DNA of 62,906 nucleotides. Origin: a virus. The notes beneath the pieces are model-generated. The model was not told where the DNA came from, searched no databases, and saw nothing but the letters and a program-made list of their open reading frames with translations. The stretch is from the IMG/VR virus record IMGVR_UViG_3300030101_003361, positions 1 through 62,906 of that record, one strand, 5' to 3'. Below, one piece after another: positions 1 to 62,906 of this stretch; position 1 is the first letter of the stretch; each line of letters begins with the position of its first letter. The position numbers were made by a program, and so were the translations under genes.

Positions 1-414
1 AATATAATTATATAATTAAATACTATATTTTATTAATACTAAATTATTAATAATGCAGTAATAAGTTGAAATCATCGATAATGTGACAATATATATTAAA
101 ATAATTAAAATAAATTATAAAATTAGTTATAAAATTAGCAATAATATATAAATAATGCAATCTATTGATTATCAATGCATTGAAATTGCAATATTATTGG
201 AAATATATGACATTTATTATAAAATATGCAATAAAACTTATAATTTATTGCAATATATGGGGCTATTTATTATTTTATTTTCCTAAGTACTTGTATATCA
301 AATACATATGTGTAATATAAATACCCTATTTTTATAATATAACCGTTAATACCAGTAGGCCCCGGGGTAAAATATAAAGAGGGGCAACCTTTTAACCAAT
401 TAAAACCTATTATT
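1..414. other. non-coding AT-rich leader upstream of the plus-strand arm
   Basis: No open reading frame of convincing length is visible on either strand. The stretch is almost entirely A and T and holds a cluster of short palindromes (164-254). Near the gene it also holds a G/C block: CCCCGGGG at 360-367, and GCCCC (359-363) that can pair with GGGGC (381-385) over a 17-base loop. This is the natural place for promoters of the plus-strand genes starting at 415, and possibly for an origin, but no promoter could be fixed from sequence alone. Confidence 0.6.
164..254. repeat. cluster of short palindromes and GCAAT repeats
   Basis: Perfect palindromes crowd together here: ATTGATTATCAAT (164-176), CAATGCATTG (173-182), and ATTGCAAT twice (185-192 and 247-254). 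The core GCAAT recurs at 138, 157, 188, 228 and 250. Such crowding may mark a protein-binding or origin-like region. It could also arise partly by chance in very AT-rich DNA. Confidence 0.45.
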
Positions 415-708
415 ATGACACTATATTATAAGTATCAGACCTGGAATACCGGCATGCAGATGCAGCCACAAATACCAGAAGAAACAATTCAGCTTTGGAA
501 GAACATCGTAAAGAAAAGCAACTGGCGTATCGTTGAATTGCCAAACGGCTTTTATCAAACCGAGTGCCAGAGCTCAGATAAATGGGAGGATGTGACCCGT
601 AGAGAAACAGTTGAGGGTGCAGAAAGAGCAATCGATTCTTCCATTGAACATTATAAAAAGAAACTAAAGGCTTTAGAAGGACCTAAAGTCGTTAAAACAT
701 TTAAATAA
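415..708 (+). CDS. hypothetical protein, first gene of the plus-strand arm
   Basis: A 97-residue protein of unknown function that opens the long plus-strand gene series. It has a mixed, soluble-looking composition with several tryptophans and a lysine-rich C-terminus, and no membrane segment. Its stop codon overlaps the next start (TAATG), suggesting translational coupling with the following lysine-rich gene. Base composition is less AT-rich than in most of the window. I recognise no family. Confidence 0.7.
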   Translation: MTLYYKYQTWNTGMQMQPQIPEETIQLWKNIVKKSNWRIVELPNGFYQTECQSSDKWEDVTRRETVEGAERAIDSSIEHYKKKLKALEGPKVVKTFK

Positions 709-875
709 TGCCATTAGCAAAAAGAAGAACAAAGAAAAAAAAGAAAACAGGATCAAAAAAAGATGCATGTTATTATAGCGTGAAGGCGAGGTATGATGTA
801 TTTCCATCTGCCTACGCCTCTGGCGCAATTGCAAAGTGCCGTAAACGAGGTGGCCCTAGAAAAAAGAAAAGGTAA
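708..875 (+). CDS. small lysine-rich phage protein (DUF5872-like)
   Basis: A 55-residue, strongly basic protein. After a Lys-rich N-terminus comes YYSVKARYDVFPSAYASGA followed by KCRK. I recognise this YxVKxRYxVFPSAYASGA signature from small conserved proteins of tailed phages (DUF5872-like). The gene is linked by TAATG overlaps at both ends (708 and 875). A nucleic-acid or virion-associated role is plausible from charge and position, but this is inference. Confidence 0.75.
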   Translation: MPLAKRRTKKKKKTGSKKDACYYSVKARYDVFPSAYASGAIAKCRKRGGPRKKKR

Positions 876-1174
876 TGCCTCGTAAGAAGAAGGACCCCAA
901 AGTGGGTACGGGTAAAAAGCCTAAAGGATCTGGCCGGCGTCTTTATACTGATGAAAATCCAAAGGACACAGTTGGTATAAAATTTAAAACGCCCGCAGAT
1001 GCAAGAGCTACTGTTGCTAAAGTAAAGCGCATTAGCAAACCCTACGCTCGTAAGATCCAAATATTAACAGTTGGAGAGCAAAGAGCAAGGGTTATGGGTA
1101 AAGCCCAAGTCGCTTCTATATTTAAAAAAGGTAAAGAAGCAATAAGAAGAGCTAACAAAAAGAAAAAGAAATAA
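875..1174 (+). CDS. lysine-rich hypothetical protein
   Basis: A 99-residue, very basic protein. Lys/Arg clusters sit at both ends (RKKKDPKVG near the start, ANKKKKK at the end) around a more ordinary middle part with repeated Ala, Val and Lys. It lies in a run of tiny basic genes with TAATG junctions. DNA condensation or virion packaging is possible, but I recognise no family. Confidence 0.65.
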   Translation: MPRKKKDPKVGTGKKPKGSGRRLYTDENPKDTVGIKFKTPADARATVAKVKRISKPYARKIQILTVGEQRARVMGKAQVASIFKKGKEAIRRANKKKKK

Positions 1175-1278
1175 TGCCTTATGTAAGTGCTGCGCAGCGT
1201 AAAGCCGTATGGGCGAGTCGAAACGAACAAGCTGCAAAAAAGAAACGTAAAAAGAAACGTAAAAAGAAAAAGAAATAA
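1174..1278 (+). CDS. 34-residue basic peptide (MPYVSAAQRKAVW type)
   Basis: A 34-residue protein starting MPYVSAAQRKAVWASRNEQ and ending in an almost pure Lys/Arg tail. The start overlaps the previous stop (TAATG). The opening (MPYxSxAQRKAVWAS) is a pattern I know from small phage proteins of unknown role. The conserved head followed by a polybasic tail argues against chance. Confidence 0.6.
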   Translation: MPYVSAAQRKAVWASRNEQAAKKKRKKKRKKKKK

Positions 1279-1280
1279 TT

Positions 1281-2009
1281 ATGGGACACAAACACGGAAT
1301 TGGACCTCAAAGTTTAGGAGCATCGGGAATGAACCCCAAGTCTACACCATGTGGACATTCAAGAACTATGGGTAACTATGGTACACCATTAGATGCATCA
1401 GCAGCTCAAAATGCTGCTTTTGGCCCAGGTTCAAAATTAGCAGATGAAGATCCACAAAGAGCTGCAAAAATACTTGAAGGTATAAATGCAGAAGATTCAG
1501 GAACGAACTACGGTACGGAAAAAAAAACTCCGCTAGAATTTAACGTATTTGAAAACGCAGATCCTAGAGCTGCTGCAAATATGATGAGTGATATGGCTCC
1601 AACCGGTGGCGGTGCACCAGCTGCCCCAACCCCAGCCCCAGCTCCAGCTGCACCTAATACAGGTGGTCCTTTTGGAGGCATTACTGGCGGAGTTGCTGGG
1701 ATGCTTAGAGAAAGACTCGGCAGTACACGAGGTAGAAGCTCATTTGGTTCTAAATATGGAGATCGGAAAGGTAGAGGTGCCGCAGCAGAAGCAGCTATAG
1801 CAAATATAAAACAAAAAACAGGTTCATTACCTGGATTTGGAAGTGCTGGACCTACGGTTAATAGCCCAGGTGGAGGTTCAGGAGGTGCAATAGCAGCAGC
1901 CGAAGCAGCGCAAGCATCAGCGGATGCAGCAAATAGTCAAATGGATGCACTTAAAGAAAAACTATCAGGTATAAGAAGTCAATTAGACAGCTTATCTGGA
2001 ATGATTTAA
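1281..2009 (+). CDS. Ala/Gly/Pro-rich hypothetical protein with NYGT motifs
   Basis: A 242-residue low-complexity protein. The N-terminal part carries two NYGT motifs and a PKSTPCGHS stretch. A proline-alanine linker follows at about residues 111-126, then a Gly-rich region and an Ala-rich C-terminal helix with heptad-like spacing. The NYGT motif recurs in the protein at 3086-3715, so the two are probably related or bind the same partner. A structural or scaffold-like role is possible; the function is unknown. Confidence 0.65.
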   Translation: MGHKHGIGPQSLGASGMNPKSTPCGHSRTMGNYGTPLDASAAQNAAFGPGSKLADEDPQRAAKILEGINAEDSGTNYGTEKKTPLEFNVFENADPRAAANMMSDMAPTGGGAPAAPTPAPAPAAPNTGGPFGGITGGVAGMLRERLGSTRGRSSFGSKYGDRKGRGAAAEAAIANIKQKTGSLPGFGSAGPTVNSPGGGSGGAIAAAEAAQASADAANSQMDALKEKLSGIRSQLDSLSGMI

Positions 2010-2019
2010 AATAATAATT

Positions 2020-2187
2020 ATGGCAGGAAAAAAAGTAAAAGCCCCAGCTGGTTTCCACTGGATGAAAAAGGGCTCAGGTTACAATCTTATGAAGCACACA
2101 GGTAAATTTAAAGCTCATAAAGGTGCGTCTCTGTACGCAACATTCAATATACAGAAAGTACACAAAGGTGGCAGTAAGAAAAACTAA
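2020..2187 (+). CDS. small basic hypothetical protein (55 aa)
   Basis: A 55-residue basic protein containing PAGFHWMKKGSGYNLMKHTG, a pattern found in small phage proteins that accompany DUF5872-like genes. The ATG at 2020 follows an A/T leader 10 bases after the previous stop. Its 3' end overlaps the next gene's GTG start (2168) by 20 bases. No catalytic motif is visible. Confidence 0.65.
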   Translation: MAGKKVKAPAGFHWMKKGSGYNLMKHTGKFKAHKGASLYATFNIQKVHKGGSKKN

Positions 2188-2464
2188 AAAAGGTTTAGCC
2201 TTAAAACGTTGGTTTAAAGAAAAATGGACCGACGAAAAAGGCAATGTTTGCGGTTCTCGTAAAAATAAAAACACCAAAAAGTGTAGACCCTCAAGAAGAG
2301 TATCCAGTAAAACAGTAAAAACTTGGGGAGAAATGTCATCCTCTGAAAAAAGCAGAGCTGTTGCTGAAAAAAAGAGGGTTGGTATGGGTAGAAAAACATC
2401 ACAAATAAGAAGAAAAACCACAAAAGCAAAAAAGAATGTCACTTCCAAAAAACGGCGTCGCTAA
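2168..2464 (+). CDS. DUF5872-like basic phage protein
   Basis: About 98 residues, starting at a GTG (2168). I prefer this start because the conserved family beginning, AVRKTKKGLALKRWFKEKW, follows immediately; an in-frame ATG at 2123 would add 15 unrelated residues. The protein has a GNVCGSRKNKNTKKCRP segment with paired cysteines and then many Lys/Arg. Similar proteins are common in marine phages, often near structural genes; their role is unknown. It overlaps both neighbours. Confidence 0.7.
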   Translation: MAVRKTKKGLALKRWFKEKWTDEKGNVCGSRKNKNTKKCRPSRRVSSKTVKTWGEMSSSEKSRAVAEKKRVGMGRKTSQIRRKTTKAKKNVTSKKRRR

Positions 2465-2846
2465 AGAAATCCGCTCATATGCGGGTAGTCTATTTATATT
2501 TTTGTTCGTAGTAGGTATTATAGTAACACTACTGCAGTTTCCAGTATTAGAATCTAATAAAGAAGTTGTAATGATGCTAATTGGTACCATTGCAGCATCA
2601 ATACCTATAATAATAAGTAGTATCACTGGTACAAAACCAGATGATGTAACTTCACTTAAAAGCACTATTGAGAAAAAAGAAAATCAAATTGATATTCTTG
2701 TAAGTGAAAAAGATAGATTAGAAAAAATGGTTATAGACTTGCAAAAGCAAATGCTTGAAAACCAAGATAATATAATGGATAGGATAATCCTTAAGGCAGC
2801 AATGGATTTTGACGATAGGAATTCTAACTGCACATGTAAGAAATAA
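2436..2846 (+). CDS. membrane protein with C-terminal coiled coil
   Basis: A 136-residue protein with two predicted membrane spans (about residues 17-38 and 46-64), then a charged coiled-coil-like stretch (about 70-115) and a short tail with CTC near the end. The shape suits a holin or other phage membrane protein. A better holin lies at 18553-18963, so this could instead be a membrane anchor or an accessory lysis factor. No family is recognised. Confidence 0.6.
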   Translation: MSLPKNGVAKEIRSYAGSLFIFLFVVGIIVTLLQFPVLESNKEVVMMLIGTIAASIPIIISSITGTKPDDVTSLKSTIEKKENQIDILVSEKDRLEKMVIDLQKQMLENQDNIMDRIILKAAMDFDDRNSNCTCKK

Positions 2847-2852
2847 TACGGT

Positions 2853-3089
2853 ATGAAACGAAAATTATCCCGTAAGGCTAAAACAGCTAAAAAGAAAAGA
2901 GATCTAAAATACGCAAATTCTAGATCAAGAGAGATTAAAAGAGCTGATAGTCAAAAGAAAAGAAGAGCCGCTAAGAAAAGAGGCAAGAATATTAAAGGTA
3001 AAGACTACGATCATAAAGATCAAAAATTTAAATCAATTAAGAAAAACCGCGGTAACGACGGTAAAGGAACTAAAAAAGAAAAAAAATGA
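2853..3089 (+). CDS. polybasic hypothetical protein
   Basis: A 78-residue protein with roughly half Lys/Arg, no hydrophobic core and no Cys. It looks disordered and nucleic-acid-binding by composition. It overlaps the next gene by four bases (ATGA). It belongs to the group of tiny basic proteins between 708 and 4043; DNA packing in the head is possible but not shown. Confidence 0.6.
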   Translation: MKRKLSRKAKTAKKKRDLKYANSRSREIKRADSQKKRRAAKKRGKNIKGKDYDHKDQKFKSIKKNRGNDGKGTKKEKK

Positions 3090-3715
3090 GTAAACATACT
3101 AAAAGACCCCAGGTTAAAACTATTGGGGAAAAGAATTTTGACGATGAAAAAAGACTTCCCGGCTTTGCTGAAGACATAACTAAAACTAATATTCAAAAAG
3201 ATGCGCAACAAAGAGATTTCAAAAGCGTTCAACGTAAAGCTTTAAAAGAATCTACATCAAATAACTATGGAACTATGAAAGCACCAAATAATATGGGAGC
3301 TCCAAATTTTTATGTAATGAATCCTGGGAGCCCTAATAAAAAAATGGATACACCGGGAGGTTTTTCATATAAAGCATCAAGTACAATGAATAAGCTTGGA
3401 TTTGTAGATTCAGGAATGAATGAGGGTCATGAAGCTGTAGCTAATTATGGTCATTCTCCTATGCCTTTTGATGATACGAAAAAAAAGAAGGAGACCAAGC
3501 CTACTGAATTAGATAACGTAACTGTTAAAGCTCCTAAAAATATAACTATTACAGAGGCTTTTTATACTGATCCATCTGGAAGACCATCTAAAACAACTAA
3601 AGAAGGTCATAAAATTATAACTAAAACTGATCCAAACAAATACACACTTATAGATGGCAAACGTAAAAAGGGAAAAATAATATCTCAATCTTTTCCAATT
3701 TACGATAGATCATAA
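3086..3715 (+). CDS. NYGT-motif hypothetical protein
   Basis: A 209-residue hydrophilic protein. It carries NNYGT at about residue 60, Asn/Gly/Pro-rich segments, and a more ordered C-terminal part containing TELDNVTVKAPK and YTLIDGKRKKGK. The NYGT and GMN elements echo the 1281-2009 protein. It has no membrane span or enzyme motif. A virion or assembly role is only inferred from position. Confidence 0.6.
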   Translation: MSKHTKRPQVKTIGEKNFDDEKRLPGFAEDITKTNIQKDAQQRDFKSVQRKALKESTSNNYGTMKAPNNMGAPNFYVMNPGSPNKKMDTPGGFSYKASSTMNKLGFVDSGMNEGHEAVANYGHSPMPFDDTKKKKETKPTELDNVTVKAPKNITITEAFYTDPSGRPSKTTKEGHKIITKTDPNKYTLIDGKRKKGKIISQSFPIYDRS

Positions 3716-3731
3716 AATATTTAAAAAATAA

Positions 3732-4043
3732 ATGCCCTTAGCTAAACGCAAAACAAGAAGAAAGCCACCGGCTCCTTCAAAGAAAAAATCGCTAGGTTAC
3801 TATGCTAAAGTTAAAAAAGGTGGAGGTACTGGAAAAAAAGCAGGCGGTGGTATGACCGCTAAAGGGGTTGCTAAATATAGAAAAGATAACCCCGGCAGTA
3901 AATTAAAGACTGCAGTTACCACACCTCCTTCTAAATTGAAAAAAGGTAGTAAAGCAGCAAAAAGAAGAAAATCTTTTTGTGCACGTTCTAAAAGTTGGAC
4001 CTCAGAAAGAGGTAGAGCTGCTAGACGTAAGTGGAACTGCTAA
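3732..4043 (+). CDS. small lysine-rich phage protein
   Basis: A 103-residue basic protein beginning MPLAKRKTRRK, close to the MPLAKRRTKKK start of the 708-875 gene. It continues with a Gly/Lys-rich middle containing GMTAKGVAKYRKDNPGSKLK and ends in KSFCARSKSWTSERGRAAR. The two share a template, so this family appears to be duplicated here. The same pattern is known in phages as small conserved proteins of unknown role. Confidence 0.7.
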   Translation: MPLAKRKTRRKPPAPSKKKSLGYYAKVKKGGGTGKKAGGGMTAKGVAKYRKDNPGSKLKTAVTTPPSKLKKGSKAAKRRKSFCARSKSWTSERGRAARRKWNC

Positions 4044-4071
4044 AATAAAAAATTAAATCAAATTAAATTAA

Positions 4072-5652
4072 ATGTCACAATTCGGTAAAACAAAGCTAGT
4101 TAAAAAGATGCATTTTGATAAAAGTGCACAAGAAAAGCTTTTAACAGGTATAGATAAAATAGCAGAAGCTGTTGGATCAACACTTGGTGCAAGCGGTAGA
4201 AATGTAATTATAGAAAATGATTATGGAGATCCGCATGTAACTAAAGATGGTGTAACAGTAGCAAACAATATATTATTACAAGATCCGGTTGAAAATATTG
4301 CTGTGTCTATGATGAAACAAGCAGCACAAAAAACCGCATCGATTGCTGGAGATGGTACTACAACTTCAATAGTACTAACAAAAGCAATAATAGATTCATT
4401 TTATAAATTAAAAGGTCAAGACTTTTCATTTAGAGATATTAAGTCTGGTATAAATAAATTTGCTAAAGATGTTATAAAATATATAACAGATAAAGCAATA
4501 CCTGTAGATCTTAACAAGTTGCTAGATGTATCTATTATATCTACAAATAATGATGTTGATTTAGGTACCACTATTGCTCATGCTTTTGAAGCAGCGGGTG
4601 ATAATGGTATTGTAACTATGGAAACATCTCCGAATAACAATACATATATTGAAAATGTAAACGGTACTAAAGTTGGTAGTACCTGTAAAGTTCCTCATTT
4701 TTATACTAATAAAGAAAAAGAACTTTGCGAACTTGAAAACCCTCTCATCTTTATGAGTGTTTCTGACATACCTAATGTTAGAAAAATTCAAGAAATCCTG
4801 GAGTATGCAATCAAGTCCAATAGAAGCATGCTCCTTATTGCGCCTTTGGAATCACAGCCACTTACGGCACTTGCAATGAATAAAGCAAAGGGCAATATTA
4901 AGGTCAATGTTATAGACCCTCCTAGTTTTGGGCTTAAACGAAAAGATATACTGGAGGACCTTGCATTGCTTGTCGGGGCTACTGTTTTTGATGAGAGCCT
5001 GGGGGATTCGATTGATGCGATTACCCCTGACATGTTAGGATCAGCTGACCGTGCTGTTTCCGATAAAGACGGTACTGTACTTGTTGTTTCTGAAAAAAGC
5101 AAAGAAGTACAAGATCGAATTGAGTATTTAAAAACTACTCTTGTTAAAGAAGATCATGCTGTTATGACTAAACATTTAACAGATAGAATTGCACTTTTAA
5201 GCGGAGGCGTTTCTGTTATAATGGTTGGAGCAGCAACTGAGGTCGAATTAAAAGAAAAGCAAGATAGAGTAGACGATGCAATACATGCGGTTAGAGCTGC
5301 AAAAAAAGAAGGTATATTACCAGGTGGAGGTTCAGCATTAGCAAATGCTGCCACAATGAATTGGGAGCATACACTAAACCAAGGTGAATTAAAAGGAGTA
5401 AATATACTTCAAGAAGCTCTTATTGCACCATTTACAAAAATACTTACAAATGCTGGGCTTAACCCTAAAGACTATAAATTAGACAAATGGGGTAAAGGCG
5501 TAGATGTAACATGTGGATGTCCTAAGAATATGATTAATAAAGGAATAATTGATCCACTTCTGGTTACAAAAACAGCACTTGAAAATGCAATATCTGTTGC
5601 CACAACAATATTATCTACAGATTGTGTAATATCAAATGTTAGAGAAGTATGA
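4072..5652 (+). CDS. groEL: phage chaperonin GroEL (Hsp60 family)
   Basis: A 526-residue chaperonin, close to full length for the family (bacterial GroEL is about 548). The ATP-binding TLGASGRNV replaces the usual TLGPKGRNV. AGDGTTTS supplies the catalytic Asp (D94, matching GroEL D87), and VDDAIHAVRAA with LPGGGSAL gives the second Asp (D402, matching D398). The C-terminal GGM repeat of cellular GroEL is absent. It probably folds virion proteins such as the capsid protein and works with the co-chaperonin encoded directly downstream (4-base overlap). The ATG follows an AAATTAAATTAA leader. Bases about 4790-5060 are clearly richer in G/C than the flanks. Confidence 0.95.
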   Translation: MSQFGKTKLVKKMHFDKSAQEKLLTGIDKIAEAVGSTLGASGRNVIIENDYGDPHVTKDGVTVANNILLQDPVENIAVSMMKQAAQKTASIAGDGTTTSIVLTKAIIDSFYKLKGQDFSFRDIKSGINKFAKDVIKYITDKAIPVDLNKLLDVSIISTNNDVDLGTTIAHAFEAAGDNGIVTMETSPNNNTYIENVNGTKVGSTCKVPHFYTNKEKELCELENPLIFMSVSDIPNVRKIQEILEYAIKSNRSMLLIAPLESQPLTALAMNKAKGNIKVNVIDPPSFGLKRKDILEDLALLVGATVFDESLGDSIDAITPDMLGSADRAVSDKDGTVLVVSEKSKEVQDRIEYLKTTLVKEDHAVMTKHLTDRIALLSGGVSVIMVGAATEVELKEKQDRVDDAIHAVRAAKKEGILPGGGSALANAATMNWEHTLNQGELKGVNILQEALIAPFTKILTNAGLNPKDYKLDKWGKGVDVTCGCPKNMINKGIIDPLLVTKTALENAISVATTILSTDCVISNVREV

Positions 5653-5903
5653 GAGCAATAGGTAATTATATAATACTTGAAGAAGTATTAGAAAAAATTG
5701 TAAAAACTAAAGGTGGTTTAGAATTAGGAGAAAAACATAGAGAAGATATAAGATATAGAAAAGGTATAGTTATGTCTTCTGGCTCTGAAATTATTAAACA
5801 AAACGACCAAATATTATTTGATAAAGTTGCAGGTCACGACGTTGAGCATAATAAAAAAATATATAAAGTAATTATGCTAAGAGACGTAATAGCAGTTTTA
5901 TAA
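5649..5903 (+). CDS. groES: phage co-chaperonin GroES
   Basis: An 84-residue GroES-like protein beginning MRAIGNYIIL. A mobile-loop region rich in Lys/Gly (about 15-33) follows, then the barrel strands KGIVMSSGSEI and DQILFDKVAGHD, and the typical end MLRDVIAVL. It is shorter than cellular GroES (about 95 residues). It caps the GroEL ring and is translationally coupled to groEL (ATGA overlap). Position and pairing make the call solid although sequence divergence is high. Confidence 0.88.
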   Translation: MRAIGNYIILEEVLEKIVKTKGGLELGEKHREDIRYRKGIVMSSGSEIIKQNDQILFDKVAGHDVEHNKKIYKVIMLRDVIAVL

Positions 5904-6349
5904 TGGATAGATCAGATTTTATTCAAAGAGGTGAGCTTAAAGTAGATTTTTTAAAAAACTATAGGCTTATATCTAGATGGGCATGTAAAAACAATGAACT
6001 AAGTATTTCTGATTTAGAATTATTATTTTATTTAGATCCTATTACTTATTTTACTATAAATGATTTTAAAGAAGGCACAATATATTATTCTTGGGATAAA
6101 GAAAGGTTTTACAGACTTCAAAGAAACGGTTGGATTGATAAAATTCATATTGGGAAAGGAAGATTTGGAGATCACAATAAATATAGAGTAAGTTATAAAG
6201 GTAAATATCTTATAAATAGAATATACAAAATGCTTATAGGTGAAGAATCTATACCAGAGTCTGCTAAAAGAAATAAAATATTAAAAAGAAAAACTTATAT
6301 AGACAAAGTATATAGTCAAGCTATAAAAAAATTTAACAAAAAAAAATAA
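5903..6349 (+). CDS. hypothetical protein, possible winged-helix DNA-binding
   Basis: A 148-residue basic protein. The middle part has the helix-strand rhythm of a winged helix: SISDLELLFYLDP, then RLQRNGWIDKIHIGKGR and YRVSYKGKYLINRIY, reminiscent of MarR-like or replication-initiator wings. The C-terminus is Lys-rich. It follows groES with an overlapping stop/start. Regulation of late genes is possible; the domain call is tentative. Confidence 0.6.
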   Translation: MDRSDFIQRGELKVDFLKNYRLISRWACKNNELSISDLELLFYLDPITYFTINDFKEGTIYYSWDKERFYRLQRNGWIDKIHIGKGRFGDHNKYRVSYKGKYLINRIYKMLIGEESIPESAKRNKILKRKTYIDKVYSQAIKKFNKKK

Positions 6350-6355
6350 AAGAAA

Positions 6356-6712
6356 ATGGCAATTTTAACGATTACACCAACAGTAAATGCTACAACAGGA
6401 GAAGTAACTTATACTTCATCTAATCCAGGTAATGGCGACATTATAACAGGTGTTGTACTTAGAGATTTTATGTCTAATGGTCCTGAAAAAAAAGCTGATG
6501 GTACATATGAAACGGATGTTGCTAAATTAGTTTTTGACACTAAAATAAGGCCCAATAGCTTTACAGCTGTAATGACAATAACTAAATCAGGAACTGATTA
6601 TCCTATAATTATGTTAAAAGCTCCGGAAGGATTACAAAATGAATATAAATGGGCTACAGGCGATGTTATTACAGTTAATCCTGTAATTGCTGCACTTATA
6701 ACTAACGGATAA
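6356..6712 (+). CDS. hypothetical virion-associated protein
   Basis: A 118-residue beta-rich protein with many Thr and a single compact domain. It opens the block of appendage genes (6356-18543). It has no signal peptide or membrane span. A decoration or baseplate role would fit the place; no family is recognised. Confidence 0.6.
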   Translation: MAILTITPTVNATTGEVTYTSSNPGNGDIITGVVLRDFMSNGPEKKADGTYETDVAKLVFDTKIRPNSFTAVMTITKSGTDYPIIMLKAPEGLQNEYKWATGDVITVNPVIAALITNG

Positions 6713-6722
6713 AAATAAAAAA

Positions 6723-6866
6723 ATGAAAAAACTAAAAGTACATCTTCACGACAATTTACCTGGTATGATGGTTAATTTATCTTCAGGTGATGAAAAAAAA
6801 TTAATGAAGCCTATTACAAAAAGAGCTAAAGAAGCAGCAAACGGAACTTTATTAAAAAATAAATAA
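6723..6866 (+). CDS. 47-residue hypothetical protein
   Basis: A small basic protein starting MKKLKVHLHDNLPGMM, with a stop overlapping the next start (TAATG at 6866). The start follows the A-rich leader AAAATAAAAAA. The spacing and codon use fit the neighbours, so it is probably real. The function is unknown. Confidence 0.55.
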   Translation: MKKLKVHLHDNLPGMMVNLSSGDEKKLMKPITKRAKEAANGTLLKNK

Positions 6867-8989
6867 TGGCAAGAATCAGTACATATACAATCGATTCCTT
6901 AATTGAGGGATCTGATAAGCTTTTGGGTACTGATGCAAATTCTAGTTCCGCATTAGCAACCAAAAATTATACTATAGATAGTCTAAAGGCATATATAACT
7001 GGCGACCAAACAACGGCTGTCATACCTGATGTAGTGCCTTTAGGTTTCTTTCTTTCTGTAAACAGAGAAGGTACAGCATTTGAAAAAGCACAAGTTAGAA
7101 CTTTAGCAGGTTCTGTGTTAACAAATGTTGTTTTAAAAAGCAGCACTGTAAATACAGGTGCTGATATATATTTAAATACACTTGGCACAGGCCAAGTTTT
7201 TTTAATTATACGTGATTACAACGATGGCCAGTTTGGTGTAGATTTTGATTTTCAAGCATTTGCAGATAATTCAGCTACATTTACAGGAGTATTAGGTGGT
7301 GTTACATATACAGGTACAGTAACATCTTTTAATCCAGGAACACTTACAAGTGATAGCCCTGCTGCAAATGATAGTAAATATGTAACATCTGGTGGTAATA
7401 AATTTACTGAATTTTGTTTTAATGTAACTTTAGATTCTGGACAAACATATACAGGAGGTCAAGTTGCTTTTACATCATTTACATTTTTAACAGGAGCACA
7501 ACAAGTTGAAACACAAATTGTAGGAGGGTTAAAAATTACAAGGGGATTAAATATTGAAGGTGATGTTGTAATAGGTACAGATACACCAGATACTGATCCT
7601 CAGTCACTTACGGTACACGGGCCTATAAAAATTAAAGATACTGAAGGAAGTATTGAATTTGGTGATACAGCACCAAATGTTACTTTAACTACAGATGGTA
7701 CTAATTTAAATATAGGTGGTAACGGTACAAATGTAATATCAAATAGTACTAGATTTACGCAAGACATTGTAAAAGACACAGATACAACTGCTAATAATGG
7801 TAGAACTATAATGGGTCAAAACTCATTCACTGCTATTAATACAGATGGTACACGTTCTGTATTATCATCAACAGGTATTTCATTACAAAATTCTTCAGGT
7901 GTTCCAACAGGTGCACAAATTGTGCCTGTAGCAGGTAATCCTTCTAGTCTATCAGGACTTACTGATCAAGGCACATTATCACAATTACAAGTCGGCACAG
8001 ATTATTATGATCTACCAGAATTAACATCAGGAGTTGCAGTAGCACTTCCTGGCCTTTCAGAAGCTTTAGCAGGTCCATCTGGTAATATTACTATGGGAAG
8101 ATTATTTTATGGTATAAGACAAAGTAACGGTGCTTTATTTCAAGCGGCTACATCACCTGCTAGTTTTTCAGGAATAACAATATCTTCTGGTGCAACAAGT
8201 GTTGTATTATCTTCATCAAATCATACAGCTATAAAAACTCTACTTGATGCAACACCTGCAAATCAAGCTTTATATTTTGTAGAAAGTACATATACCACTG
8301 CATTTCCATCTGTTGGCGCATTAATTAATGATACTTCAGTTAATATTTATCAAATAGTATCTGAGGTACAAAGTAATTTATCTATAACATTTGGTAAGCA
8401 AGGTAATGGTATAATTACAATTAATACAAGTCAGTTTAATGTAAATTCAGAAGTATTTAAATTAAATGATATACCTAATGCTGCTAAGACAAATTTCTTG
8501 CAATATGATACATCTACTAAAGCTGTATCTCATTCTGCAATAAATATTACAGCTGCGGCAAATGGTGTTACATATGATTTTGGTGGCAATAATGATGTAC
8601 CTGTAGCTTCTATAAATTTTGATAATTTACAAATTACAGCTCCCGCAAATGGTCAGGTTGTTTTAAAACAAGGTTATGCTTATGGAGGTGCGTTAACTGC
8701 AAATACAACTGTAGAAAACTTTAAGCATTACATATTAGATGCAATATCTGCAGATAAAACAGTAAGCCTACCGGCAGGTACAGCGGGAAGCAGCATAAGA
8801 TTTACAAACATGTCATCACTTAATTCAGCAGGTGGTTATGTGGCTTCATCTTATTGCTGGACAATAAACCCAAATGGGTCAGAAAAAATAATGAGATCTA
8901 CATCACTTGTACTAGATGAATCAACAGCTTCATTTGAACTGTTTTATTCAGATGCTACAAATGGTTGGATAGTAAATGGATTAAGCTAA
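6866..8989 (+). CDS. tail-fibre protein
   Basis: A 707-residue beta-rich protein with very high Thr, Ser, Gly and Asn, typical of phage fibres. The N-terminus (RISTYTIDSLIEGSDKLLGTD) resembles that of the 10506-11216 protein (RIQQLPLDTTITGGDKLVGTD), so the two probably share a virion-attachment head. The C-terminal part (about 610-700) has a DKTVSLPAGTAGSSIRFTN module that recurs in the 12180-14567 protein. It likely contributes to the adsorption apparatus. Host receptor unknown. Confidence 0.75.
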   Translation: MARISTYTIDSLIEGSDKLLGTDANSSSALATKNYTIDSLKAYITGDQTTAVIPDVVPLGFFLSVNREGTAFEKAQVRTLAGSVLTNVVLKSSTVNTGADIYLNTLGTGQVFLIIRDYNDGQFGVDFDFQAFADNSATFTGVLGGVTYTGTVTSFNPGTLTSDSPAANDSKYVTSGGNKFTEFCFNVTLDSGQTYTGGQVAFTSFTFLTGAQQVETQIVGGLKITRGLNIEGDVVIGTDTPDTDPQSLTVHGPIKIKDTEGSIEFGDTAPNVTLTTDGTNLNIGGNGTNVISNSTRFTQDIVKDTDTTANNGRTIMGQNSFTAINTDGTRSVLSSTGISLQNSSGVPTGAQIVPVAGNPSSLSGLTDQGTLSQLQVGTDYYDLPELTSGVAVALPGLSEALAGPSGNITMGRLFYGIRQSNGALFQAATSPASFSGITISSGATSVVLSSSNHTAIKTLLDATPANQALYFVESTYTTAFPSVGALINDTSVNIYQIVSEVQSNLSITFGKQGNGIITINTSQFNVNSEVFKLNDIPNAAKTNFLQYDTSTKAVSHSAINITAAANGVTYDFGGNNDVPVASINFDNLQITAPANGQVVLKQGYAYGGALTANTTVENFKHYILDAISADKTVSLPAGTAGSSIRFTNMSSLNSAGGYVASSYCWTINPNGSEKIMRSTSLVLDESTASFELFYSDATNGWIVNGLS

Positions 8990-9306
8990 TGGGACTAACA
9001 ATAGATATGCCGGTTGCCGGACTTTTAAGTCCCGCTGGCGCACAAGGTTTTATAATAACCGGAAACACTACTGCTGTAGAAAATGGAATTTATATAATAC
9101 AAGGGTCAAGTACTTTAACACTTACACTTCCTACAACACCAAGTCAAGGAAGTACAATACTTGTTAAAAATACAGGAACTGGTACTGTAACTGTAAGTTC
9201 TGCCGCAAATATAGAAGGTGCTAGTGGTAATGTAACTATGAATACACAACATCAATTTATAAGATTTGTATACATATCTGCATCTTATGGATATTTAAAA
9301 GCATAG
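8989..9306 (+). CDS. small tail-fibre-like protein
   Basis: A 105-residue protein. I place the start at the ATG overlapping the previous stop (TAATG at 8989) rather than the in-frame TTG at 8965. The sequence contains STLTLTLPTTPSQGSTILVKN, the same kind of beta module seen at the C-terminus of the previous fibre protein. It is probably a fibre tip or adaptor. Confidence 0.65.
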   Translation: MGLTIDMPVAGLLSPAGAQGFIITGNTTAVENGIYIIQGSSTLTLTLPTTPSQGSTILVKNTGTGTVTVSSAANIEGASGNVTMNTQHQFIRFVYISASYGYLKA

Positions 9307-9310
9307 ATAA

Positions 9311-9697
9311 ATGGCAAATTTAACAGAAATAATAGGTGGTCAACCCTTTGAATCAGGTGCGACTGGAAATAAAAAAAATAACCTACTAGATTTTTGGAAA
9401 GGAACACAAGCACAATACGATGCACTTAAACAAACAAGTGCAACAACAAGTGGAAACCCATCGAGTGCTGCAACTGTAGATTTTACAGTAACTTCTTCTT
9501 CTATATTTAGTGTTGGCCAAACAGTATATGTAACAGGTAGTGGCTCTGGTAATACAACAAGAACAACAGGCACTGTAAACAGTGTACCTGATGCAACAAG
9601 TGTTATTGTAGCATTTACTCCTGCTTATACATCAGGAGCTGCTACAGGGTATCAATTAGATCTTTATGATCCTAATACATTTTATATAATTATATAA
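9311..9697 (+). CDS. fibre or collar protein with QYDAL motif
   Basis: A 128-residue protein. It begins with LLDFWKGTQAQYDAL and ends with DPNTFYIII. Together these match the common phage pattern WxGTQAQYDAL...DxNTLYF, but here the two halves are split by about 75 residues of Ser/Thr-rich sequence. That insertion is unusual. The family is found in collar and fibre proteins. Confidence 0.65.
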   Translation: MANLTEIIGGQPFESGATGNKKNNLLDFWKGTQAQYDALKQTSATTSGNPSSAATVDFTVTSSSIFSVGQTVYVTGSGSGNTTRTTGTVNSVPDATSVIVAFTPAYTSGAATGYQLDLYDPNTFYIII

Positions 9698-10506
9698 TGC
9701 CAATAAACATACAACATGACGCTGCTTCCGCTTTAAAAGTAGGCCATGAAAATGTTTCGGCTGGTTATGTAGGACATGAGCAGGTATATCCTAATACCGT
9801 TGAAATAAGTAACTTTAGATTTCCAACTACAAATGCTGGTGTGTTAAGAACAGGAAACGTTCCTGTTGGAGGGGCTGCACTTTCGGATGATTATAATGTA
9901 GAAATAACTGGTCCTATAGGAGCAACATTTACATTAGCAGGTATAAATACTGTAAATTCAGGTCAATTTAGTAATCCTTATACCCTAACATCTTCACCAT
10001 TTCGTTTTGATGTTGTTATAGGTAGTAATAATGTTTGTGATTCCTCCTTTACATCACCGGGTGTAGTTATAACTCCTACAGGAAGCACACAATTAGCTTC
10101 AGGTATAAATGCTACACAAGCTATAGGTCAAACTGCAGGTACGGTTTCATCTTCATTTACCCCTTCTGTATCTTTTTCTGTTACAGAAAATAGTAGAGTT
10201 TTAACTTACGTAGGTGGATCACCTTTTTTTACAGGAGGATCATCCTGGACAGTTACAGCTACAGTGGGTGTAGATACTACAAAAGTTAGTTACTATACTC
10301 TTGGATGGTATAGAGGAAATGGAACTACCAGTACATATGGAACGACTATAGCTAATAATGCTGGCTCTGGTACTTATACTTTTAGTTTAACAGGTGGCAC
10401 AGCGGGATATGTTAGGTTTCATGTTAATACATATGCTATTTCATCCCCTCCTAATTGTTATACTGCTAGTCCTTTTAAAACATCTACATCAAATTATTAT
10501 CCATAA
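9697..10506 (+). CDS. hypothetical appendage protein
   Basis: A 269-residue protein. A short N-terminal motif repeats (LKVGHENVSAGYVGHEQVYP), followed by beta-sandwich-like Ser/Thr/Gly-rich sequence with Ig-like strand spacing. TAATG overlaps link it to both neighbours. It is probably part of the tail-fibre complex. No lectin or enzyme motif is recognised. Confidence 0.65.
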   Translation: MPINIQHDAASALKVGHENVSAGYVGHEQVYPNTVEISNFRFPTTNAGVLRTGNVPVGGAALSDDYNVEITGPIGATFTLAGINTVNSGQFSNPYTLTSSPFRFDVVIGSNNVCDSSFTSPGVVITPTGSTQLASGINATQAIGQTAGTVSSSFTPSVSFSVTENSRVLTYVGGSPFFTGGSSWTVTATVGVDTTKVSYYTLGWYRGNGTTSTYGTTIANNAGSGTYTFSLTGGTAGYVRFHVNTYAISSPPNCYTASPFKTSTSNYYP

Positions 10507-11216
10507 TGTCTAGAATACAACAGTTGCCTTTAGATACCACTATCACTGGTGGCGATAAACTAGTAGGAACAGATGTTGGTAATAACAATGCTACTAAAGC
10601 ATACCAAATTGAAACTATTGCTGCATTTTTTGCACAAACAGGAGCGGCTGATCCTCTTAGATCAGGATTACAATATAATTATGCTGGTAAATATACAAAT
10701 AATACAATTGCTTCAGGTGAATTTAGGTATCAAGTAGACCCTACCGCACCCTCGGCCTTTGGTTGGGCTAATATAACCGGTATAGCTGTTAGCAGATACA
10801 ATAGAAATTTAGTTGATATAAATCCTATAATAGATTTATTTACAAATCAACTAATAAGACTTACAGATGTTGATACATCTAGTAATAAAAGTTATGCAAT
10901 ATATGAGGTTGGTATTAAAACAGATTTAACAGGTGCATATTTATTAGCATTAACACATAGAGGTAGTGCTGGAACACCGGTTGGTGGAGTAACTTCAATA
11001 GCACCATCTGGTTTTACAAATGAAACAACATTTACATTTACGCAAGGTACATTGAGTGACACATGGACAATAAATCATAATTTAGATAGATTCCCAAGTG
11101 TTACCGTAGTAGATAATTCCAACAATATAGTAGTTGGCGCCGTAACATATAACAATTCAAACCAAATAGTTATTTCCTTTTCAGAAACAGTAATAGGAAA
11201 AGCATATTTAAACTAA
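10506..11216 (+). CDS. tail-fibre protein
   Basis: A 236-residue protein whose N-terminus resembles that of the 6866-8989 protein (shared GGDKLVGTD-type motif). The C-terminal segment (about 175-236: DTWTINHNLDRFPSVTVVDNS) is a widespread module of phage fibre and baseplate proteins. The combination suggests a short fibre using the same attachment site as its larger relative. Confidence 0.7.
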   Translation: MSRIQQLPLDTTITGGDKLVGTDVGNNNATKAYQIETIAAFFAQTGAADPLRSGLQYNYAGKYTNNTIASGEFRYQVDPTAPSAFGWANITGIAVSRYNRNLVDINPIIDLFTNQLIRLTDVDTSSNKSYAIYEVGIKTDLTGAYLLALTHRGSAGTPVGGVTSIAPSGFTNETTFTFTQGTLSDTWTINHNLDRFPSVTVVDNSNNIVVGAVTYNNSNQIVISFSETVIGKAYLN

Positions 11217-11222
11217 AAAAAA

Positions 11223-12176
11223 ATGGCAATAAAATATTTAAACAGTTTAGATTTAAACAAAAATCAGTTACAAAATGCTGTTATACAAACTGCATCTTCT
11301 GATCCGTCTTCACCTGTTGCAGGGCAAATATATTATAACACTACAGATAATGTTATAAAGTTTTACAATGGATCAGCTTTTGTAAGTGCTGGTGGTGATT
11401 TAACTGCTGTAACAAGTGCAACAACAAATCAACTTACTGTAGCAAATGAAACAGGTCCAGCACCTGCATTAACTGTTGTAACGGGAGCTGTTGCAAATAA
11501 TGGCACTGCACTTGCCACAGGAGATCAAATATATGATTTTGTAACAACAGGTATTAATGCAAGAATACAAAATGTTACAAACCCAACAGGTGCACAGGAT
11601 GCAGCAACTAAAGCATATGTTGATAGTGTTGCTACAGGATTATTAGAATATAAAGGAGGATATAATGCTTCAACTAATTCACCCGCATTAACAGGTGGGT
11701 CTAACATTGCAAGTGATGCAGGAGATACATATACTGTAACTGCAGATGGTACTTTTATAAGTGAGCAGGTTAGAATTGGTGATTTAATTATAGTTGAAGA
11801 AGCAATATCAGCTAGCTCAACTCCTGCACTTTCAAAATTTACAATTGTACAATCTAATGTAGATTTAGCAACTGCTGCCGCTACAGCGGGCGCTGCTGTA
11901 AAAGGTATTTCAGGTTATGACTCAAATAACTTTTCTGTATCTAGCGGTTTTGTATCACTCAAAAAGTTTTCAGCTAATATAGGTGATGGTTCTAATACGT
12001 CATATACAGTAAATCATGCACTTGGTTCAAGAGATGTAATTGTACAACTATATGACAATTCGTCTTATGATACAGTTATTGCAGATGTGGTAAGAACAGA
12101 TACAAATAATGTAACAGTCTCATTTACCGCAGCACCATCTACAAATGATATAAGAGTGCTTATACAAAAAATTTAA
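11223..12176 (+). CDS. tail-fibre protein
   Basis: A 317-residue protein with an N-terminal IKYLNSLDLNKNQLQNAVIQ head and AGQIYYNTTDNVIKFYNGSAF, motifs common in marine phage fibres. The C-terminus (about 245-317) contains SYTVNHALGSRDVIVQLYDN, another common fibre module similar in style to the end of the upstream protein. It is likely part of the adsorption complex. Confidence 0.75.
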   Translation: MAIKYLNSLDLNKNQLQNAVIQTASSDPSSPVAGQIYYNTTDNVIKFYNGSAFVSAGGDLTAVTSATTNQLTVANETGPAPALTVVTGAVANNGTALATGDQIYDFVTTGINARIQNVTNPTGAQDAATKAYVDSVATGLLEYKGGYNASTNSPALTGGSNIASDAGDTYTVTADGTFISEQVRIGDLIIVEEAISASSTPALSKFTIVQSNVDLATAAATAGAAVKGISGYDSNNFSVSSGFVSLKKFSANIGDGSNTSYTVNHALGSRDVIVQLYDNSSYDTVIADVVRTDTNNVTVSFTAAPSTNDIRVLIQKI

Positions 12177-12179
12177 TAC

Positions 12180-14567
12180 ATGGGTCTAAAATTTAAGTCA
12201 CCATTAGAAATTTCCGGGCATAGAGCTATAGAACATAGTGATAATCCTCAGATTCTTATAGTAAAAGTAGTTACAAAAACCGCTGCACATCCTTATTTTG
12301 GTGTTGGTAGTACTTTAGGCTACACTATAAATGGTGTTGAAAGTCCTTATCTTGAATTTACTCCAGGTAATACTTATAGATTTGATCAATCTCATAGTTC
12401 AAACAGTGGGCATCCTCTTAGATTTTATGAAGATGCTGCTAAAACAACATCATATACAACAGGTGTAACTAATAATGATGCTTCGGCTGTACCAGGAAAT
12501 TCAGGTGCATATACACAAATTATACCAACATATTCTATACCTCCTGTATTACACTATCAATGTTCCAACCATGGGTATATGGGTAGCTGTACTAAATATG
12601 GTACTGGCACTGTAGGTGACACATATTCTATAAATGCTACACAAGATGGTAGTAATGTAGATTTAAATTTAGATGCTGCAAGTGGCACAGATTCAACTGT
12701 ACAACTAAATGCTGGTAGTAATATAACTCTTACTAGAGATAATGCTAATCAAGTTACAATAGCATCTACGGCATCTGGTGGTATAAGTGGAATTACAATA
12801 AAAGAAGAAGGTAGTGCTTTATCTACAGCTGCAACAACTTTAGATTTTGTTGGATCAGGTGTAACTGCTTCAGGCACAGGAGCTACTAAAACAATTACTA
12901 TAAGCGGAGGTGGTGGAAGCGGAGGCCAAGTAACTACACAAAAAAATATATCAGGAGACGGTACTACACAGGCTACAGATGGATCAAGAACTCAATTTAC
13001 AATATCATCTACACCTGCTAGTGAAAACAATTTACAAATATATATAGACGGTGTTTACCAATCAAAAAGTGATTTTTCTGTAAGTGGAACAACTGTAACA
13101 CTAGATGCTGCTCCTGCAACAGGAGCTGTATTAGAAATAATACATTTTACTGTTATAGATGCTAATATATTTTTGCAATCACATACTACAGCAAATAACA
13201 GTACAACTTCTTTTTCAGCGGGTGGTGTTATAGCAAATGAAAATGATACACAGGTTTATATAGATGGTGTTTATCAAAGCAAAAGTAATTATTCTGTTTC
13301 TGGAAGTAATGTAGTTTTGAGTACTGCTCCTGCAACAGGTGCAATTGTTGAAATAGTAAATATAAAAGCTAGTGCATCAACTTCTGGTTCTGTAACTTGG
13401 GAAACAGCAATTAAAACAGCTAATTTTACCGCAGCTGCAGGTAAAGGTTATTTTGTAAATACAACATCAAACACTGTAACAGTTAGTTTACCTGCCGGGA
13501 GTTCCGGCGATGAAATACATTTTACAGATTATGCAAGTAATTTTGATACTAATGAACTTATACTTTCTGCTAATGGTAGTCAAAAAATATTAGGAGAAAC
13601 AGATGATCATAAATGTATTACAGAAAATGCTACTGTAAGATTAATATATCAAGATGATATCAAAGGCTGGACTGCTGATAATATTGAAACAACAGTAGTT
13701 GCTGTAACTGTTCATTATTTAGTTGTAGCAGGAGGAGCTGGTGGTGGTCACGTTGGTGGTGGCGGTGGTGGTGGTTACAGAACAAATAATGGAGGTACTG
13801 CTTTAACTTTACAACCCTCTACAAATTATACAGTAACAGTTGGTGCAGGTGGAAATGCTTCAACTTCAACCTCAAGTCCTGCAAATGCTACATCAGGAAG
13901 TAATAGTGTATTTGCAACTATAACATCAGCTGGTGGTGGTTTTGGTGGTGCTAATACAGCTGCTCATACAAACGGAATAGCCGCAGACGGTGGTTCAGGT
14001 GGTGGCGGTGGCTGGGATGGTACAGCAACTCAGAATGCAGGTGGTGATGGTAATGTTCCTAATACTACTCCTTCTCAAGGAAACGATGGTGGGGATGGTG
14101 GTCTTTCTCATCCTTATTATGCTGGCGGCGGCGGTGGTGGAGCCGGTACTGCAGGATCAAATGCAATATATAGCGGTCAAGCTCAAGGCGGTGCTGGAGG
14201 TAATGGAGCGGCTAACTCAATTTCAGGAACTTCTGTTACATATGCAGGAGGAGGAGGCGGCCAAGGTATGCAATGGACAGGCGGTGCAAGTGGGCGTACC
14301 GGTGGTGCTGGAGGCTCCGGAGGCGGCGGCCAAGGCGGTGGATCTACTACGCCTACAGACGGAGGAACTAATTTAGGAGGTGGTGGTGGATCTCCAGGTT
14401 ATGTAACATCAGGTGTTGGAGCAGGTGGATCAGGTGTAGTAATATTAAGTTATCCTAGTGCTTTAACATTAACTGTACCGGGTGGTTTAACAAGTTCTAC
14501 TGCTACGGTTGGATCAAATAAAGTAACAACATTTACGGCAGGAACCGGAAACGTACAATTTAGTTAA
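12180..14567 (+). CDS. multidomain tail fibre: cupredoxin-like head, tandem repeats, glycine-rich tip
   Basis: A 795-residue protein with clear modules. Residues about 25-145 resemble a cupredoxin, with H78 in SGHPLRFYE and a C128-x2-H131-x2-M134 loop (QCSNHGYM) like the type 1 copper site of amicyanin. At about 265-325 and 335-395 lies a tandem repeat (YIDGVYQSKS in both, about 73 residues apart). A DKTVSLPAG-type module follows (about 415-500), then a very glycine-rich region (about 515-750) as in many fibre tips. Domain order is seen directly; copper binding is inference. Adsorption is the likely role. Confidence 0.75.
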   Translation: MGLKFKSPLEISGHRAIEHSDNPQILIVKVVTKTAAHPYFGVGSTLGYTINGVESPYLEFTPGNTYRFDQSHSSNSGHPLRFYEDAAKTTSYTTGVTNNDASAVPGNSGAYTQIIPTYSIPPVLHYQCSNHGYMGSCTKYGTGTVGDTYSINATQDGSNVDLNLDAASGTDSTVQLNAGSNITLTRDNANQVTIASTASGGISGITIKEEGSALSTAATTLDFVGSGVTASGTGATKTITISGGGGSGGQVTTQKNISGDGTTQATDGSRTQFTISSTPASENNLQIYIDGVYQSKSDFSVSGTTVTLDAAPATGAVLEIIHFTVIDANIFLQSHTTANNSTTSFSAGGVIANENDTQVYIDGVYQSKSNYSVSGSNVVLSTAPATGAIVEIVNIKASASTSGSVTWETAIKTANFTAAAGKGYFVNTTSNTVTVSLPAGSSGDEIHFTDYASNFDTNELILSANGSQKILGETDDHKCITENATVRLIYQDDIKGWTADNIETTVVAVTVHYLVVAGGAGGGHVGGGGGGGYRTNNGGTALTLQPSTNYTVTVGAGGNASTSTSSPANATSGSNSVFATITSAGGGFGGANTAAHTNGIAADGGSGGGGGWDGTATQNAGGDGNVPNTTPSQGNDGGDGGLSHPYYAGGGGGGAGTAGSNAIYSGQAQGGAGGNGAANSISGTSVTYAGGGGGQGMQWTGGASGRTGGAGGSGGGGQGGGSTTPTDGGTNLGGGGGSPGYVTSGVGAGGSGVVILSYPSALTLTVPGGLTSSTATVGSNKVTTFTAGTGNVQFS

Positions 14568-14569
14568 AT

Positions 14570-14941
14570 ATGGCACATTACGCTTTTTTAAATATGCAAA
14601 ATATCGTTACTGAAGTTATAGTAGGTAAAGATGAAACAGAAGGCCCTACAAATTGGGAGATGCATTACGGTAATATTCGTGAGCAGGTTTGTAAAAGAAC
14701 ATCTTATAATACTTCAGGGGGAAAACATAGAAATGAGGGTACACCTTTTAGAAAAAATTTTGCAGGTATTGGATTTACATATGATTACGCAAGAGATGCA
14801 TTTATACCACCTAAACCTTTTGATAGTTGGGTATTAAACGAAAATACATGTCAGTGGGATCCTCCTATAGAAGAACCTTCTAAGGATAAATTATATAGAT
14901 GGGATGAAGAAAATAAAGCATGGTTAGAACTTAAAAGATAA
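14570..14941 (+). CDS. conserved marine-phage tail-associated protein
   Basis: A 123-residue protein starting MAHYAFLNMQNIVTEVIVG. It carries CKRTSYNTSGG, FRKNFAGIGFTYDYARDAFI and PPKPFDSWVLNENTCQWDPP. I recognise this pattern from small proteins encoded beside fibre genes in many marine myo- and podoviruses. Their exact role is not settled. It is flanked by fibre genes here. Confidence 0.8.
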   Translation: MAHYAFLNMQNIVTEVIVGKDETEGPTNWEMHYGNIREQVCKRTSYNTSGGKHRNEGTPFRKNFAGIGFTYDYARDAFIPPKPFDSWVLNENTCQWDPPIEEPSKDKLYRWDEENKAWLELKR

Positions 14942-14944
14942 AAA

Positions 14945-15304
14945 ATGGCATTAACAAAAGTAACACATAACGTTTTAGAAAGCAGATATACAGGGTCTAG
15001 CGCTTTATCATCAGCAGCAGCAGTAACTGTAGATAGTTCTGCAGCTAATGTATTTACGATAACAGCAGGCCATAGTATAACATTTAATTTTACTAATGTA
15101 AAAATAGGTGATGTTAAAACAATTATAGTAACTGGAGGTGGTGGTTCTTATACATTGACACTTGGAACAATAAATGGATCTTCTGGTACTTATAATAATT
15201 TAGGGGGTACCTATGACGACACAGGTAGTACTAAAAATATAGTAGAAATAAAGTTTGTGTCAACCTCGGAAGCATGGTATCAAATTTCAAAAGCGGCAAG
15301 TTAA
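14945..15304 (+). CDS. hypothetical appendage protein
   Basis: A 119-residue beta-rich protein with Ser/Thr/Gly-rich strands and SITFNFTNVKIGDVKTIIV in the middle. It is probably a single jelly-roll-like or fibre domain, since it stands between two tail-associated genes. No family could be named. Confidence 0.6.
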   Translation: MALTKVTHNVLESRYTGSSALSSAAAVTVDSSAANVFTITAGHSITFNFTNVKIGDVKTIIVTGGGGSYTLTLGTINGSSGTYNNLGGTYDDTGSTKNIVEIKFVSTSEAWYQISKAAS

Positions 15305-15305
15305 T

Positions 15306-15701
15306 ATGGCAAGAGTAAAAGTTATAAATGGTAAGCCGGTGGTATTTAATAAACTACCAGAAGTTTGGCAAGGTATAAATGGCCATTATTTAAATTTTGA
15401 TAAAATGAGCGAAGATATATGGCTTGAAAATGAATTTTTTGAACTCAAACTTCCTGAATATAATCCAGAAAATCAAAAGCTATTTAATTTACATTTTAAT
15501 AGTGGAACAAACGTATACACATATAATGTTAAAGATTTGGAACAAATATCTGAGCTTGATAAAGAAAAAAATAAAAAAATAGCTTCTTTAAGAAAAAATA
15601 GTAAAATTGATACTATATCAAACTCTGTATTTGAAAAAGAAACAAACATAAGAGAATTAGATACAATAGACAAAGTAAAAAACTTTGATATAACAATTTA
15701 A
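15306..15701 (+). CDS. hypothetical tail-associated protein
   Basis: A 131-residue protein. I choose the ATG at 15306, right after the previous stop with the usual A/T leader; an upstream in-frame start at 15255 would lie inside the previous gene. The composition is soluble, with a charged helix (about 80-115) near the C-terminus. It resembles small chaperone-like or connector proteins in size, but nothing specific is recognised. Confidence 0.6.
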   Translation: MARVKVINGKPVVFNKLPEVWQGINGHYLNFDKMSEDIWLENEFFELKLPEYNPENQKLFNLHFNSGTNVYTYNVKDLEQISELDKEKNKKIASLRKNSKIDTISNSVFEKETNIRELDTIDKVKNFDITI

Positions 15702-15702
15702 T

Positions 15703-18543
15703 ATGGCCCTTGACCAAAAATTTTTTAAAAAATCTACATCCGCTAGTTCTGGATTAGCAGACCAAGAGCAAGGACTTGTTTTACATTTAGATGCTAATGA
15801 TGTAGATTCGTATGACGGTGATGGGTCTGTTTGGTATGATATTACAAAACATGAAGTAAATATACCTCTTATAGATAAAGCAGATAATTTACAACTTCAT
15901 TTAAATGCAAGTGATACGACTTCTTATGGTGGTAGTGGTTCAACTTGGACAGATATAAGTCAAAATACAAATAATGCTACAAAAGTAAATGGTCCAACTT
16001 ATGGCTCTGACTTAAGAGGATATTTTGACATGGATGGTTCTGATGATATATTTGAAATTAGCTATGACGCTAGTTTATATATGACAGCTAATACAGGTTT
16101 TGCAATAGAAACTTGGGTTAACAGAGATAGTGATGCTGAAGGATATATAATAGCAAGTAGAGATAGCACTAATTTTCCTTATGCTCTACAGTGGAATAGT
16201 TCCACTCATGGTTACTATGGTTGGATTTGTGGAAGTACTGCAACGGCTTCTGCAAATGTTGGACTAAGTGAAAATACAACTAATGGAGTAGGAAATTGGG
16301 ACCACGTTGTAATCACTCAATCAAGTAGTGATAGAAAAAACAGATTATATGTAAATGGTACATTAACAGCTACCTCATCTGCAGTAACAGGAGTGCATTC
16401 TACATCTAGTAATGTTTATATAGGTGCTTATCATCAAGGAGCTGTTAAATTTAACGGTAAAATAGGTGTAGTTAGAATTTATAATTTAGAGCTAACAGCA
16501 GATCAAGTAGGACAAAACTTTAGAGCAGGTAATTTTATAAATTACTCATCTATAATTACATCTAAACACGAAGCAACTTTAGGAGATATATATACAAGTA
16601 ATTTACAATTTGACCTGGACGCAAATAATTATACAAGTGGGTCTACTTTAACAGATGCCCAGGGAAATCATAATGGTACAATTACTAATGCAACTCATAC
16701 TAATGATAATAACTCTGATTATTTTGTACTAGATGGAAATGATGACTATATAACAATAGCACACAATAATCTTTTTCATATGACAGCTGATTGTTCTTGG
16801 GAGTTTTTAATTAAAAGAAACTCAACAACTAATGAACAACAAATAGCATATTATGGTAGCGGTATAACTTGGCCCAATGCAGGGTCTAATACTAGATGGT
16901 TTTTTAATTATGCTAATCAAGGTGGGTATGGTTTTTATTTTTATAATTATGATACTGCAAGCTATGTTACTAGTGGTAATATAAATTCTAATAATTTAAC
17001 AGGTGAATATGAACATCTTATTATTACTTGGGATGTAAGCGCGAAAAAATATCAACTTTATTATAACGGCGTTTTAACTGAAAATTTAAATGTAGTAGGG
17101 TCTGGAACAGTTGGAGATCATTCTGTTACAAATGAACCTTTATATTTAGGTAGAGCAAATGGGTATACAGGACAACCAGCTCTTAATGGAAATTTTGCTA
17201 TTGCAAGATTTTATACATCAACATTAAATGCAACTCAAGTATTACAAAATTACAATGCTATTAAACCTCTATATAAAAATGTAACAGCTCTTATTGACTA
17301 TAGACCAGATCAATATTCTGGATCAGGCACTAGTATAACTAATTTAGGTAGCTTATCAAATAATGCTGTATTAACAGGTGGGCTTGAATCTACATATGAT
17401 AAAGAGTTAGGTGACTCTTTCTTTTGTGATGGCACTAGCAATAAAGCTGTTGAAACAGCATCGAATGTAGTGTTAAATCAACTTACAGATGGATATAGCT
17501 GGGAGTTTTGGGCAACGTTTACATCAAATACTCAAGGCTATGTAGCTTCTTTTAATTATTCTACTACTTATTATAATATATCTTTTAGAGGAAATTCTAA
17601 TGGTGGATTAGCTATTTTGACAGTACCTAGTACACCTTCTGGTAATAATACTATAGAAATTGGTAAGTGGGTTCATGTAGCTGCTACAGTAGATTCTAAT
17701 GGATATAAAATTTATTTAAATGGTATACTAAAGGGTTCGCTATCTCAAGCACCACCAAATGCTAATTTAAATAGTAAACTTTATTTTGGGCGTTATCATT
17801 CCTCAAGTAATGCGGATGCTAGGCATGTAGGAAATTTAGGCGACATGCGTTTTTACAAAGGAGCGCTAACAGCAGATCAAGTAGCACAAAATTATTTAGC
17901 TACAAAAAGTAAATATACTAATGGTAATAATGCCACTATTACTGGAGCTAGTTGGAATACAAATAGCAGTCCTGCTTATAATTATTTTACTTTTGATGGC
18001 TCTAATGATAAAATGGAGATAGTACATAGTAGTGATGTTCAAATAGACGGGCCATATACTTGGATGTTTTGGTTTAGGCCACATAGTACAAATTCAGGTA
18101 AATATTTAATGAGTAAAGTTCAGGCATCACAATACGGGCAAAATATTCTTTTACAATCTAGTAATGTTATAAGATTTACAGGATATTCATCTGGCGGTTA
18201 TGGCTCAAGACACGAAACCGCTACAAGTGCTTTTACAGATAATGCTTGGCAACATTTAGCTATTACAATTGAAGGAAATAGCAGTGGGGATGATGTTGAT
18301 TTTTTTATAAACGGAAGTCAGGTTAGTCATTCAACTGGTACATATTCATCAGCAACGTTAACACAAGATCAAGCGTCTAATACAAGTAATTCAAATTTAT
18401 TTTTAGGTGCATATCAATTTGGTAGTTCTCCAAATCATTTTTTTGATGGTGATATTGGTTATTTTAAATGTTTTAAAAAACAATTATCTAGTGCAGAAGT
18501 ATTAGCAGAATATAATTCAACTAAAGGAAAATACGGACTTTAA
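15703..18543 (+). CDS. tail protein with four LamG/concanavalin-like lectin domains
   Basis: A 946-residue protein. Four concanavalin A-like (LamG) domains follow each other, starting near residues 62, 301, 526 and 742. Each shows the pattern of an LQFDLDAN-type opening, a FDGSNDK or LDGNDDY strand, a W-E-F/W strand and a closing YxGxLTADQVxQNY helix. A truncated opening (GLVLHLDAND) at residue about 25 suggests a further partial copy. Such domains bind glycans, so this is the best candidate for a receptor-binding protein. Confidence 0.85.
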   Translation: MALDQKFFKKSTSASSGLADQEQGLVLHLDANDVDSYDGDGSVWYDITKHEVNIPLIDKADNLQLHLNASDTTSYGGSGSTWTDISQNTNNATKVNGPTYGSDLRGYFDMDGSDDIFEISYDASLYMTANTGFAIETWVNRDSDAEGYIIASRDSTNFPYALQWNSSTHGYYGWICGSTATASANVGLSENTTNGVGNWDHVVITQSSSDRKNRLYVNGTLTATSSAVTGVHSTSSNVYIGAYHQGAVKFNGKIGVVRIYNLELTADQVGQNFRAGNFINYSSIITSKHEATLGDIYTSNLQFDLDANNYTSGSTLTDAQGNHNGTITNATHTNDNNSDYFVLDGNDDYITIAHNNLFHMTADCSWEFLIKRNSTTNEQQIAYYGSGITWPNAGSNTRWFFNYANQGGYGFYFYNYDTASYVTSGNINSNNLTGEYEHLIITWDVSAKKYQLYYNGVLTENLNVVGSGTVGDHSVTNEPLYLGRANGYTGQPALNGNFAIARFYTSTLNATQVLQNYNAIKPLYKNVTALIDYRPDQYSGSGTSITNLGSLSNNAVLTGGLESTYDKELGDSFFCDGTSNKAVETASNVVLNQLTDGYSWEFWATFTSNTQGYVASFNYSTTYYNISFRGNSNGGLAILTVPSTPSGNNTIEIGKWVHVAATVDSNGYKIYLNGILKGSLSQAPPNANLNSKLYFGRYHSSSNADARHVGNLGDMRFYKGALTADQVAQNYLATKSKYTNGNNATITGASWNTNSSPAYNYFTFDGSNDKMEIVHSSDVQIDGPYTWMFWFRPHSTNSGKYLMSKVQASQYGQNILLQSSNVIRFTGYSSGGYGSRHETATSAFTDNAWQHLAITIEGNSSGDDVDFFINGSQVSHSTGTYSSATLTQDQASNTSNSNLFLGAYQFGSSPNHFFDGDIGYFKCFKKQLSSAEVLAEYNSTKGKYGL

Positions 18544-18552
18544 TTAAATAAT

Positions 18553-18963
18553 ATGAAAAAAAAATTTAAAGATACTGCAGTTGGAAAGTTTTTATTAAAC
18601 AAAATTCCAACTGTAGTCGGATCAATTGCTAGTGGCACACCAGCTGGTGGTATTATAGAAGCTATAATAGGTAGTAGTGAAATGTCTGATGGTGATAAAG
18701 AAATTGCTTTAGAAAAACTAAAACTTGAAAGAGCTGAAATAGATGGGACAACAGAAAGATGGGTGGCAGATGCTGGCTCAGGCGCATGGCTTGCGGCCAA
18801 TGTACGTCCCTTAGTATTAATATTTTTAACAGTGAGCTATGTAATTGGGTGGTACTTAGGTTATCCACTTGATTCAATAACCGGTTTATTAACAATAGTA
18901 ATCGGAGGCTATTTCGGATCGCGAGGCGTGGAGAAAGTCTTTGGAAATAAAATGCACAAATAA
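18553..18963 (+). CDS. holin, three-TM GTA/phage type
   Basis: A 136-residue protein. A Gly/Ala-rich amphipathic start is followed by a charged helix, then WLAANVRPLVLIFLTVSYVIG and GLLTIVIGGYFGSRGVEKV at about 78-130. This is the pattern of the 'holin of 3TMs' family (PF11351). Two clear hydrophobic spans lie in the C-terminal half, with a weaker one near the start. It stands directly before a small membrane protein and the M15 endolysin, as expected for a lysis cassette. Confidence 0.85.
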   Translation: MKKKFKDTAVGKFLLNKIPTVVGSIASGTPAGGIIEAIIGSSEMSDGDKEIALEKLKLERAEIDGTTERWVADAGSGAWLAANVRPLVLIFLTVSYVIGWYLGYPLDSITGLLTIVIGGYFGSRGVEKVFGNKMHK

Positions 18964-18964
18964 A

Positions 18965-19114
18965 ATGCAAGACTTAAGAATTTATGGTATAAGTTTAGGT
19001 GGTATAACTTTTTCTATAATGCCAGATATAAATCCGCTGCTACAAACAGTAGTATTATTATTAACAATAGTATATACCGTAATAGGTATAAAAAATAAAT
19101 TAAATAGTAAATAA
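18965..19114 (+). CDS. small membrane protein of the lysis cassette
   Basis: A 49-residue protein starting one base after the holin stop. It has a weak hydrophobic stretch (about 5-20) and a strong span (LLQTVVLLLTIVYTVIGI, about 25-43), ending in Lys/Asn. It could be a second holin, an antiholin or an accessory lysis peptide. The call rests on size, hydrophobicity and its place between holin and endolysin. Confidence 0.6.
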   Translation: MQDLRIYGISLGGITFSIMPDINPLLQTVVLLLTIVYTVIGIKNKLNSK

Positions 19115-19115
19115 A

Positions 19116-19466
19116 ATGCCTTTAAAATATTTTAATGAATCTGAATTTAACGATTTCAAAATGATGAATAAAAAACTTCTTAATATGTTAGATAACTTAC
19201 GAGAAGTATATGGTTCACCAATAAAAATAACATCAAGTTATAGAAGTCCTGATCATCCAATAGAAGCAAAGAAAAAAGCACCAGGTGAACATGCATATGG
19301 TAATGCTGTTGATATTGCAAGTGTTGGAGGTGAGGCAACATTTAAATTAGTTAAAGCAGCTATGGAAGTTGGCTTTACAAGGATAGGAGTAAGTAGAAAA
19401 AATAATTTTGTCCATGTTGGTATCGGTTATCCCGGTGCGCCTGATATAACTCTTTGGACATATTAA
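19116..19466 (+). CDS. endolysin, M15-family D-Ala-D-Ala peptidase
   Basis: A 116-residue enzyme that cuts peptide bonds in peptidoglycan. The M15A zinc-site pattern is complete: SSYRSPDHP (40-48), GEHAYGNAVDI with H59 and D66, and FVHVGIG with H100. The length is that of a single catalytic domain without a wall-binding domain or signal peptide, so it depends on the holin at 18553-18963 for access. The C-terminal end (DITLWTY) is also usual for the family. Confidence 0.88.
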   Translation: MPLKYFNESEFNDFKMMNKKLLNMLDNLREVYGSPIKITSSYRSPDHPIEAKKKAPGEHAYGNAVDIASVGGEATFKLVKAAMEVGFTRIGVSRKNNFVHVGIGYPGAPDITLWTY

Positions 19467-19476
19467 ATTAAATTAA

Positions 19477-19695
19477 ATGAAATTAATAAGAAAAATATCA
19501 ATTGGCCAAGATTATAAAAATGAAGCTATGCATTATTCTGTAGGGCAAGAAGTTTATGGTGGTCATAAAATATGTGATATATTTGAAAAAGAAAACGGGT
19601 ATCATATATATATAGAAAAAGATAATAATCAAATACCGTGGAAACACTTTAATACAAATATGGCTGTTTCAGTAGAATATAATTTAGATTATTAA
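19477..19695 (+). CDS. conserved small hypothetical phage protein
   Basis: A 72-residue protein starting MKLIRKISIGQDYKNEAMHY, with VGQEVYGGHKI and PWKHFNTNMAVSVEYNLDY near the end. I recall this MHYxVGQEV...WKHFN pattern from small proteins beside terminase genes of Bacteroidota phages. The leader AAATTAAATTAAATG equals that of groEL. The function is unknown. Confidence 0.65.
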   Translation: MKLIRKISIGQDYKNEAMHYSVGQEVYGGHKICDIFEKENGYHIYIEKDNNQIPWKHFNTNMAVSVEYNLDY

Positions 19696-20267
19696 TGAAT
19701 GCAATTTACAATTATATTATATTATGTAAAAATAGATATAATAATTCTAAAAAAATAAAAGATAAAGAATTAGTTCTTAATACAGAAATAACAGAAAGAG
19801 ATTATCATTTTGTAAATAGAATAGGTAAAATTATATCATTACCTTTATTTATAGATACTCCTGCTAAGATTGGTGATGAAGTAATATTACATCACAATGT
19901 ATTTAGAAGATGGTATGATATAAGAGGTAATGAAAAAAACTCTGCTGCTTTTATAAATGAAAATGAATATATAGTATCTCCAGATGAAATCTTCGCATAT
20001 AAAAGAAATAATAAATGGTATTGTTTTGATAAATTTTGTTTTGTTAAGCCATTAAAAAGCAATTCTAAATGGAGTGTTTTAAAAGAAAAAAAATTATTAG
20101 GGAAGCTTGTGTATAGCAATAATTATTTAAAGTCATTAGGTGTGTCCTGTGGAGATATAGTGGGCTTTAAACCTAACTCTGAATATGAGTTTAATATAGA
20201 AAATAAAAAATTATATAGAATATTATCAAATTATATAACACATGTCGAGAAAACAAAGAGTAATTGA
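19695..20267 (+). CDS. tandem GroES-like (co-chaperonin-like) protein
   Basis: A 190-residue protein with two halves that both look like GroES barrels. The first begins NAIYNYIIL, close to the AIGNYIIL of the groES gene at 5649. It continues with RIGKIISLP, IGDEVILHHNVFRRWYD and a YCFVKPL end. The second half has GKLVYSNNYLKSLGV and CGDIVGFKPNSEYEF. Proteins of this sort occur in other phages near terminase genes. The role may be as an alternative lid for GroEL. The fold assignment is from pattern, not alignment. Confidence 0.6.
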   Translation: MNAIYNYIILCKNRYNNSKKIKDKELVLNTEITERDYHFVNRIGKIISLPLFIDTPAKIGDEVILHHNVFRRWYDIRGNEKNSAAFINENEYIVSPDEIFAYKRNNKWYCFDKFCFVKPLKSNSKWSVLKEKKLLGKLVYSNNYLKSLGVSCGDIVGFKPNSEYEFNIENKKLYRILSNYITHVEKTKSN

Positions 20268-20484
20268 TGCTGCAGAAAAAGCTTTAATTGAACTTGAAAA
20301 AGTTATTATACAAACAATAGATTTACAAGAATTAGATCCTGAAAAAGCTAAAATAGCTGCACAAGCAAAATGGGTTGCAATAGATGATTCATTAAAAATT
20401 ATAGAAAAGATAGAAGAATTATCTGAAGATAAAAAAGAAACAAAGTCTGCTAAATTTTTAAGTGTAGAAGAAAGAATTAAATAA
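20242..20484 (+). CDS. putative small terminase subunit
   Basis: An 80-residue, all-helical, charged protein starting MSRKQRVIDAAEKALIELEK. It sits directly before the large terminase with a shared stop/start (TAATG at 20484). Size, helix content and position fit a small terminase or terminase-associated protein. No HTH motif is clear, so the functional call rests on context. Confidence 0.6.
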   Translation: MSRKQRVIDAAEKALIELEKVIIQTIDLQELDPEKAKIAAQAKWVAIDDSLKIIEKIEELSEDKKETKSAKFLSVEERIK

Positions 20485-22718
20485 TGTATAAACAAAATTT
20501 ATATTCAATTTATAAAAGCCATTTAACTGATAAAAAAGTAAAGCATAAAAATAAACATAAAAAATTTAGTTACGGTTATAATGAAGATCTTGATTGCGTT
20601 GTTATAAGTAAAGATGGTACAATAGGTGATATATATGAGATACAGGGTCTAAAGGTAGCAATACCTAAAACTCCTAGTATTATAAATGGTTCTGATTTAA
20701 AAAAAGAAGATCAGGTATTTATAAGAAAAGAAAGACCTCAATCATTAAATAGAATAAAAACTATATATGATTTTAAAGCACAAAGAGAAGATACAAAAGA
20801 AAAATATTATAAATATATTGATGACGAGTTTAATCATCGTGTTGATGGCTATTGGTTCATGTGCAACGGTACCCCGTGTTACCTTACAGGATCGCACTAT
20901 GTATATCTCAACTGGACTAAGATCGACGTGGGTGCACCCGACTTTCGACATGCAAACAGGATATTTTTCTACTTTTGGGAGGCATGCAAGGCTGATTACA
21001 GATGCTATGGGATGTGCTACCTTAAGAATAGACGGTCTGGTTTCTCCTTTATGGCGTCTTCAGAAATTGTCAACATTGCAACAACAACTAAGGATTCAAG
21101 ATTTGGGATTCTTTCTAAAAGTGGAGCCGACGCTAAGAAGATGTTCACGGATAAGGTGGTCCCAATCTCAACTAATTACCCGTTCTTTTTTAAACCAATA
21201 CAGGACGGTATGGAACGTCCAAAGACGGAACTCTCGTACAAGGTACCGTCAAGGAGACTCACTCGTAATACGATCCGTGCCACAGCCACCTCCTCCGATG
21301 AGATACCAACCGGCTTGGATACCACAATTGACTGGAAGAACACAGGGGATAATTCATATGACGGGGAGAAATTACAACTCCTCATCCACGACGAATCGGG
21401 CAAATGGGAAAGGCCGGACAACATCCTCAATAACTGGAGGGTTACAAAAACGTGTCTCCGTCTCGGGTCGAAAATAGTTGGTAAATGTATGATGGGATCA
21501 ACATCTAATTCATTAGATAAAGGTGGAAGTAATTTTAAAAAACTTTATTATGACTCAGACGTTACAAAACGAAATAAGAATGGCCAGACTTCAAGTGGAT
21601 TATATGCTTTGTTCTTACCTATGGAATGGGGTTACGAAGGATTTATCAATAAGTATGGGTATCCTGTATTCGACACTCCATCAAAAACGATTGAAGGAAT
21701 TGATGGTGAACAAATACGGACGGGCGTTATCGAACACTGGGAAAATGAAGTAGAAGGTTTAAAAGGGGATGCTGATAGTTTAAACGAATATTACAGACAA
21801 TTTCCAAGGTCTGAAAAACATGCTTTTAGAGATGAAACAATAAATTCTTTATTTAATCTAACAAAAATATATGAACAAATAGATTTTAATGAAGAAATGG
21901 CTTCTAAGGGCTACGTTGTTAGAGGAACATTTTCTTGGAGTAAAGGAATAAAAGATACAGAAGTAATATGGACACCTACACAAAACGGTAGATTTTTACT
22001 TTCTTGGATTCCTAATAAAAATTTAAGAAATAATATAATAGAAAAAAATAGTGTAAGGTATCCAGGTAATGAAGGTCTTGGTGCTTTTGGGTGTGATTCA
22101 TATGATATATCAGGGACTGTAGGCGGACAAGGGTCAAATGGAGCATTACACGGGTTAACGACATTTTCTATGGTTGATGATGTACCTAATACTAAATTTT
22201 TTTTAGAATATATAGCTAGACCACAGACTGCAGAAATATTTTTTGAAGATGTATTAATGGCTTGTGTATTTTATGGTATGCCTATTCTTGCAGAAAATAA
22301 TAAACCAAGATTATTATATCATTTTAAAAGAAGAGGTTATAGAGGATTTTCAATGAATCGACCTGATAAATTAAAAGGTACTTTATCAAAAACAGAATTA
22401 GAGTTAGGTGGTATACCTAATACATCTGAAGATATAAGGCAAGCACATGCCGCCGCTATTGAATCATACATAGAAGAGCATGTGGGTAAGTTAAATGAAG
22501 ATTACGGTAATATGTATTTTCAAAAAACTTTAGAAGATTGGTCTAAGTTTGATATATCAAAAAGAACAGCTTTTGACGCTTCTATTAGTAGTGGATTAGC
22601 AATAATGGCCTGTAGAAAACATTTATACAGACCAGCACAAGAAAAAAGAAAAATAAGTATTGGCTTTGGGTTTTCTAGATATAAAAACCATGGCGCTCAA
22701 AGTGAACTAATTAAATAA
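20484..22718 (+). CDS. terL: terminase large subunit (TerL)
   Basis: A 744-residue DNA-packaging motor. The ATPase half includes KNRRSGFSFMASSE, a Walker-A-like stretch, and the Walker B LLIHDESGKW with D303/E304. The nuclease half starts near GAFGCDSYDISG (D538). The length is large for TerL but normal for crAss-like relatives. Bases about 20821-21475 are far richer in G/C than the rest: I counted 27/60 in 20821-20880 and 34/60 in 21241-21300 against 11/60 in 20761-20820. This also opens a long chance frame. It lies directly upstream of the portal gene. Confidence 0.92.
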   Translation: MYKQNLYSIYKSHLTDKKVKHKNKHKKFSYGYNEDLDCVVISKDGTIGDIYEIQGLKVAIPKTPSIINGSDLKKEDQVFIRKERPQSLNRIKTIYDFKAQREDTKEKYYKYIDDEFNHRVDGYWFMCNGTPCYLTGSHYVYLNWTKIDVGAPDFRHANRIFFYFWEACKADYRCYGMCYLKNRRSGFSFMASSEIVNIATTTKDSRFGILSKSGADAKKMFTDKVVPISTNYPFFFKPIQDGMERPKTELSYKVPSRRLTRNTIRATATSSDEIPTGLDTTIDWKNTGDNSYDGEKLQLLIHDESGKWERPDNILNNWRVTKTCLRLGSKIVGKCMMGSTSNSLDKGGSNFKKLYYDSDVTKRNKNGQTSSGLYALFLPMEWGYEGFINKYGYPVFDTPSKTIEGIDGEQIRTGVIEHWENEVEGLKGDADSLNEYYRQFPRSEKHAFRDETINSLFNLTKIYEQIDFNEEMASKGYVVRGTFSWSKGIKDTEVIWTPTQNGRFLLSWIPNKNLRNNIIEKNSVRYPGNEGLGAFGCDSYDISGTVGGQGSNGALHGLTTFSMVDDVPNTKFFLEYIARPQTAEIFFEDVLMACVFYGMPILAENNKPRLLYHFKRRGYRGFSMNRPDKLKGTLSKTELELGGIPNTSEDIRQAHAAAIESYIEEHVGKLNEDYGNMYFQKTLEDWSKFDISKRTAFDASISSGLAIMACRKHLYRPAQEKRKISIGFGFSRYKNHGAQSELIK

Positions 22719-22720
22719 AT

Positions 22721-25096
22721 ATGGCAAAACACAAGTCAACAGGATATGACTTTCCTAGTCAGGCAGTGCCGGACGCAGAGAAAAAATCTATGCAATATGG
22801 AGATAAAGTTGCAAAAGCTATAGAACAAGAATGGTTTAATAGAGGCAATGGCTCCGAGGGAAGATATTATTCAACAAGAGATGAGTTTCATCGGTTAAGA
22901 TTATATGCTAGAGGTGATCAATCAATTAGAAAATATAAAGATGAATTTGCTATAAATGGTGATTTATCTTATTTAAATCTTGATTGGAAGCCAGTACCTA
23001 TTATACCTAAATTTATAGATCTTGTTGTAAACGGAATGCAAGATAGATTATATTCTATTAGAGCTATTGGTGAAGATCAGTTATCAACTGATAGAAGAAC
23101 TGAATATGTTCAAGGTATACAACAAGATATGAAAAATGCTGCTTTGTTAGATGCTATTGAAAATCAATTAGGCGTTAATCAAAGAAATATTGAAAAACAA
23201 AAATTACCTGCAACAGAAGAAGAATTAAATTTATATATGCAATTAAATTACAAACAAAGTATTGAAATTGCAGAAGAACAAGCTATTCAAAACATATTAG
23301 ATAGAAATTATTATGATGATTTAAAATCTAGATTTGATTATGATTTAGCTGTTTTAGGTATTGGAGCTGTAAAACATTCTTTTAATAATACAGATGGTAT
23401 AAAATTAGATTATGTTGATCCAGCTAATTTAGTGTGGTCATATTCAGAAGATCCTTATTTTAAAGATTGTTATTATTTTGGAGAGGTTAAAACTATAAAA
23501 ATAAATCAACTTAAAAAAGAATTTCCTGATTTATCTGATGAAGATATAGAAGATATAACAAAAAAGAGTGGTAGTTGGTCAACTTATAATATGAACTACT
23601 CTAACCAAAATGAATATAAGGATAATAATGTTGCAAATGTATTATATTTTAATTGGAAAACATGGGGTAATAATGTTTATAAAATAAAAGAAATTTCTTC
23701 TGGTGCTGAAAAAGCAATTAAAAAAGATGATTCATTTGATCCACCAAAAGATAAAAGAACTAGATTTAAAAGAGTAGCACAAGCACAAGAAGTTTTATAT
23801 GAAGGTGTATATTTATTAGGAGCTTCTAAATTATTAAAATGGCAAAAAGCTACTAATATGATTCGTCCTAATTCTAATACAAATAAAGTATTAATGAATT
23901 ATGTTGTTGCTGCTCCTAGAATGTATAAAGGCAAAATAGATTCATTAGTTTCTAAAATGACACCTTACGCTGATTTAATACAGCTTACACATTTAAAATT
24001 ACAACAATCAATACAAAAATTAACACCTTCAGGAGTTTATGTGGATGCTGATGGCCTTGCTGAAATAGATTTAGGTAATGGAACAAGTTATAATCCACAA
24101 GAAGCTTTAAATATGTACTTTCAAACAGGTTCTATTATTGGTAGATCTTTAACCGTTGAAGGTGATCCAAATCCAGGTAAAATACCTATTCAAGAATTAC
24201 CAGGAGGTGGTGGTAATCAAATACAACTTCTAATAGGTGCATACAATCAATATTTACAAATGATGCGTGATATAACTGGATTAAATGAAGCAAGAGATGC
24301 TGCTGATCCAGATCCTAAAGCGTTAGTTGGTGTACAAAAATTAGCAGCGGCTAATAGTAATGTTGCTACAAGACATATATTAGATTCAAGTATATTTATT
24401 ACTAAAACTTTAGCTGAATGTATTGCTTTAAGATTTAAAGATGTGTTAGCATATCATCCTCAAAGAGATGCGTTTGTTTCTGCTATAGGTCATTATTCTG
24501 TAGGAGCATTACAAGAAATGAATAGCTTGCACTTACATGATTTTGGTATCATATTAGATTTAGAGCCTGACGAATTAGAAAAAGAAAAATTAGAAGCTAA
24601 TATTCAAATGGCTCTTTCACAACAAAGTATATATTTAGAAGATGCTATAGATATTAGACAAGTACGTAATATTAAACTTGCTAATCAATTATTAAAGTTT
24701 AGACGTATTAAAAAACAACAAGCTGATCAAGCACAAGCACAATCAGCATCTGTTGCACAAGCTGAAGCACAAGGCCAAGCTCAAATACAAATTGAACAAG
24801 CAAAAGCTCAAGCAGCTCAAGTTGCAGCTGAATCTACAATACAAATAGAAAATTCAAAAAATGAATTAAATATTAAAAAATTAGAAATTGAAGCAAAAAC
24901 TAAAAAAGAATTAATGCAGTTTGAATTTGATCTTAATGTACAATTAAAAGAAATGGAAATTCAAGCGCAAAGAGAAATGGCAGATAAAAAAGATATATCA
25001 GGACCTCCTAAAATTAATAAACCTAAAAAATCTTTTGAATCTAAAGGCAATGATGTACTAGGAGGTATTGAATTATCAAGGTTTGAACCAAGATAA
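22721..25096 (+). CDS. portal protein (crAss-like type)
   Basis: A 791-residue portal, the dodecameric ring through which DNA passes. The N-terminal third has YARGDQSIRKYKDEFAI, then GDLSYLNLDWKPVPIIPKF and VVNGMQDRLYSI, a signature I know from crAss-like and Cellulophaga podovirus portals. The C-terminal 110 residues form a Gln/Ala-rich coiled coil. It lies immediately after the terminase and before the scaffold and capsid genes, the expected order. Confidence 0.92.
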   Translation: MAKHKSTGYDFPSQAVPDAEKKSMQYGDKVAKAIEQEWFNRGNGSEGRYYSTRDEFHRLRLYARGDQSIRKYKDEFAINGDLSYLNLDWKPVPIIPKFIDLVVNGMQDRLYSIRAIGEDQLSTDRRTEYVQGIQQDMKNAALLDAIENQLGVNQRNIEKQKLPATEEELNLYMQLNYKQSIEIAEEQAIQNILDRNYYDDLKSRFDYDLAVLGIGAVKHSFNNTDGIKLDYVDPANLVWSYSEDPYFKDCYYFGEVKTIKINQLKKEFPDLSDEDIEDITKKSGSWSTYNMNYSNQNEYKDNNVANVLYFNWKTWGNNVYKIKEISSGAEKAIKKDDSFDPPKDKRTRFKRVAQAQEVLYEGVYLLGASKLLKWQKATNMIRPNSNTNKVLMNYVVAAPRMYKGKIDSLVSKMTPYADLIQLTHLKLQQSIQKLTPSGVYVDADGLAEIDLGNGTSYNPQEALNMYFQTGSIIGRSLTVEGDPNPGKIPIQELPGGGGNQIQLLIGAYNQYLQMMRDITGLNEARDAADPDPKALVGVQKLAAANSNVATRHILDSSIFITKTLAECIALRFKDVLAYHPQRDAFVSAIGHYSVGALQEMNSLHLHDFGIILDLEPDELEKEKLEANIQMALSQQSIYLEDAIDIRQVRNIKLANQLLKFRRIKKQQADQAQAQSASVAQAEAQGQAQIQIEQAKAQAAQVAAESTIQIENSKNELNIKKLEIEAKTKKELMQFEFDLNVQLKEMEIQAQREMADKKDISGPPKINKPKKSFESKGNDVLGGIELSRFEPR

Positions 25097-25122
25097 ATTA
25101 TTAAATTATTTTATTAAATATT

Positions 25123-26412
25123 ATGAAAGAAGAACAAGTAACAGTTAAAGCGGTTGAAGATACAAAAGAAACTTCTCCGCAAGAAAAAGAAGCAGCTGTA
25201 TTAGATGCAGCTATAAAAGAAGGAGATGTAAATCCTGAATATGGACTTCAAGAAGATGGAGTTTATAAAGTTAATTTAGATAAACCACCTAAACAAAAAG
25301 AAGATGCCGTTCAAAAGCAAAGCACAAATGAGGTATCTGTACGCGACGGATCCGAAGCTAGCAAAGAAGTTCAAGAAGAAAACAAAGAAGAGCCTAAAGA
25401 AGTTACCGGAGAAAATAAACAAGAAGAAAAAAATAAAGGTAACGAAGAAGAACAAGGGCAAGAAATAGAATCACCTATAGAACTTGTTACAGATGAAAAA
25501 GATAGTACTGACGAGACAGGAGTGGATACAGGCGCTGAAGATGCCGACACCCCAGAAGAACAAGAAGAAGTATTACAGGAAAATAAAACACAAGAATTAC
25601 CAGAAAACATTCAAAAATTAGTACAATTTATGGATGAAACCGGAGGTTCCTTAGAAGATTATGTTAATTTAAATAAAGATTATTCTTCTATGGATGCAAC
25701 CTCTATGGTCTATGAATATTATAGATCTACAAAACCTCATTTAAATAATGAGGATTTATCGTTCCTTATGCAAAAAGAATTTAATTATTCTGAGGATGAG
25801 GACGAACCTCAAGATATTAAAGCTAAGCAATTAGCTTTTAAAGAAGAATTATATAAAGCTCAAAAGCATTTTTCAGATTCTAAGCAAAAATACTATGCTG
25901 ATCTTAAGTTAAGAAAGCAAGAATTGCCTGAAGAATATAAAAAAGCTTATGACTTTTATAATGAAAGCAAAAAGATTGAAGAATTAACTGAAAAAAATAA
26001 AAAAAGTTTTATATCTAAAACAAATAAGCTTTTTGATGACGAGTTCAAAGGTTTTGATTTCAAAGTCGGGGATAAAAAATATAGATATAAAGTTGAGAAT
26101 AAACAAAAAATTAAAGATACTCAGTCTGATTTAACAAATGTAATAGGACAATATTTAGATAAAAATGGAGATATGAGAAACCCTTTAGGTTATCATAGAG
26201 CTTTATTTGCAGCACAAAATGTTGACAAAATAGCAAATCATTTTTATGAGCAAGGCCGTGCCGATGCTTTACAACAATCCATTAAAGAATCTAAAAATAT
26301 TGATATGTCACCAAGAGCAGATGCTTCTGCAACAGGTAATATATCAAATAATCCTGTTAGAGTTGTTCCATCAAATTCTTCAAATAAATTGCGCATAAAA
26401 TGGAATAAATAA
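25123..26412 (+). CDS. putative scaffold protein
   Basis: A 429-residue protein. About the first 155 residues are disordered and extremely rich in Glu and Lys. The C-terminal part is helical, with FMDETGGSLEDYVNLNKDYS and YLDKNGDMRNPLGYHRALFAA. An acidic, disordered head and a helical end, placed between portal and major capsid protein, is the hallmark of capsid scaffolds. The function is inferred from position and architecture. Confidence 0.75.
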   Translation: MKEEQVTVKAVEDTKETSPQEKEAAVLDAAIKEGDVNPEYGLQEDGVYKVNLDKPPKQKEDAVQKQSTNEVSVRDGSEASKEVQEENKEEPKEVTGENKQEEKNKGNEEEQGQEIESPIELVTDEKDSTDETGVDTGAEDADTPEEQEEVLQENKTQELPENIQKLVQFMDETGGSLEDYVNLNKDYSSMDATSMVYEYYRSTKPHLNNEDLSFLMQKEFNYSEDEDEPQDIKAKQLAFKEELYKAQKHFSDSKQKYYADLKLRKQELPEEYKKAYDFYNESKKIEELTEKNKKSFISKTNKLFDDEFKGFDFKVGDKKYRYKVENKQKIKDTQSDLTNVIGQYLDKNGDMRNPLGYHRALFAAQNVDKIANHFYEQGRADALQQSIKESKNIDMSPRADASATGNISNNPVRVVPSNSSNKLRIKWNK

Positions 26413-26429
26413 CTTTAAATTTTTAAAAA

Positions 26430-27965
26430 ATGGCTTTTACAAGTGGAATTCCTGCGGCTTTACAACCGACTCAAACAAAAGCATTATATGCAGGAAATTA
26501 TATTGATTTTACTGACAGCTCATTTAATATGTGGGCTCAACAGTTTTTACCAGATGTATACGAGCAAGAAGTTGAAAGATATGGAAACAGATCTATCGGT
26601 TCTTTCTTACGTATGGTATCTGCGGAAATGCCATCTACTTCAGACCAAATTATTTGGACTGAGCAAGGTAGATTGCATACAAGATATGCGAATATCGTTT
26701 ACTTAAGTAACTCTGGCACAATGCCAACATCAGGTACAACTCCTGGTACTGCATCTGCTGCCACTACAGGCGGTAACGTTGGAAACTTTTTTGTTCCAAC
26801 AGCACAGCCAACTAGTTTAGGTGTTACTACTCAAGGTACAACAGCTGTTAACTTTAAGAAAGGTCAAACAGTTATGATTCAAGCTCAAACAAGTGCTACC
26901 TCTGCAATTGGTGGTACAGGTGCTGTAATAAAAGGTGTAGTTACTAATGTTAGTGGACAATACTTCCAAATTAAATCTTATGGAGGTGTTCCTGCAATCA
27001 CAAATGCACAAAGATTTACCGCACTTGCTTATGGCTCTGAATTTGCAAAAGGATCTGGAAACTTTAGTGAAAAACTAGATCCTAGTTATGCAACATTTAC
27101 CAACAGTCCTGTAATTTTAAAAGAACATTATTCTATTAATGGTTCTGATACTGCACAGATTGGCTGGATTGAAGTTACTTCTGAAAATGGAGCTAGTGGA
27201 TATTTATGGTATTTAAAATCAGAACATGAAAATAGATTAAGATTTGAAGATTATCTTGAAATGTCAATGGTTGAAGGTGTCAAACAATTAAACACTGGAG
27301 CTACTTTAAATTTTTATGATTCTGCACTTACGGCTACTGCTAAAGGTACTGAAGGTTTCTTTGAAGCTATTGAAGCAAGAGGAAATGTATATTCAGGATT
27401 TGGAGCACAAGCTGGTGGTGGTGGAGGTGCGTTAACTGATTTTGACGCAGTTCTAGTACAATTAGATAAGCAAGGAGCTATTGAAGAAAACATGCTTTTC
27501 TTAGATAGAAACTTATCTTTAGAAATTGATGACATTCTTGCTCAGCAAAATGGCGGATATTCTGGAGGTACTTCTTTTGGAGTGTTTAACAATAGTGAAG
27601 ATATGGCACTAAACTTAGGTTTTACAGGTTATAGAAGAGGTTCTTATGACTTCTACAAAACAGACTGGAAATACTTAAATGACTTCTCTACAAGAGGAGG
27701 TTTTGGTGACATCGAAGGTGTATTAGTACCTGCTGGTACTTCTACAGTTTACGATCAAGTCCTTGGTCAAAACATCAAGAGACCATTCTTACACATCAGA
27801 TATAGAGCTTCTGAGACTGAAAATAGAAAAATGAAGTCTTGGGTTACAGGTTCTGTTGGTGGACCATCTAGTTCTCCAATTGATGAAATGAGAATGCACT
27901 ATTTATCTGAAAGATGCTTAATCGTTCAGGGTGCAAATAATTTCGTATTATTTAAAGACGCTTAA
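26430..27965 (+). CDS. major capsid protein (crAss-like HK97 fold)
   Basis: A 511-residue protein. The motif VERYGNRSIGSFLRMVSAEM (about 50-70) followed by SDQIIWTEQGRLHTRY matches what I remember of crAss-like major capsid proteins. HK97-type elements are expected in the rest. Codon use is the most regular of the window, fitting very high expression, and a strong hairpin terminator follows at 27980. Its likely client relationship to the encoded GroEL is inference. Confidence 0.93.
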   Translation: MAFTSGIPAALQPTQTKALYAGNYIDFTDSSFNMWAQQFLPDVYEQEVERYGNRSIGSFLRMVSAEMPSTSDQIIWTEQGRLHTRYANIVYLSNSGTMPTSGTTPGTASAATTGGNVGNFFVPTAQPTSLGVTTQGTTAVNFKKGQTVMIQAQTSATSAIGGTGAVIKGVVTNVSGQYFQIKSYGGVPAITNAQRFTALAYGSEFAKGSGNFSEKLDPSYATFTNSPVILKEHYSINGSDTAQIGWIEVTSENGASGYLWYLKSEHENRLRFEDYLEMSMVEGVKQLNTGATLNFYDSALTATAKGTEGFFEAIEARGNVYSGFGAQAGGGGGALTDFDAVLVQLDKQGAIEENMLFLDRNLSLEIDDILAQQNGGYSGGTSFGVFNNSEDMALNLGFTGYRRGSYDFYKTDWKYLNDFSTRGGFGDIEGVLVPAGTSTVYDQVLGQNIKRPFLHIRYRASETENRKMKSWVTGSVGGPSSSPIDEMRMHYLSERCLIVQGANNFVLFKDA

Positions 27966-27979
27966 TATTTATATAAGTT

Positions 27980-28012
27980 TTACCCCCGTGTTTTATCGGG
28001 GGTAATTCTTAT
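27980..28012 (+). terminator. rho-independent terminator after the major capsid gene
   Basis: A perfect 9-bp stem, TTACCCCCG (27980-27988) with CGGGGGTAA (27997-28005), closes an 8-base loop and is followed by TTCTTATT. It begins 15 bases after the capsid stop codon. It probably ends or attenuates transcription so that the capsid gene is made in excess over the downstream neck genes. Confidence 0.85.
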
Positions 28013-28035
28013 TAATACTTATATTATATTATATT

Positions 28036-28803
28036 ATGGAAACAAAAACTAAAGCGCCAAAAATTGAAAAAAATTGGCAGATAAAAGATAGAACATATAT
28101 GCTAACTGGAGGTAAAGCACCTCTTAGTTGGACAATACAATCTAAACATACCGCTAGAAAACCTTTATTATGGTTTGATGAAGAATTAGGTGAACAAAGA
28201 GAAATAAGATATGCAAGCAACCAAAAATCATTATTTGTAGATGAACAAAAAGGTAATGCAACTCTAGCACACGTAGTTTTTTTAGATGGTATTTTAGAAG
28301 TTCCTAAACATCAACAATCTTTACAAAAGCTTTTATCTTTATATCACCCTAAATCAGGTGAAATATGGTCTGAAATTGATGAAGAAGCTGAAGCTATGGA
28401 TGAAGTTGATAATATTGAATTTGAGCTAGAAGCTTTAAATTTAGTTAAAAGTTTAGATATAGAACATCTAGAAGCAGTAATGAGAACAGAATTAGGATCT
28501 GCTGTAGCAAACATGAGTACAAAAGAATTAAAAAGAGATGCTTATTTGTTTGCTAGAAAAGACCCTGAACTATTCTTAGAAGTTTCTAAAGATGAAGATA
28601 TTAAATTACGTAATTTAGCAAATAGAGCTGTTGAGCGCGGCATTATAGAATTAACAGATGATAATACTATATTTAGATTTGCTAATGGTAAAAAAATAAT
28701 GCAAGTACCATTTGATCAAAATCCTTATGGTGCATTAGCACAATATTTTAAAACCGATCCAGGCGTTGATTTAATGAAATCTATTACGAAAAAATTATCG
28801 TAA
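28036..28803 (+). CDS. hypothetical virion protein downstream of the capsid gene
   Basis: A 255-residue protein. The first 100 residues look like a beta domain with WQIKDRTYMLTGGKAPLSW and FLDGILEVPKHQQSLQKLL. The second part is helical and acidic. It lies between the capsid and the neck genes, flanked by a terminator and a hairpin. It may be a capsid vertex or head-completion protein. I know similar proteins from Bacteroidota phages but not their function. Confidence 0.65.
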   Translation: METKTKAPKIEKNWQIKDRTYMLTGGKAPLSWTIQSKHTARKPLLWFDEELGEQREIRYASNQKSLFVDEQKGNATLAHVVFLDGILEVPKHQQSLQKLLSLYHPKSGEIWSEIDEEAEAMDEVDNIEFELEALNLVKSLDIEHLEAVMRTELGSAVANMSTKELKRDAYLFARKDPELFLEVSKDEDIKLRNLANRAVERGIIELTDDNTIFRFANGKKIMQVPFDQNPYGALAQYFKTDPGVDLMKSITKKLS

Positions 28804-28810
28804 TGCAAAT

Positions 28811-28839
28811 GATATAGGGCGAGAAATCAGCCCTATATC
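28811..28839 (+). terminator. intergenic hairpin, possible terminator or RNA-processing site
   Basis: A perfect 10-bp stem, GATATAGGGC (28811-28820) with GCCCTATATC (28830-28839), around a 9-base loop. It fills most of the 56-base gap before 28860. Unlike the hairpin at 27980 it lacks a T-run, so it may act as an mRNA-stabilising or processing structure rather than a terminator. Confidence 0.6.
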
Positions 28840-28859
28840 AACTAATTAAAATAATATAA

Positions 28860-29606
28860 ATGGCTGTAAATATAAACAATGTATACCAAACAGTTCTTGT
28901 TATAATAAATAAAGATAACAGAGGATATATAACACCTGAAGAATTTAACAGATTAGCTGCACTTGCACAAAATGAAATATTTGAAAGTTACTTTAATAAA
29001 CAAGTTGCTTATGAAAGTCAAATTGAAATAAAAACAGATTTTTCAGATCCAGTATTAACAAATTCTGAAAAAATAAATGTATTTTATGCTAATGCAACTC
29101 TTTCACAATCAGGAACTACATTTACTTTTCCAACTGATTTTTATAAATTAGGTGTTGTAAACGTTGATGATGTTGTAGCAGATTTACTTTCACATGAAGA
29201 TTTAAAATATATAAATTTATCTCCTTTAACTGCTCCTGTAAAAACACAGCCTGTATATACATTAGTAGAAGGTGGCGTAAGATTATATCCCTCTTCAATT
29301 ACATCAGGGGTAACTATAGATTATCTTAAAAAACCTTTAAATCCTAAATGGGGTTATGCAATGCCTACAGCTTCTCAAATAGCAAGCGGCGTTCCAAATG
29401 AACCTATATATGATAGCACAGTTTTTAATCCTGCTACTGATGATTATAATGCTATAGCTAAATCTTATGATTTTAGATTACATTCTTCTGAAGAAAATAA
29501 TTTAATAATTAAAATACTTTCTTATGCGGGTGTTGTAATAAAACAAGCTGATATAGCAGGTTTTGCACAAGGAAAAGATCAACAATTACAAGCAACTGAA
29601 CAATAA
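28860..29606 (+). CDS. neck/tail-tube ring protein (crAss-like)
   Basis: A 248-residue protein. It opens with VYQTVLVIINKDNRGYITPE, then EEFNRLAALAQNEIFESYF, a pattern I recall from crAss-like ring or tail-tubular proteins next to the stabilization gene. FTFPTDFYKLGVVNV and VRLYPSS follow. Its stop overlaps the next start (TAATG). It is probably part of the connector between portal and tail. Confidence 0.75.
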   Translation: MAVNINNVYQTVLVIINKDNRGYITPEEFNRLAALAQNEIFESYFNKQVAYESQIEIKTDFSDPVLTNSEKINVFYANATLSQSGTTFTFPTDFYKLGVVNVDDVVADLLSHEDLKYINLSPLTAPVKTQPVYTLVEGGVRLYPSSITSGVTIDYLKKPLNPKWGYAMPTASQIASGVPNEPIYDSTVFNPATDDYNAIAKSYDFRLHSSEENNLIIKILSYAGVVIKQADIAGFAQGKDQQLQATEQ

Positions 29607-30529
29607 TGGCAATATCAAGAAAACCTTTAGACGTAGATAATTACTCTGCATTAGATGGCGGAACAGGATTAGCAATACCCGGATATTATAGCCGTGTTAA
29701 TTTAAATGACATAATAAATAACTTTATAGTTGGTTATACCGGTGATGGCAAAGTATTACCTAAAATACAAAGATATGATGTTGCTTTTTGGGCCCAGAGA
29801 TCAGTCCAAGAATTTAGTTATGATATATTTCATTCAGAAAAAGCAATAGAAATTGAATTGAACAGTACATTGCAAATATCTTTACCTTCAGATTATGTTA
29901 ACTATGTGGATATCTCATGTGTTGATAATAATGGTGCTTTAAAACCTATACAAAATAATAAAGTTGTAAAGGCTAGTAAAGCTGTTGCACAAGATAATGA
30001 ATATAAATATTTGTATGATCAAGAAGGGAATATTATTTTTAGAGAAACATCGGAAGGCTTAAAAAGATTTAAAGAAAGTACAGAAGCTTTACCTGAAAGA
30101 GATTATGAAAATTACTACGACGGCTACTACGAGGATAATGATTTAACCGCATATGGTAGAAGATATGGATTGGATCCACAAAGGGTAAATATAAACGGTA
30201 CTTATGTATTAGATCTTGAAGCGGGTAAAATATATTTTGATTCATATTTTACACAAGGAGATTTAATAACATTAAGATATATTTCAGATGGTTTAGGAGA
30301 TAACGGTGATTTTAATAATGTCTTAGTGCCTAAATTAGCTGAAGATGCTGTATATGCAAATATATTATATAATTTAGCAAAGTTAAGACCAGCTGCCGCG
30401 GGCGCTGCCGCATTATATAAAAAAGAAGCTGCTGCTAAAATGCGTAATGCAAAAATTAGGCTTTCAAATATGAAACTTAAAGAGATTGGCCAAGTTCTTA
30501 AAGGCAAATCTAAATGGATTAAACACTAA
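29606..30529 (+). CDS. neck/tail tubular protein (crAss-like)
   Basis: A 307-residue protein containing RVNLNDIINNFIVGYTGDGK, WAQRSVQEFSYDIFHSEK and LQISLPSDYVNYVDIS. These elements resemble the second ring or tail-tubular protein of crAss-like phages, comparable in place to T7 gp11. The C-terminus is basic and helical. It forms a set with the preceding ring protein and the stabilization protein downstream. Confidence 0.75.
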   Translation: MAISRKPLDVDNYSALDGGTGLAIPGYYSRVNLNDIINNFIVGYTGDGKVLPKIQRYDVAFWAQRSVQEFSYDIFHSEKAIEIELNSTLQISLPSDYVNYVDISCVDNNGALKPIQNNKVVKASKAVAQDNEYKYLYDQEGNIIFRETSEGLKRFKESTEALPERDYENYYDGYYEDNDLTAYGRRYGLDPQRVNINGTYVLDLEAGKIYFDSYFTQGDLITLRYISDGLGDNGDFNNVLVPKLAEDAVYANILYNLAKLRPAAAGAAALYKKEAAAKMRNAKIRLSNMKLKEIGQVLKGKSKWIKH

Positions 30530-30532
30530 CGT

Positions 30533-33500
30533 ATGCCAGAAATTAAAAGGGTATTTAATGCTAGCCGAATGAATCAAGATTTAGATGATCGGTTAGTAGT
30601 CCCAGGTGAATATCGCGAAGCATTAAATATAAATGTAAGCAAGTCAGAAGGTTCTGATATAGGTGCTATAGAAAATCTTAAAGGAAACAAAGAGATTGTA
30701 AATACCTCTATCTCAGGGGCAAAGACTATTGGTGTATTAAGAGATAACGGTAATGAAAAAATATATTATTTTATTACTAACAATAATAGCTTCGACCATT
30801 CAAACAGTAGCAATAAGCAGCATCAAATAATAGAGTATGATCAAAAAGCAGATAAATCTATTATTTTAGTAAATAGTAATGCTTTAAACTTTCATACGCA
30901 ATTTCCTATAACAGGTATAAATCTTGTAGATACATTGTTATTTTTTACAGATGATAGAAACCCTCCTAGAAAAATAAATGTTGATACTGCAAGAAATGAA
31001 CCTGGTAAGTATAATTTAGCATCAGATATAGATAATCTTATATCTGTAGCTAAGTATGCTCCTTTTACTGCAGCAGAAATATTAGCATTATCAAATACTG
31101 ATGAAACCGGTGCTGTAATCACATCAAACTTTTTAGAAAACAAACTTATAAGATTTTCATATCGTTATCAATATGATGATGGTGAATATAGTACTTTAGC
31201 TCCTTTTACTCCTATATGTTTTTCAAGATTAGGTAATCCTGATGCTATAAGTACTAGTACTATTGCAGATTTTGGTGAAATAGAAACATTTATAAACGCT
31301 GTTAAATCTGTACAATTATCTGTGCCTATACCAACAGGATATGGAATTACAGGTGTAGAACTTATATATAAAGAAACAGGTTCATCTACATTATATATTG
31401 TAGAAGACAAAACAGTTACAACAGAATCTTCTGTAAACTTTTTTTATAAATCTCAAGATCCTTTTAAAACTTTACCTTCAGATCAGCTTACAAGAATATA
31501 TGATGCGGTTCCTATAAAAGCTAAATCACAAGAGCTAGCGGGTGGTAGACTTATATATGGTAATTTTTTACAAAATTTTGATATACCAGATATATCTTTT
31601 AGTGTTGTAAGAACAGGCGAAACTTCTGCCAGGTATTCAACATTAGATACATCAATGTCTGTTAAGTCCAGAAGAACTTATCAAGTTGGTATTGTATTAG
31701 CTGATAGATTTGGCAGACAATCTCCTGTAATATTATCCGCAACGGGTAATGATACTGTATTTATTGATGCTGCATCAGGAAATGTAAATAGTACAAATGT
31801 TTTTAATGCTTTAAGAGTTTCTTTTTCTGCTGCTGCTGTAACTATTTTAAAAAATTTAGGATGGGCTTATTCTTATAGAATAGTTGTAAAGCAAAGAGAG
31901 CAAGAATATCATAATTGGATTTCAATTGTTTCTTCTGCAAATGTAGTGGCTAGATTAGGTGATAGCATAAATAAAATTCCAAGAGATCAAACTGCTGTAA
32001 TACCACCAAGTACAAGTAATACAGTATCACCTTGTGATGTTTCTGTATATCCTAAAGTATTAAATGGTGCCAACCAAACAACATCTAGTTTAACAAAAGT
32101 ACAATCAATTAATAATCCTGCAGGTACAGCTAATGTACCTACTGTAACAGATGCGGGTGCCTCAGTAACATCTGGTGTTTCTGTATATGAAACCGAACCG
32201 GTTGAATCAGATTTAGATATATTTTTTGAAACATCTACGGGTGGAGAAATAGAAGATTTAGCTAATACAGGTGCAACTATTGATGTTAGATTTTTTAATT
32301 GTTATTTATTAAATTTTACATCAGGCACACATATAGAAGTAAATAGATTAAGAGCTGGTTTTAATGAAAAAGCATTTGATGTTGGTGTTAGAGCTTATGT
32401 TGTAAAAGAAAATTTTGCAGAAGAAAGAAGATTTAATACTCTTATACATTCAAGTGGATTATTTAATTCAAGAACTAATATTAATTTTATAAATCAGTTT
32501 AATGAATCAGAAGGTGGATTAACAGTATCATTAGACCCTCAAGATGGATCTGTACAAAAGTTATATGCCGACGACACACAAGTTGTTATTTTTCAAGAAG
32601 ATAAAATATCTAGATCACCTATAGATAAAGATTTTATATTTTCTGCAGAAGGCGGTGCAATACCTGTTACAAGTAATACACAATTTTTAGGTACAATAGC
32701 TCCTTTTGCTGGAGATTTTGGTATATCAAAAGATCCTCAATCTTTTGCTACATATGGGTATGCTAGATATTTTACAGATAAAAACAGAGGTGCTGTATTA
32801 AGATTGTCTCAAAATGGTATTGTTGAAATATCTAATTCAGGTATGGGCGGCTTTTTTAGAGATGCTTTAAAAACATCTACAAACGTTATAGGCTCTTATG
32901 ATGAGTATCATGGGTTATATAATATTACTATAATTGGTGAAGGTTATCAGGGTAACGATGATACAAATTTAGCTACTGCTTCAGATAATTACTTTACAAT
33001 TTCATTTGATGAAAATGCAAAAGGGTGGTGTAGCTTTAAATCTTTTAAACAAGAAAATGGTATTAGTTTAAATAATTTATATTATACATTTAGTAATGGT
33101 AAATTATTTGAGCATAATAGAGAAGACGTAAATAGAAACACATTTTACGGAGTAACAGCAGATTCTTATGTTGAGCCTATATTAAACGATAGCCCTTCTC
33201 TTATAAAAACATTTAATAATATAAGTTACGAAGGAACATCTGGTTGGGAATTAGATTTTCTTGAAACAGATCTTTCTGAAATAGGTATTGTACCTTCCCC
33301 TATAAATGTATTTGATATATCTTTACAAATAACAAGAGCAAATTCAACTGTTGGTGCAAACACTTTAATAACAGGAGAAAGAAAAGCAAAAGCAAAACAA
33401 GGAGAAACTATTACTTGGGCTATATTTGTAGAACCTAAAAATGCAGATTTTAAATTTAATTCTGTAAATGATGTTACATTAACATATTCTGGTTCACAAA

Positions 33501-34963
33501 CTGTTAATATAACTAACCCTACTGCTATAGTTGATGGAAAATTAGTATTTAATATATCTTATACTGTTGGTACATCTAATCAAACTTTAGAATTAGCCGT
33601 TGGTGGAACAGGTGCATCACTTGCATTTACCGTTGCTCTTCTTAGTATTAGCGTAGGAGATTCTGTTTCAGATGCAGCAGTTAGCCCTACACTTGTTGAA
33701 TTAACTACAGGTGCTACATCACAAGATATAGTTGTTGCTCCTACAAGTACACATTTTATAAACCCATATAATATTGCTGTAGGAATAAGTGGATTACCTT
33801 CATTTAATGCATCAGCTATATCAGGTACTGAAACTATAAATATACAGGTTATAAATTATAGTGGTAGTAATAAATATGTATTAGATGGTATAAGACAAGA
33901 TAGTATTGCACTTACTATTGGGAAAACATATAAATTTGATCAATCTGATACTTCTAATGCAGGAGGGGGTGGTCATGGATTAAGATTTAGTATTACTCCT
34001 AATGGTACTCACGGAGGTGGTGTTGCATATACCAATGGAGTAACGGTTGTAGGCACAGCTGGACAAGCTGGTTCTTATACTCAAATAGTTGTAAGCTCAT
34101 CTACACCTAGCCCATTATATTATTATTGTGTAAATCACTCAGGTATGGGTGGTAATATTATAACTACTCCTCTTGCATATACAAGGCAAACTAATCAAAT
34201 AACATATAATGTTCCAGTTACAATGCCTGCCAATCCTACTAATGAAAATATGACTTTTTCAGGAAGTGCTACTCAATTATATACACTTACCTGGGCTAGC
34301 CCTTCAGTTGGTACATTAACACCACCTACTGGAACTTCAGTTGGAAATGCTTATACTATAAGCCCTTATGTTGCCAGTAGTCAAAGAACTGCAACATTGC
34401 GTATAAATGTAACAGGTACAACAAAAGTTATGCTGCCAAGCTCTTATGCTGTTGCATATAATGTAGAAGATACAGCTATAACAGAAACAATAACATTTGC
34501 TACTAGTTATACACAAGATTATTATGAAGCACAAATTGTACTTCCTAAAATATATGAAAATACTACAGCTACTGCAACTATAACAGGTAGCGGTGAAGTT
34601 ACTGCTGCTATGGGTAGTATAGCTAGCTCACATACTTTTAGCGCAAGTGGTAATAGTAATTTAGTAATAGGTGATGTAGCCTCTGAAAAAGCTAATATAG
34701 TTGTACAAGCAACACCTAATCAAGATTGGATATATTTAGCAGCAGCAACAGCTCAAGGCGTAGCTGTAAATCCAACTACATCTCAAGCAGTTATTGTTGA
34801 CCCAGATAATATTAATATATATGGAGGTAATTATCCTTTTACAATTAATGTTGCTGATAATACAACCGGTAGTTCTAGAACAGGTACAGTTGTAATTCAA
34901 AAATTAAATACAAGAGTTACAGGTGTTAGTAATCATACAATAAATATAACACAAAACGGATAA
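30533..34963 (+). CDS. tail stabilization protein with cupredoxin-like and BACON-like domains
   Basis: A 1476-residue protein. The start (EIKRVFNASRMNQDLDDRLV, then PGEYREALNINVS) is that of phage stabilization proteins (P22 gp10/crAss type), which plug the neck; this part covers roughly the first 900 residues. Later come Ig-like segments, then a cupredoxin-like domain (about 1110-1215) with H1148 and a C1199-x2-H1202-x2-M1205 loop. A BACON-like end follows (about 1390-1476: NTTGSSRTGTVVI and HTINITQNG). BACON domains are known in crAss-like virion proteins. Copper binding is unproven. Confidence 0.8.
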   Translation: MPEIKRVFNASRMNQDLDDRLVVPGEYREALNINVSKSEGSDIGAIENLKGNKEIVNTSISGAKTIGVLRDNGNEKIYYFITNNNSFDHSNSSNKQHQIIEYDQKADKSIILVNSNALNFHTQFPITGINLVDTLLFFTDDRNPPRKINVDTARNEPGKYNLASDIDNLISVAKYAPFTAAEILALSNTDETGAVITSNFLENKLIRFSYRYQYDDGEYSTLAPFTPICFSRLGNPDAISTSTIADFGEIETFINAVKSVQLSVPIPTGYGITGVELIYKETGSSTLYIVEDKTVTTESSVNFFYKSQDPFKTLPSDQLTRIYDAVPIKAKSQELAGGRLIYGNFLQNFDIPDISFSVVRTGETSARYSTLDTSMSVKSRRTYQVGIVLADRFGRQSPVILSATGNDTVFIDAASGNVNSTNVFNALRVSFSAAAVTILKNLGWAYSYRIVVKQREQEYHNWISIVSSANVVARLGDSINKIPRDQTAVIPPSTSNTVSPCDVSVYPKVLNGANQTTSSLTKVQSINNPAGTANVPTVTDAGASVTSGVSVYETEPVESDLDIFFETSTGGEIEDLANTGATIDVRFFNCYLLNFTSGTHIEVNRLRAGFNEKAFDVGVRAYVVKENFAEERRFNTLIHSSGLFNSRTNINFINQFNESEGGLTVSLDPQDGSVQKLYADDTQVVIFQEDKISRSPIDKDFIFSAEGGAIPVTSNTQFLGTIAPFAGDFGISKDPQSFATYGYARYFTDKNRGAVLRLSQNGIVEISNSGMGGFFRDALKTSTNVIGSYDEYHGLYNITIIGEGYQGNDDTNLATASDNYFTISFDENAKGWCSFKSFKQENGISLNNLYYTFSNGKLFEHNREDVNRNTFYGVTADSYVEPILNDSPSLIKTFNNISYEGTSGWELDFLETDLSEIGIVPSPINVFDISLQITRANSTVGANTLITGERKAKAKQGETITWAIFVEPKNADFKFNSVNDVTLTYSGSQTVNITNPTAIVDGKLVFNISYTVGTSNQTLELAVGGTGASLAFTVALLSISVGDSVSDAAVSPTLVELTTGATSQDIVVAPTSTHFINPYNIAVGISGLPSFNASAISGTETINIQVINYSGSNKYVLDGIRQDSIALTIGKTYKFDQSDTSNAGGGGHGLRFSITPNGTHGGGVAYTNGVTVVGTAGQAGSYTQIVVSSSTPSPLYYYCVNHSGMGGNIITTPLAYTRQTNQITYNVPVTMPANPTNENMTFSGSATQLYTLTWASPSVGTLTPPTGTSVGNAYTISPYVASSQRTATLRINVTGTTKVMLPSSYAVAYNVEDTAITETITFATSYTQDYYEAQIVLPKIYENTTATATITGSGEVTAAMGSIASSHTFSASGNSNLVIGDVASEKANIVVQATPNQDWIYLAAATAQGVAVNPTTSQAVIVDPDNINIYGGNYPFTINVADNTTGSSRTGTVVIQKLNTRVTGVSNHTINITQNG

Positions 34964-35202
34964 TGAGTACAATAATAACATTTCCATTTAAGGAAAAAGA
35001 AGGTAAATATTTTGCACCAATAGTTTCACAAGAAACAACATATAAGTTACAAAGTGGTTCTGTTGTTGCCGATGCTACTAAGCTTGTATCCGGTGTAAAA
35101 GGTATTTTCATGAAAGTTAGAATTAAATTACCGGCCGCAAATGCTAATGAAAAAGCTGAACTTTTTGCAATAAATTCTGAAGCAGTAAATTCAAGTAATT
35201 AA
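34963..35202 (+). CDS. small hypothetical virion-associated protein
   Basis: A 79-residue beta-rich protein starting STIITFPFKEKEGKYFAPIV, with no Cys and no membrane span. It is coupled to the stabilization gene (shared TAATG). It may be a small neck or fibre accessory protein. No family is recognised. Confidence 0.6.
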   Translation: MSTIITFPFKEKEGKYFAPIVSQETTYKLQSGSVVADATKLVSGVKGIFMKVRIKLPAANANEKAELFAINSEAVNSSN

Positions 35203-35211
35203 ATAAATAAT

Positions 35212-35715
35212 ATGAATCTAATTAAATTAATTAAAAATAAATTACAATTAAAATCTTTTGACGAAAAAGTATCAGATTTTTTAGATAAAGCTTTTTTAAA
35301 AGAAAATAACGATAACTTAATACACAATAACGGAAACTTAGTAAGAGAGGATAGTAAGTTATGTGTTTTTGAACATAATTTTGCAACAGGTATATATTTA
35401 AGAAGAATGATTTTAGCACAGGGTGCTTATGTAGTAGGGTGTATACATAAAAGGGATCATGTTTGGTTTTTATTAGATGGCTACGTTACTGTAGCAACTC
35501 AAAATGGTAAACAAGATTATGTTGCTCCTTATGTAGGGTTTGCAAAAGCAGGCACTCGTAGAATAGTGTATGCTCATGAAAAAACTATATTTCAAAATGT
35601 TTTTCAAAATCCTTTTGAATATAGAAATTTAGATAAATTAGAAGAATATAATTTTTCATTAACAAAAAAAGATTATGATGATTTTATTAGAAGTAGGGAT
35701 ATTAAAAGTTCCTGA
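35212..35715 (+). CDS. cupin-like protein
   Basis: A 167-residue protein. From about residue 60 it runs GIYLRRMILAQGAYVVGCIH, HVWFLLDGYVTVATQNGKQD and VGFAKAGTRRIVYAHEKTI, the strand pattern and Gly spacing of a cupin double-stranded beta helix. The N-terminal 50 residues are helical. Similar cupin-like proteins lie in structural modules of other phages. It overlaps the next gene by 41 bases. Confidence 0.7.
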   Translation: MNLIKLIKNKLQLKSFDEKVSDFLDKAFLKENNDNLIHNNGNLVREDSKLCVFEHNFATGIYLRRMILAQGAYVVGCIHKRDHVWFLLDGYVTVATQNGKQDYVAPYVGFAKAGTRRIVYAHEKTIFQNVFQNPFEYRNLDKLEEYNFSLTKKDYDDFIRSRDIKSS

Positions 35716-36874
35716 ATTAACTTTTGCTACATCAGCATTATTAATAGGTGCTGTAGCTGGTGCTGCTGGTGGCCTTATAAAAGGTATTGGCTCTCTTTTT
35801 GGAAGAAGAAGAAAAAGAAGGGAAAGAAGAAAAGCAGAAAAAGCAGCTAAAATGATGGAAAAAAAGGTAATGAACTTTAAGTTTAAAAATGCTTATGAGG
35901 GCATGGAAGGTTCAAGTTATAAACCCACTCCTACAGATGCTGCTGATATGGCATCCGCTGCTCAAGTAGGATTACCACAATTAGGTGATCCTAAATCTAT
36001 GACCGCTATTGGTTATGATGCGCAAGGATATACTGCTTCTCAAACAAATGTTGATGGTCTTTTAAGAGGAGAAGATACAGGACTTAGTAATGAATTTTCT
36101 AATTTACAAGTATCTACGGCTGCTGCGGAAATGGCAGCTCAAGAAGCTGATCAATCATTAGCCGCATCACAGGATCTTGCTGCACAAGCAGGAACAGGGG
36201 CTGGTGGTGCTACAGCACTTGCACTGGCTGCCGCTAAATCAAAAGCAGGTATTTCAGCAGATATAGATAAGCAAGTAAAACAAAATGAAATGCTTAGAGC
36301 TCAAGGTGAAATGCAGCTTCAAAGAGAACAATTAGCTCAGCAAAATTTAGCCTCACAGTTTGATTTAGGCCAACAACAATTTAATGTTGCTGCTAAAAAC
36401 ACTGCGGCTCAATTTAGCGCTAATGCTGCTAATCAAGCAGCTGCTTTTAAAGCATCAGCTTTAAATAATGCTTCTCGTTTCAATACACAAGCTGCTAATC
36501 AATTTGCATTACAAAGTTTTGGTACAGAAGCTCAAATGAATCAGTTTAATGCTGCTCAAGCTAATCAATTTGCAAGAGATGAATTTGGAGCTATGAATAG
36601 ACTTAATTTAGCCAATGCACAAGCTGAAAATAGAGCGGCTATGTTTGCAGCCGATACAGATTTTAAAGCAAGACAAATGGCCGCTGGAGGTGATATGGCA
36701 GTACAACAGGCTCAATTTAATAGACTTGCTTCTATATATGGTATGAAAACACAGGCTATGAATAGAGCTCAAGCTGCAGATGAAAAACAAAGAGGAATGC
36801 TTTTAAGCGGGTTATCTCAAGCTGCAACTGGGGCAGGTAATGTTGTTTCAGGCAATATGGATATGATTAAATAA
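35675..36874 (+). CDS. internal virion protein, Ala/Gln/Asn-rich (ejection type)
   Basis: A 399-residue protein. A hydrophobic segment (LLIGAVAGAAGGLIKGIGSLF, split here about 22-43) is followed by a very basic patch (RRRKRRERRKAEK), then a long Ala/Gln/Asn-rich helical region with repeated QFNAAQANQFA-type units. This resembles gp14-like internal virion proteins that enter the host envelope during DNA ejection. The start at 35675 lies inside the previous gene; a later start is possible. It is the first of three probable ejection proteins. Confidence 0.7.
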   Translation: MMILLEVGILKVPELTFATSALLIGAVAGAAGGLIKGIGSLFGRRRKRRERRKAEKAAKMMEKKVMNFKFKNAYEGMEGSSYKPTPTDAADMASAAQVGLPQLGDPKSMTAIGYDAQGYTASQTNVDGLLRGEDTGLSNEFSNLQVSTAAAEMAAQEADQSLAASQDLAAQAGTGAGGATALALAAAKSKAGISADIDKQVKQNEMLRAQGEMQLQREQLAQQNLASQFDLGQQQFNVAAKNTAAQFSANAANQAAAFKASALNNASRFNTQAANQFALQSFGTEAQMNQFNAAQANQFARDEFGAMNRLNLANAQAENRAAMFAADTDFKARQMAAGGDMAVQQAQFNRLASIYGMKTQAMNRAQAADEKQRGMLLSGLSQAATGAGNVVSGNMDMIK

Positions 36875-36892
36875 TATTAATAAATTTTAATA

Positions 36893-38641
36893 ATGGCAAC
36901 ATATTTTAGTAAAGGTTTTGGAAGTATTCCTATAGTTAAAAATCCTTTTCCTGTATATACAGATGCAGACTTTGTAGATGAAGGTATGAAAGCAGGAGCA
37001 CAAGATGCTGCTCGTATTTTACAAGCTCAACAAAACCAAAGAAGAAATCGAATTAATCAGCAAAGAGAAGATAGATTAGCGGCACAAGAGGCAGAGATAA
37101 GAGCTAATAATCATCGTACAACAATAAATTCTTGGCGAATAACAGATACTACTGAGTACGATAATTTAAATTTAGCTAAAGGTAATTTTTCGGCAAAATT
37201 AATTGAAGTAGCTAATCAAGCTGATGTAATGCGAAATAAACCTATTTCAGAAGGAGGTATAAGTAATTCTACATATCAATCTATTATGTCAGAGTTAGAG
37301 GGACAAATACCACAATTTAAAATAGCGGCAGAAGCTTTTGAACAATTAGGTGAAAAATATTTAGCTGGAGTTGAAGCAGGTAATTTATCTAATGCTAATC
37401 TTCCTGAACAAATGCAACCTCTTGTAGAAATACTTACTAATAATGCTTCTTTAGAATTTCAAAATATGAAAAACGGGCAAGTAAAACTTGTGGGAACTTA
37501 TAATAATGAAGAAGGCAAAAAAGAACAAATAGAAGTTCCTTTATCACAAATAGATAGACTTCCTGGAGTATTATATAAACCTGAAACTGCTATAAAAGAT
37601 TATACAGATACAGAAGTAGGTTCTGTTATTGAAGCAAAAATTAATGATTCTATTAGAAAAGACGGAGATGGCTTAACCTCTTTGAACTATGAAAAAATTG
37701 AAAATGGAAAACTAAATGATGTTGCTAGTACTTCTTTTACTACATATTTAGATGCGCTGGGAGAAGGCGATGAAATTAAAAAATATGCGCAATATGCTTT
37801 AGATACAGATGATTATACTCTTAATACAGTAAATACATTTATAGATGATGTAACTAAAAGTGCTATAGAATCTGGTGATAAAGAATTAGCAGATAGATTA
37901 GATAAGGGTGGTACTTATGAAGATATTGAAGCAATACTTACAAGTAAAAGTTTAATGAATAATGCTGAAGGCAAAAGAGTACCTATTGGTGAAGCTTTTA
38001 AATCTCATTTAAAAACAAAATATGTTAATGATTTTTATAATCAATATAACGATGCTTTAGCAAGGAAGAAAGGAGATACAGGTAAAATTGCCTTTACTGA
38101 TCAAGCAGATGAAATTAAAGCATTTGAAGCAAAAGAAAAGCTTTTAAAATCTAAAGCCGATATAGCTAAATTAACAACTCCTTCACCGTCAGGAAAAGAA
38201 TCTAATATTACAAAGTTTGACGACTCATTAAAAGGATTTACTAATTATTTTATAAAACTCAAAGGGGCTAATAAATTCGAAGATGATTATTCATTTAATG
38301 AAAAAAGTGATAGAGAAAAAATAAAAGAAATTGCTAAAAAATTAAAAAATACTCCCAATTTGGGTAATCTTGTACTTGGACAACAACGAATAGAGGTTGG
38401 TGATGATGGTAAGCTGGAACGGGTTTATTATAATGATATAGGTGATGAAAAAACCGATTTTAAAAATATGGATGAAGCTATAAAAGAAGGCTTTTATCCT
38501 AGATTTGTTCTAAGAGGTCAAAAGTTTGCACCAGTTGATGGTATAACATTAGAAGAAGTATTAGATCCTAAAAAGCTTGATGAATATATACGAAACGGTA
38601 GTAGTTTAGATAATGTAAATAATAATCCGAAGATTAAATAA
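36893..38641 (+). CDS. internal virion protein (putative)
   Basis: A 582-residue mostly helical protein with an N-terminal Gln/Arg-rich coiled coil (about 35-75). Beyond that it has no membrane span or catalytic motif that I can name. It lies between the Ala/Gln-rich ejection-type protein and the giant protein, in the place that T7 gp15 takes between gp14 and gp16. The role in DNA ejection is inferred from this order. Confidence 0.65.
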   Translation: MATYFSKGFGSIPIVKNPFPVYTDADFVDEGMKAGAQDAARILQAQQNQRRNRINQQREDRLAAQEAEIRANNHRTTINSWRITDTTEYDNLNLAKGNFSAKLIEVANQADVMRNKPISEGGISNSTYQSIMSELEGQIPQFKIAAEAFEQLGEKYLAGVEAGNLSNANLPEQMQPLVEILTNNASLEFQNMKNGQVKLVGTYNNEEGKKEQIEVPLSQIDRLPGVLYKPETAIKDYTDTEVGSVIEAKINDSIRKDGDGLTSLNYEKIENGKLNDVASTSFTTYLDALGEGDEIKKYAQYALDTDDYTLNTVNTFIDDVTKSAIESGDKELADRLDKGGTYEDIEAILTSKSLMNNAEGKRVPIGEAFKSHLKTKYVNDFYNQYNDALARKKGDTGKIAFTDQADEIKAFEAKEKLLKSKADIAKLTTPSPSGKESNITKFDDSLKGFTNYFIKLKGANKFEDDYSFNEKSDREKIKEIAKKLKNTPNLGNLVLGQQRIEVGDDGKLERVYYNDIGDEKTDFKNMDEAIKEGFYPRFVLRGQKFAPVDGITLEEVLDPKKLDEYIRNGSSLDNVNNNPKIK

Positions 38642-38642
38642 T

Positions 38643-41600
38643 ATGCCAACATTTAGATTAGCAAACGGTGAAATACGTGATATATCAGATGATGAACTTC
38701 AGGCTTTTTTATTAACTGAAGAAGGTAAAAATGCAACACAGATTGAAACTTCAAATCAATCTGAAGAGGAAGTAATAGGCCCTAAAAAAACTGTAGAACC
38801 ACAAAATTTTAATCGTTTTATTATACCTAGTTTTGAGGACAAAAATAATTTAAAAGAAATACCCACAGATGCTAATGCCGTTTATAAATCTTTAGATAAT
38901 AAATTTAAAGATATTAAACCTAGTTCTTTAGGAGATAAAGAATATGAAAAAAAATCTAATGAAATATTTAATAGCTTTTATGAAGACCCTCAGTTTAAAA
39001 ATATGCAAAACGCTATTTTAGAACAAATAAAACCTAAAGTTGATAAAAAAAGAAAAGAACTAGAAGAAAAAATTAGAAAAAATAAAATATTTTATACAGA
39101 AGCCAATAAAGAGCTTAACAATTATAGCAATACTTTATTTGCTCAGGCAGCGGGTAATTCTTCTAGTATGAATAATCTTATTAAAACATATGAAGATGCT
39201 TTCAATAAAAATGTAAATAATCAATATAATGAATTTTTAACACAAGAGGAAAAAGAAAAAAAAGAACAATTAAGAGATAACTATTTAGATAATAGCTCTT
39301 TTTTTGGAAATATTCCTTTACCTAAAAGCTTTAAAGCGGGTATTGCTTCTTCTTTTCTTGAATTAAGATCAACTCCTGAAAATATTGCATTAAAATCTTC
39401 TCAAGATAGAATAAATAAATTACAAACAAGGCTAGATGATATTACATCGGGTAGAAGAGGAGCAAGAATGCTTAAAGAGGCAGAAGAAGCATCTAAAAAA
39501 TATGGAGGTTTTAGTTTTACGCCTTCAAAAGATGAAATTCTTCAAAGAAAATTAAATAATTATATTGATGAAAAAAGCAGACCAATTAAAGGAGATCCTA
39601 TAGAGTATTATACAAAAGAAATACAAAAAGAACAAAATAGATTTGCTGAAAATTATGTTAAGTCTAAAAGATTTGAACCTATTTTAGAAGCATTAGGTAA
39701 TAATGCTTTTTATGATGAAGATGGTATAACTTTTAGAGACGTACAACAAGGTCTTGGCCAGCAAACTGTATATACCGGTATGGCTATGATGTCTGGAGGT
39801 TTAGCAAATTATTTTTTAGAAAAAGGCCAAATTATAAAAGAAACATTAGATACCGCTTTAGCTGAAAAAGCTAAATCTATGGATAAGAATGTAAGTGAAT
39901 TATCAAACTTTGAACAAATTGATTTATTACAAGAAATGTTTGATAATAATGAAATAGATCTTAAAACCTCTGATATAACTGCTGCACTTGTTGCAGCTTC
40001 AGAAAGGGTTGGAGCTGGTTTTTTACTTGGTAAAGGCGCTCAATTTTTAACTAAAGGACTGGTTAAAGCAACACCTAAACCTGTTTTTAAAGCTTTTCAA
40101 AAAGGTTATATAAAACAAGGATTGAAAAATGCTAAAGTTAATGCAACTAATTGGAGAAATTATATTAATCCCACTGTAAGTGTATTAGGGGAGGCAACAA
40201 CAGAAGGGTTTATTCAAGAACCTTTAATAATAGCAGGTGTAAATGAAGCATTAAAAAAAGTTAAAGATGCTGATGGCAACAACTTAAGTATTAATGTTTA
40301 TGACCCTATGCGTTTAAAAGAATCTTTTACCCAAGCTGCTTTTGCGTCTCCTGGTATAAGTGCTGGTGCTAGAGCAATAAGAAAAGCTAGAAAAGAAGCT
40401 TATAGAGGTTTATTTGAGCAAGGTTCTAATACAACAAGAGATCAAATTAATGTAAGAAGGAAAAAAGCTAAAGATAAACTTGATAAAGGAGCAATTACCG
40501 AAGAACAATATATACAAGAAATTGATGAATTAGATACTGTAGAAGATTTAATTTATAGTAGAAGAATTGACAAGTTTGACCCTAAAACAAGAGTTAAATT
40601 TGGTGAGCTAGCATTAGAGCAACAAAAATTATTACAGGAAAGAGAAACATTAAAGAATTCATTGTCTGATAGACCATTTGATGTAAAAAAATCTGAAAAA
40701 AATAAAGAGAACTTAGCTAACGTACAAGAACAAATGCAAATTATTTTAGCTGAGCAACAATATTTAGCTTCAGATAAAACACTTGGTAAATATATAAATG
40801 AACAAGAAGATGGGGTATTTGCTAATACTACATATAAAAATTTTAAAACAAGAAAAGCTTTTGAAAAATGGGCTAAAGAAAATAACTTAGATAAAAAGTC
40901 AGTTGCAGAGGGCCTTATTAATAATGAAAATTTTGCTGGATATTTACCACAAGGCGAAAAAACATTTTTGGTTACAATAGATCAAAATGTCAGGCAAGCT
41001 TTCCGAGGTAAAGGGGGTGTTGTAGGTGCTGGAGTGGCCGCTAATGTGGTACATCATGAGGCTATGCATGTTATCCAACAAAATTTGGATAATGAAACTA
41101 TGTCTGACTTAATAGCAGAATTAGAATCTATAAGTAAAAATGATTCTAAAATAAGTAGAATTTTAATGGCCACTGAGCGTAGATTACTAATTGATGGTCT
41201 TATGCCAGGAACTGAACAATATAATAAAGAATATTTTACATCTATATCTGATTTTTTAAGAGGTGAAAATTTAACAGAAGAAAATGTTACTGTTGAAGAT
41301 GCAGGCATTCTTGCTGAAATTGGTGAAAAATTAACTAAGTTTTTAGGTAATGATACTTTGGATGTTTTAAATTTTGAAAATGTAAAATCTGGTGAAGATG
41401 TTATACCTTTTTTATTAAAATATAATGAATTTAATGGTAAGCCAGTTGAACAATTAAAACTACCTTCATCTGTAAAAACATCTCAATCAACACCAGATGA
41501 AAAAGAGATTGTTGAAGAATTAAGATTAATAGAAGAAAGAGAATCTGAATTTAATATTACACCAGAAACTAGAGCAAGAAGAGAAGAATTACAAAGATCA

Positions 41601-44600
41601 TTAAGAAAAATAAAACGAAATACAAAAAAAGATCTTGCTTCTTCCAAAAGTGTTTTAGAAGAAATAAATAATTTAATTCCTAAAACAGTAAAAACTAAAC
41701 AGGACTTTCAAAATCCTAGAGTATTTAATGACATATATGAATCTTTAACACAAAGAGATAGAGTTATTAATAATTATATTAGGAGCAGAGCTGAAAGTCA
41801 GGAAGAAGCAAATAGAATAATTGATAATGTAACCGACAGGTTAGTTAAATTTGATCCCGAACAAACAAGAGCGGACGGTACTAAAGTTGGAGTGGAAGGC
41901 TTTGGTGAATTTATATTTGCTAATACAAGATTTGGAAAGTTAGACGCTAGAAAAGATTTATTTAAAGAAAGTGAAAAAACTAAAGTTGAAGATAGACTTG
42001 ATAAACCAGAAGCAAAACAAGTAAAAGTTGAAGATACTGGTAATCAAGAAATTAGCATTCAAGAGTCCGCAGCACAAAAATTAGCTACACCTGAATTAAT
42101 TGAAAAGGCTAAAAAACTTATACCTTTAACAGCTATTAAAGTTGGTAAAGCTTTAACAGATAAAAAAGTTGAAGGTAAGAAAAAAGTAAATTTAAGAGAT
42201 AGAGAAAGAAATAAGTTTTTACAAAAACAATTATTTAATCTTGTAAAACCTGTTTTAGGTAAAGGTAAATCATTTGAAAACTTTTTAGATAAAAATGTAA
42301 AAAACTTAAAAAACATTGCATTAGATAATATTAATTTTAACAGGGGAAGTGGTATTTCACAAATCTGGAGTAAAGAAAATCCTCCTAGTGATCAAGAATT
42401 TATTGATTATTATTTAGGTAAAGATATTACACCTGATCAACCTGCTAGTACTAAAAGCGATCGTAAAAAATCATTAAATCAAGCTTTTGGTACACAGCTT
42501 GGTAGGGAACTTATACTTAATAATAAAGAAGTTAACGATGCTTTTAATAATGATTTTGGCATAGATTTAGCAAGTACTAATATTATTAAGTCTTTAGCAA
42601 AAAGCAAAGGCATAGATTTTATTAATGTAAAAGGAAAAATATTACAAGAACTTGATAATAATTTTTTAAGTAATCATAAATATAATTTTAAATCAGCTTT
42701 AGATGCTTTAGATATTCCTAAAGACATAAATCAAAATAGATCTGATAAACTTGCAAATGAGCTTCAAACCGCATATGATAAATTATCTAAAGATATAAAA
42801 GAAGCAGGTACATTTATAATTCCAAGTACCGGAGAAAAATATGAATTAGTTAAATGGCTTACTAATAAAGTATTAGATGAAGCTGAATTAAAAAATTACA
42901 AAACATTAGTTAAAATTATTACAGGTCATGATTTAAATATTGATTATAATGATAAAGAATTTCAAACTAGAGTTAGAAAACAATTAGGTGATGTTTTTAA
43001 AAGAATTAACGACGTTAACTTTATAAATAAATTTTTAGGGCCAGGATTTACTGCACCTTCAAAAATGGGTGATGGTACATTAAAAATGGTAGATGGCACT
43101 GTAATATATGAAGGTAAAAAAGGTAGTCAAAGATATGGACTATTTAATAATGTAAAAGATTTTAATGATTTTGTAAGTAGTTTAAAATTACAAAAAGGTA
43201 AAGAGTATTCAAATTATGATGCTAATTTAACTGTTCCATTACATAAACAAAGTAAGTCATCACTTACAAAAAATGGTATAGAATTTTTAAGAAAAAAATC
43301 TATAGAAAACAATAAAGCTTTATTAGAATTTGTTGATAAAATTAAAGAAGCGGGAGTTGGTATAGATGAGTCTGTAGCACTTATGATTTCTATGAATAAT
43401 AATCCTAAAGGTTTAATTAGATCTGCTGGTATTTATGATTTTTTACCTGATAACATATTAGATAAAGACGGAAATGCAATAATAAAAGGAATATATAGAT
43501 TAGAACATATGACTCCAGCTGTTGGTATAGCTATGGCTGCTGTAGATTATATGCATAATCCACAAGGCAATAAAGCTGATTTTAAAAAGTTGTTACAATC
43601 ATATAGAATAGCACATATACCTATAAAGTATGATGATATGGTAAATAAAGTTTATAAACAACATATGCCATCATATTTTAAAATAGGTGATTCATCTTTA
43701 ATTAGATACTTTAATTTTGAAATACCCGGATTTGATTTAAAATTAAGAGAGTTATCAACAGGTAATGTATATGATAAAAACTTTTATAAAGATAATACAC
43801 AGCAAAAGTTAGCTAAAGAAGGTATAGAAAAAACTTATGATACAGATCTTGCTTCTAAAAAATTAAGTGAAGAGTTCAATATAATATTAGAAGAAACTAC
43901 AGGTAAAGATAGAAATGCAAAATATTCTGAATCTAGAGCTAATATGCTTGGTAAAAAGAACAATCCTTTTAAATTTTTTGTTCCTTATTCAGCAGAAGAT
44001 TATATGGGCCTTGTATATGTAACACTTGGTAAAGGAAAAGTTGGTGAGCAACAGTTGCAATGGTATAAAGATAATATTATAGCACCTTACGCTAGAGGTA
44101 TTTCTGAATATGAAAGCGCTAAACAAGTTACGTTAGATGCATGGAATAATCTTAAAGGTAAAATTAAAAATACACCTGCTAATTTAAGACAAGAAGCAGT
44201 TAGAGGTTTTGATAATCAAAATGCTGTAAGATTATATATATGGAATAAACAAAATATGTTACCCGAAGGTACTGCTAAAAAAGATATTGATGCTATTGTT
44301 AAACATGTTGAAAAAAATAGTGAACTATTAAATTTTGCAAATCAAATCCAACAATTATTAGGTAATGCATATCCTAAACCTTCTTCTGATTGGTTAGCTG
44401 GTACTATAACAACGGATATAATTCAAGATTTAGATAATGTTAAAAGAAAAGATTTTTTAAAAGACTGGAGAGAAGCTGTTGAAACTGTGTATAGCAAAGA
44501 AAATTTAAATAAACTTAAAGCTATATATGGTGATAATTATGTAGAAGCTTTAAAAGATATGCTTTACAGAATGGCAACCGGAAGTAATAGACCTACCGGA

Positions 44601-46223
44601 CAAAATAAAATAGCTAATCAATGGTTAAACTGGCTAAATAATTCTGTGGGTGGTATAATGTTCTTTAATAGTAGATCTGCACTTCTTCAAACATTATCTG
44701 CTGTAAACTATACAAATTTTAGTGATAATAATCCTTTAAGAATTGCACAAGCTTTTGCTAATCAACCACAATTTTGGAAAGACTTTAGTTTTCTTTTTAA
44801 CTCAGATTTTCTAAAACAAAGAAGAGGTGGCTTACAAACAGATGTTAATGCTGATGAAATAGCAAAAGCAGCTGAATTGTCTAATAATAAGTATAGAGCC
44901 GGTATTGCTTATATACTTAAAAAAGGATTTATACCAACTCAATTTGCAGATAGTTTTGCAATATCTTTTGGTGGTGCTACATTTTATAGAAATAGAATTA
45001 GATCTCTTATGAAAGAAGGTATGGATCAAAAGCAAGCTGAAGAACAAGCATATTTAGATTGGAAAGAGCTTTCTGAAGAAGCTCAACAATCCTCTCGACC
45101 AGATAGAGTTTCTATGCAACAAGCAAGCCCTTTAGGACGCGTTGTGCTAGCTTTTGCTAACACACCTATACAATATACTAGATTGATGAAAAAAGCTATT
45201 CTAGACTTAAAAAACAAAAGAGGCGATTGGAAAACAAATGTTTCTAAAATTGTATGGTACGGTGCTGTTCAAAATATTATATTTACAGGTTTACAAAATG
45301 CTTTATTTGCTTTAATGTATGGAGATGATGAAGAAGATGAAAAGGCTAGAGAAATGGCTAAAAAGAATAAGTATCTTAGATCTGCAAATAGTATATTTGA
45401 TACTTTATTAAGAGGTATGGGATTAGCTGGGGCCGTTGCTGTTACAGCAAAAAATGTTATACAGGATATTATTTTACAAACATATGGTAAAGAGTTAGGT
45501 TTGAAAAAAACTAATAGAAAAGATTATCAAAAATCTTTTATGGAAATTACAACTCTTTCTCCACCGTTAGATTCTAAAATAAGTAAACTAATGTCAGTAG
45601 GGCGTGCTTTTCAATATAAACAAGAATTAGAAAAAATGAAAACGTTGCCTTTATATAATATTAATAATCCAGCATTAATGGCAGCAGGACAACTTTCTTC
45701 TGCAATAATTAATTTACCTGCAGATAGAGTATTGCAAAAAGCTAGAAATTTAAAATTAGCTATGGATAAAGATACTGAAGCGTGGCAATCTATAGCTTTA
45801 TCTTTAGGTTTTAATCAGTGGGATTTATTAATGGAAGACCCTATTAAAAGAGATTATCCAGAAATATTTAAAAAGAAAAAGAAAAAGAAAAAGAAAAAGA
45901 GCAGAAAAAGCTCGAGGATAGTAAGCCCTATTAAAAAATTAGAAAATTTACCTAATGGTGTACTTGGAAAAGCACATAAAGACGGCACAATACAAATCAG
46001 GGAAGGATTGCCAAAAGAAAAAAGAAAAAAAGTTATAGCACATGAGAAACAACATGTAAAAGATATGAAGTCTGGTAAATTAAACTATGATAATTCTTTT
46101 GTATATTGGATGGGTTGTAAATACCCTAGAACTAACGATAAAAAAATAATTTATAACGGGAAAGCTTTGCCTGAAGGGCATAGATCATTTCCTTGGGAAA
46201 AATCCGCAAATAAAGCAATATAA
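38643..46223 (+). CDS. giant internal virion protein with two HExxH motifs
   Basis: A 2526-residue protein, by far the longest here. It begins MPTFRLANGEIRDISDDELQ. HHEAMHV (H805, E806, H809) and, near the end, AHEKQHV (H2467, E2468, H2471) are zinc-metallopeptidase-type HExxH motifs. A Lys-rich stretch occurs at about 2410-2425. The region about 1950-2380 resembles the C-terminal part of large polyvalent phage virion proteins, including NIIFTGLQNALFALMYGDDE. It probably serves in ejection, like T7 gp16, and may cut host or phage proteins. Peptidase activity is unproven. Confidence 0.8.
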   Translation: MPTFRLANGEIRDISDDELQAFLLTEEGKNATQIETSNQSEEEVIGPKKTVEPQNFNRFIIPSFEDKNNLKEIPTDANAVYKSLDNKFKDIKPSSLGDKEYEKKSNEIFNSFYEDPQFKNMQNAILEQIKPKVDKKRKELEEKIRKNKIFYTEANKELNNYSNTLFAQAAGNSSSMNNLIKTYEDAFNKNVNNQYNEFLTQEEKEKKEQLRDNYLDNSSFFGNIPLPKSFKAGIASSFLELRSTPENIALKSSQDRINKLQTRLDDITSGRRGARMLKEAEEASKKYGGFSFTPSKDEILQRKLNNYIDEKSRPIKGDPIEYYTKEIQKEQNRFAENYVKSKRFEPILEALGNNAFYDEDGITFRDVQQGLGQQTVYTGMAMMSGGLANYFLEKGQIIKETLDTALAEKAKSMDKNVSELSNFEQIDLLQEMFDNNEIDLKTSDITAALVAASERVGAGFLLGKGAQFLTKGLVKATPKPVFKAFQKGYIKQGLKNAKVNATNWRNYINPTVSVLGEATTEGFIQEPLIIAGVNEALKKVKDADGNNLSINVYDPMRLKESFTQAAFASPGISAGARAIRKARKEAYRGLFEQGSNTTRDQINVRRKKAKDKLDKGAITEEQYIQEIDELDTVEDLIYSRRIDKFDPKTRVKFGELALEQQKLLQERETLKNSLSDRPFDVKKSEKNKENLANVQEQMQIILAEQQYLASDKTLGKYINEQEDGVFANTTYKNFKTRKAFEKWAKENNLDKKSVAEGLINNENFAGYLPQGEKTFLVTIDQNVRQAFRGKGGVVGAGVAANVVHHEAMHVIQQNLDNETMSDLIAELESISKNDSKISRILMATERRLLIDGLMPGTEQYNKEYFTSISDFLRGENLTEENVTVEDAGILAEIGEKLTKFLGNDTLDVLNFENVKSGEDVIPFLLKYNEFNGKPVEQLKLPSSVKTSQSTPDEKEIVEELRLIEERESEFNITPETRARREELQRSLRKIKRNTKKDLASSKSVLEEINNLIPKTVKTKQDFQNPRVFNDIYESLTQRDRVINNYIRSRAESQEEANRIIDNVTDRLVKFDPEQTRADGTKVGVEGFGEFIFANTRFGKLDARKDLFKESEKTKVEDRLDKPEAKQVKVEDTGNQEISIQESAAQKLATPELIEKAKKLIPLTAIKVGKALTDKKVEGKKKVNLRDRERNKFLQKQLFNLVKPVLGKGKSFENFLDKNVKNLKNIALDNINFNRGSGISQIWSKENPPSDQEFIDYYLGKDITPDQPASTKSDRKKSLNQAFGTQLGRELILNNKEVNDAFNNDFGIDLASTNIIKSLAKSKGIDFINVKGKILQELDNNFLSNHKYNFKSALDALDIPKDINQNRSDKLANELQTAYDKLSKDIKEAGTFIIPSTGEKYELVKWLTNKVLDEAELKNYKTLVKIITGHDLNIDYNDKEFQTRVRKQLGDVFKRINDVNFINKFLGPGFTAPSKMGDGTLKMVDGTVIYEGKKGSQRYGLFNNVKDFNDFVSSLKLQKGKEYSNYDANLTVPLHKQSKSSLTKNGIEFLRKKSIENNKALLEFVDKIKEAGVGIDESVALMISMNNNPKGLIRSAGIYDFLPDNILDKDGNAIIKGIYRLEHMTPAVGIAMAAVDYMHNPQGNKADFKKLLQSYRIAHIPIKYDDMVNKVYKQHMPSYFKIGDSSLIRYFNFEIPGFDLKLRELSTGNVYDKNFYKDNTQQKLAKEGIEKTYDTDLASKKLSEEFNIILEETTGKDRNAKYSESRANMLGKKNNPFKFFVPYSAEDYMGLVYVTLGKGKVGEQQLQWYKDNIIAPYARGISEYESAKQVTLDAWNNLKGKIKNTPANLRQEAVRGFDNQNAVRLYIWNKQNMLPEGTAKKDIDAIVKHVEKNSELLNFANQIQQLLGNAYPKPSSDWLAGTITTDIIQDLDNVKRKDFLKDWREAVETVYSKENLNKLKAIYGDNYVEALKDMLYRMATGSNRPTGQNKIANQWLNWLNNSVGGIMFFNSRSALLQTLSAVNYTNFSDNNPLRIAQAFANQPQFWKDFSFLFNSDFLKQRRGGLQTDVNADEIAKAAELSNNKYRAGIAYILKKGFIPTQFADSFAISFGGATFYRNRIRSLMKEGMDQKQAEEQAYLDWKELSEEAQQSSRPDRVSMQQASPLGRVVLAFANTPIQYTRLMKKAILDLKNKRGDWKTNVSKIVWYGAVQNIIFTGLQNALFALMYGDDEEDEKAREMAKKNKYLRSANSIFDTLLRGMGLAGAVAVTAKNVIQDIILQTYGKELGLKKTNRKDYQKSFMEITTLSPPLDSKISKLMSVGRAFQYKQELEKMKTLPLYNINNPALMAAGQLSSAIINLPADRVLQKARNLKLAMDKDTEAWQSIALSLGFNQWDLLMEDPIKRDYPEIFKKKKKKKKKKSRKSSRIVSPIKKLENLPNGVLGKAHKDGTIQIREGLPKEKRKKVIAHEKQHVKDMKSGKLNYDNSFVYWMGCKYPRTNDKKIIYNGKALPEGHRSFPWEKSANKAI

Positions 46224-46225
46224 TT

Positions 46226-46894
46226 ATGAGAAATACACCATTACCTTCACTAAGCGCCTTTAGTGGTATAGAATCTTTAAGAAAAAAATCTAAGGAAGAA
46301 GAAAAAAAAATGAAAATTTCTTCACCTAATATTGATAATACTGTTGATGCAGAAAGAGAAAGACTTAGTAAAAATTTTGAATCCGCAAGAACTAAAAAAG
46401 AAAAAAGAAAACAAAAATTTGTAGATTCAAAAAAAGATATTAAAAAAGAAATAAGCTACACTCAAAGAGGTTTAATAAATGTAAGAACGTCTGATCTTGA
46501 TAAAGATGGAAAGAAAGAAGCTGCTTTTAGAGATAGAAAAAAAGCTTTAAGAATGAAATTACAAAAAGCTAGATTAGACGAAAGAAAGAAAAGAGCAGAA
46601 GATAGAAAACAACAATGGGCTGAAAAACAGTTTATGAAAGGTAAATATGATAGCGTAGATGCTGCAAAATCTAGATTTCAATCTGTGCAAGATATGACAG
46701 TAAAAGATAAAGAAAATAGAGAAAATTTATTTAAAACAAATAAATTTTACGACGGAGGAGGCGAAGAAGATAGTAATAACCCTGAGGTTGAAGCTTCAGA
46801 AAACGCAGAGGTAAGCTTAACTAATAACGTGCAAGATAATAATTTAACAAAAGAAAAAAAAATAATTGGCACAATGTATAAAGGTGAGTATTAA
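46226..46894 (+). CDS. charged coiled-coil protein, last gene of the plus arm
   Basis: A 222-residue hydrophilic protein dominated by Lys, Arg and Glu, with long coiled-coil stretches (about 15-150) and an acidic C-terminal tail. No enzymatic motif is visible. It starts three bases after the giant virion protein and ends just before the bidirectional terminator. It may be an assembly partner of the giant protein. Confidence 0.65.
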   Translation: MRNTPLPSLSAFSGIESLRKKSKEEEKKMKISSPNIDNTVDAERERLSKNFESARTKKEKRKQKFVDSKKDIKKEISYTQRGLINVRTSDLDKDGKKEAAFRDRKKALRMKLQKARLDERKKRAEDRKQQWAEKQFMKGKYDSVDAAKSRFQSVQDMTVKDKENRENLFKTNKFYDGGGEEDSNNPEVEASENAEVSLTNNVQDNNLTKEKKIIGTMYKGEY

Positions 46895-46896
46895 AA

Positions 46897-46919
46897 AAAG
46901 GGGCTGTTTAGGCCCCTTT
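46897..46919. terminator. bidirectional terminator between the convergent arms
   Basis: AAAGGGGC (46897-46904) pairs with GCCCCTTT (46912-46919) around a 7-base loop, with an A-run on one side and a T-rich run on the other. It can therefore stop transcripts from both directions. It lies exactly between the last plus-strand gene (stop 46894) and the last minus-strand gene (stop 46926). Confidence 0.9.
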
Positions 46920-46925
46920 ATTTGT

Positions 46926-47117
46926 TTAAAAGAATAATAATCCAACAACAAAACCAAACACCGGGCCTAGTAATGCCCATACTTTATATAGTTTTATTAT
47001 TTTATTTTCTGAAGAAGAATAAATATTATCTCCTGTATCTAAATTTAAAGATTCAATTTTATCTTCTAATTCTTTTATTTTTGCTTTTGCATCAGCAAAT
47101 GTAAATCGCTTTCCCAT
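46926..47117 (-). CDS. small tail-anchored membrane protein
   Basis: A 63-residue protein: a charged helical N-terminus (GKRFTFADAKAKIKELEDKI) and a C-terminal membrane span (VWALLGPVFGFVVGLLFF). It is the last gene of the minus arm, so its mRNA end is the terminator at 46897. The function is unknown; a membrane-anchored adaptor is possible. Confidence 0.65.
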   Translation of the reverse strand: MGKRFTFADAKAKIKELEDKIESLNLDTGDNIYSSSENKIIKLYKVWALLGPVFGFVVGLLFF

Positions 47118-47131
47118 ATTATTAATTTATA

Positions 47132-48874
47132 TTAACCATCGCAGCTTAAACAATTAGGATCCATAGCTGCTGCGGCTATATCTCCTCTCAGTACAGACTC
47201 AGTACGCATATAATACAAAGTTTTTATGCCATGTTTCCATGCTTCCATATGTACTTGATTTATCCAACGTGGAGTTGCCTCAGAAGGAAAAGCAAGATTA
47301 AGTGATACTGATTGATCAATATAATCTTGTCTTATACCTGCTTGTCTAACTAACTCTAGTTGATTTATTTCTTTAAATGTTTTGAACACGTTTTTAACTG
47401 GCTCTCCATCTTCTTGATTGAGTCTTCCTCTTTCGTCATAATACCATCCTTTAAGTGCGTCGATTGCCTGAACAGATCCACCATCGGCAAGTATCTTATC
47501 CCATGTATCTTTGTTATCAATCCCAATTTTTCTTAATACTTTTTTAAGTTCGTTATTTTTTCTAATAAATGTACCTTTAGCAGATTGCTCTGTAAATACA
47601 TTTGCAGCCCAAGGTTCAATACCCGGTGAAACATTACCTGCTAATTTAGAATTACTTACAGTTGGTGCTATAGCACGAAGATGTGTATTTCTAAATCCTG
47701 TACCTACACACCAAAGAGGTTCACCATATATTTCAGCAAGCGCTCTTGAAGCACGCTCAGTTTCAATTTTTATTTTTGAAAATATTTCACGTGTTTTAAA
47801 CTGTGCTAATAAACTTTCATAAGCAATACCTTTATTTTGTAATAAGCTATGCCACCCAAGTACACCTAACCCAACGGCTCTTCCCTTTTCAGCAGATCTT
47901 ACTGCATTTTCAAAACCTTTCATGTTTTTAGCTTTTTGAATAAATTCTTCAAGAACTCCATCTAAAAACCATGTAGCATCATATATAAGATTTGTATTTT
48001 TCCATTCATCATATTTGTCTAAATTAACAGAAGATAAGCAGCATACAAAGCTATGAGACTCATCTGTATGCAATACTATTTCACTGCATATATTAGTCAT
48101 ATGAACTTTTAAACTATTTTTCTTATATGCTTCTGGATTAGCTTTGTTTGTATTTCCTTTAAATAAGATATATGGTTCTCCAGTGGCTTTACGCTTTTGG
48201 ATAAGCTTTGACCATCTTTGCCTAGCTTCTGGATCTCCTCCTTCAAGCTTTCGCATAAACTTATCACCAACAACAGCACACTGGTGCAAGTTAAGTGATT
48301 GTCTATTGACATCTCCTTTAGGTTCTCTAATTTCAAGCCATTCGAGAAAATCGTTATGTTCAATATTGATATTAACGCTTGCAGCTCCTCTTCTAACGGA
48401 GCCTTGGTTGGTTGCGAGTATAGTTGAGTCGTATATTTTGCAAAAAGGGACAACGCCGTCTGAAGTTCCATTACCTGTAATTTTAGCACCGGCAGGACGA
48501 ATCATATTAACTCCGATACCTACACCCCCGCCGTGTTTTGCAAGTAACATCATTTCTAAATTTTTATTACCTATATCTTGAATGCTATCTGCAACATCAA
48601 TTCCAAAACAACTTATAGGTAAACCTCTGTCTGCACCTGTATTAGAAAGTACAGGAGAAGCTAAACACAACCATCCTTTCCATATATAATCAAAAAATTT
48701 ATCTGCAAGTTCTGGTTTATATAAACGCTTTGCTATAGTTTTAGCAACACGTGTATAAGCATCACGAGGTGATTCACCATTTATAAGATAGCCACCTGAT
48801 ATAGTTTTTTTGTAAACATCATTATCACCCCATGAAGGATAATCTTTACCCTTAACCCAATTGTTATTCCACAT
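47132..48874 (-). CDS. nrdA: class I ribonucleotide reductase, alpha subunit
   Basis: A 580-residue enzyme that reduces ribonucleotides to deoxyribonucleotides. The active site is complete: C89 in LPISCF, the NICSE loop with C263 and E265, the radical-path tyrosine pair Y554/Y555 in TLYYMRTES, and a C-terminal C575-x2-C578 for re-reduction. There is no N-terminal ATP cone, so overall dATP inhibition is probably missing, as in many phage enzymes. It is followed upstream in the same transcript by nrdB. Bases about 48100-48600 are GC-richer than the rest. Confidence 0.95.
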   Translation of the reverse strand: MWNNNWVKGKDYPSWGDNDVYKKTISGGYLINGESPRDAYTRVAKTIAKRLYKPELADKFFDYIWKGWLCLASPVLSNTGADRGLPISCFGIDVADSIQDIGNKNLEMMLLAKHGGGVGIGVNMIRPAGAKITGNGTSDGVVPFCKIYDSTILATNQGSVRRGAASVNINIEHNDFLEWLEIREPKGDVNRQSLNLHQCAVVGDKFMRKLEGGDPEARQRWSKLIQKRKATGEPYILFKGNTNKANPEAYKKNSLKVHMTNICSEIVLHTDESHSFVCCLSSVNLDKYDEWKNTNLIYDATWFLDGVLEEFIQKAKNMKGFENAVRSAEKGRAVGLGVLGWHSLLQNKGIAYESLLAQFKTREIFSKIKIETERASRALAEIYGEPLWCVGTGFRNTHLRAIAPTVSNSKLAGNVSPGIEPWAANVFTEQSAKGTFIRKNNELKKVLRKIGIDNKDTWDKILADGGSVQAIDALKGWYYDERGRLNQEDGEPVKNVFKTFKEINQLELVRQAGIRQDYIDQSVSLNLAFPSEATPRWINQVHMEAWKHGIKTLYYMRTESVLRGDIAAAAMDPNCLSCDG

Positions 48875-48895
48875 TATTTTTATTATTTAAATTTT

Positions 48896-49864
48896 TTACC
48901 AGATATCTTCAAAATCTTCTCCTTCGTTAGCTTTTGAGTAATCAGTCGGACGAACAGCAAAGAAATCAGTATGAGTGTGCCCCCCGGTAAGATGGTAGAA
49001 CCAGTCAAGATTGCTCGCTGCAATTTTGTCGTATTCAAAGTAGGTCCCACTGTTTGAGTAACCGAGTTCAACAATTTTTTCGTTGAGACGTTTTCTGATA
49101 AATTGTTTAAGGTCGTATGCACTGAGGTTTTCAATGTCTCCTTGTTCAAACATTTTATCAATGTATCTTTCTTCTGCTTTAAGCATTGTTTTTGCTGCTT
49201 TAATAACGTGTGTATAGCAATCATTTTGTAATCCTTTAATTTCTTGGCACATATGCCTAAATAGTTGACATCCCATTTTAGAATGTAATGACTCATCTCT
49301 TACACTCCATTTCATTTGTTGTCCGATACCCTTAAGTAAATTACGTAACTGAAAAGAATATAAAACAGCAAAGGCAGAATATAAAGAAACCCCTTCCGCA
49401 AAAGCACTAAATACAGCAAGTGACTTGCCAATCCCAATTGGATCAGTGCCACTATAGCTAACAAGATTATCAAACCGTGCAGCTGTTGCAGGTTCGTGTA
49501 AAAACGCTTCAAAATTTTCAAGACCAAGTGTTTCATTTAAATAAGAATATGCTACTGCGTGAATTGTTTCTTGTGAGCCAAACATCATGGCCATTTGTTG
49601 GATTTCATGTTTAGGAAACCACGATACAACTTTTTGGGTCCAATAATCAGAAACCGCACACTCCGTTTGTGCAAATCCCAAAAGTATATTTCCAACCAAG
49701 TTCTTCTCTGCTTTGGTAAGTTTTTCATTCCAATCTTTGACGTCACCTGACATTGGTATCTCTGTGTGAAGCCAAAAAGCTTGCGCTTGTTTAAGCCAAC
49801 CTTCTGTATAATATTCCGGATATTCAAAAGGTTTATAAGGTATTCTTTCATTGAATAGACTCAT
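48896..49864 (-). CDS. nrdB: class I ribonucleotide reductase, beta subunit
   Basis: A 322-residue radical-generating subunit. The metal-site pattern is present: ECAVSDYW with E68, QETIHAVAY with E99, H102 and the probable radical Y106, and VRDESLHSKM for the second E/H pair. It sits directly upstream of nrdA in the same operon. Much of the gene is GC-richer and uses different codons from its neighbours. It supplies deoxynucleotides together with NrdA and ThyA. Confidence 0.95.
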   Translation of the reverse strand: MSLFNERIPYKPFEYPEYYTEGWLKQAQAFWLHTEIPMSGDVKDWNEKLTKAEKNLVGNILLGFAQTECAVSDYWTQKVVSWFPKHEIQQMAMMFGSQETIHAVAYSYLNETLGLENFEAFLHEPATAARFDNLVSYSGTDPIGIGKSLAVFSAFAEGVSLYSAFAVLYSFQLRNLLKGIGQQMKWSVRDESLHSKMGCQLFRHMCQEIKGLQNDCYTHVIKAAKTMLKAEERYIDKMFEQGDIENLSAYDLKQFIRKRLNEKIVELGYSNSGTYFEYDKIAASNLDWFYHLTGGHTHTDFFAVRPTDYSKANEGEDFEDIW

Positions 49865-50054
49865 CTTTTTTCTTTTTCTTATATTGTTCTTTTAATTTAT
49901 CTAATGCTTTATCGTAACCAGGAAGCTTTTTAACTAACTCCATTGTACCAACACTTAAATCTTTTAAATGTGTAAGTTCTTGTACAACTCTATTCATTGC
50001 AGCTCCTATAGTTTCAATTTTATTGCGCATTTCTATTAGCTTAGTTTCCTTCAT
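49848..50054 (-). CDS. small helical hypothetical protein
   Basis: A 68-residue charged, coiled-coil-like protein (KIETIGAAMNRVVQELTHLK) with a Lys-rich end. Its 3' end overlaps nrdB by 17 bases, which couples them. No family is recognised. Small helical proteins at this place could regulate RNR, but that is speculation. Confidence 0.6.
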   Translation of the reverse strand: MKETKLIEMRNKIETIGAAMNRVVQELTHLKDLSVGTMELVKKLPGYDKALDKLKEQYKKKKKDESIQ

Positions 50055-50256
50055 TAAAATATTTATTTAATGTTTTAATTCTATCGTCAGCATCAACTAA
50101 CATTTGTAATGCTTGCTCTGCATTTTTGTAATAGTCATCAGTTGAGTGATCACCAATACCTGCAGCTTTATTGCTTAATAAATCTAAACTAAGCAATGCT
50201 TTTGTTTTATCTGCTTCAGCAGACTTTAATAACATATTATATAATTGTGAGTACAT
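50041..50256 (-). CDS. small helical hypothetical protein
   Basis: A 71-residue helical protein with LLKSAEADKTKALLSLDLLS and a middle Gly/Asp-containing turn. It overlaps both neighbours by 14 to 20 bases. It has no Cys pair or membrane span, and the function is unknown. Confidence 0.6.
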   Translation of the reverse strand: MYSQLYNMLLKSAEADKTKALLSLDLLSNKAAGIGDHSTDDYYKNAEQALQMLVDADDRIKTLNKYFNEGN

Positions 50257-50452
50257 CTTTACTAAGTATTATAGGACTCGCATCCTTATTATTTTTAACT
50301 TCTATATGTGTTTCTTTAATGGTAATAATAGGATCTATTGGTTCCATTATTCTTCTAATAACTTTACCGTATTGATCCCTAATTACTTTCTTTTTAGAAA
50401 ATAATCGTTTGTAATTTTTTAAAACGTATTCTTTTAATTTTTCTTCATTCAT
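50237..50452 (-). CDS. small basic hypothetical protein
   Basis: A 71-residue protein. The N-terminal half is helical and Lys-rich, the C-terminal half beta-like (IITIKETHIEVKNNKDASP). The start overlaps the end of the gene at 50445-50588. No family is recognised. Confidence 0.6.
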   Translation of the reverse strand: MNEEKLKEYVLKNYKRLFSKKKVIRDQYGKVIRRIMEPIDPIITIKETHIEVKNNKDASPIILSKDVLTII

Positions 50453-50588
50453 AATGTACGGTTATACATAATTCTATAAGTGGTAAATAAAATACATGCT
50501 CTATAAAATCTTTCTCAGGATAGCTTCTTACTCCTATAACAATACCTGGATATAAACCTAAACTAACTTCCCATCCTGCTATTTTCAT
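50445..50588 (-). CDS. 47-residue hypothetical protein
   Basis: A short protein starting MKIAGWEVSLGLYPGIVIGV and ending ELCITVHYE. Its stop overlaps the next start (ATGA). It looks like a beta-strand domain and is encoded in phase with the operon's tight spacing. It is below common length cut-offs but plausible. The role is unknown. Confidence 0.55.
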   Translation of the reverse strand: MKIAGWEVSLGLYPGIVIGVRSYPEKDFIEHVFYLPLIELCITVHYE

Positions 50589-50632
50589 TTAAATAGTAAT
50601 TTAACATTTTCATATGGAAAGATATTCTTTCG

Positions 50633-50755
50633 CTATAGTGTTCCTGTAGACTGAACTCCATATTTTCTGTGCAATCTAACAATTTCTCCATATTTAATAA
50701 TTTTATTTTTAAGTAATTTTTTAATTTCTTTTTCTAATAATCTTTTAGTATACAT
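50633..50755 (-). CDS. 40-residue hypothetical protein (start uncertain)
   Basis: A short, basic helical protein starting MYTKRLLEKEIKKLLKNK. I chose the ATG at 50755 because it overlaps the stop of the upstream nuclease gene as TAATG, a junction used many times in this window. A longer version from 50866 (77 residues) is open but would overlap the nuclease gene by 112 bases. The function is unknown. Confidence 0.5.
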   Translation of the reverse strand: MYTKRLLEKEIKKLLKNKIIKYGEIVRLHRKYGVQSTGTL

Positions 50756-51207
50756 TAACCGCGCTTTCTTTTTCTCGATTCTTTGATCAATGCTATTGTC
50801 AAATCCACTTCCTTCTGATTTTGCGGCTTGTAAAGTATCTTTCCAATATTGTTTTTCGTAAGCCATAATTTAAATAATTTCCAGCGTAAAGGAAAAGATT
50901 CGTTTGGTCTTCCTTTACATTCTATTATATAATCTTTACCAATAAAATCAGGTGTATATTTTATACCTAATATTTTTTTAGTACCTCTATTTATATATTC
51001 TCCTTTACCATTAGCTTGCTTTTCATAACTTGTATTAGGAAATTGAAATGAAGTTATTAATTCAAATGTTTCATTTTCATATCCTTCAAACAGTTTACTT
51101 TTTTTTAAAGCTATGTAAGTGTATCTTTCAAGCCCTGATGCAAATTTAATACCATCATAAGATATTTTTTTAGCTTGTACAGGGCCTCTCTTCTTACTTC
51201 TTTTCAT
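50755..51207 (-). CDS. PD-(D/E)XK nuclease, T7 endonuclease I / DUF1064-like
   Basis: A 150-residue nuclease. KFASGLERYTYIAL (E27), YTPDFIGKDYIIECKGR (D87, E96, K98) form the E...D-x8-E-x-K active site of this family. FPLRWKLFKLW follows as usual. The family resolves branched DNA or breaks host DNA, so roles in recombination or packaging cleanup fit. It is linked by a 4-base overlap to the upstream gene. Confidence 0.82.
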   Translation of the reverse strand: MKRSKKRGPVQAKKISYDGIKFASGLERYTYIALKKSKLFEGYENETFELITSFQFPNTSYEKQANGKGEYINRGTKKILGIKYTPDFIGKDYIIECKGRPNESFPLRWKLFKLWLTKNNIGKILYKPQNQKEVDLTIALIKESRKRKRG

Positions 51208-51455
51208 GTAGTACTCTGTGTCCAGCTAGATTCAGGATATTTACTTATTTTTTTATCCTCTTCAATTAATACAGCTCTAATCTTTTCAATATAGTTAGCA
51301 GCATCCATAAGCTCTTCTTGTAAATGATTAAGCCAAGTATCAAGTGATTGTTCGTCTTTATCTAAACCAACACCATACTTTTTATAACCTGCTTCAGCAC
51401 GCTTTTGAATTTTATCAATTACTCTATTAATTATTTTATCGTTTACTTTACTCAT
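51204..51455 (-). CDS. dATP/dGTP diphosphohydrolase-like small protein
   Basis: An 83-residue protein with RAEAGYKKYGVGLDKDEQS and WLNHLQEELMDAANYIEKI. The EELMDAANY helix and YGVGLDRD-type turn match the dGTP diphosphohydrolase N-terminal/MazG-like family. The likely role is hydrolysis of dNTPs or adjusting nucleotide pools. It is flanked by a nuclease and a MazG fusion. The domain is short, so activity may require oligomers. Confidence 0.7.
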   Translation of the reverse strand: MSKVNDKIINRVIDKIQKRAEAGYKKYGVGLDKDEQSLDTWLNHLQEELMDAANYIEKIRAVLIEEDKKISKYPESSWTQSTT

Positions 51456-52209
51456 CTTTTACAAATGTTCCGTTAACCATTTTACCTGTTCTTTTTGATA
51501 TTACATTAAATGATTCATCAATGCAATCTTCAATTCTAAATCCTTCAAGCTCTGAAAGATTAGCAAGTACTATTACCATATCACCAATAGCATCTTTTAT
51601 TTCAGCTTTATCTTGTTTTAATAATGCTTGTGCAAGTTCTCCTGCTTCCTCCATTAATTTAACATACTGAGTCTTACTATCGCCTTTTTGATAAAGGTTA
51701 CGATCTTTAGCCCAGTCTCTTATCTTATTAAATGCTGATGTACTATTAGGCTTAAATGCTTTAGTAAAAGCTTTATTATAAATATAACAAGTACCAGGAC
51801 CAAACTGACTTGCATGTACATTAGTTAATATCCAATCAATATAATCTTGATTATTTAATTCAAATACACCTTCAGGTAACTCTAATGTAATACCTCTTAA
51901 GTATTCAGCATTAATATCGCTAGGTGATATTTTAAATGTTGTTGTTGCTTGTGACGAACTGTGTTTATTCATTTTTTTACGAAATAAGTCTTTATATAAT
52001 TTAATATCTGTTTTATATTTAAGTTCTTTTTGCAGATTTCTTTCAGCTTCAGAAGCTTCTACTATATCATCTGTTTCATATAGTATATCATATTCACCAG
52101 GTTTATAACCTTGTTCTTCTTCAACACGTTTTTTAACATTAGTTGTGCAACCAATCTTAACTCCGGGTATGTGGTATATTTTATATTTACCAGTTTTTAA
52201 TTCTATCAT
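51448..52209 (-). CDS. GIY-YIG-like / MazG-like fusion protein
   Basis: A 253-residue protein with two dissimilar parts. The N-terminal part (about 8-75: KYKIYHIPGVKIGCT, VKKRVEEEQG, ASEAERNLQ) has the layout of a GIY-YIG nuclease, with KIY and KIG in place of the named tripeptides. The C-terminal part (about 160-230: KLMEEAGELAQALLK and EIKDAIGDMVIVLANL) is a MazG-type nucleotide pyrophosphohydrolase with the E-E-x2-E and E-x2-D helices. The order and fusion are seen directly. Nuclease activity is uncertain because key residues differ. It lies next to thyA. Confidence 0.75.
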   Translation of the reverse strand: MIELKTGKYKIYHIPGVKIGCTTNVKKRVEEEQGYKPGEYDILYETDDIVEASEAERNLQKELKYKTDIKLYKDLFRKKMNKHSSSQATTTFKISPSDINAEYLRGITLELPEGVFELNNQDYIDWILTNVHASQFGPGTCYIYNKAFTKAFKPNSTSAFNKIRDWAKDRNLYQKGDSKTQYVKLMEEAGELAQALLKQDKAEIKDAIGDMVIVLANLSELEGFRIEDCIDESFNVISKRTGKMVNGTFVKDE

Positions 52210-53030
52210 GTATTTAATTTTGCTTTAATTGGTGGATGTGGATTATAATTTTTTATTTTAATCATATCAGATGTTGGTATTACTATATACTCTCTTACTC
52301 CTTGTTCAATAGTAAGTCCGAGAGAAATATCAACATTAGGTAATTTCCTGAAATCATTATCCAGTTGTTGTTTAGCTTGTTCGATATGATTATTATACAA
52401 ATGACAATCGCCAAGGGAAGCAATAAGTTGCCCTTCTTTATAGTTATTGCCTTTAGCCAATAGCTTGAGCAATAAACCATACATTGCAATATCATAAGGT
52501 AAGCCAAGAAACACATCAACTGATCTTTGTTGCCACATAAGATTAAGTTTGCCATCATTTATATATACTTGAAAGCAATAGTGGCAAGGTGGCAACACCA
52601 TATCGTCCAAATCATTGGGATTCCATAAGCTTGCCATAATGCGCCGCGAGCTTGGTTCTTCTTTAATTTGGATGAGTATTCTTTTAAGCTGATCAATACC
52701 ATTGAAGTCCCTAAGCTGCTTGCCGTAAACAGGACCAAGCGTGCTATCAGTTCTACCTGATCGATTATAATCATCGTTCCAGTAATTAACACCATTAGAC
52801 TGAAGGTAACGCAAATCAGTGCGGCCTTGTAATATCCATAATAATTCCGTAACTGCATGTTTAAAATATATTTTTTTAGTTGTTAATAGCGGAAAACCTA
52901 AAGCCATATCGTGCTTTATTATTCTACCAAATACTGATTTAGTACCAGTACCTGTTCTATCTTCCTTATCTTTACCGTTATATAATACACCAGCTAATAA
53001 GCTTCTATACTCGTCTTGTATGTTTATCAT
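52206..53030 (-). CDS. thyA: thymidylate synthase
   Basis: A 274-residue enzyme converting dUMP to dTMP with methylene-tetrahydrofolate. It has EDRTGTGTKSVFG near the start, SSRRIMASLWNP and the catalytic Cys in PPCHYCFQVYI. I start at 53030 because the family begins directly there; an upstream in-frame start at 53111 would add 27 residues overlapping the neighbour. The bases around 52560-52860 are GC-richer than the ends. It complements RNR in making DNA precursors. Confidence 0.92.
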   Translation of the reverse strand: MINIQDEYRSLLAGVLYNGKDKEDRTGTGTKSVFGRIIKHDMALGFPLLTTKKIYFKHAVTELLWILQGRTDLRYLQSNGVNYWNDDYNRSGRTDSTLGPVYGKQLRDFNGIDQLKRILIQIKEEPSSRRIMASLWNPNDLDDMVLPPCHYCFQVYINDGKLNLMWQQRSVDVFLGLPYDIAMYGLLLKLLAKGNNYKEGQLIASLGDCHLYNNHIEQAKQQLDNDFRKLPNVDISLGLTIEQGVREYIVIPTSDMIKIKNYNPHPPIKAKLNT

Positions 53031-53298
53031 AGTAGTATTTACACATTTCATAATATTCAGACCAAATAGAATATTTATCATATACATTTGGTGCATAATA
53101 TATTTTTTCACCTTTTTTATATGGACCTAAAGCAATTGCTATTTTCCATTTACCTGGTTCATTATTAATACCATAAGGTGATATTCTTATATTATTATCT
53201 ATACAATATTTTTGCCATTTCATTTGTTCATAAGATGCATTATGTGGTGGCATTTTATATGCATCTTTCTTTTTAGAACCTGTTAACCCACTTCCCAT
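53005..53298 (-). CDS. hypothetical protein between helicase and thyA
   Basis: A 97-residue protein starting MGSGLTGSKKKDAYKMPPHN, with WQKYCIDNNIRISPYGI and WKIAIALGPYKKGEKIYYAP, rich in Tyr and Lys. It overlaps primase-helicase (16 bases) and thyA (26 bases). The aromatic-basic composition might suit nucleic-acid binding, but no family is recognised. Confidence 0.65.
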   Translation of the reverse strand: MGSGLTGSKKKDAYKMPPHNASYEQMKWQKYCIDNNIRISPYGINNEPGKWKIAIALGPYKKGEKIYYAPNVYDKYSIWSEYYEMCKYYYDKHTRRV

Positions 53299-54992
53299 GG
53301 CATAATATCATTTGATACATCAAATACAGGTACATAGTTACCGCTAATATGATCCCATTTAAAATGAGCTTCAGCTTGATTTTCACCTAAGTTTTGAAAC
53401 TTTACTTTAAGCACCTTAACTTTAACGGTTTTTTTATTATAATCGCGATGAACAAGTAAGCCATGATATGAAGCATCATACCATTCCCCACCACCTTTAA
53501 TATTATACATATTTGGTTCATCAATTGTACCATCTTCTTTTTTATACATTTTAGTTGGGTGTGCAACTACAATAACAAGTACATCATATTTTTTAGCAAA
53601 AGCTTCTATACGAGTTAAGTATTCCATAGTTGCATCAGGTATACTCATATTAGCAGATCCATTCATTTTAATTTTATTATACGGATCTATAACTAAACAT
53701 TTAATACCTTTTCTTTTAACGAGCTGCGCTCCTTTATTTAATACAGAATCTAAATCATATCTTTCATTTTCAATGAAAAAGAAATTATCATTCACAACAT
53801 TTGCAACTTCATTCCATTTATCTGAACCTATATCATTTTTATTTGGCATCCAATTACCAATCTTACGCATTAGCTTATGTGCATGTAAGAATGTAGGTTT
53901 ATTTTCTGGAGATGCAAATGCTGTTTTCCAACCATACTTTTGTTGATAACCAACAATCATTCTATCTACAAAATCAGATTTACCTGAACTCGGTACACCT
54001 GTTACTGTAATAAATTGGCCTGTATAAGTTGAAAATATATTATCAAAATTATCAAGACCAATTTGGTAGCCTGGTTTAAATCCTTCATGAATAAATTCCT
54101 GCAGCTCATCATCAATATCATTTAACGTTATTACGTTTTCAATAGGAACAGGACTAGCGTTTTTAATAACATCATTGAGCTTAGCGCTGCTGTTGTGTAA
54201 CAAAAAATCATTAGCGTCTTTGTAAATTCCGAAATCACACGTAAAACACGTTTCAGCTCCGAGTCTGCGAATAAGCTCTTGCTTAAGGTTTTCACCCGCC
54301 TCATCTTGATCAACCGCAATAATGATCTTTTCTTTTCCTTCGAGATAATCAATGCAGCTGTCCAAGTAATCAAGGTTATTATTATTAATTGTAGCTCCGT
54401 TTGGTACACTGATGACAGATTTGATACCCACTTCAACAAAAGATAAAGCATCAATCTCTCCTTCCACAATAACCACATAGTCGTGCCCAATAGTAGAGTC
54501 AATATTATAAAAGATTTTTTCGGCTCCTTTAACCAGTTTAAAATTTTTCTTACCATCTCTATACTTTATGTTAATTAATTCATTGTTAATAAAGTAATTG
54601 AATTGTATTGTATTCTCTTCTTTACCAGTTTGAGGCATCCATTCTTTACCTTCAGTAATTTTCATTTTTACTAAAGTGTTATTTGAAATACCTCTGCTCT
54701 CAAACCACTTAATTACTTTGTCACTTAAAAGTGGATTGGCTATTGTTTTAGGCTTAGTATAAACTTTATCGTTACCACCTTTTCTTTTGAACGTATGTAA
54801 TTGAAATACTTCATTACAATTCATACATGTACCAAGACCTCTATCCCAATCGTACATAGCACATTTAGCTTTACGATTTTGTGGTTTACGATTAGCAGAG
54901 CAAAGAGGGCATATACCCTCTCGCTTGCCAACCTCTAATTTATATTGATTGAATGTATCAATCTGAAAACCATTAATCTCGGTTTTGTTCAT
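53283..54992 (-). CDS. primase-helicase (T7 gp4/Twinkle type)
   Basis: A 569-residue fusion of primase and replicative helicase. The N-terminal zinc finger has C28, C31, C56 and C59. The toprim motif VIVEGEIDALSF contains E177, and a RecA-like helicase domain carries Walker A GVPSSGKSD (K338). The family unwinds DNA and lays primers at the fork. It is linked to the downstream SSB-like gene by an overlapping stop/start. The zinc-finger-to-toprim part is locally GC-richer (about 54130-54500). Confidence 0.92.
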   Translation of the reverse strand: MNKTEINGFQIDTFNQYKLEVGKREGICPLCSANRKPQNRKAKCAMYDWDRGLGTCMNCNEVFQLHTFKRKGGNDKVYTKPKTIANPLLSDKVIKWFESRGISNNTLVKMKITEGKEWMPQTGKEENTIQFNYFINNELINIKYRDGKKNFKLVKGAEKIFYNIDSTIGHDYVVIVEGEIDALSFVEVGIKSVISVPNGATINNNNLDYLDSCIDYLEGKEKIIIAVDQDEAGENLKQELIRRLGAETCFTCDFGIYKDANDFLLHNSSAKLNDVIKNASPVPIENVITLNDIDDELQEFIHEGFKPGYQIGLDNFDNIFSTYTGQFITVTGVPSSGKSDFVDRMIVGYQQKYGWKTAFASPENKPTFLHAHKLMRKIGNWMPNKNDIGSDKWNEVANVVNDNFFFIENERYDLDSVLNKGAQLVKRKGIKCLVIDPYNKIKMNGSANMSIPDATMEYLTRIEAFAKKYDVLVIVVAHPTKMYKKEDGTIDEPNMYNIKGGGEWYDASYHGLLVHRDYNKKTVKVKVLKVKFQNLGENQAEAHFKWDHISGNYVPVFDVSNDIMPWEVG

Positions 54993-55312
54993 TAGAATGG
55001 TAAATCTGGTTCGTTAGACTTAGACTCAAAAGTATTTGTAGCAGGTGCCGGTGATGCAACATTTTTATTAGTTGTATCAACATTTTGGCCGTCTGTCCAT
55101 ATGACTTTAACGTTACCTAAATATTCTTTTGGTATACTTGCATCTCTTTCATCTTTAGTTTGTTCAGTCATTATATAGCCTGAATCACCATATTCACCAA
55201 CCTCGTTATTTATAACGACGGTAACTGGATAGTATTTACCCTTCTTGCCTTCATAAATTTTATCTTTATTTATTTTAGATAAATTTATATTACCAGATAT
55301 AATACTTGCCAT
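54992..55312 (-). CDS. single-stranded DNA-binding protein (SSB-like)
   Basis: A 106-residue protein. The body has beta-strand stretches (GKKGKYYPVTVVINNEV, LGNVKVIWTDG), followed by a disordered Ala/Pro/Asn stretch and an acidic tip EPDLPF. The acidic DLPF end is the known hallmark of SSB proteins that recruit partners. It stands next to primase-helicase and the recombination genes, consistent with coating ssDNA. OB-fold detail is inferred. Confidence 0.7.
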   Translation of the reverse strand: MASIISGNINLSKINKDKIYEGKKGKYYPVTVVINNEVGEYGDSGYIMTEQTKDERDASIPKEYLGNVKVIWTDGQNVDTTNKNVASPAPATNTFESKSNEPDLPF

Positions 55313-55313
55313 A

Positions 55314-55481
55314 TTAATATGTAGATATTTGATTAAACATTCTTCTAAGCTGTGTTTTACTAGCTCCAGTAGTTCTTCTTATATTATCTACAGCTTTTAC
55401 ATGAGATTGATTAGTATAAAAATTATTCATACTAGTCGTGACTCCTGTTACATCACAAGTTCTTTTTCTAGTTCTTGCCAT
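55314..55481 (-). CDS. 55-residue basic hypothetical protein
   Basis: A small basic protein, MARTRKRTCDVTGVTTSM at the start, with an HVKAVDNIRRTTGASKTQLR helix pair later. The stop lies one base before the SSB-like gene's ATG. The helices could form a DNA-binding motif. No family is recognised; it fills the gap between the SSB-like gene and the nuclease. Confidence 0.6.
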   Translation of the reverse strand: MARTRKRTCDVTGVTTSMNNFYTNQSHVKAVDNIRRTTGASKTQLRRMFNQISTY

Positions 55482-55490
55482 AAAATTAAA

Positions 55491-56222
55491 TTAAAGTGTT
55501 TTAGTTAAAAAATATTGGTTAAGGTCAACACCACTGTCAACAAAAAATTCGTTGTAAGCTTGTACTGCCTTAGCCACTTTATTCTGCCCTGATTGTAAAA
55601 AATCAGCACTACAATCAAATAGGCCTAATTGATGAGTTGATTTATCTATTACAATAAATACTAACTCATATCCAAACATTTTACTATAAATATATGCTTG
55701 GCTATCATAGTTAAACTTATAAGCTGAACTATGAAAAGAAGATATATTACTTGTAGTTTTTAAATCAACTAATAACTGTTGACTATGATTTACAATATCT
55801 GCTTTACCTTTCCATAGTAAAGATTCTAATTCAACTATTCCGGGTTGTTCATATTCAACCTTTCCTTCTTGTATTAATTCTTTAAACAAATCAATACTTA
55901 AAACTTTATCACGCATTAACGCAATTTCATCTGCTTCTTTTTCTAATAAACAAATATCACCATCAGATAGTTCTTTATATAGTTTTGTATTTCTGCTGGT
56001 TGTTGGTATAATTTTATACTTATCTAATTTATTAGGTTCTAATATACATGTGTGAAAATATCCTCCAATAACTAATGCTGTACTGGGTTTTGTTTCTTTT
56101 TTAAAGTTAATAGGATTATTAATTAAAGCGTTTATATCACTGTTTGATAAAAACTGTTTACCAAAATCGCCATAATAATGCTCGTCATCTTTTAACTTTT
56201 TAAGTATTTCTTTTTTATTCAC
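55491..56222 (-). CDS. PD-(D/E)XK exonuclease, RecE/Cas4-like
   Basis: A 243-residue nuclease starting with a GTG. GGYFH (H57), GKADIV (D142) and LLVDLKTT (D153, K155) make the H...D...D-x-K site of RecB-type exonucleases. YNYDSQAYIYS-like helix sequence (FNYDSQAYIYS) follows, as in the family. It overlaps the ERF gene by eight bases, which together form a classical two-gene recombination system: the exonuclease makes 3' tails and ERF anneals them. Confidence 0.87.
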   Translation of the reverse strand: MNKKEILKKLKDDEHYYGDFGKQFLSNSDINALINNPINFKKETKPSTALVIGGYFHTCILEPNKLDKYKIIPTTSRNTKLYKELSDGDICLLEKEADEIALMRDKVLSIDLFKELIQEGKVEYEQPGIVELESLLWKGKADIVNHSQQLLVDLKTTSNISSFHSSAYKFNYDSQAYIYSKMFGYELVFIVIDKSTHQLGLFDCSADFLQSGQNKVAKAVQAYNEFFVDSGVDLNQYFLTKTL

Positions 56223-56781
56223 TCAATTGTACTCTAACATCGTCAGAGATTGTATATTTATCTTCAAGTGTTTTCATTAATCCACCATTTGCTAAAAACT
56301 TTTTAGCTTGAGCTAAATTATTAGAATCAATAGAAGGCTTTTCAGAAGCTTTAATTTTATTCTTTAATGTTTGTACCTTATTAGAATAATTATGTTGATT
56401 AGTAGCATCAGAATCAGCTGTATCGTCAATTAACAGAAGATTACCAAGTGCATATTTTTTACCATACGATGATGCACTACCAAATCTTTGTGGCATTTGT
56501 TGGCCTTTTGCGGTTAAATCAACACCTACTATTGCTGTAGCTAAAATTTTATCACCAGATTTATTATCTATAATTCTAGCAGCTGAATGTATTATAGGAA
56601 ATTCACCAGTAGTTAAATTTTCTTCAACTGTAAAATGTACATCATACTTATCATTAAATGGTTTTAATGCTTCAAGTATGTCTTCAGCTGACCTGAAGTT
56701 ATATTTGCCAAAAGAATTATATCTTGATTTTTTGGCTTTAAATTCAAATTGTATTTTACTTAATTTTTCTCTTATATTCAT
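56215..56781 (-). CDS. ERF-family single-strand annealing protein
   Basis: A 188-residue recombinase starting at ATG 56781 (three codons inside a longer frame whose TTG is less likely). FGKYNFRSAEDILEALKP and QRFGSASSYGKKYALGNLLL, then IDDTADSDA match ERF annealing proteins. The C-terminal end is helical and charged. It lies beside its exonuclease. A bipartite promoter-like motif is found at 56871-56905, giving it a leader of about 80 bases. Confidence 0.85.
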   Translation of the reverse strand: MNIREKLSKIQFEFKAKKSRYNSFGKYNFRSAEDILEALKPFNDKYDVHFTVEENLTTGEFPIIHSAARIIDNKSGDKILATAIVGVDLTAKGQQMPQRFGSASSYGKKYALGNLLLIDDTADSDATNQHNYSNKVQTLKNKIKASEKPSIDSNNLAQAKKFLANGGLMKTLEDKYTISDDVRVQLSE

Positions 56782-56870
56782 TTGATTCAATTATTTTATA
56801 ACCGGTATATAATCCATTTTTGTAATAAGTTATAATACCATCACCTATTACATAATTAGTTTCGCTATTT

Positions 56871-56905
56871 ATATTATCACGAGCTTTCATAGTTTGTAAC
56901 GTATT
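56871..56905 (-). promoter_or_regulatory. bipartite promoter-like motif, copy 1
   Basis: On the minus strand AATACGTTACAAA (56905-56893) is followed after 14 bases by GATAATAT (56878-56871). Taken as TTACAA and TAATAT, the boxes are 17 bases apart, as for a sigma70-type promoter. Two further copies lie in this arm only. It would start a transcript near 56864 that reads the ERF annealing gene and the genes after it. Confidence 0.65.
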
Positions 56906-57241
56906 TTATGAAATTAAATCATAAATAATATTATTCTTTTTAAATAATCTTTTATGTTTTATATCATCTAATTTACCAAAAACACAAAACGAACTTTTGT
57001 CAACTTCAATGTCTTTGTATATATTCTTTTCTTTATTAACACCTTTACCTGATAAACGGTTAGATTTAATATTTAAATATTTAGACCCTGAAATAGCTTT
57101 TACATGGCTAACTGTATAATTAGGGTTTTTAAAATGTAGGTTCTGGTCGTTATGCATAGACTCAGAATTATCTTGTTTTATATATTGCATCTCGTCTATT
57201 GTAGACGGTAAAAATTGGTATTTAGTTTTAAATTTATTCAT
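56906..57241 (-). CDS. hypothetical protein
   Basis: A 111-residue protein of mixed charge containing MHNDQNLHFKNPNYTVSHVK and a C-terminal part with CVFGKLDDIKHKRLFKKN. It ends immediately before promoter-like motif copy 1. No membrane span, Cys pair or enzyme motif is visible. The function is unknown. Confidence 0.6.
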   Translation of the reverse strand: MNKFKTKYQFLPSTIDEMQYIKQDNSESMHNDQNLHFKNPNYTVSHVKAISGSKYLNIKSNRLSGKGVNKEKNIYKDIEVDKSSFCVFGKLDDIKHKRLFKKNNIIYDLIS

Positions 57242-57285
57242 AAGAGTACATAATTAATATAGTACAAAATTTGTATTATGAGACG

Positions 57286-58071
57286 TTAATTTTGATAAAT
57301 CTTTAAATGTTTTTCAGCATATAGATGTACCATTGAAGAACTTTTTATGCCGTGTATAGCAACGAAGTGTGCTAACTCTTTTAAAGCCAGCTCGTTAGAT
57401 TTTAATTTAGCTAATATACGTTGCTTTTGCTTTCTAACATTTTCAACACGTATGCCAAAATAATTAGCAATATCAATCATCTTTTTAGGCTTAGAGTAAA
57501 TATCATCTAATCCAAAAAACATTTTTAACATTAAATGTTGCTTAGGTAAATATTTTTTAGACCATCCATCTAAATACTCACCTAATTTATCATAACTATA
57601 TTCATAAATCTCTTCTTCAACCATATTAATAATAGAACTATCAAACCAATGTGGAAATAGTTTAGTTATATACCCAAAACCACCGGTTATTTTCTTTTGT
57701 TCTTCATTACTCCATATACCTTTAATAGGTCTTTTAGTACCATCTGCATTAACTTTTATTCTATCTTTAAGAATACCAGTAATACTTTTTTTAAGATATT
57801 TAGAAATAGTTTTTTGCTTTTCAACTTTATCTTTAATATCATTAACTATATTCCATTTTATATTACGCCATGATATAAGTAAAGCTAAATAACCTTCTTG
57901 AGTTAAATCATTTAAATCAACAACGCCTACAGCTCCATAATCTTTAGAAAAACTATTAGCTATATTTATTGCCATTTTATAATATTCAAATGGAATATCA
58001 GTATTAGATTTTTTAACTTTTTCAAGTGTTGCAATATTTAACGAATATATTTTTTTATTAAAATTTTTCAT
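57286..58071 (-). CDS. sigma-factor-like protein
   Basis: A 261-residue protein. Residues 51-70 (VDLNDLTQEGYLALLISWRN) match the core-binding part of sigma70 region 2. A helix-turn-helix of region-4 type lies at about 195-230 (PKKMIDIANYFGIRVENVRK followed by QKQRILAKL). The middle about 70-180 is less like sigma. It could direct host RNA polymerase to phage promoters, and the bipartite motif in this arm is the obvious candidate target. The sigma fold is from pattern only. Confidence 0.7.
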   Translation of the reverse strand: MKNFNKKIYSLNIATLEKVKKSNTDIPFEYYKMAINIANSFSKDYGAVGVVDLNDLTQEGYLALLISWRNIKWNIVNDIKDKVEKQKTISKYLKKSITGILKDRIKVNADGTKRPIKGIWSNEEQKKITGGFGYITKLFPHWFDSSIINMVEEEIYEYSYDKLGEYLDGWSKKYLPKQHLMLKMFFGLDDIYSKPKKMIDIANYFGIRVENVRKQKQRILAKLKSNELALKELAHFVAIHGIKSSSMVHLYAEKHLKIYQN

Positions 58072-58169
58072 CTACGTTTTTTCTTATTGCTTTTTCTTTC
58101 AGCTTTAATTTTATCTGCTATTTTAAAAGCATTAGTTTTTATAAAATGTGTATATATTTTTTTACTCAT
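58068..58169 (-). CDS. 33-residue basic peptide
   Basis: A short Lys/Arg-rich peptide, MSKKIYTHFIKTNAFKIADK then a polybasic tail. Its stop overlaps the start of the sigma-like gene (ATGA), so it may serve translational coupling. The reading frame is short; support is from spacing on both sides. Confidence 0.45.
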   Translation of the reverse strand: MSKKIYTHFIKTNAFKIADKIKAERKSNKKKRR

Positions 58170-58170
58170 A

Positions 58171-58329
58171 TCAATCAATTTTATATATCCAAGTTAATCC
58201 TTTATCATTAAACCATACCCAATCTCGGTTATGTTTATCAAATCCTTTTGGTATCTCACCGATTTTGTAAGGTTTAAATTTAATTTTTATACCTATTTTA
58301 GGTTTTATTAATGTTCTTGTTTTTTTCAT
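58171..58329 (-). CDS. 52-residue hypothetical protein
   Basis: A short basic protein (MKKTRTLIKPKIGIKIKFKP) ending with WVWFNDKGLTWIYKID, which looks like a small beta domain with aromatic residues. It starts inside the stop of the previous gene (ATGA) and ends one base before the next ATG. Neighbour spacing supports it. Confidence 0.55.
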   Translation of the reverse strand: MKKTRTLIKPKIGIKIKFKPYKIGEIPKGFDKHNRDWVWFNDKGLTWIYKID

Positions 58330-58484
58330 ATTACGTCTTTAAAATTTATTTCATCGTACCATTCCCATTCACAATTAGGATAACTATCAATAATAGAATT
58401 AATAGTTGCTTCCTGTACTTTATGAGAAACGTCAGTATTAATTATATAAGTTTTATTATTTATTATTAGCTTACCTAGACTCAT
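58326..58484 (-). CDS. 52-residue hypothetical protein
   Basis: A short acidic protein, MSLGKLIINNKTYIINTDVS at the start and CEWEWYDEINFKDVI at the end. It overlaps the previous gene by 14 bases and the next by four. Regular overlap with its neighbours makes it likely to be translated. The function is unknown. Confidence 0.55.
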   Translation of the reverse strand: MSLGKLIINNKTYIINTDVSHKVQEATINSIIDSYPNCEWEWYDEINFKDVI

Positions 58485-58722
58485 CTCTAAAATGTTTTTG
58501 ATATAACAAAAATATAATTATTTTTAATACTGTACCAAATAAAATGCCAACTGCAATTGGTAATTTTATTTGTACTATAAATGCAATCGTACCGACCGCA
58601 AGTCCATCAAACATAAACATAATACCCATGAGTATCAGCACGTTACGTTTAAATGTATCACCAAGAATGCATACTAAATATGCAGTTAGTGCAAAGAAAG
58701 ATGCTATAGATATACTACTCAT
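58471..58722 (-). CDS. small three-span membrane protein
   Basis: An 83-residue protein with three hydrophobic segments (about 5-23, 29-51, 55-76) and a charged C-terminus. I place the start at ATG 58722, overlapping the ligase stop, rather than at the in-frame TTG 58788. It may alter the host membrane; no family is recognised. Confidence 0.6.
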   Translation of the reverse strand: MSSISIASFFALTAYLVCILGDTFKRNVLILMGIMFMFDGLAVGTIAFIVQIKLPIAVGILFGTVLKIIIFLLYQKHFRDESR

Positions 58723-59587
58723 AGTTTCTAATTGTTTTAGCTCTTGGAAATCTGTAAGCTCCAGCTGGAGTTCTTTCAAAGAATTCAAATGTTAATAGCT
58801 TACCAATATATTTTTTTCTAGCTTGCCACATTTGTTTTCTGTTTTCAATAGTTAGTGTAGGCCAAGGTATTTCAACTTCTCTACCGTCTTTATCAACAGC
58901 TAGCCATTTACCAAGACCATTAGCAAACTTACCTTTACCTTCAACATAACCTGTAATAGTTGCTTCAGTATCCGACCAGTCTTTTATTTTCATTAGATTA
59001 TTACTTCGTTTAGTTTCATAAGGAGTATTGTATCTAAGTATTGAACCTTCAAAACCTAAATCTTTAAACTCATTGTGGTAGTCTTTTATTTCTGTATCTG
59101 AAGTAACTTCATACGTAGGAACTGTTTTAATTGAACGCCACTTGTAATATTCTTTATATCCTGTAATTCTTTCACTTCTTTTTTGAAATAAAATAGTATT
59201 ACTTAAACTTTGATGTGTATTAATATTTGAATCAGGAATAAACTGGTCATAGCAATGAAACTGTAAATACATTGCAGATTCAAATTTATCAGCTTGCGTT
59301 GGCTTTTGCTTTTTAACAAGTGATATAATTTTGTTAAAATCATTTTTAAATTTATGATTGTACAACTCGCCGTCAAGTATTCTATCAGGATAATCTTTAA
59401 AGAAAGATTGTAATGTAGTTGTAATATGTTTACAATTTTTAAATGGTTTATGGTTTCTGCTAAATGCACCGTCTTTAGTTATATAGCATCTAACACCATC
59501 TAGTTTTGGCTGTATAAAGTTTTTAATGTCTAACCGTCTATTCATAGGGTCGAACTCTTTAGCCAGCATTACGTTAAAGTTTGTCAT
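58715..59587 (-). CDS. ATP-dependent DNA ligase
   Basis: A 290-residue ligase sealing nicks. Motif I is QPKLDGVRCY with the adenylated K28, then LDGELY, EGSILRY and MKIKDW as later nucleotidyltransferase motifs. The C-terminal OB domain carries GYVEGKGKFANGLG and TFEFFERTPAGAYRFPRA. I use ATG 59587; an upstream ATG at 59617 would add ten residues. It helps replication and ERF recombination. Confidence 0.9.
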   Translation of the reverse strand: MTNFNVMLAKEFDPMNRRLDIKNFIQPKLDGVRCYITKDGAFSRNHKPFKNCKHITTTLQSFFKDYPDRILDGELYNHKFKNDFNKIISLVKKQKPTQADKFESAMYLQFHCYDQFIPDSNINTHQSLSNTILFQKRSERITGYKEYYKWRSIKTVPTYEVTSDTEIKDYHNEFKDLGFEGSILRYNTPYETKRSNNLMKIKDWSDTEATITGYVEGKGKFANGLGKWLAVDKDGREVEIPWPTLTIENRKQMWQARKKYIGKLLTFEFFERTPAGAYRFPRAKTIRNYE

Positions 59588-59867
59588 ATTCTTTTTTAAT
59601 TCTTTCATATATTTCATTTAATTCTATTACTAATTCATATTTTTCGTCAGCTAATAATTTAGCTCGTTTAGCTTCTAAATCTATTAGTTGAGCTTTTAGC
59701 ATATCTTTTTTAGAAGGATGTCTAATATTTCCAAAACCATCAACCTCTGCTTCAAAGAATTCTTTAGGAGTCATAGGTTTAAAGTCTTGTTGTATTCTAT
59801 TGTCAAACTCTTCTAAAATTTTATCTGCTACTAATTGTGCTAATTTTTCTAAATCTTTACGAGTCAT
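59574..59867 (-). CDS. helical hypothetical protein
   Basis: A 97-residue charged helical protein (LEKLAQLVADKILEEFDNRI, and AQLIDLEAKRAKLLADEKYE near the end) with a coiled-coil look. Its stop overlaps the ligase start by 14 bases. No family is recognised. Confidence 0.6.
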   Translation of the reverse strand: MTRKDLEKLAQLVADKILEEFDNRIQQDFKPMTPKEFFEAEVDGFGNIRHPSKKDMLKAQLIDLEAKRAKLLADEKYELVIELNEIYERIKKEYDKL

Positions 59868-60093
59868 GATTTACAATTATAGTATACATATATTTTAATA
59901 ATTTTTGTTTTCTAGTTAAGCATTCAACTTGCTTAGCAATTTCTTCTTTAGTAGGCCCAAAAAATGAATCAGGAGTCATATTCTCCCAGTCTTTTATCTT
60001 TTCATCTAAAGGACCTTGCCTACTCATAATGTATATAAGTGCTTGACCTTTCAAATCGTCGTGGTCAAGCTTTAAGTGTTTTTCTCTTAACAT
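59857..60093 (-). CDS. small hypothetical protein
   Basis: A 78-residue protein containing LKLDHDDLKGQALIYIMSRQ and FGPTKEEIAKQVECLTRKQK, probably helical. It overlaps its downstream neighbour by 11 bases. The function is unknown. Confidence 0.6.
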   Translation of the reverse strand: MLREKHLKLDHDDLKGQALIYIMSRQGPLDEKIKDWENMTPDSFFGPTKEEIAKQVECLTRKQKLLKYMYTIIVNHDS

Positions 60094-60094
60094 A

Positions 60095-60427
60095 TTAATC
60101 TTCTTTTTGTTCTAGCCATTCAATTACTTCTTGTTCAGGCAGATAAGATTCAGCATCTATATATATTCTTACTTCACTGCCATAGCCTAAGTCGTGGCAT
60201 GTTTCTTCTATTCTATCCATAATAGTATCAAATTGAGGTTCATAATAATATACATCATTTTCCCAATCAATATTTCTAGCGTCGTTTGTTAATACATGTA
60301 ATGTATAATCATCAGCAGTATACCATTCAGACATTTCTAAATCTGGGTTACTCAAATCGTCTTTAATTACAACGATGCTATCATACTTATTGCTTAAGTA
60401 TTTTTCTAATTTATTTATATAATCCAT
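60095..60427 (-). CDS. acidic hypothetical protein
   Basis: A 110-residue protein, strongly acidic (many Asp and Glu). I use the ATG at 60427; the longer in-frame extension would run into the tRNA-Gly gene. It has DDLSNPDLEMSEWYTADDYT and TIMDRIEETCHDLGYGSEV. Such charge is typical of DNA-mimic antirestriction or inhibitor proteins, but this is a guess from composition. It is the first protein gene after the tRNA cluster. Confidence 0.6.
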   Translation of the reverse strand: MDYINKLEKYLSNKYDSIVVIKDDLSNPDLEMSEWYTADDYTLHVLTNDARNIDWENDVYYYEPQFDTIMDRIEETCHDLGYGSEVRIYIDAESYLPEQEVIEWLEQKED

Positions 60428-60447
60428 TTTATTTAATTTAAAGTTAG

Positions 60448-60520
60448 AGCGAAAAGTGGGAATCGAACCCACAACCTTTAGATTGGAAATCTAATGCTCT
60501 GCCAGTTGAGCTATTTTCGC
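60448..60520 (-). tRNA. tRNA-Gly (anticodon UCC)
   Basis: A complete cloverleaf: acceptor GCGAAAA with TTTTCGC, D arm GCTC...GAGC, anticodon stem TTAGA/TCTAA with loop TTTCCAA (anticodon TCC), and T arm GTGGG TTCGATT CCCAC. The discriminator base is U, as normal for bacterial tRNA-Gly. CCA is not encoded. It would read GGA codons, which are common in this AT-rich genome. Confidence 0.95.
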
Positions 60521-60524
60521 ATAA

Positions 60525-60624
60525 GGAGGCGGATGAAACTAGGAATGACAGAGATGCACTCAGCGCCTTACACTCTTAATCTGTTTATATCATCTTTCTA
60601 CCTTTCGGCTTCCTGACTACCTCC
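60525..60624 (-). ncRNA. structured RNA candidate, possibly a degenerate long-variable-arm tRNA
   Basis: On the minus strand GGAGG (60624-60620) and CCTCC (60529-60525) can close a 100-base structure between two true tRNAs. Inside are CCGAAAGG, which forms a GAAA-capped hairpin, an anticodon-like loop ATTAAGA (UAA, Leu), and a variable-arm-like hairpin GCGC/GTGC. D and T arms do not form by normal rules, so it is not a normal tRNA-Leu. It may be a decayed tRNA or another structured RNA. Confidence 0.4.
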
Positions 60625-60627
60625 AAT

Positions 60628-60694
60628 ATGAAAACGACGGTTTGATTGCATTGGTATTTTAAATTGTACCGCGTTCAGGTATATTCGTTTTCAT
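60628..60694 (-). ncRNA. 67-base element closed by a 10-bp perfect inverted repeat
   Basis: ATGAAAACGA (60628-60637) and TCGTTTTCAT (60685-60694) pair perfectly around 47 bases that contain a further small hairpin (TACC/GGTA with a seven-base loop). The element lies exactly between the structured candidate and tRNA-Met. Its size is near that of a tRNA with short arms, but no standard anticodon or T arm could be drawn. A degenerate or minimal tRNA-like RNA is possible. Confidence 0.4.
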
Positions 60695-60697
60695 TAG

Positions 60698-60771
60698 GTG
60701 CGCGGGGTGGATTCGAACCACCGACCTCGAGTTTATGAGACTCGCGAGCTGTCCCGCTGCTCTACCGCGCA
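60698..60771 (-). tRNA. tRNA-Met (anticodon CAU)
   Basis: A cloverleaf with acceptor TGCGCGG/CCGCGCA, D stem GAGC/GCTC, anticodon stem CGAGT/ACTCG with loop CTCATAA (CAT), variable AGGTCG and T arm GGTGG TTCGAAT CCACC. CCA is not encoded. Several parts recall initiator tRNA, but the usual three G-C pairs under the anticodon and the 1-72 mismatch are missing. Whether it is elongator or initiator stays open. Confidence 0.9.
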
Positions 60772-60861
60772 ATATTATATCGTTTCCAATATTCTATTTC
60801 AAACAATTCAATTTGTTCTTTTGACATTTTTAATAGAACATTTTTTTTATTTCTTCTTTTT

Positions 60862-61098
60862 TTAATCAACGTACTCTTCATCTATTTCATCTTTTAACCA
60901 TTCTTTTTTAGAATCTAATTCCATAATTTTGATTGTCATATAGTCAATTACATTTTGAACTGAAAACTTTTTAGATTTCATAAGTTTAGGATATACTTTT
61001 TCAATAGCATATTCAACTGAGAATGTATCTATATGTTGTTCAACATTATTTTTTAAATCTATTATATCTGCATAATTTTTTAAGTCTATTTTATTCAT
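60862..61098 (-). CDS. helical hypothetical protein
   Basis: A 78-residue charged protein (IDLKNYADIIDLKNNVEQHI, later KFSVQNVIDYMTIKIMELDS) with several helices. Bipartite promoter-like motif copy 2 lies directly upstream, so it is probably the first gene after that promoter and lies ahead of the tRNA cluster. The function is unknown. Confidence 0.6.
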   Translation of the reverse strand: MNKIDLKNYADIIDLKNNVEQHIDTFSVEYAIEKVYPKLMKSKKFSVQNVIDYMTIKIMELDSKKEWLKDEIDEEYVD

Positions 61099-61115
61099 AT
61101 TTATTTAATTTTATT

Positions 61116-61149
61116 ATATTATCGTTTTAATTTTAATTTGTAACGTATT
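61116..61149 (-). promoter_or_regulatory. bipartite promoter-like motif, copy 2
   Basis: Minus strand: AATACGTTACAAA (61149-61137), 13-base gap, GATAATAT (61123-61116). It lies in an intergenic gap and its second box ends 17 bases before the ATG at 61098, so a transcript would have a very short leader. The following genes include the tRNA cluster. Confidence 0.7.
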
Positions 61150-61161
61150 ATGTATAGCAAA

Positions 61162-61251
61162 TTATATTATATATAATTTTAGTACACAATAAATATATGT
61201 TATAATGTATATAACAAAAAACATATTACCTATTATTCTATCATCTATCAT
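61162..61251 (-). CDS. 29-residue membrane peptide
   Basis: A tiny protein, MIDDRIIGNMFFVIYIITYI then a short tail, with one hydrophobic span. Its start overlaps the stop of the zinc-ribbon gene (ATGA), and it ends just before promoter-like copy 2, so it would be the last gene of that unit. It is short; translation is only likely, not sure. Confidence 0.4.
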   Translation of the reverse strand: MIDDRIIGNMFFVIYIITYIYCVLKLYII

Positions 61252-61442
61252 TTTCTTCTCCAAGATTTATGTACTAAATTACTTAATTCTTGCGATACGA
61301 TTTGAATACTATTTCCAGTTTTATGTTCTATTATAGGTACATAACTAACTTGCTGAACGTCAGAGCATTGCACACATTTATTATAACCTAACTCTATTCT
61401 AACTGGGTGTAGTACTGAACCACATCTACAAAATTTATTCAT
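61248..61442 (-). CDS. zinc-ribbon protein
   Basis: A 64-residue protein with C5-x-C7 and C23-x2-C26, a four-cysteine zinc ribbon, followed by a helical tail (GNSIQIVSQELSNLVHKSW). Such ribbons bind nucleic acid or proteins such as RNA polymerase. It lies one base from the next gene. No closer family is recognised. Confidence 0.65.
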   Translation of the reverse strand: MNKFCRCGSVLHPVRIELGYNKCVQCSDVQQVSYVPIIEHKTGNSIQIVSQELSNLVHKSWRRK

Positions 61443-61443
61443 A

Positions 61444-61566
61444 TTATTTTAAATTTAATTTAAAGTAAATATTTTTTATGACCGGACCATAATTTTTATA
61501 GTCATCACTATTAAGTGCATTTTGCAATATATCGGTCAATAATTCTTTTTCTACTTTATTAAACAT
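61444..61566 (-). CDS. 40-residue hypothetical protein
   Basis: A short helical protein, MFNKVEKELLTDILQNALNS, ending one base before the zinc-ribbon gene. Promoter-like motif copy 3 lies about 70 bases upstream. The compact spacing and the promoter support it as the first gene of this unit. The function is unknown. Confidence 0.5.
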   Translation of the reverse strand: MFNKVEKELLTDILQNALNSDDYKNYGPVIKNIYFKLNLK

Positions 61567-61637
61567 TTTTTAATTTATTTATTTCATTTATATCTTCAAC
61601 TTCTAATTCGTTGAACATATCTATTATTTCTTTACTA

Positions 61638-61672
61638 ATATTATCGTTGCTAATATAAGTTTGTAACGTATT
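61638..61672 (-). promoter_or_regulatory. bipartite promoter-like motif, copy 3
   Basis: Minus strand: AATACGTTACAAA (61672-61660), 14-base gap, GATAATAT (61645-61638). It has the same two boxes and spacing as the copies at 56871 and 61116. Transcription would start near 61630 and read the gene at 61444-61566 and then the zinc-ribbon gene. Confidence 0.7.
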
Positions 61673-61681
61673 TTTCATAAT

Positions 61682-61800
61682 TATTTTATTTTTTTTAAAA
61701 CACCACAAACCATACATACATAATGGTTTTCAGATGTTTTTATTAAAACATATTTATTGTTGCATTTATCACAACTATCCACAAATTTCTCTTGTTCCAT
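61682..61800 (-). pseudogene. frame-broken small zinc-ribbon gene
   Basis: The ATG frame at 61800 gives a protein with C-x2-C (CDKCNNKYVLIK) and then, after AAA, an off-family end and stop at 61696. Reading one base back after the A-run near 61745 gives TSENHYVCMVCGVLKKIK, the missing second CxxC pair, ending at 61682. A one-base deletion or a -1 frameshift would explain it. It could also be an assembly error in the A-run. Confidence 0.45.
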
Positions 61801-62038
61801 CATTATTTATATCATATCTATCAACTTTCTTCCAACCATAATCAAGTATTTCATTACTAATATCATAAGTTATGACTTTACCATTTGTTTCCATCCACTG
61901 ACAATTTGACGTATCATGGCCTTTATCTTCTAAAAATTGTTCAGCATCCTCACTATTTTTAAACCATTCCACTAATTCATATTGCCAAACATTTCCATGA
62001 TAAGTTTCAAGAACTGTTATATATTTTTTATCTTTCAT
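61775..62038 (-). CDS. acidic hypothetical protein
   Basis: An 87-residue, acidic protein, KYITVLETYHGNVWQYELVE at the start and later GWKKVDRYDINNDGTREI. It looks like a small alpha/beta domain. Its start overlaps the previous stop (TAATG-like) and its end overlaps the zinc-ribbon fragment. The function is unknown. Confidence 0.6.
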   Translation of the reverse strand: MKDKKYITVLETYHGNVWQYELVEWFKNSEDAEQFLEDKGHDTSNCQWMETNGKVITYDISNEILDYGWKKVDRYDINNDGTREICG

Positions 62039-62454
62039 TATTTAAAATTTTTATTAAAGTTATCTTTATTATATGCATCTATAAACAAATCTGAATCAAA
62101 TTTTAATTTAGGTACTTGTTTTAAATGTCTTTTATTATATATTAATTTACCTTGATAATTATCAATAAGAATTGCAATGCAATCTTGTTGTAGTATATCA
62201 CATAAATCTTTTACTTTATCTTTTATTTCTTTTACAGAAGCGATTATTGAAGTTAAACCTACAAAAGTTGGTTCATCATTTCCTAAATACTTACCATTAT
62301 CTACAAAGTAAGCATCGTCATATATTTTAAAACCAGCTTGTCTTAATAAAGTTGCAACACCATTTTCAGTATACATATGACCGTTAAGACCGATGTTAAA
62401 CTCAACTTGAGTAATTTTTACACCACTTCCAATACAATTTTCTATTTTATTCAT
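62038..62454 (-). CDS. hypothetical protein
   Basis: A 138-residue protein with alternating strands and helices: TQVEFNIGLNGHMYTENGVA, FVGLTSIIASVKEIKDKVKD, DCIAILIDNYQGKLIYN. It may be one compact alpha/beta domain. It overlaps the upstream gene by four bases (ATGA). No family is recognised. Confidence 0.6.
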   Translation of the reverse strand: MNKIENCIGSGVKITQVEFNIGLNGHMYTENGVATLLRQAGFKIYDDAYFVDNGKYLGNDEPTFVGLTSIIASVKEIKDKVKDLCDILQQDCIAILIDNYQGKLIYNKRHLKQVPKLKFDSDLFIDAYNKDNFNKNFK

Positions 62455-62627
62455 TTTACTTTATTGTTTAACCATTTATCTAATTCATAACTTTCAATAT
62501 AATCAACTATATCGTCAGTTATATCTATATCATATTTATTAATTAATACTTGACACATTTCGATTGTATTCAAATATTCGTAGTTTTCAACTACATAATT
62601 TACTATATTTTCTATACTATCATTCAT
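62451..62627 (-). CDS. 58-residue acidic hypothetical protein
   Basis: A helical, acidic protein, MNDSIENIVNYVVENYEYLN at the start and DDIVDYIESYELDKWLNN near the end. It uses an ATGA overlap with the next gene and starts two bases after the previous stop. The tight spacing is what supports it. The function is unknown. Confidence 0.55.
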   Translation of the reverse strand: MNDSIENIVNYVVENYEYLNTIEMCQVLINKYDIDITDDIVDYIESYELDKWLNNKVK

Positions 62628-62628
62628 A

Positions 62629-62781
62629 TCAACTATTTATAATTAATGTATCTAACACATGAAAACCACCTTTAATTAAACCTTCATACATTACAATTAC
62701 CCATAAAGGTATAAAGATTGCACTTCCAACTATTGTTATTATATTTTCTAATTTTAATGTTTTATTTATTACTTTATTCAT
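62629..62781 (-). CDS. small membrane protein
   Basis: A 50-residue protein with one strong hydrophobic span (NIITIVGSAIFIPLWVIVMY). I use ATG 62781, which has the usual A/T leader; an in-frame ATG at 62823 would overlap the gene before it. It may be a membrane-acting early protein. The family is unknown. Confidence 0.5.
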   Translation of the reverse strand: MNKVINKTLKLENIITIVGSAIFIPLWVIVMYEGLIKGGFHVLDTLIINS

Positions 62782-62801
62782 TTTATTTAATTTATTTATT
62801 A

Positions 62802-62906
62802 TTATGTACCTGAATATGTCCAAGGATTATTTGAACAATACTCATCTATTTCTTTTTCTTCTTTATATATTTCATCTAGATTTTCAATTGTTTCATTAAT
62901 TCTTTC
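62802..62906 (-). CDS. partial protein cut by the window edge
   Basis: The last 34 codons of a gene that continues beyond base 62906. The visible end is acidic and helical (ERINETIENLDEIYKEEKEI) and finishes with NNPWTYSGT. Nothing can be said about its function. It shows that the minus-strand arm extends past the window. Confidence 0.55.
   Translation of the reverse strand, partial: ERINETIENLDEIYKEEKEIDEYCSNNPWTYSGT

Follow-up and report, generated by a model that had tools for sequence, protein, structure and literature searches.

Early transcription in phi14:2 and other crAss-like phages is carried out by a virion RNA polymerase. In phiEco32 and Salmonella phage 7-11, a phage-encoded sigma factor is combined with phage-specific middle/late promoters (PMC4331800). 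These are lytic podoviruses with a diverged sigma, and strict phage-specific promoters are located upstream of the sigma gene; host promoters start expression, and the phage promoters sustain it (PMC4331800). Phage sigma factors with private promoters are already known. The window studied here is the whole 62,906-nucleotide stretch analysed from IMG/VR record IMGVR_UViG_3300030101_003361. It resembled the phiEco32/7-11 system in having conserved, same-strand two-box sites upstream of genes and a sigma factor that co-occurred with them across relatives, fragments excepted. However, the sigma of phiEco32 and 7-11 also serves structural genes, whereas the motif here was confined to the early/replication arm; an anti-sigma factor is known there and none was identified here; and the late arm of the window phage had another element. 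We propose that the sites are predicted phage-specific promoters of the early/replication arm, and that their likeliest reader is the host core polymerase carrying the phage sigma factor encoded at 57286-58071 (probability about 0.74).

Judged from its relatives and gene content, the phage is probably a podovirus infecting marine Flavobacteriia. Its terminase shared 63% identity with that of MW202828, 45% with those of the Flavobacterium elemo phages, and 37-38% with those of the Cellulophaga phages phi38:1 and phi18:3. Elemovirus, Pervagoviridae (phi38:1) and Pachyviridae (phi18:3) had homologous terminase, portal and capsid genes (terminase identity 37-46% to the named isolates), but lacked the sigma and both versions, A and B, of the motif described below. 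Seven named relatives were without such a sigma (one gave a weak partial match, E 7e-4) and without any site of version A or B. The muzzle-like domain matched crAss_MUZ_C; a related domain occurs in the muzzle protein of phi14:2 and the crAss-like phages, which likewise infect marine Bacteroidota, and neither the motif (first 50 kb) nor the sigma was found in phi14:2. There was no consistent large protein with the DxDxD signature of RNA polymerase, only scattered, non-orthologous strings in large ORFs. Therefore, the host polymerase is probably used, and a crAss-like virion RNA polymerase was rejected as the motif reader. The primary sigma of the host is probably of the Bacteroidota type.

A pattern scan found AATACGTTACAAA-N13/14-GATAATAT exactly three times in the window, always on the minus strand, at 56871-56905, 61116-61149 and 61638-61672 (Table 1), compared with a mean of 0 in 100 dinucleotide shuffles of the window. 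The original prediction, made from the sequence by eye, had described these three copies in one orientation, with TTACAA and TAATAT spaced 16-17 bp apart; copies, positions and spacing all held on recheck. It had seen no other full copy, and a search of both the window and the full record (64,469 bases) gave no further exact one. Just beyond the window, at record positions 63548-63589, the weight matrix picked up a fourth copy that is partly degenerate (AAAATACGTTACAAA-12-TCGATAATAATATAA, 27 bits). The boxes first described were real, but the conserved motif proved longer: AAWRTACGTTACAAA-N12-GTGATAATATAAnTG, here called version A, with box A upstream and box B downstream. GTGAT was complete in site 1 and replaced by ACGAT in sites 2 and 3. 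The spacer between the boxes was one base shorter in site 2 than in sites 1 and 3, and the orthologue of site 2 in contig G009 (52538-52579) had a spacer of 12; orthologues of site 3 were found in G009, G027 and many other contigs. Site 1, directly past the sigma gene and one small ORF, preceded the Erf/PDDEXK/primase/TS/RNR replication genes. Each copy was upstream of genes, as had been claimed, but the sites were not simply intergenic, as two of them overlapped short frames. With site 3 embedded in a 39-aa frame and an ATG in the site 1 spacer, a coding origin of the repeats had to be excluded.

Table 1. Features of the window referred to in the text (positions are those of the window).
Feature	Position	Strand	Description
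Site 1	56866..56907	-	AAAATACGTTACAAA-ctatgaaagctc-GTGATAATATAAATA; 45.6 bits vs null maximum 8 bits
Site 2	61111..61151	-	ATAATACGTTACAAA-N11-ACGATAATATAATAA; 28.8 bits; shortly before ATG of ORF 60862-61098
Site 3	61633..61674	-	AAAATACGTTACAAA-N12-ACGATAATATTAGTA; 35.2 bits; overlaps short reading frame
Short frame, 39 aa, start MKNTLQ	61559..61678	-	MKNTLQTYISNDNISKEIIDMFNELEVEDINEINKLKNV; site 3 within its start
44-aa ORF	56756..56890	-	ATG in site 1 spacer; conserved in nine genomes
Sigma-70-family protein, 261 aa	57286-58071	-	phrog_351, TIGR02937, SigA region 4 profile, Foldseek
111-aa ORF	56906..57241	-	Located between site 1 and sigma; present only alongside type-1 sigma
Genes past site 1	53283..56790	-	Erf-like annealing protein to primase/helicase
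Erf-like annealing protein	56215-56790	-	After site 1
PDDEXK-like protein	55491-56222	-	After site 1
106-aa ORF	within 53283..56790	-	After site 1
Primase/helicase	53283-54992	-	After site 1
ATP-dependent DNA ligase and small ORFs	58715..60472	-	Ligase 58715-59617; upstream of sigma
Candidate late-arm promoter	276..332	+	TTTTCCTAAGTACTTG...ACATATGTGTAATATAAATACCC; single copy

The exact form AATACGTTACAAA-N13/14-GATAATAT was found in 28 IMG/VR stretches, with at most five copies per stretch; blastn with the motif gave only chance matches in named phages. A matrix scan of the genome and its relatives, which had been proposed with the original prediction, recovered the motif in about 30 viral contigs, with 1-9 version-A sites per genome in whole-contig scans. 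The 54 unique sites had near-invariant boxes and a spacer that was free in sequence and fixed in length. Scores were mostly >25 bits (all listed sites but one), whereas shuffling 19 contigs five-fold gave at most 8. Nearly all sites were on one strand, within a few kilobases, and clustered in the early arm. Measured from where box B ends, the next start codon was a median of 26 nt away (89 in controls), and a start codon occurred within 60 nt of 79% of the version-A sites (35% in controls). At orthologous loci the boxes came or went as a unit between conserved flanks; at the site 1 loci of G003, G004, G005, G007 and G023, all of box A and some of box B were cleanly missing and the flanks were conserved. 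CACAAC or CACTAC replaced CGTTAC at nearly every site of G006 and G008, and an AGTACG variant was found in the sites of G001. Such shifts in concert within a genome point to a trans-acting reader. Together, the start-codon placement, the concerted variants and the clean loss of boxes argue for selection on a DNA element read in trans. The motif is real, conserved, stranded and placed like a promoter.

The protein encoded at 57286-58071, called sigma-like from the sequence alone in the original prediction, was recognised by HMM, profile and fold searches alike. It matched the phage sigma family phrog_351 (E 3e-8) and TIGR02937 (E 9e-11; 41.7 bits, just under the cut-off of 42.9), with region 2 at about residues 28-114 and region 4 at about 160-226; the homologue in G039 scored 63.9 bits against TIGR02937, over the cut-off. 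The family profile matched SigA region 4 in the PDB (E 2e-9). Among 18 sigma homologues searched against Pfam at E up to 1, region 2 was found in 11 and region 4 in nine. The AlphaFold model of the window sigma was of modest confidence (pLDDT 68), and the 50 best Foldseek matches shown were nearly all sigma factors, none below E 0.001. By HMM and fold it is a diverged sigma-70 homologue, with core binding and initiation as its predicted functions.

The most distant sigma homologue, that of G039, led to the discovery of version B, ACAAAnTAAATACGR-N9-GATAATATAAnTG, which had eight copies in G039 and was found in at least 119 further stretches. Its -10 block was the same as in version A; the upstream box was rearranged, AATACG being shifted 11 bp towards the -10. 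Concerted shifts within a genome also gave AACACG in G068 and AATACA in G064. Contig G085, picked by its terminase, possessed the sigma and no match to version A or B, and was used as a forward test. A third version, TTCGAA..AATACGA-N9-GATAATATA (TTCGAA..TTAATACGA-N9-GATAATATA), was present about six times in G085, upstream of the sigma and on the sigma's strand. As a third version had been predicted and turned up in a sigma-bearing contig, this was counted as support for the sigma partner.

All near-complete version-A contigs contained a sigma homologue, either close (50-69% identity) or distant (25-29%), except G028. The ends of the G028 contig fell across the sigma locus, between the motif cluster and Erf, and it was therefore rejected as a counter-example. 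Among the version-B contigs tested, 32 of 41 encoded a sigma-70 protein; the nine without were 48-56 kb long, and all 27 contigs of at least 58 kb had it. The sigma was on the strand of the motif sites in 34/34 version-B contigs. The sigma-bearing, motif-less G007 and G033-G038 were fragments with about 0.9-3.1 kb upstream of the sigma, and the nearest site in whole relatives was about 1.4-3.7 kb from it; as cases of sigma without motif these fragments hold too little upstream sequence to be informative. Two further contigs with CACAAC sites, fragments of 20 and 39 kb, had no sigma. In a phylogenetic profile, the sigma was among the few families present in all motif genomes and missing from three motif-less relatives, and it alone among them had a recognised promoter-binding domain. 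The co-occurrence in relatives proposed as a test with the original prediction was thus in its favour (27/27 for version B at >=58 kb; near-complete version-A contigs except G028), and among related phages it is partly shared ancestry.

The covariation of motif and sigma was mixed. The type-1 and type-2 sigmas were only 25-29% identical and strongly different in the recognition helix, yet were found with the same version-A motif. The early block of G009, G027, G035 and G036 was 68-100% identical to that of the window, yet these contigs had the other sigma type; their sites were near-identical where the early block was held. From these comparisons, the early block appears to have been swapped between backgrounds with the motif unchanged, and the block alone may have been exchanged. 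This possibility weakened the argument that the sigma must drive late genes because its type tracks the structural module. The boxes are read either by both sigma types or by another factor, and the shared motif weakens a simple one-to-one pairing. In the CACAAC clade (G006, G008, G032 and G040b), the position equivalent to sigma70 R586 was Ala, compared with Asn/Ser/Thr in other type-1 sigmas; this correlation came from one clade, and G040b retained one canonical site. The version-B sigmas, mostly with the helix YVR[VI]S[QE][LI]K[KR], had the rearranged -35 box and the -10 box kept. The KRDA helix variant was common to G056 and G068, both of which had AACACG boxes. The box thus changed with the helix in the CACAAC clade and between versions B and A, but not between type 1 and type 2, and motif variants seem partly to track the recognition helix.

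The following course of events is proposed. Box A (TACGTTACAAA) would occupy the -35 position, and box B (GTGATAATATAA) would be an extended -10. A single-copy promoter heading the minus arm, of host type or otherwise, would yield the first transcripts and some sigma, and the sigma-loaded polymerase would then fire the repeated two-box promoters. Several of these precede the sigma gene on its own strand and would form a positive loop; since the sigma is downstream of most sites, another promoter must start that loop. Site 1 would drive the recombination/replication genes. The original prediction of a phage-specific two-box promoter with the nearby sigma as its partner is largely supported, with the co-occurrence test in its favour; we infer that the motif drives transcription, that the sigma reads it, and the timing.

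In an unlikely alternative, host RNA polymerase with a host sigma would read the motif as an early promoter, leaving the phage sigma to act at other (late) promoters. The first reading of the early genes must fall to something that the cell already contains; genomes with two very different phage sigma types had one and the same motif, which survived the exchange of the early block; and the late arm's own single-copy element differed between the sigma types. The sites share with the Bacteroidota primary-sigma promoter (TTG/TAnnTTTG; F. psychrophilum SM1-3, PMC9723704) a two-box layout near genes and A-rich leaders. However, the version-A PSSM had no TTG at -33 and no TAnnTTTG at -7, and the boxes were far less degenerate, stricter than is usual for primary-sigma promoters. 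The six published Flavobacterium psychrophilum sigma motifs, which include TAnnTTTG variants, TAnnTTGY, the sigma-54 -24/-12 and an ECF motif with CGT in the -10 (PMC9723704), did not fit, and the sites were thus as unlike the usual Bacteroidota promoter as first noted. TAnnTTTG was not enriched upstream of the sites (6/89 vs 4%), and a clear element of this kind was found at few arm heads. The exact 20-base form occurred in only three MAG contigs among 84,980 prokaryote genomes, at least one of the three clearly phage, and the relatives infecting Flavobacterium and Cellulophaga lacked both the phage sigma and the motif.

It is quite improbable that a phage activator or repressor distinct from the sigma uses box A as its operator, with box B as the -10 for the host polymerase. 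Such an operator would suit the strong variation of box A (TACGTTACAAA, ACAAACTAAATACGA, TTCGAA..AATACGA) beside a constant box B, and MW202828, without sigma, had many copies of the palindrome GTGTCGTTAACGACAC in its early arm. However, box A lacked palindromic symmetry and stood at a fixed distance from box B, as in sigma-read promoters; among the other universal families none with a recognisable DNA-binding domain was found, although several small ones have no assigned function. A coding repeat (peptide N-T-L-Q-...-D-N-I) or a dispersed non-promoter element, e.g., an origin or packaging repeat, is barely credible. Site 3 and its relatives were in the frame MKNTLQ..DNIS and site 1 read NTLQTMKARDNINS, but most sites in relatives were outside that frame context, and the codons of G006/G008 tracked the DNA variant of the genome (MKSTQQ), not the peptide; on these two grounds the coding reading was rejected. 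Free spacers of fixed length and the placement of sites before start codons also stand against it.

With host core polymerase and the phage sigma as the preferred reader, the recurrence of the sigma/motif pairing in a large, mostly uncultured group of ocean phages suggests a private code steering host transcription. More tentatively, and somewhat short of even odds, the -10 box would be constant and the -35 module rebuilt as sigma region 4 diverged, within the private early/replication code of widespread marine Bacteroidota podoviruses. The series TACGTTACAAA, ACAAACTAAATACGA with AATACG 11 bp nearer the -10, and TTCGAA..AATACGA would then be a natural set of sigma/promoter specificities. No description of these promoters, their consensus, this phage group, or a rebuilt -35 with a constant -10 was found in the open-access papers searched. 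If true, this would give a transcription logic for a large ocean phage group that has no recognised RNA polymerase of its own and is presumed to infect hosts with an unusual primary sigma. A sequence handle would then be available for predicting which genes of metagenomic contigs are early/middle, the co-evolution of the -35 box with sigma region 4 could be followed in a natural data set, and Bacteroidota genetics would gain candidate private promoters.

In Rfam, the two tRNAs were the only matches to the region that passed the threshold. Version-A sites were missing from the late-arm head, where another single-copy element (Table 1) was found, conserved in type-1 genomes and different in type-2 genomes. 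A further conserved element preceded the first early site. From their positions, the former may be a late promoter and the latter a starter read by the host.

Compared over window positions 47132-60472, the early block of genes around the ligase and the ribonucleotide reductase gene were near-identical to those of four phages carrying the type-2 sigma (G009, G027, G035, and G036). The sigma gene, the adjacent 111-aa ORF and the structural genes of the window genome were of type-1 character. On sequence comparison, the genome thus looks like a mosaic of type-1 and type-2 parts.

Two sigma genes each were found in the contigs G047, G069, and G082, the last of which was 129.5 kb in size, contained 22 motif sites, and may represent two genomes joined together. 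The phage motif was also present on two contigs (L099 and L100) of the MAG 'Rickettsiales MED657', and L100 additionally encoded the phage sigma; both are probably phage contigs that were binned into this MAG.

In the early arm of MW202828.1 (43745-55154; L126/L127), a relative without the sigma, the perfect palindrome GTGTCGTTAACGACAC occurred in more than 15 copies, many of them with a start codon directly downstream. The palindrome resembles a repeated operator or promoter element of another kind.

Immediately 5′ of the late arm, G010 (L050/L051) and G011 (L052) shared a conserved stretch, CTTAATGGACACGTT.TGTTA.GGCTGC...GATACCACCTAGGAAGTGGTTGAG..., which was followed by the first late ORF. 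It was structured-looking, and an Rfam search of L051 and L052 gave no matches, with the G010 copy perhaps covered only in part. Short words such as ATATGTGACAAT/ATTGTCATATG were repeated and crowded in the AT-rich hub where the early and late arms diverge, and they are possibly origin or regulator sites.

Positions of tRNA genes and of example word clusters
Feature	Genome	Position	Strand	Region
tRNA-Gly gene	window	60447-60520	minus	early arm
tRNA-Met gene	window	60697-60771	minus	early arm
ATATGTGACAAT/ATTGTCATATG-type word cluster	G005	48057-48500		early/late divergent region
ATATGTGACAAT/ATTGTCATATG-type word cluster	G008	15750-16190		early/late divergent region
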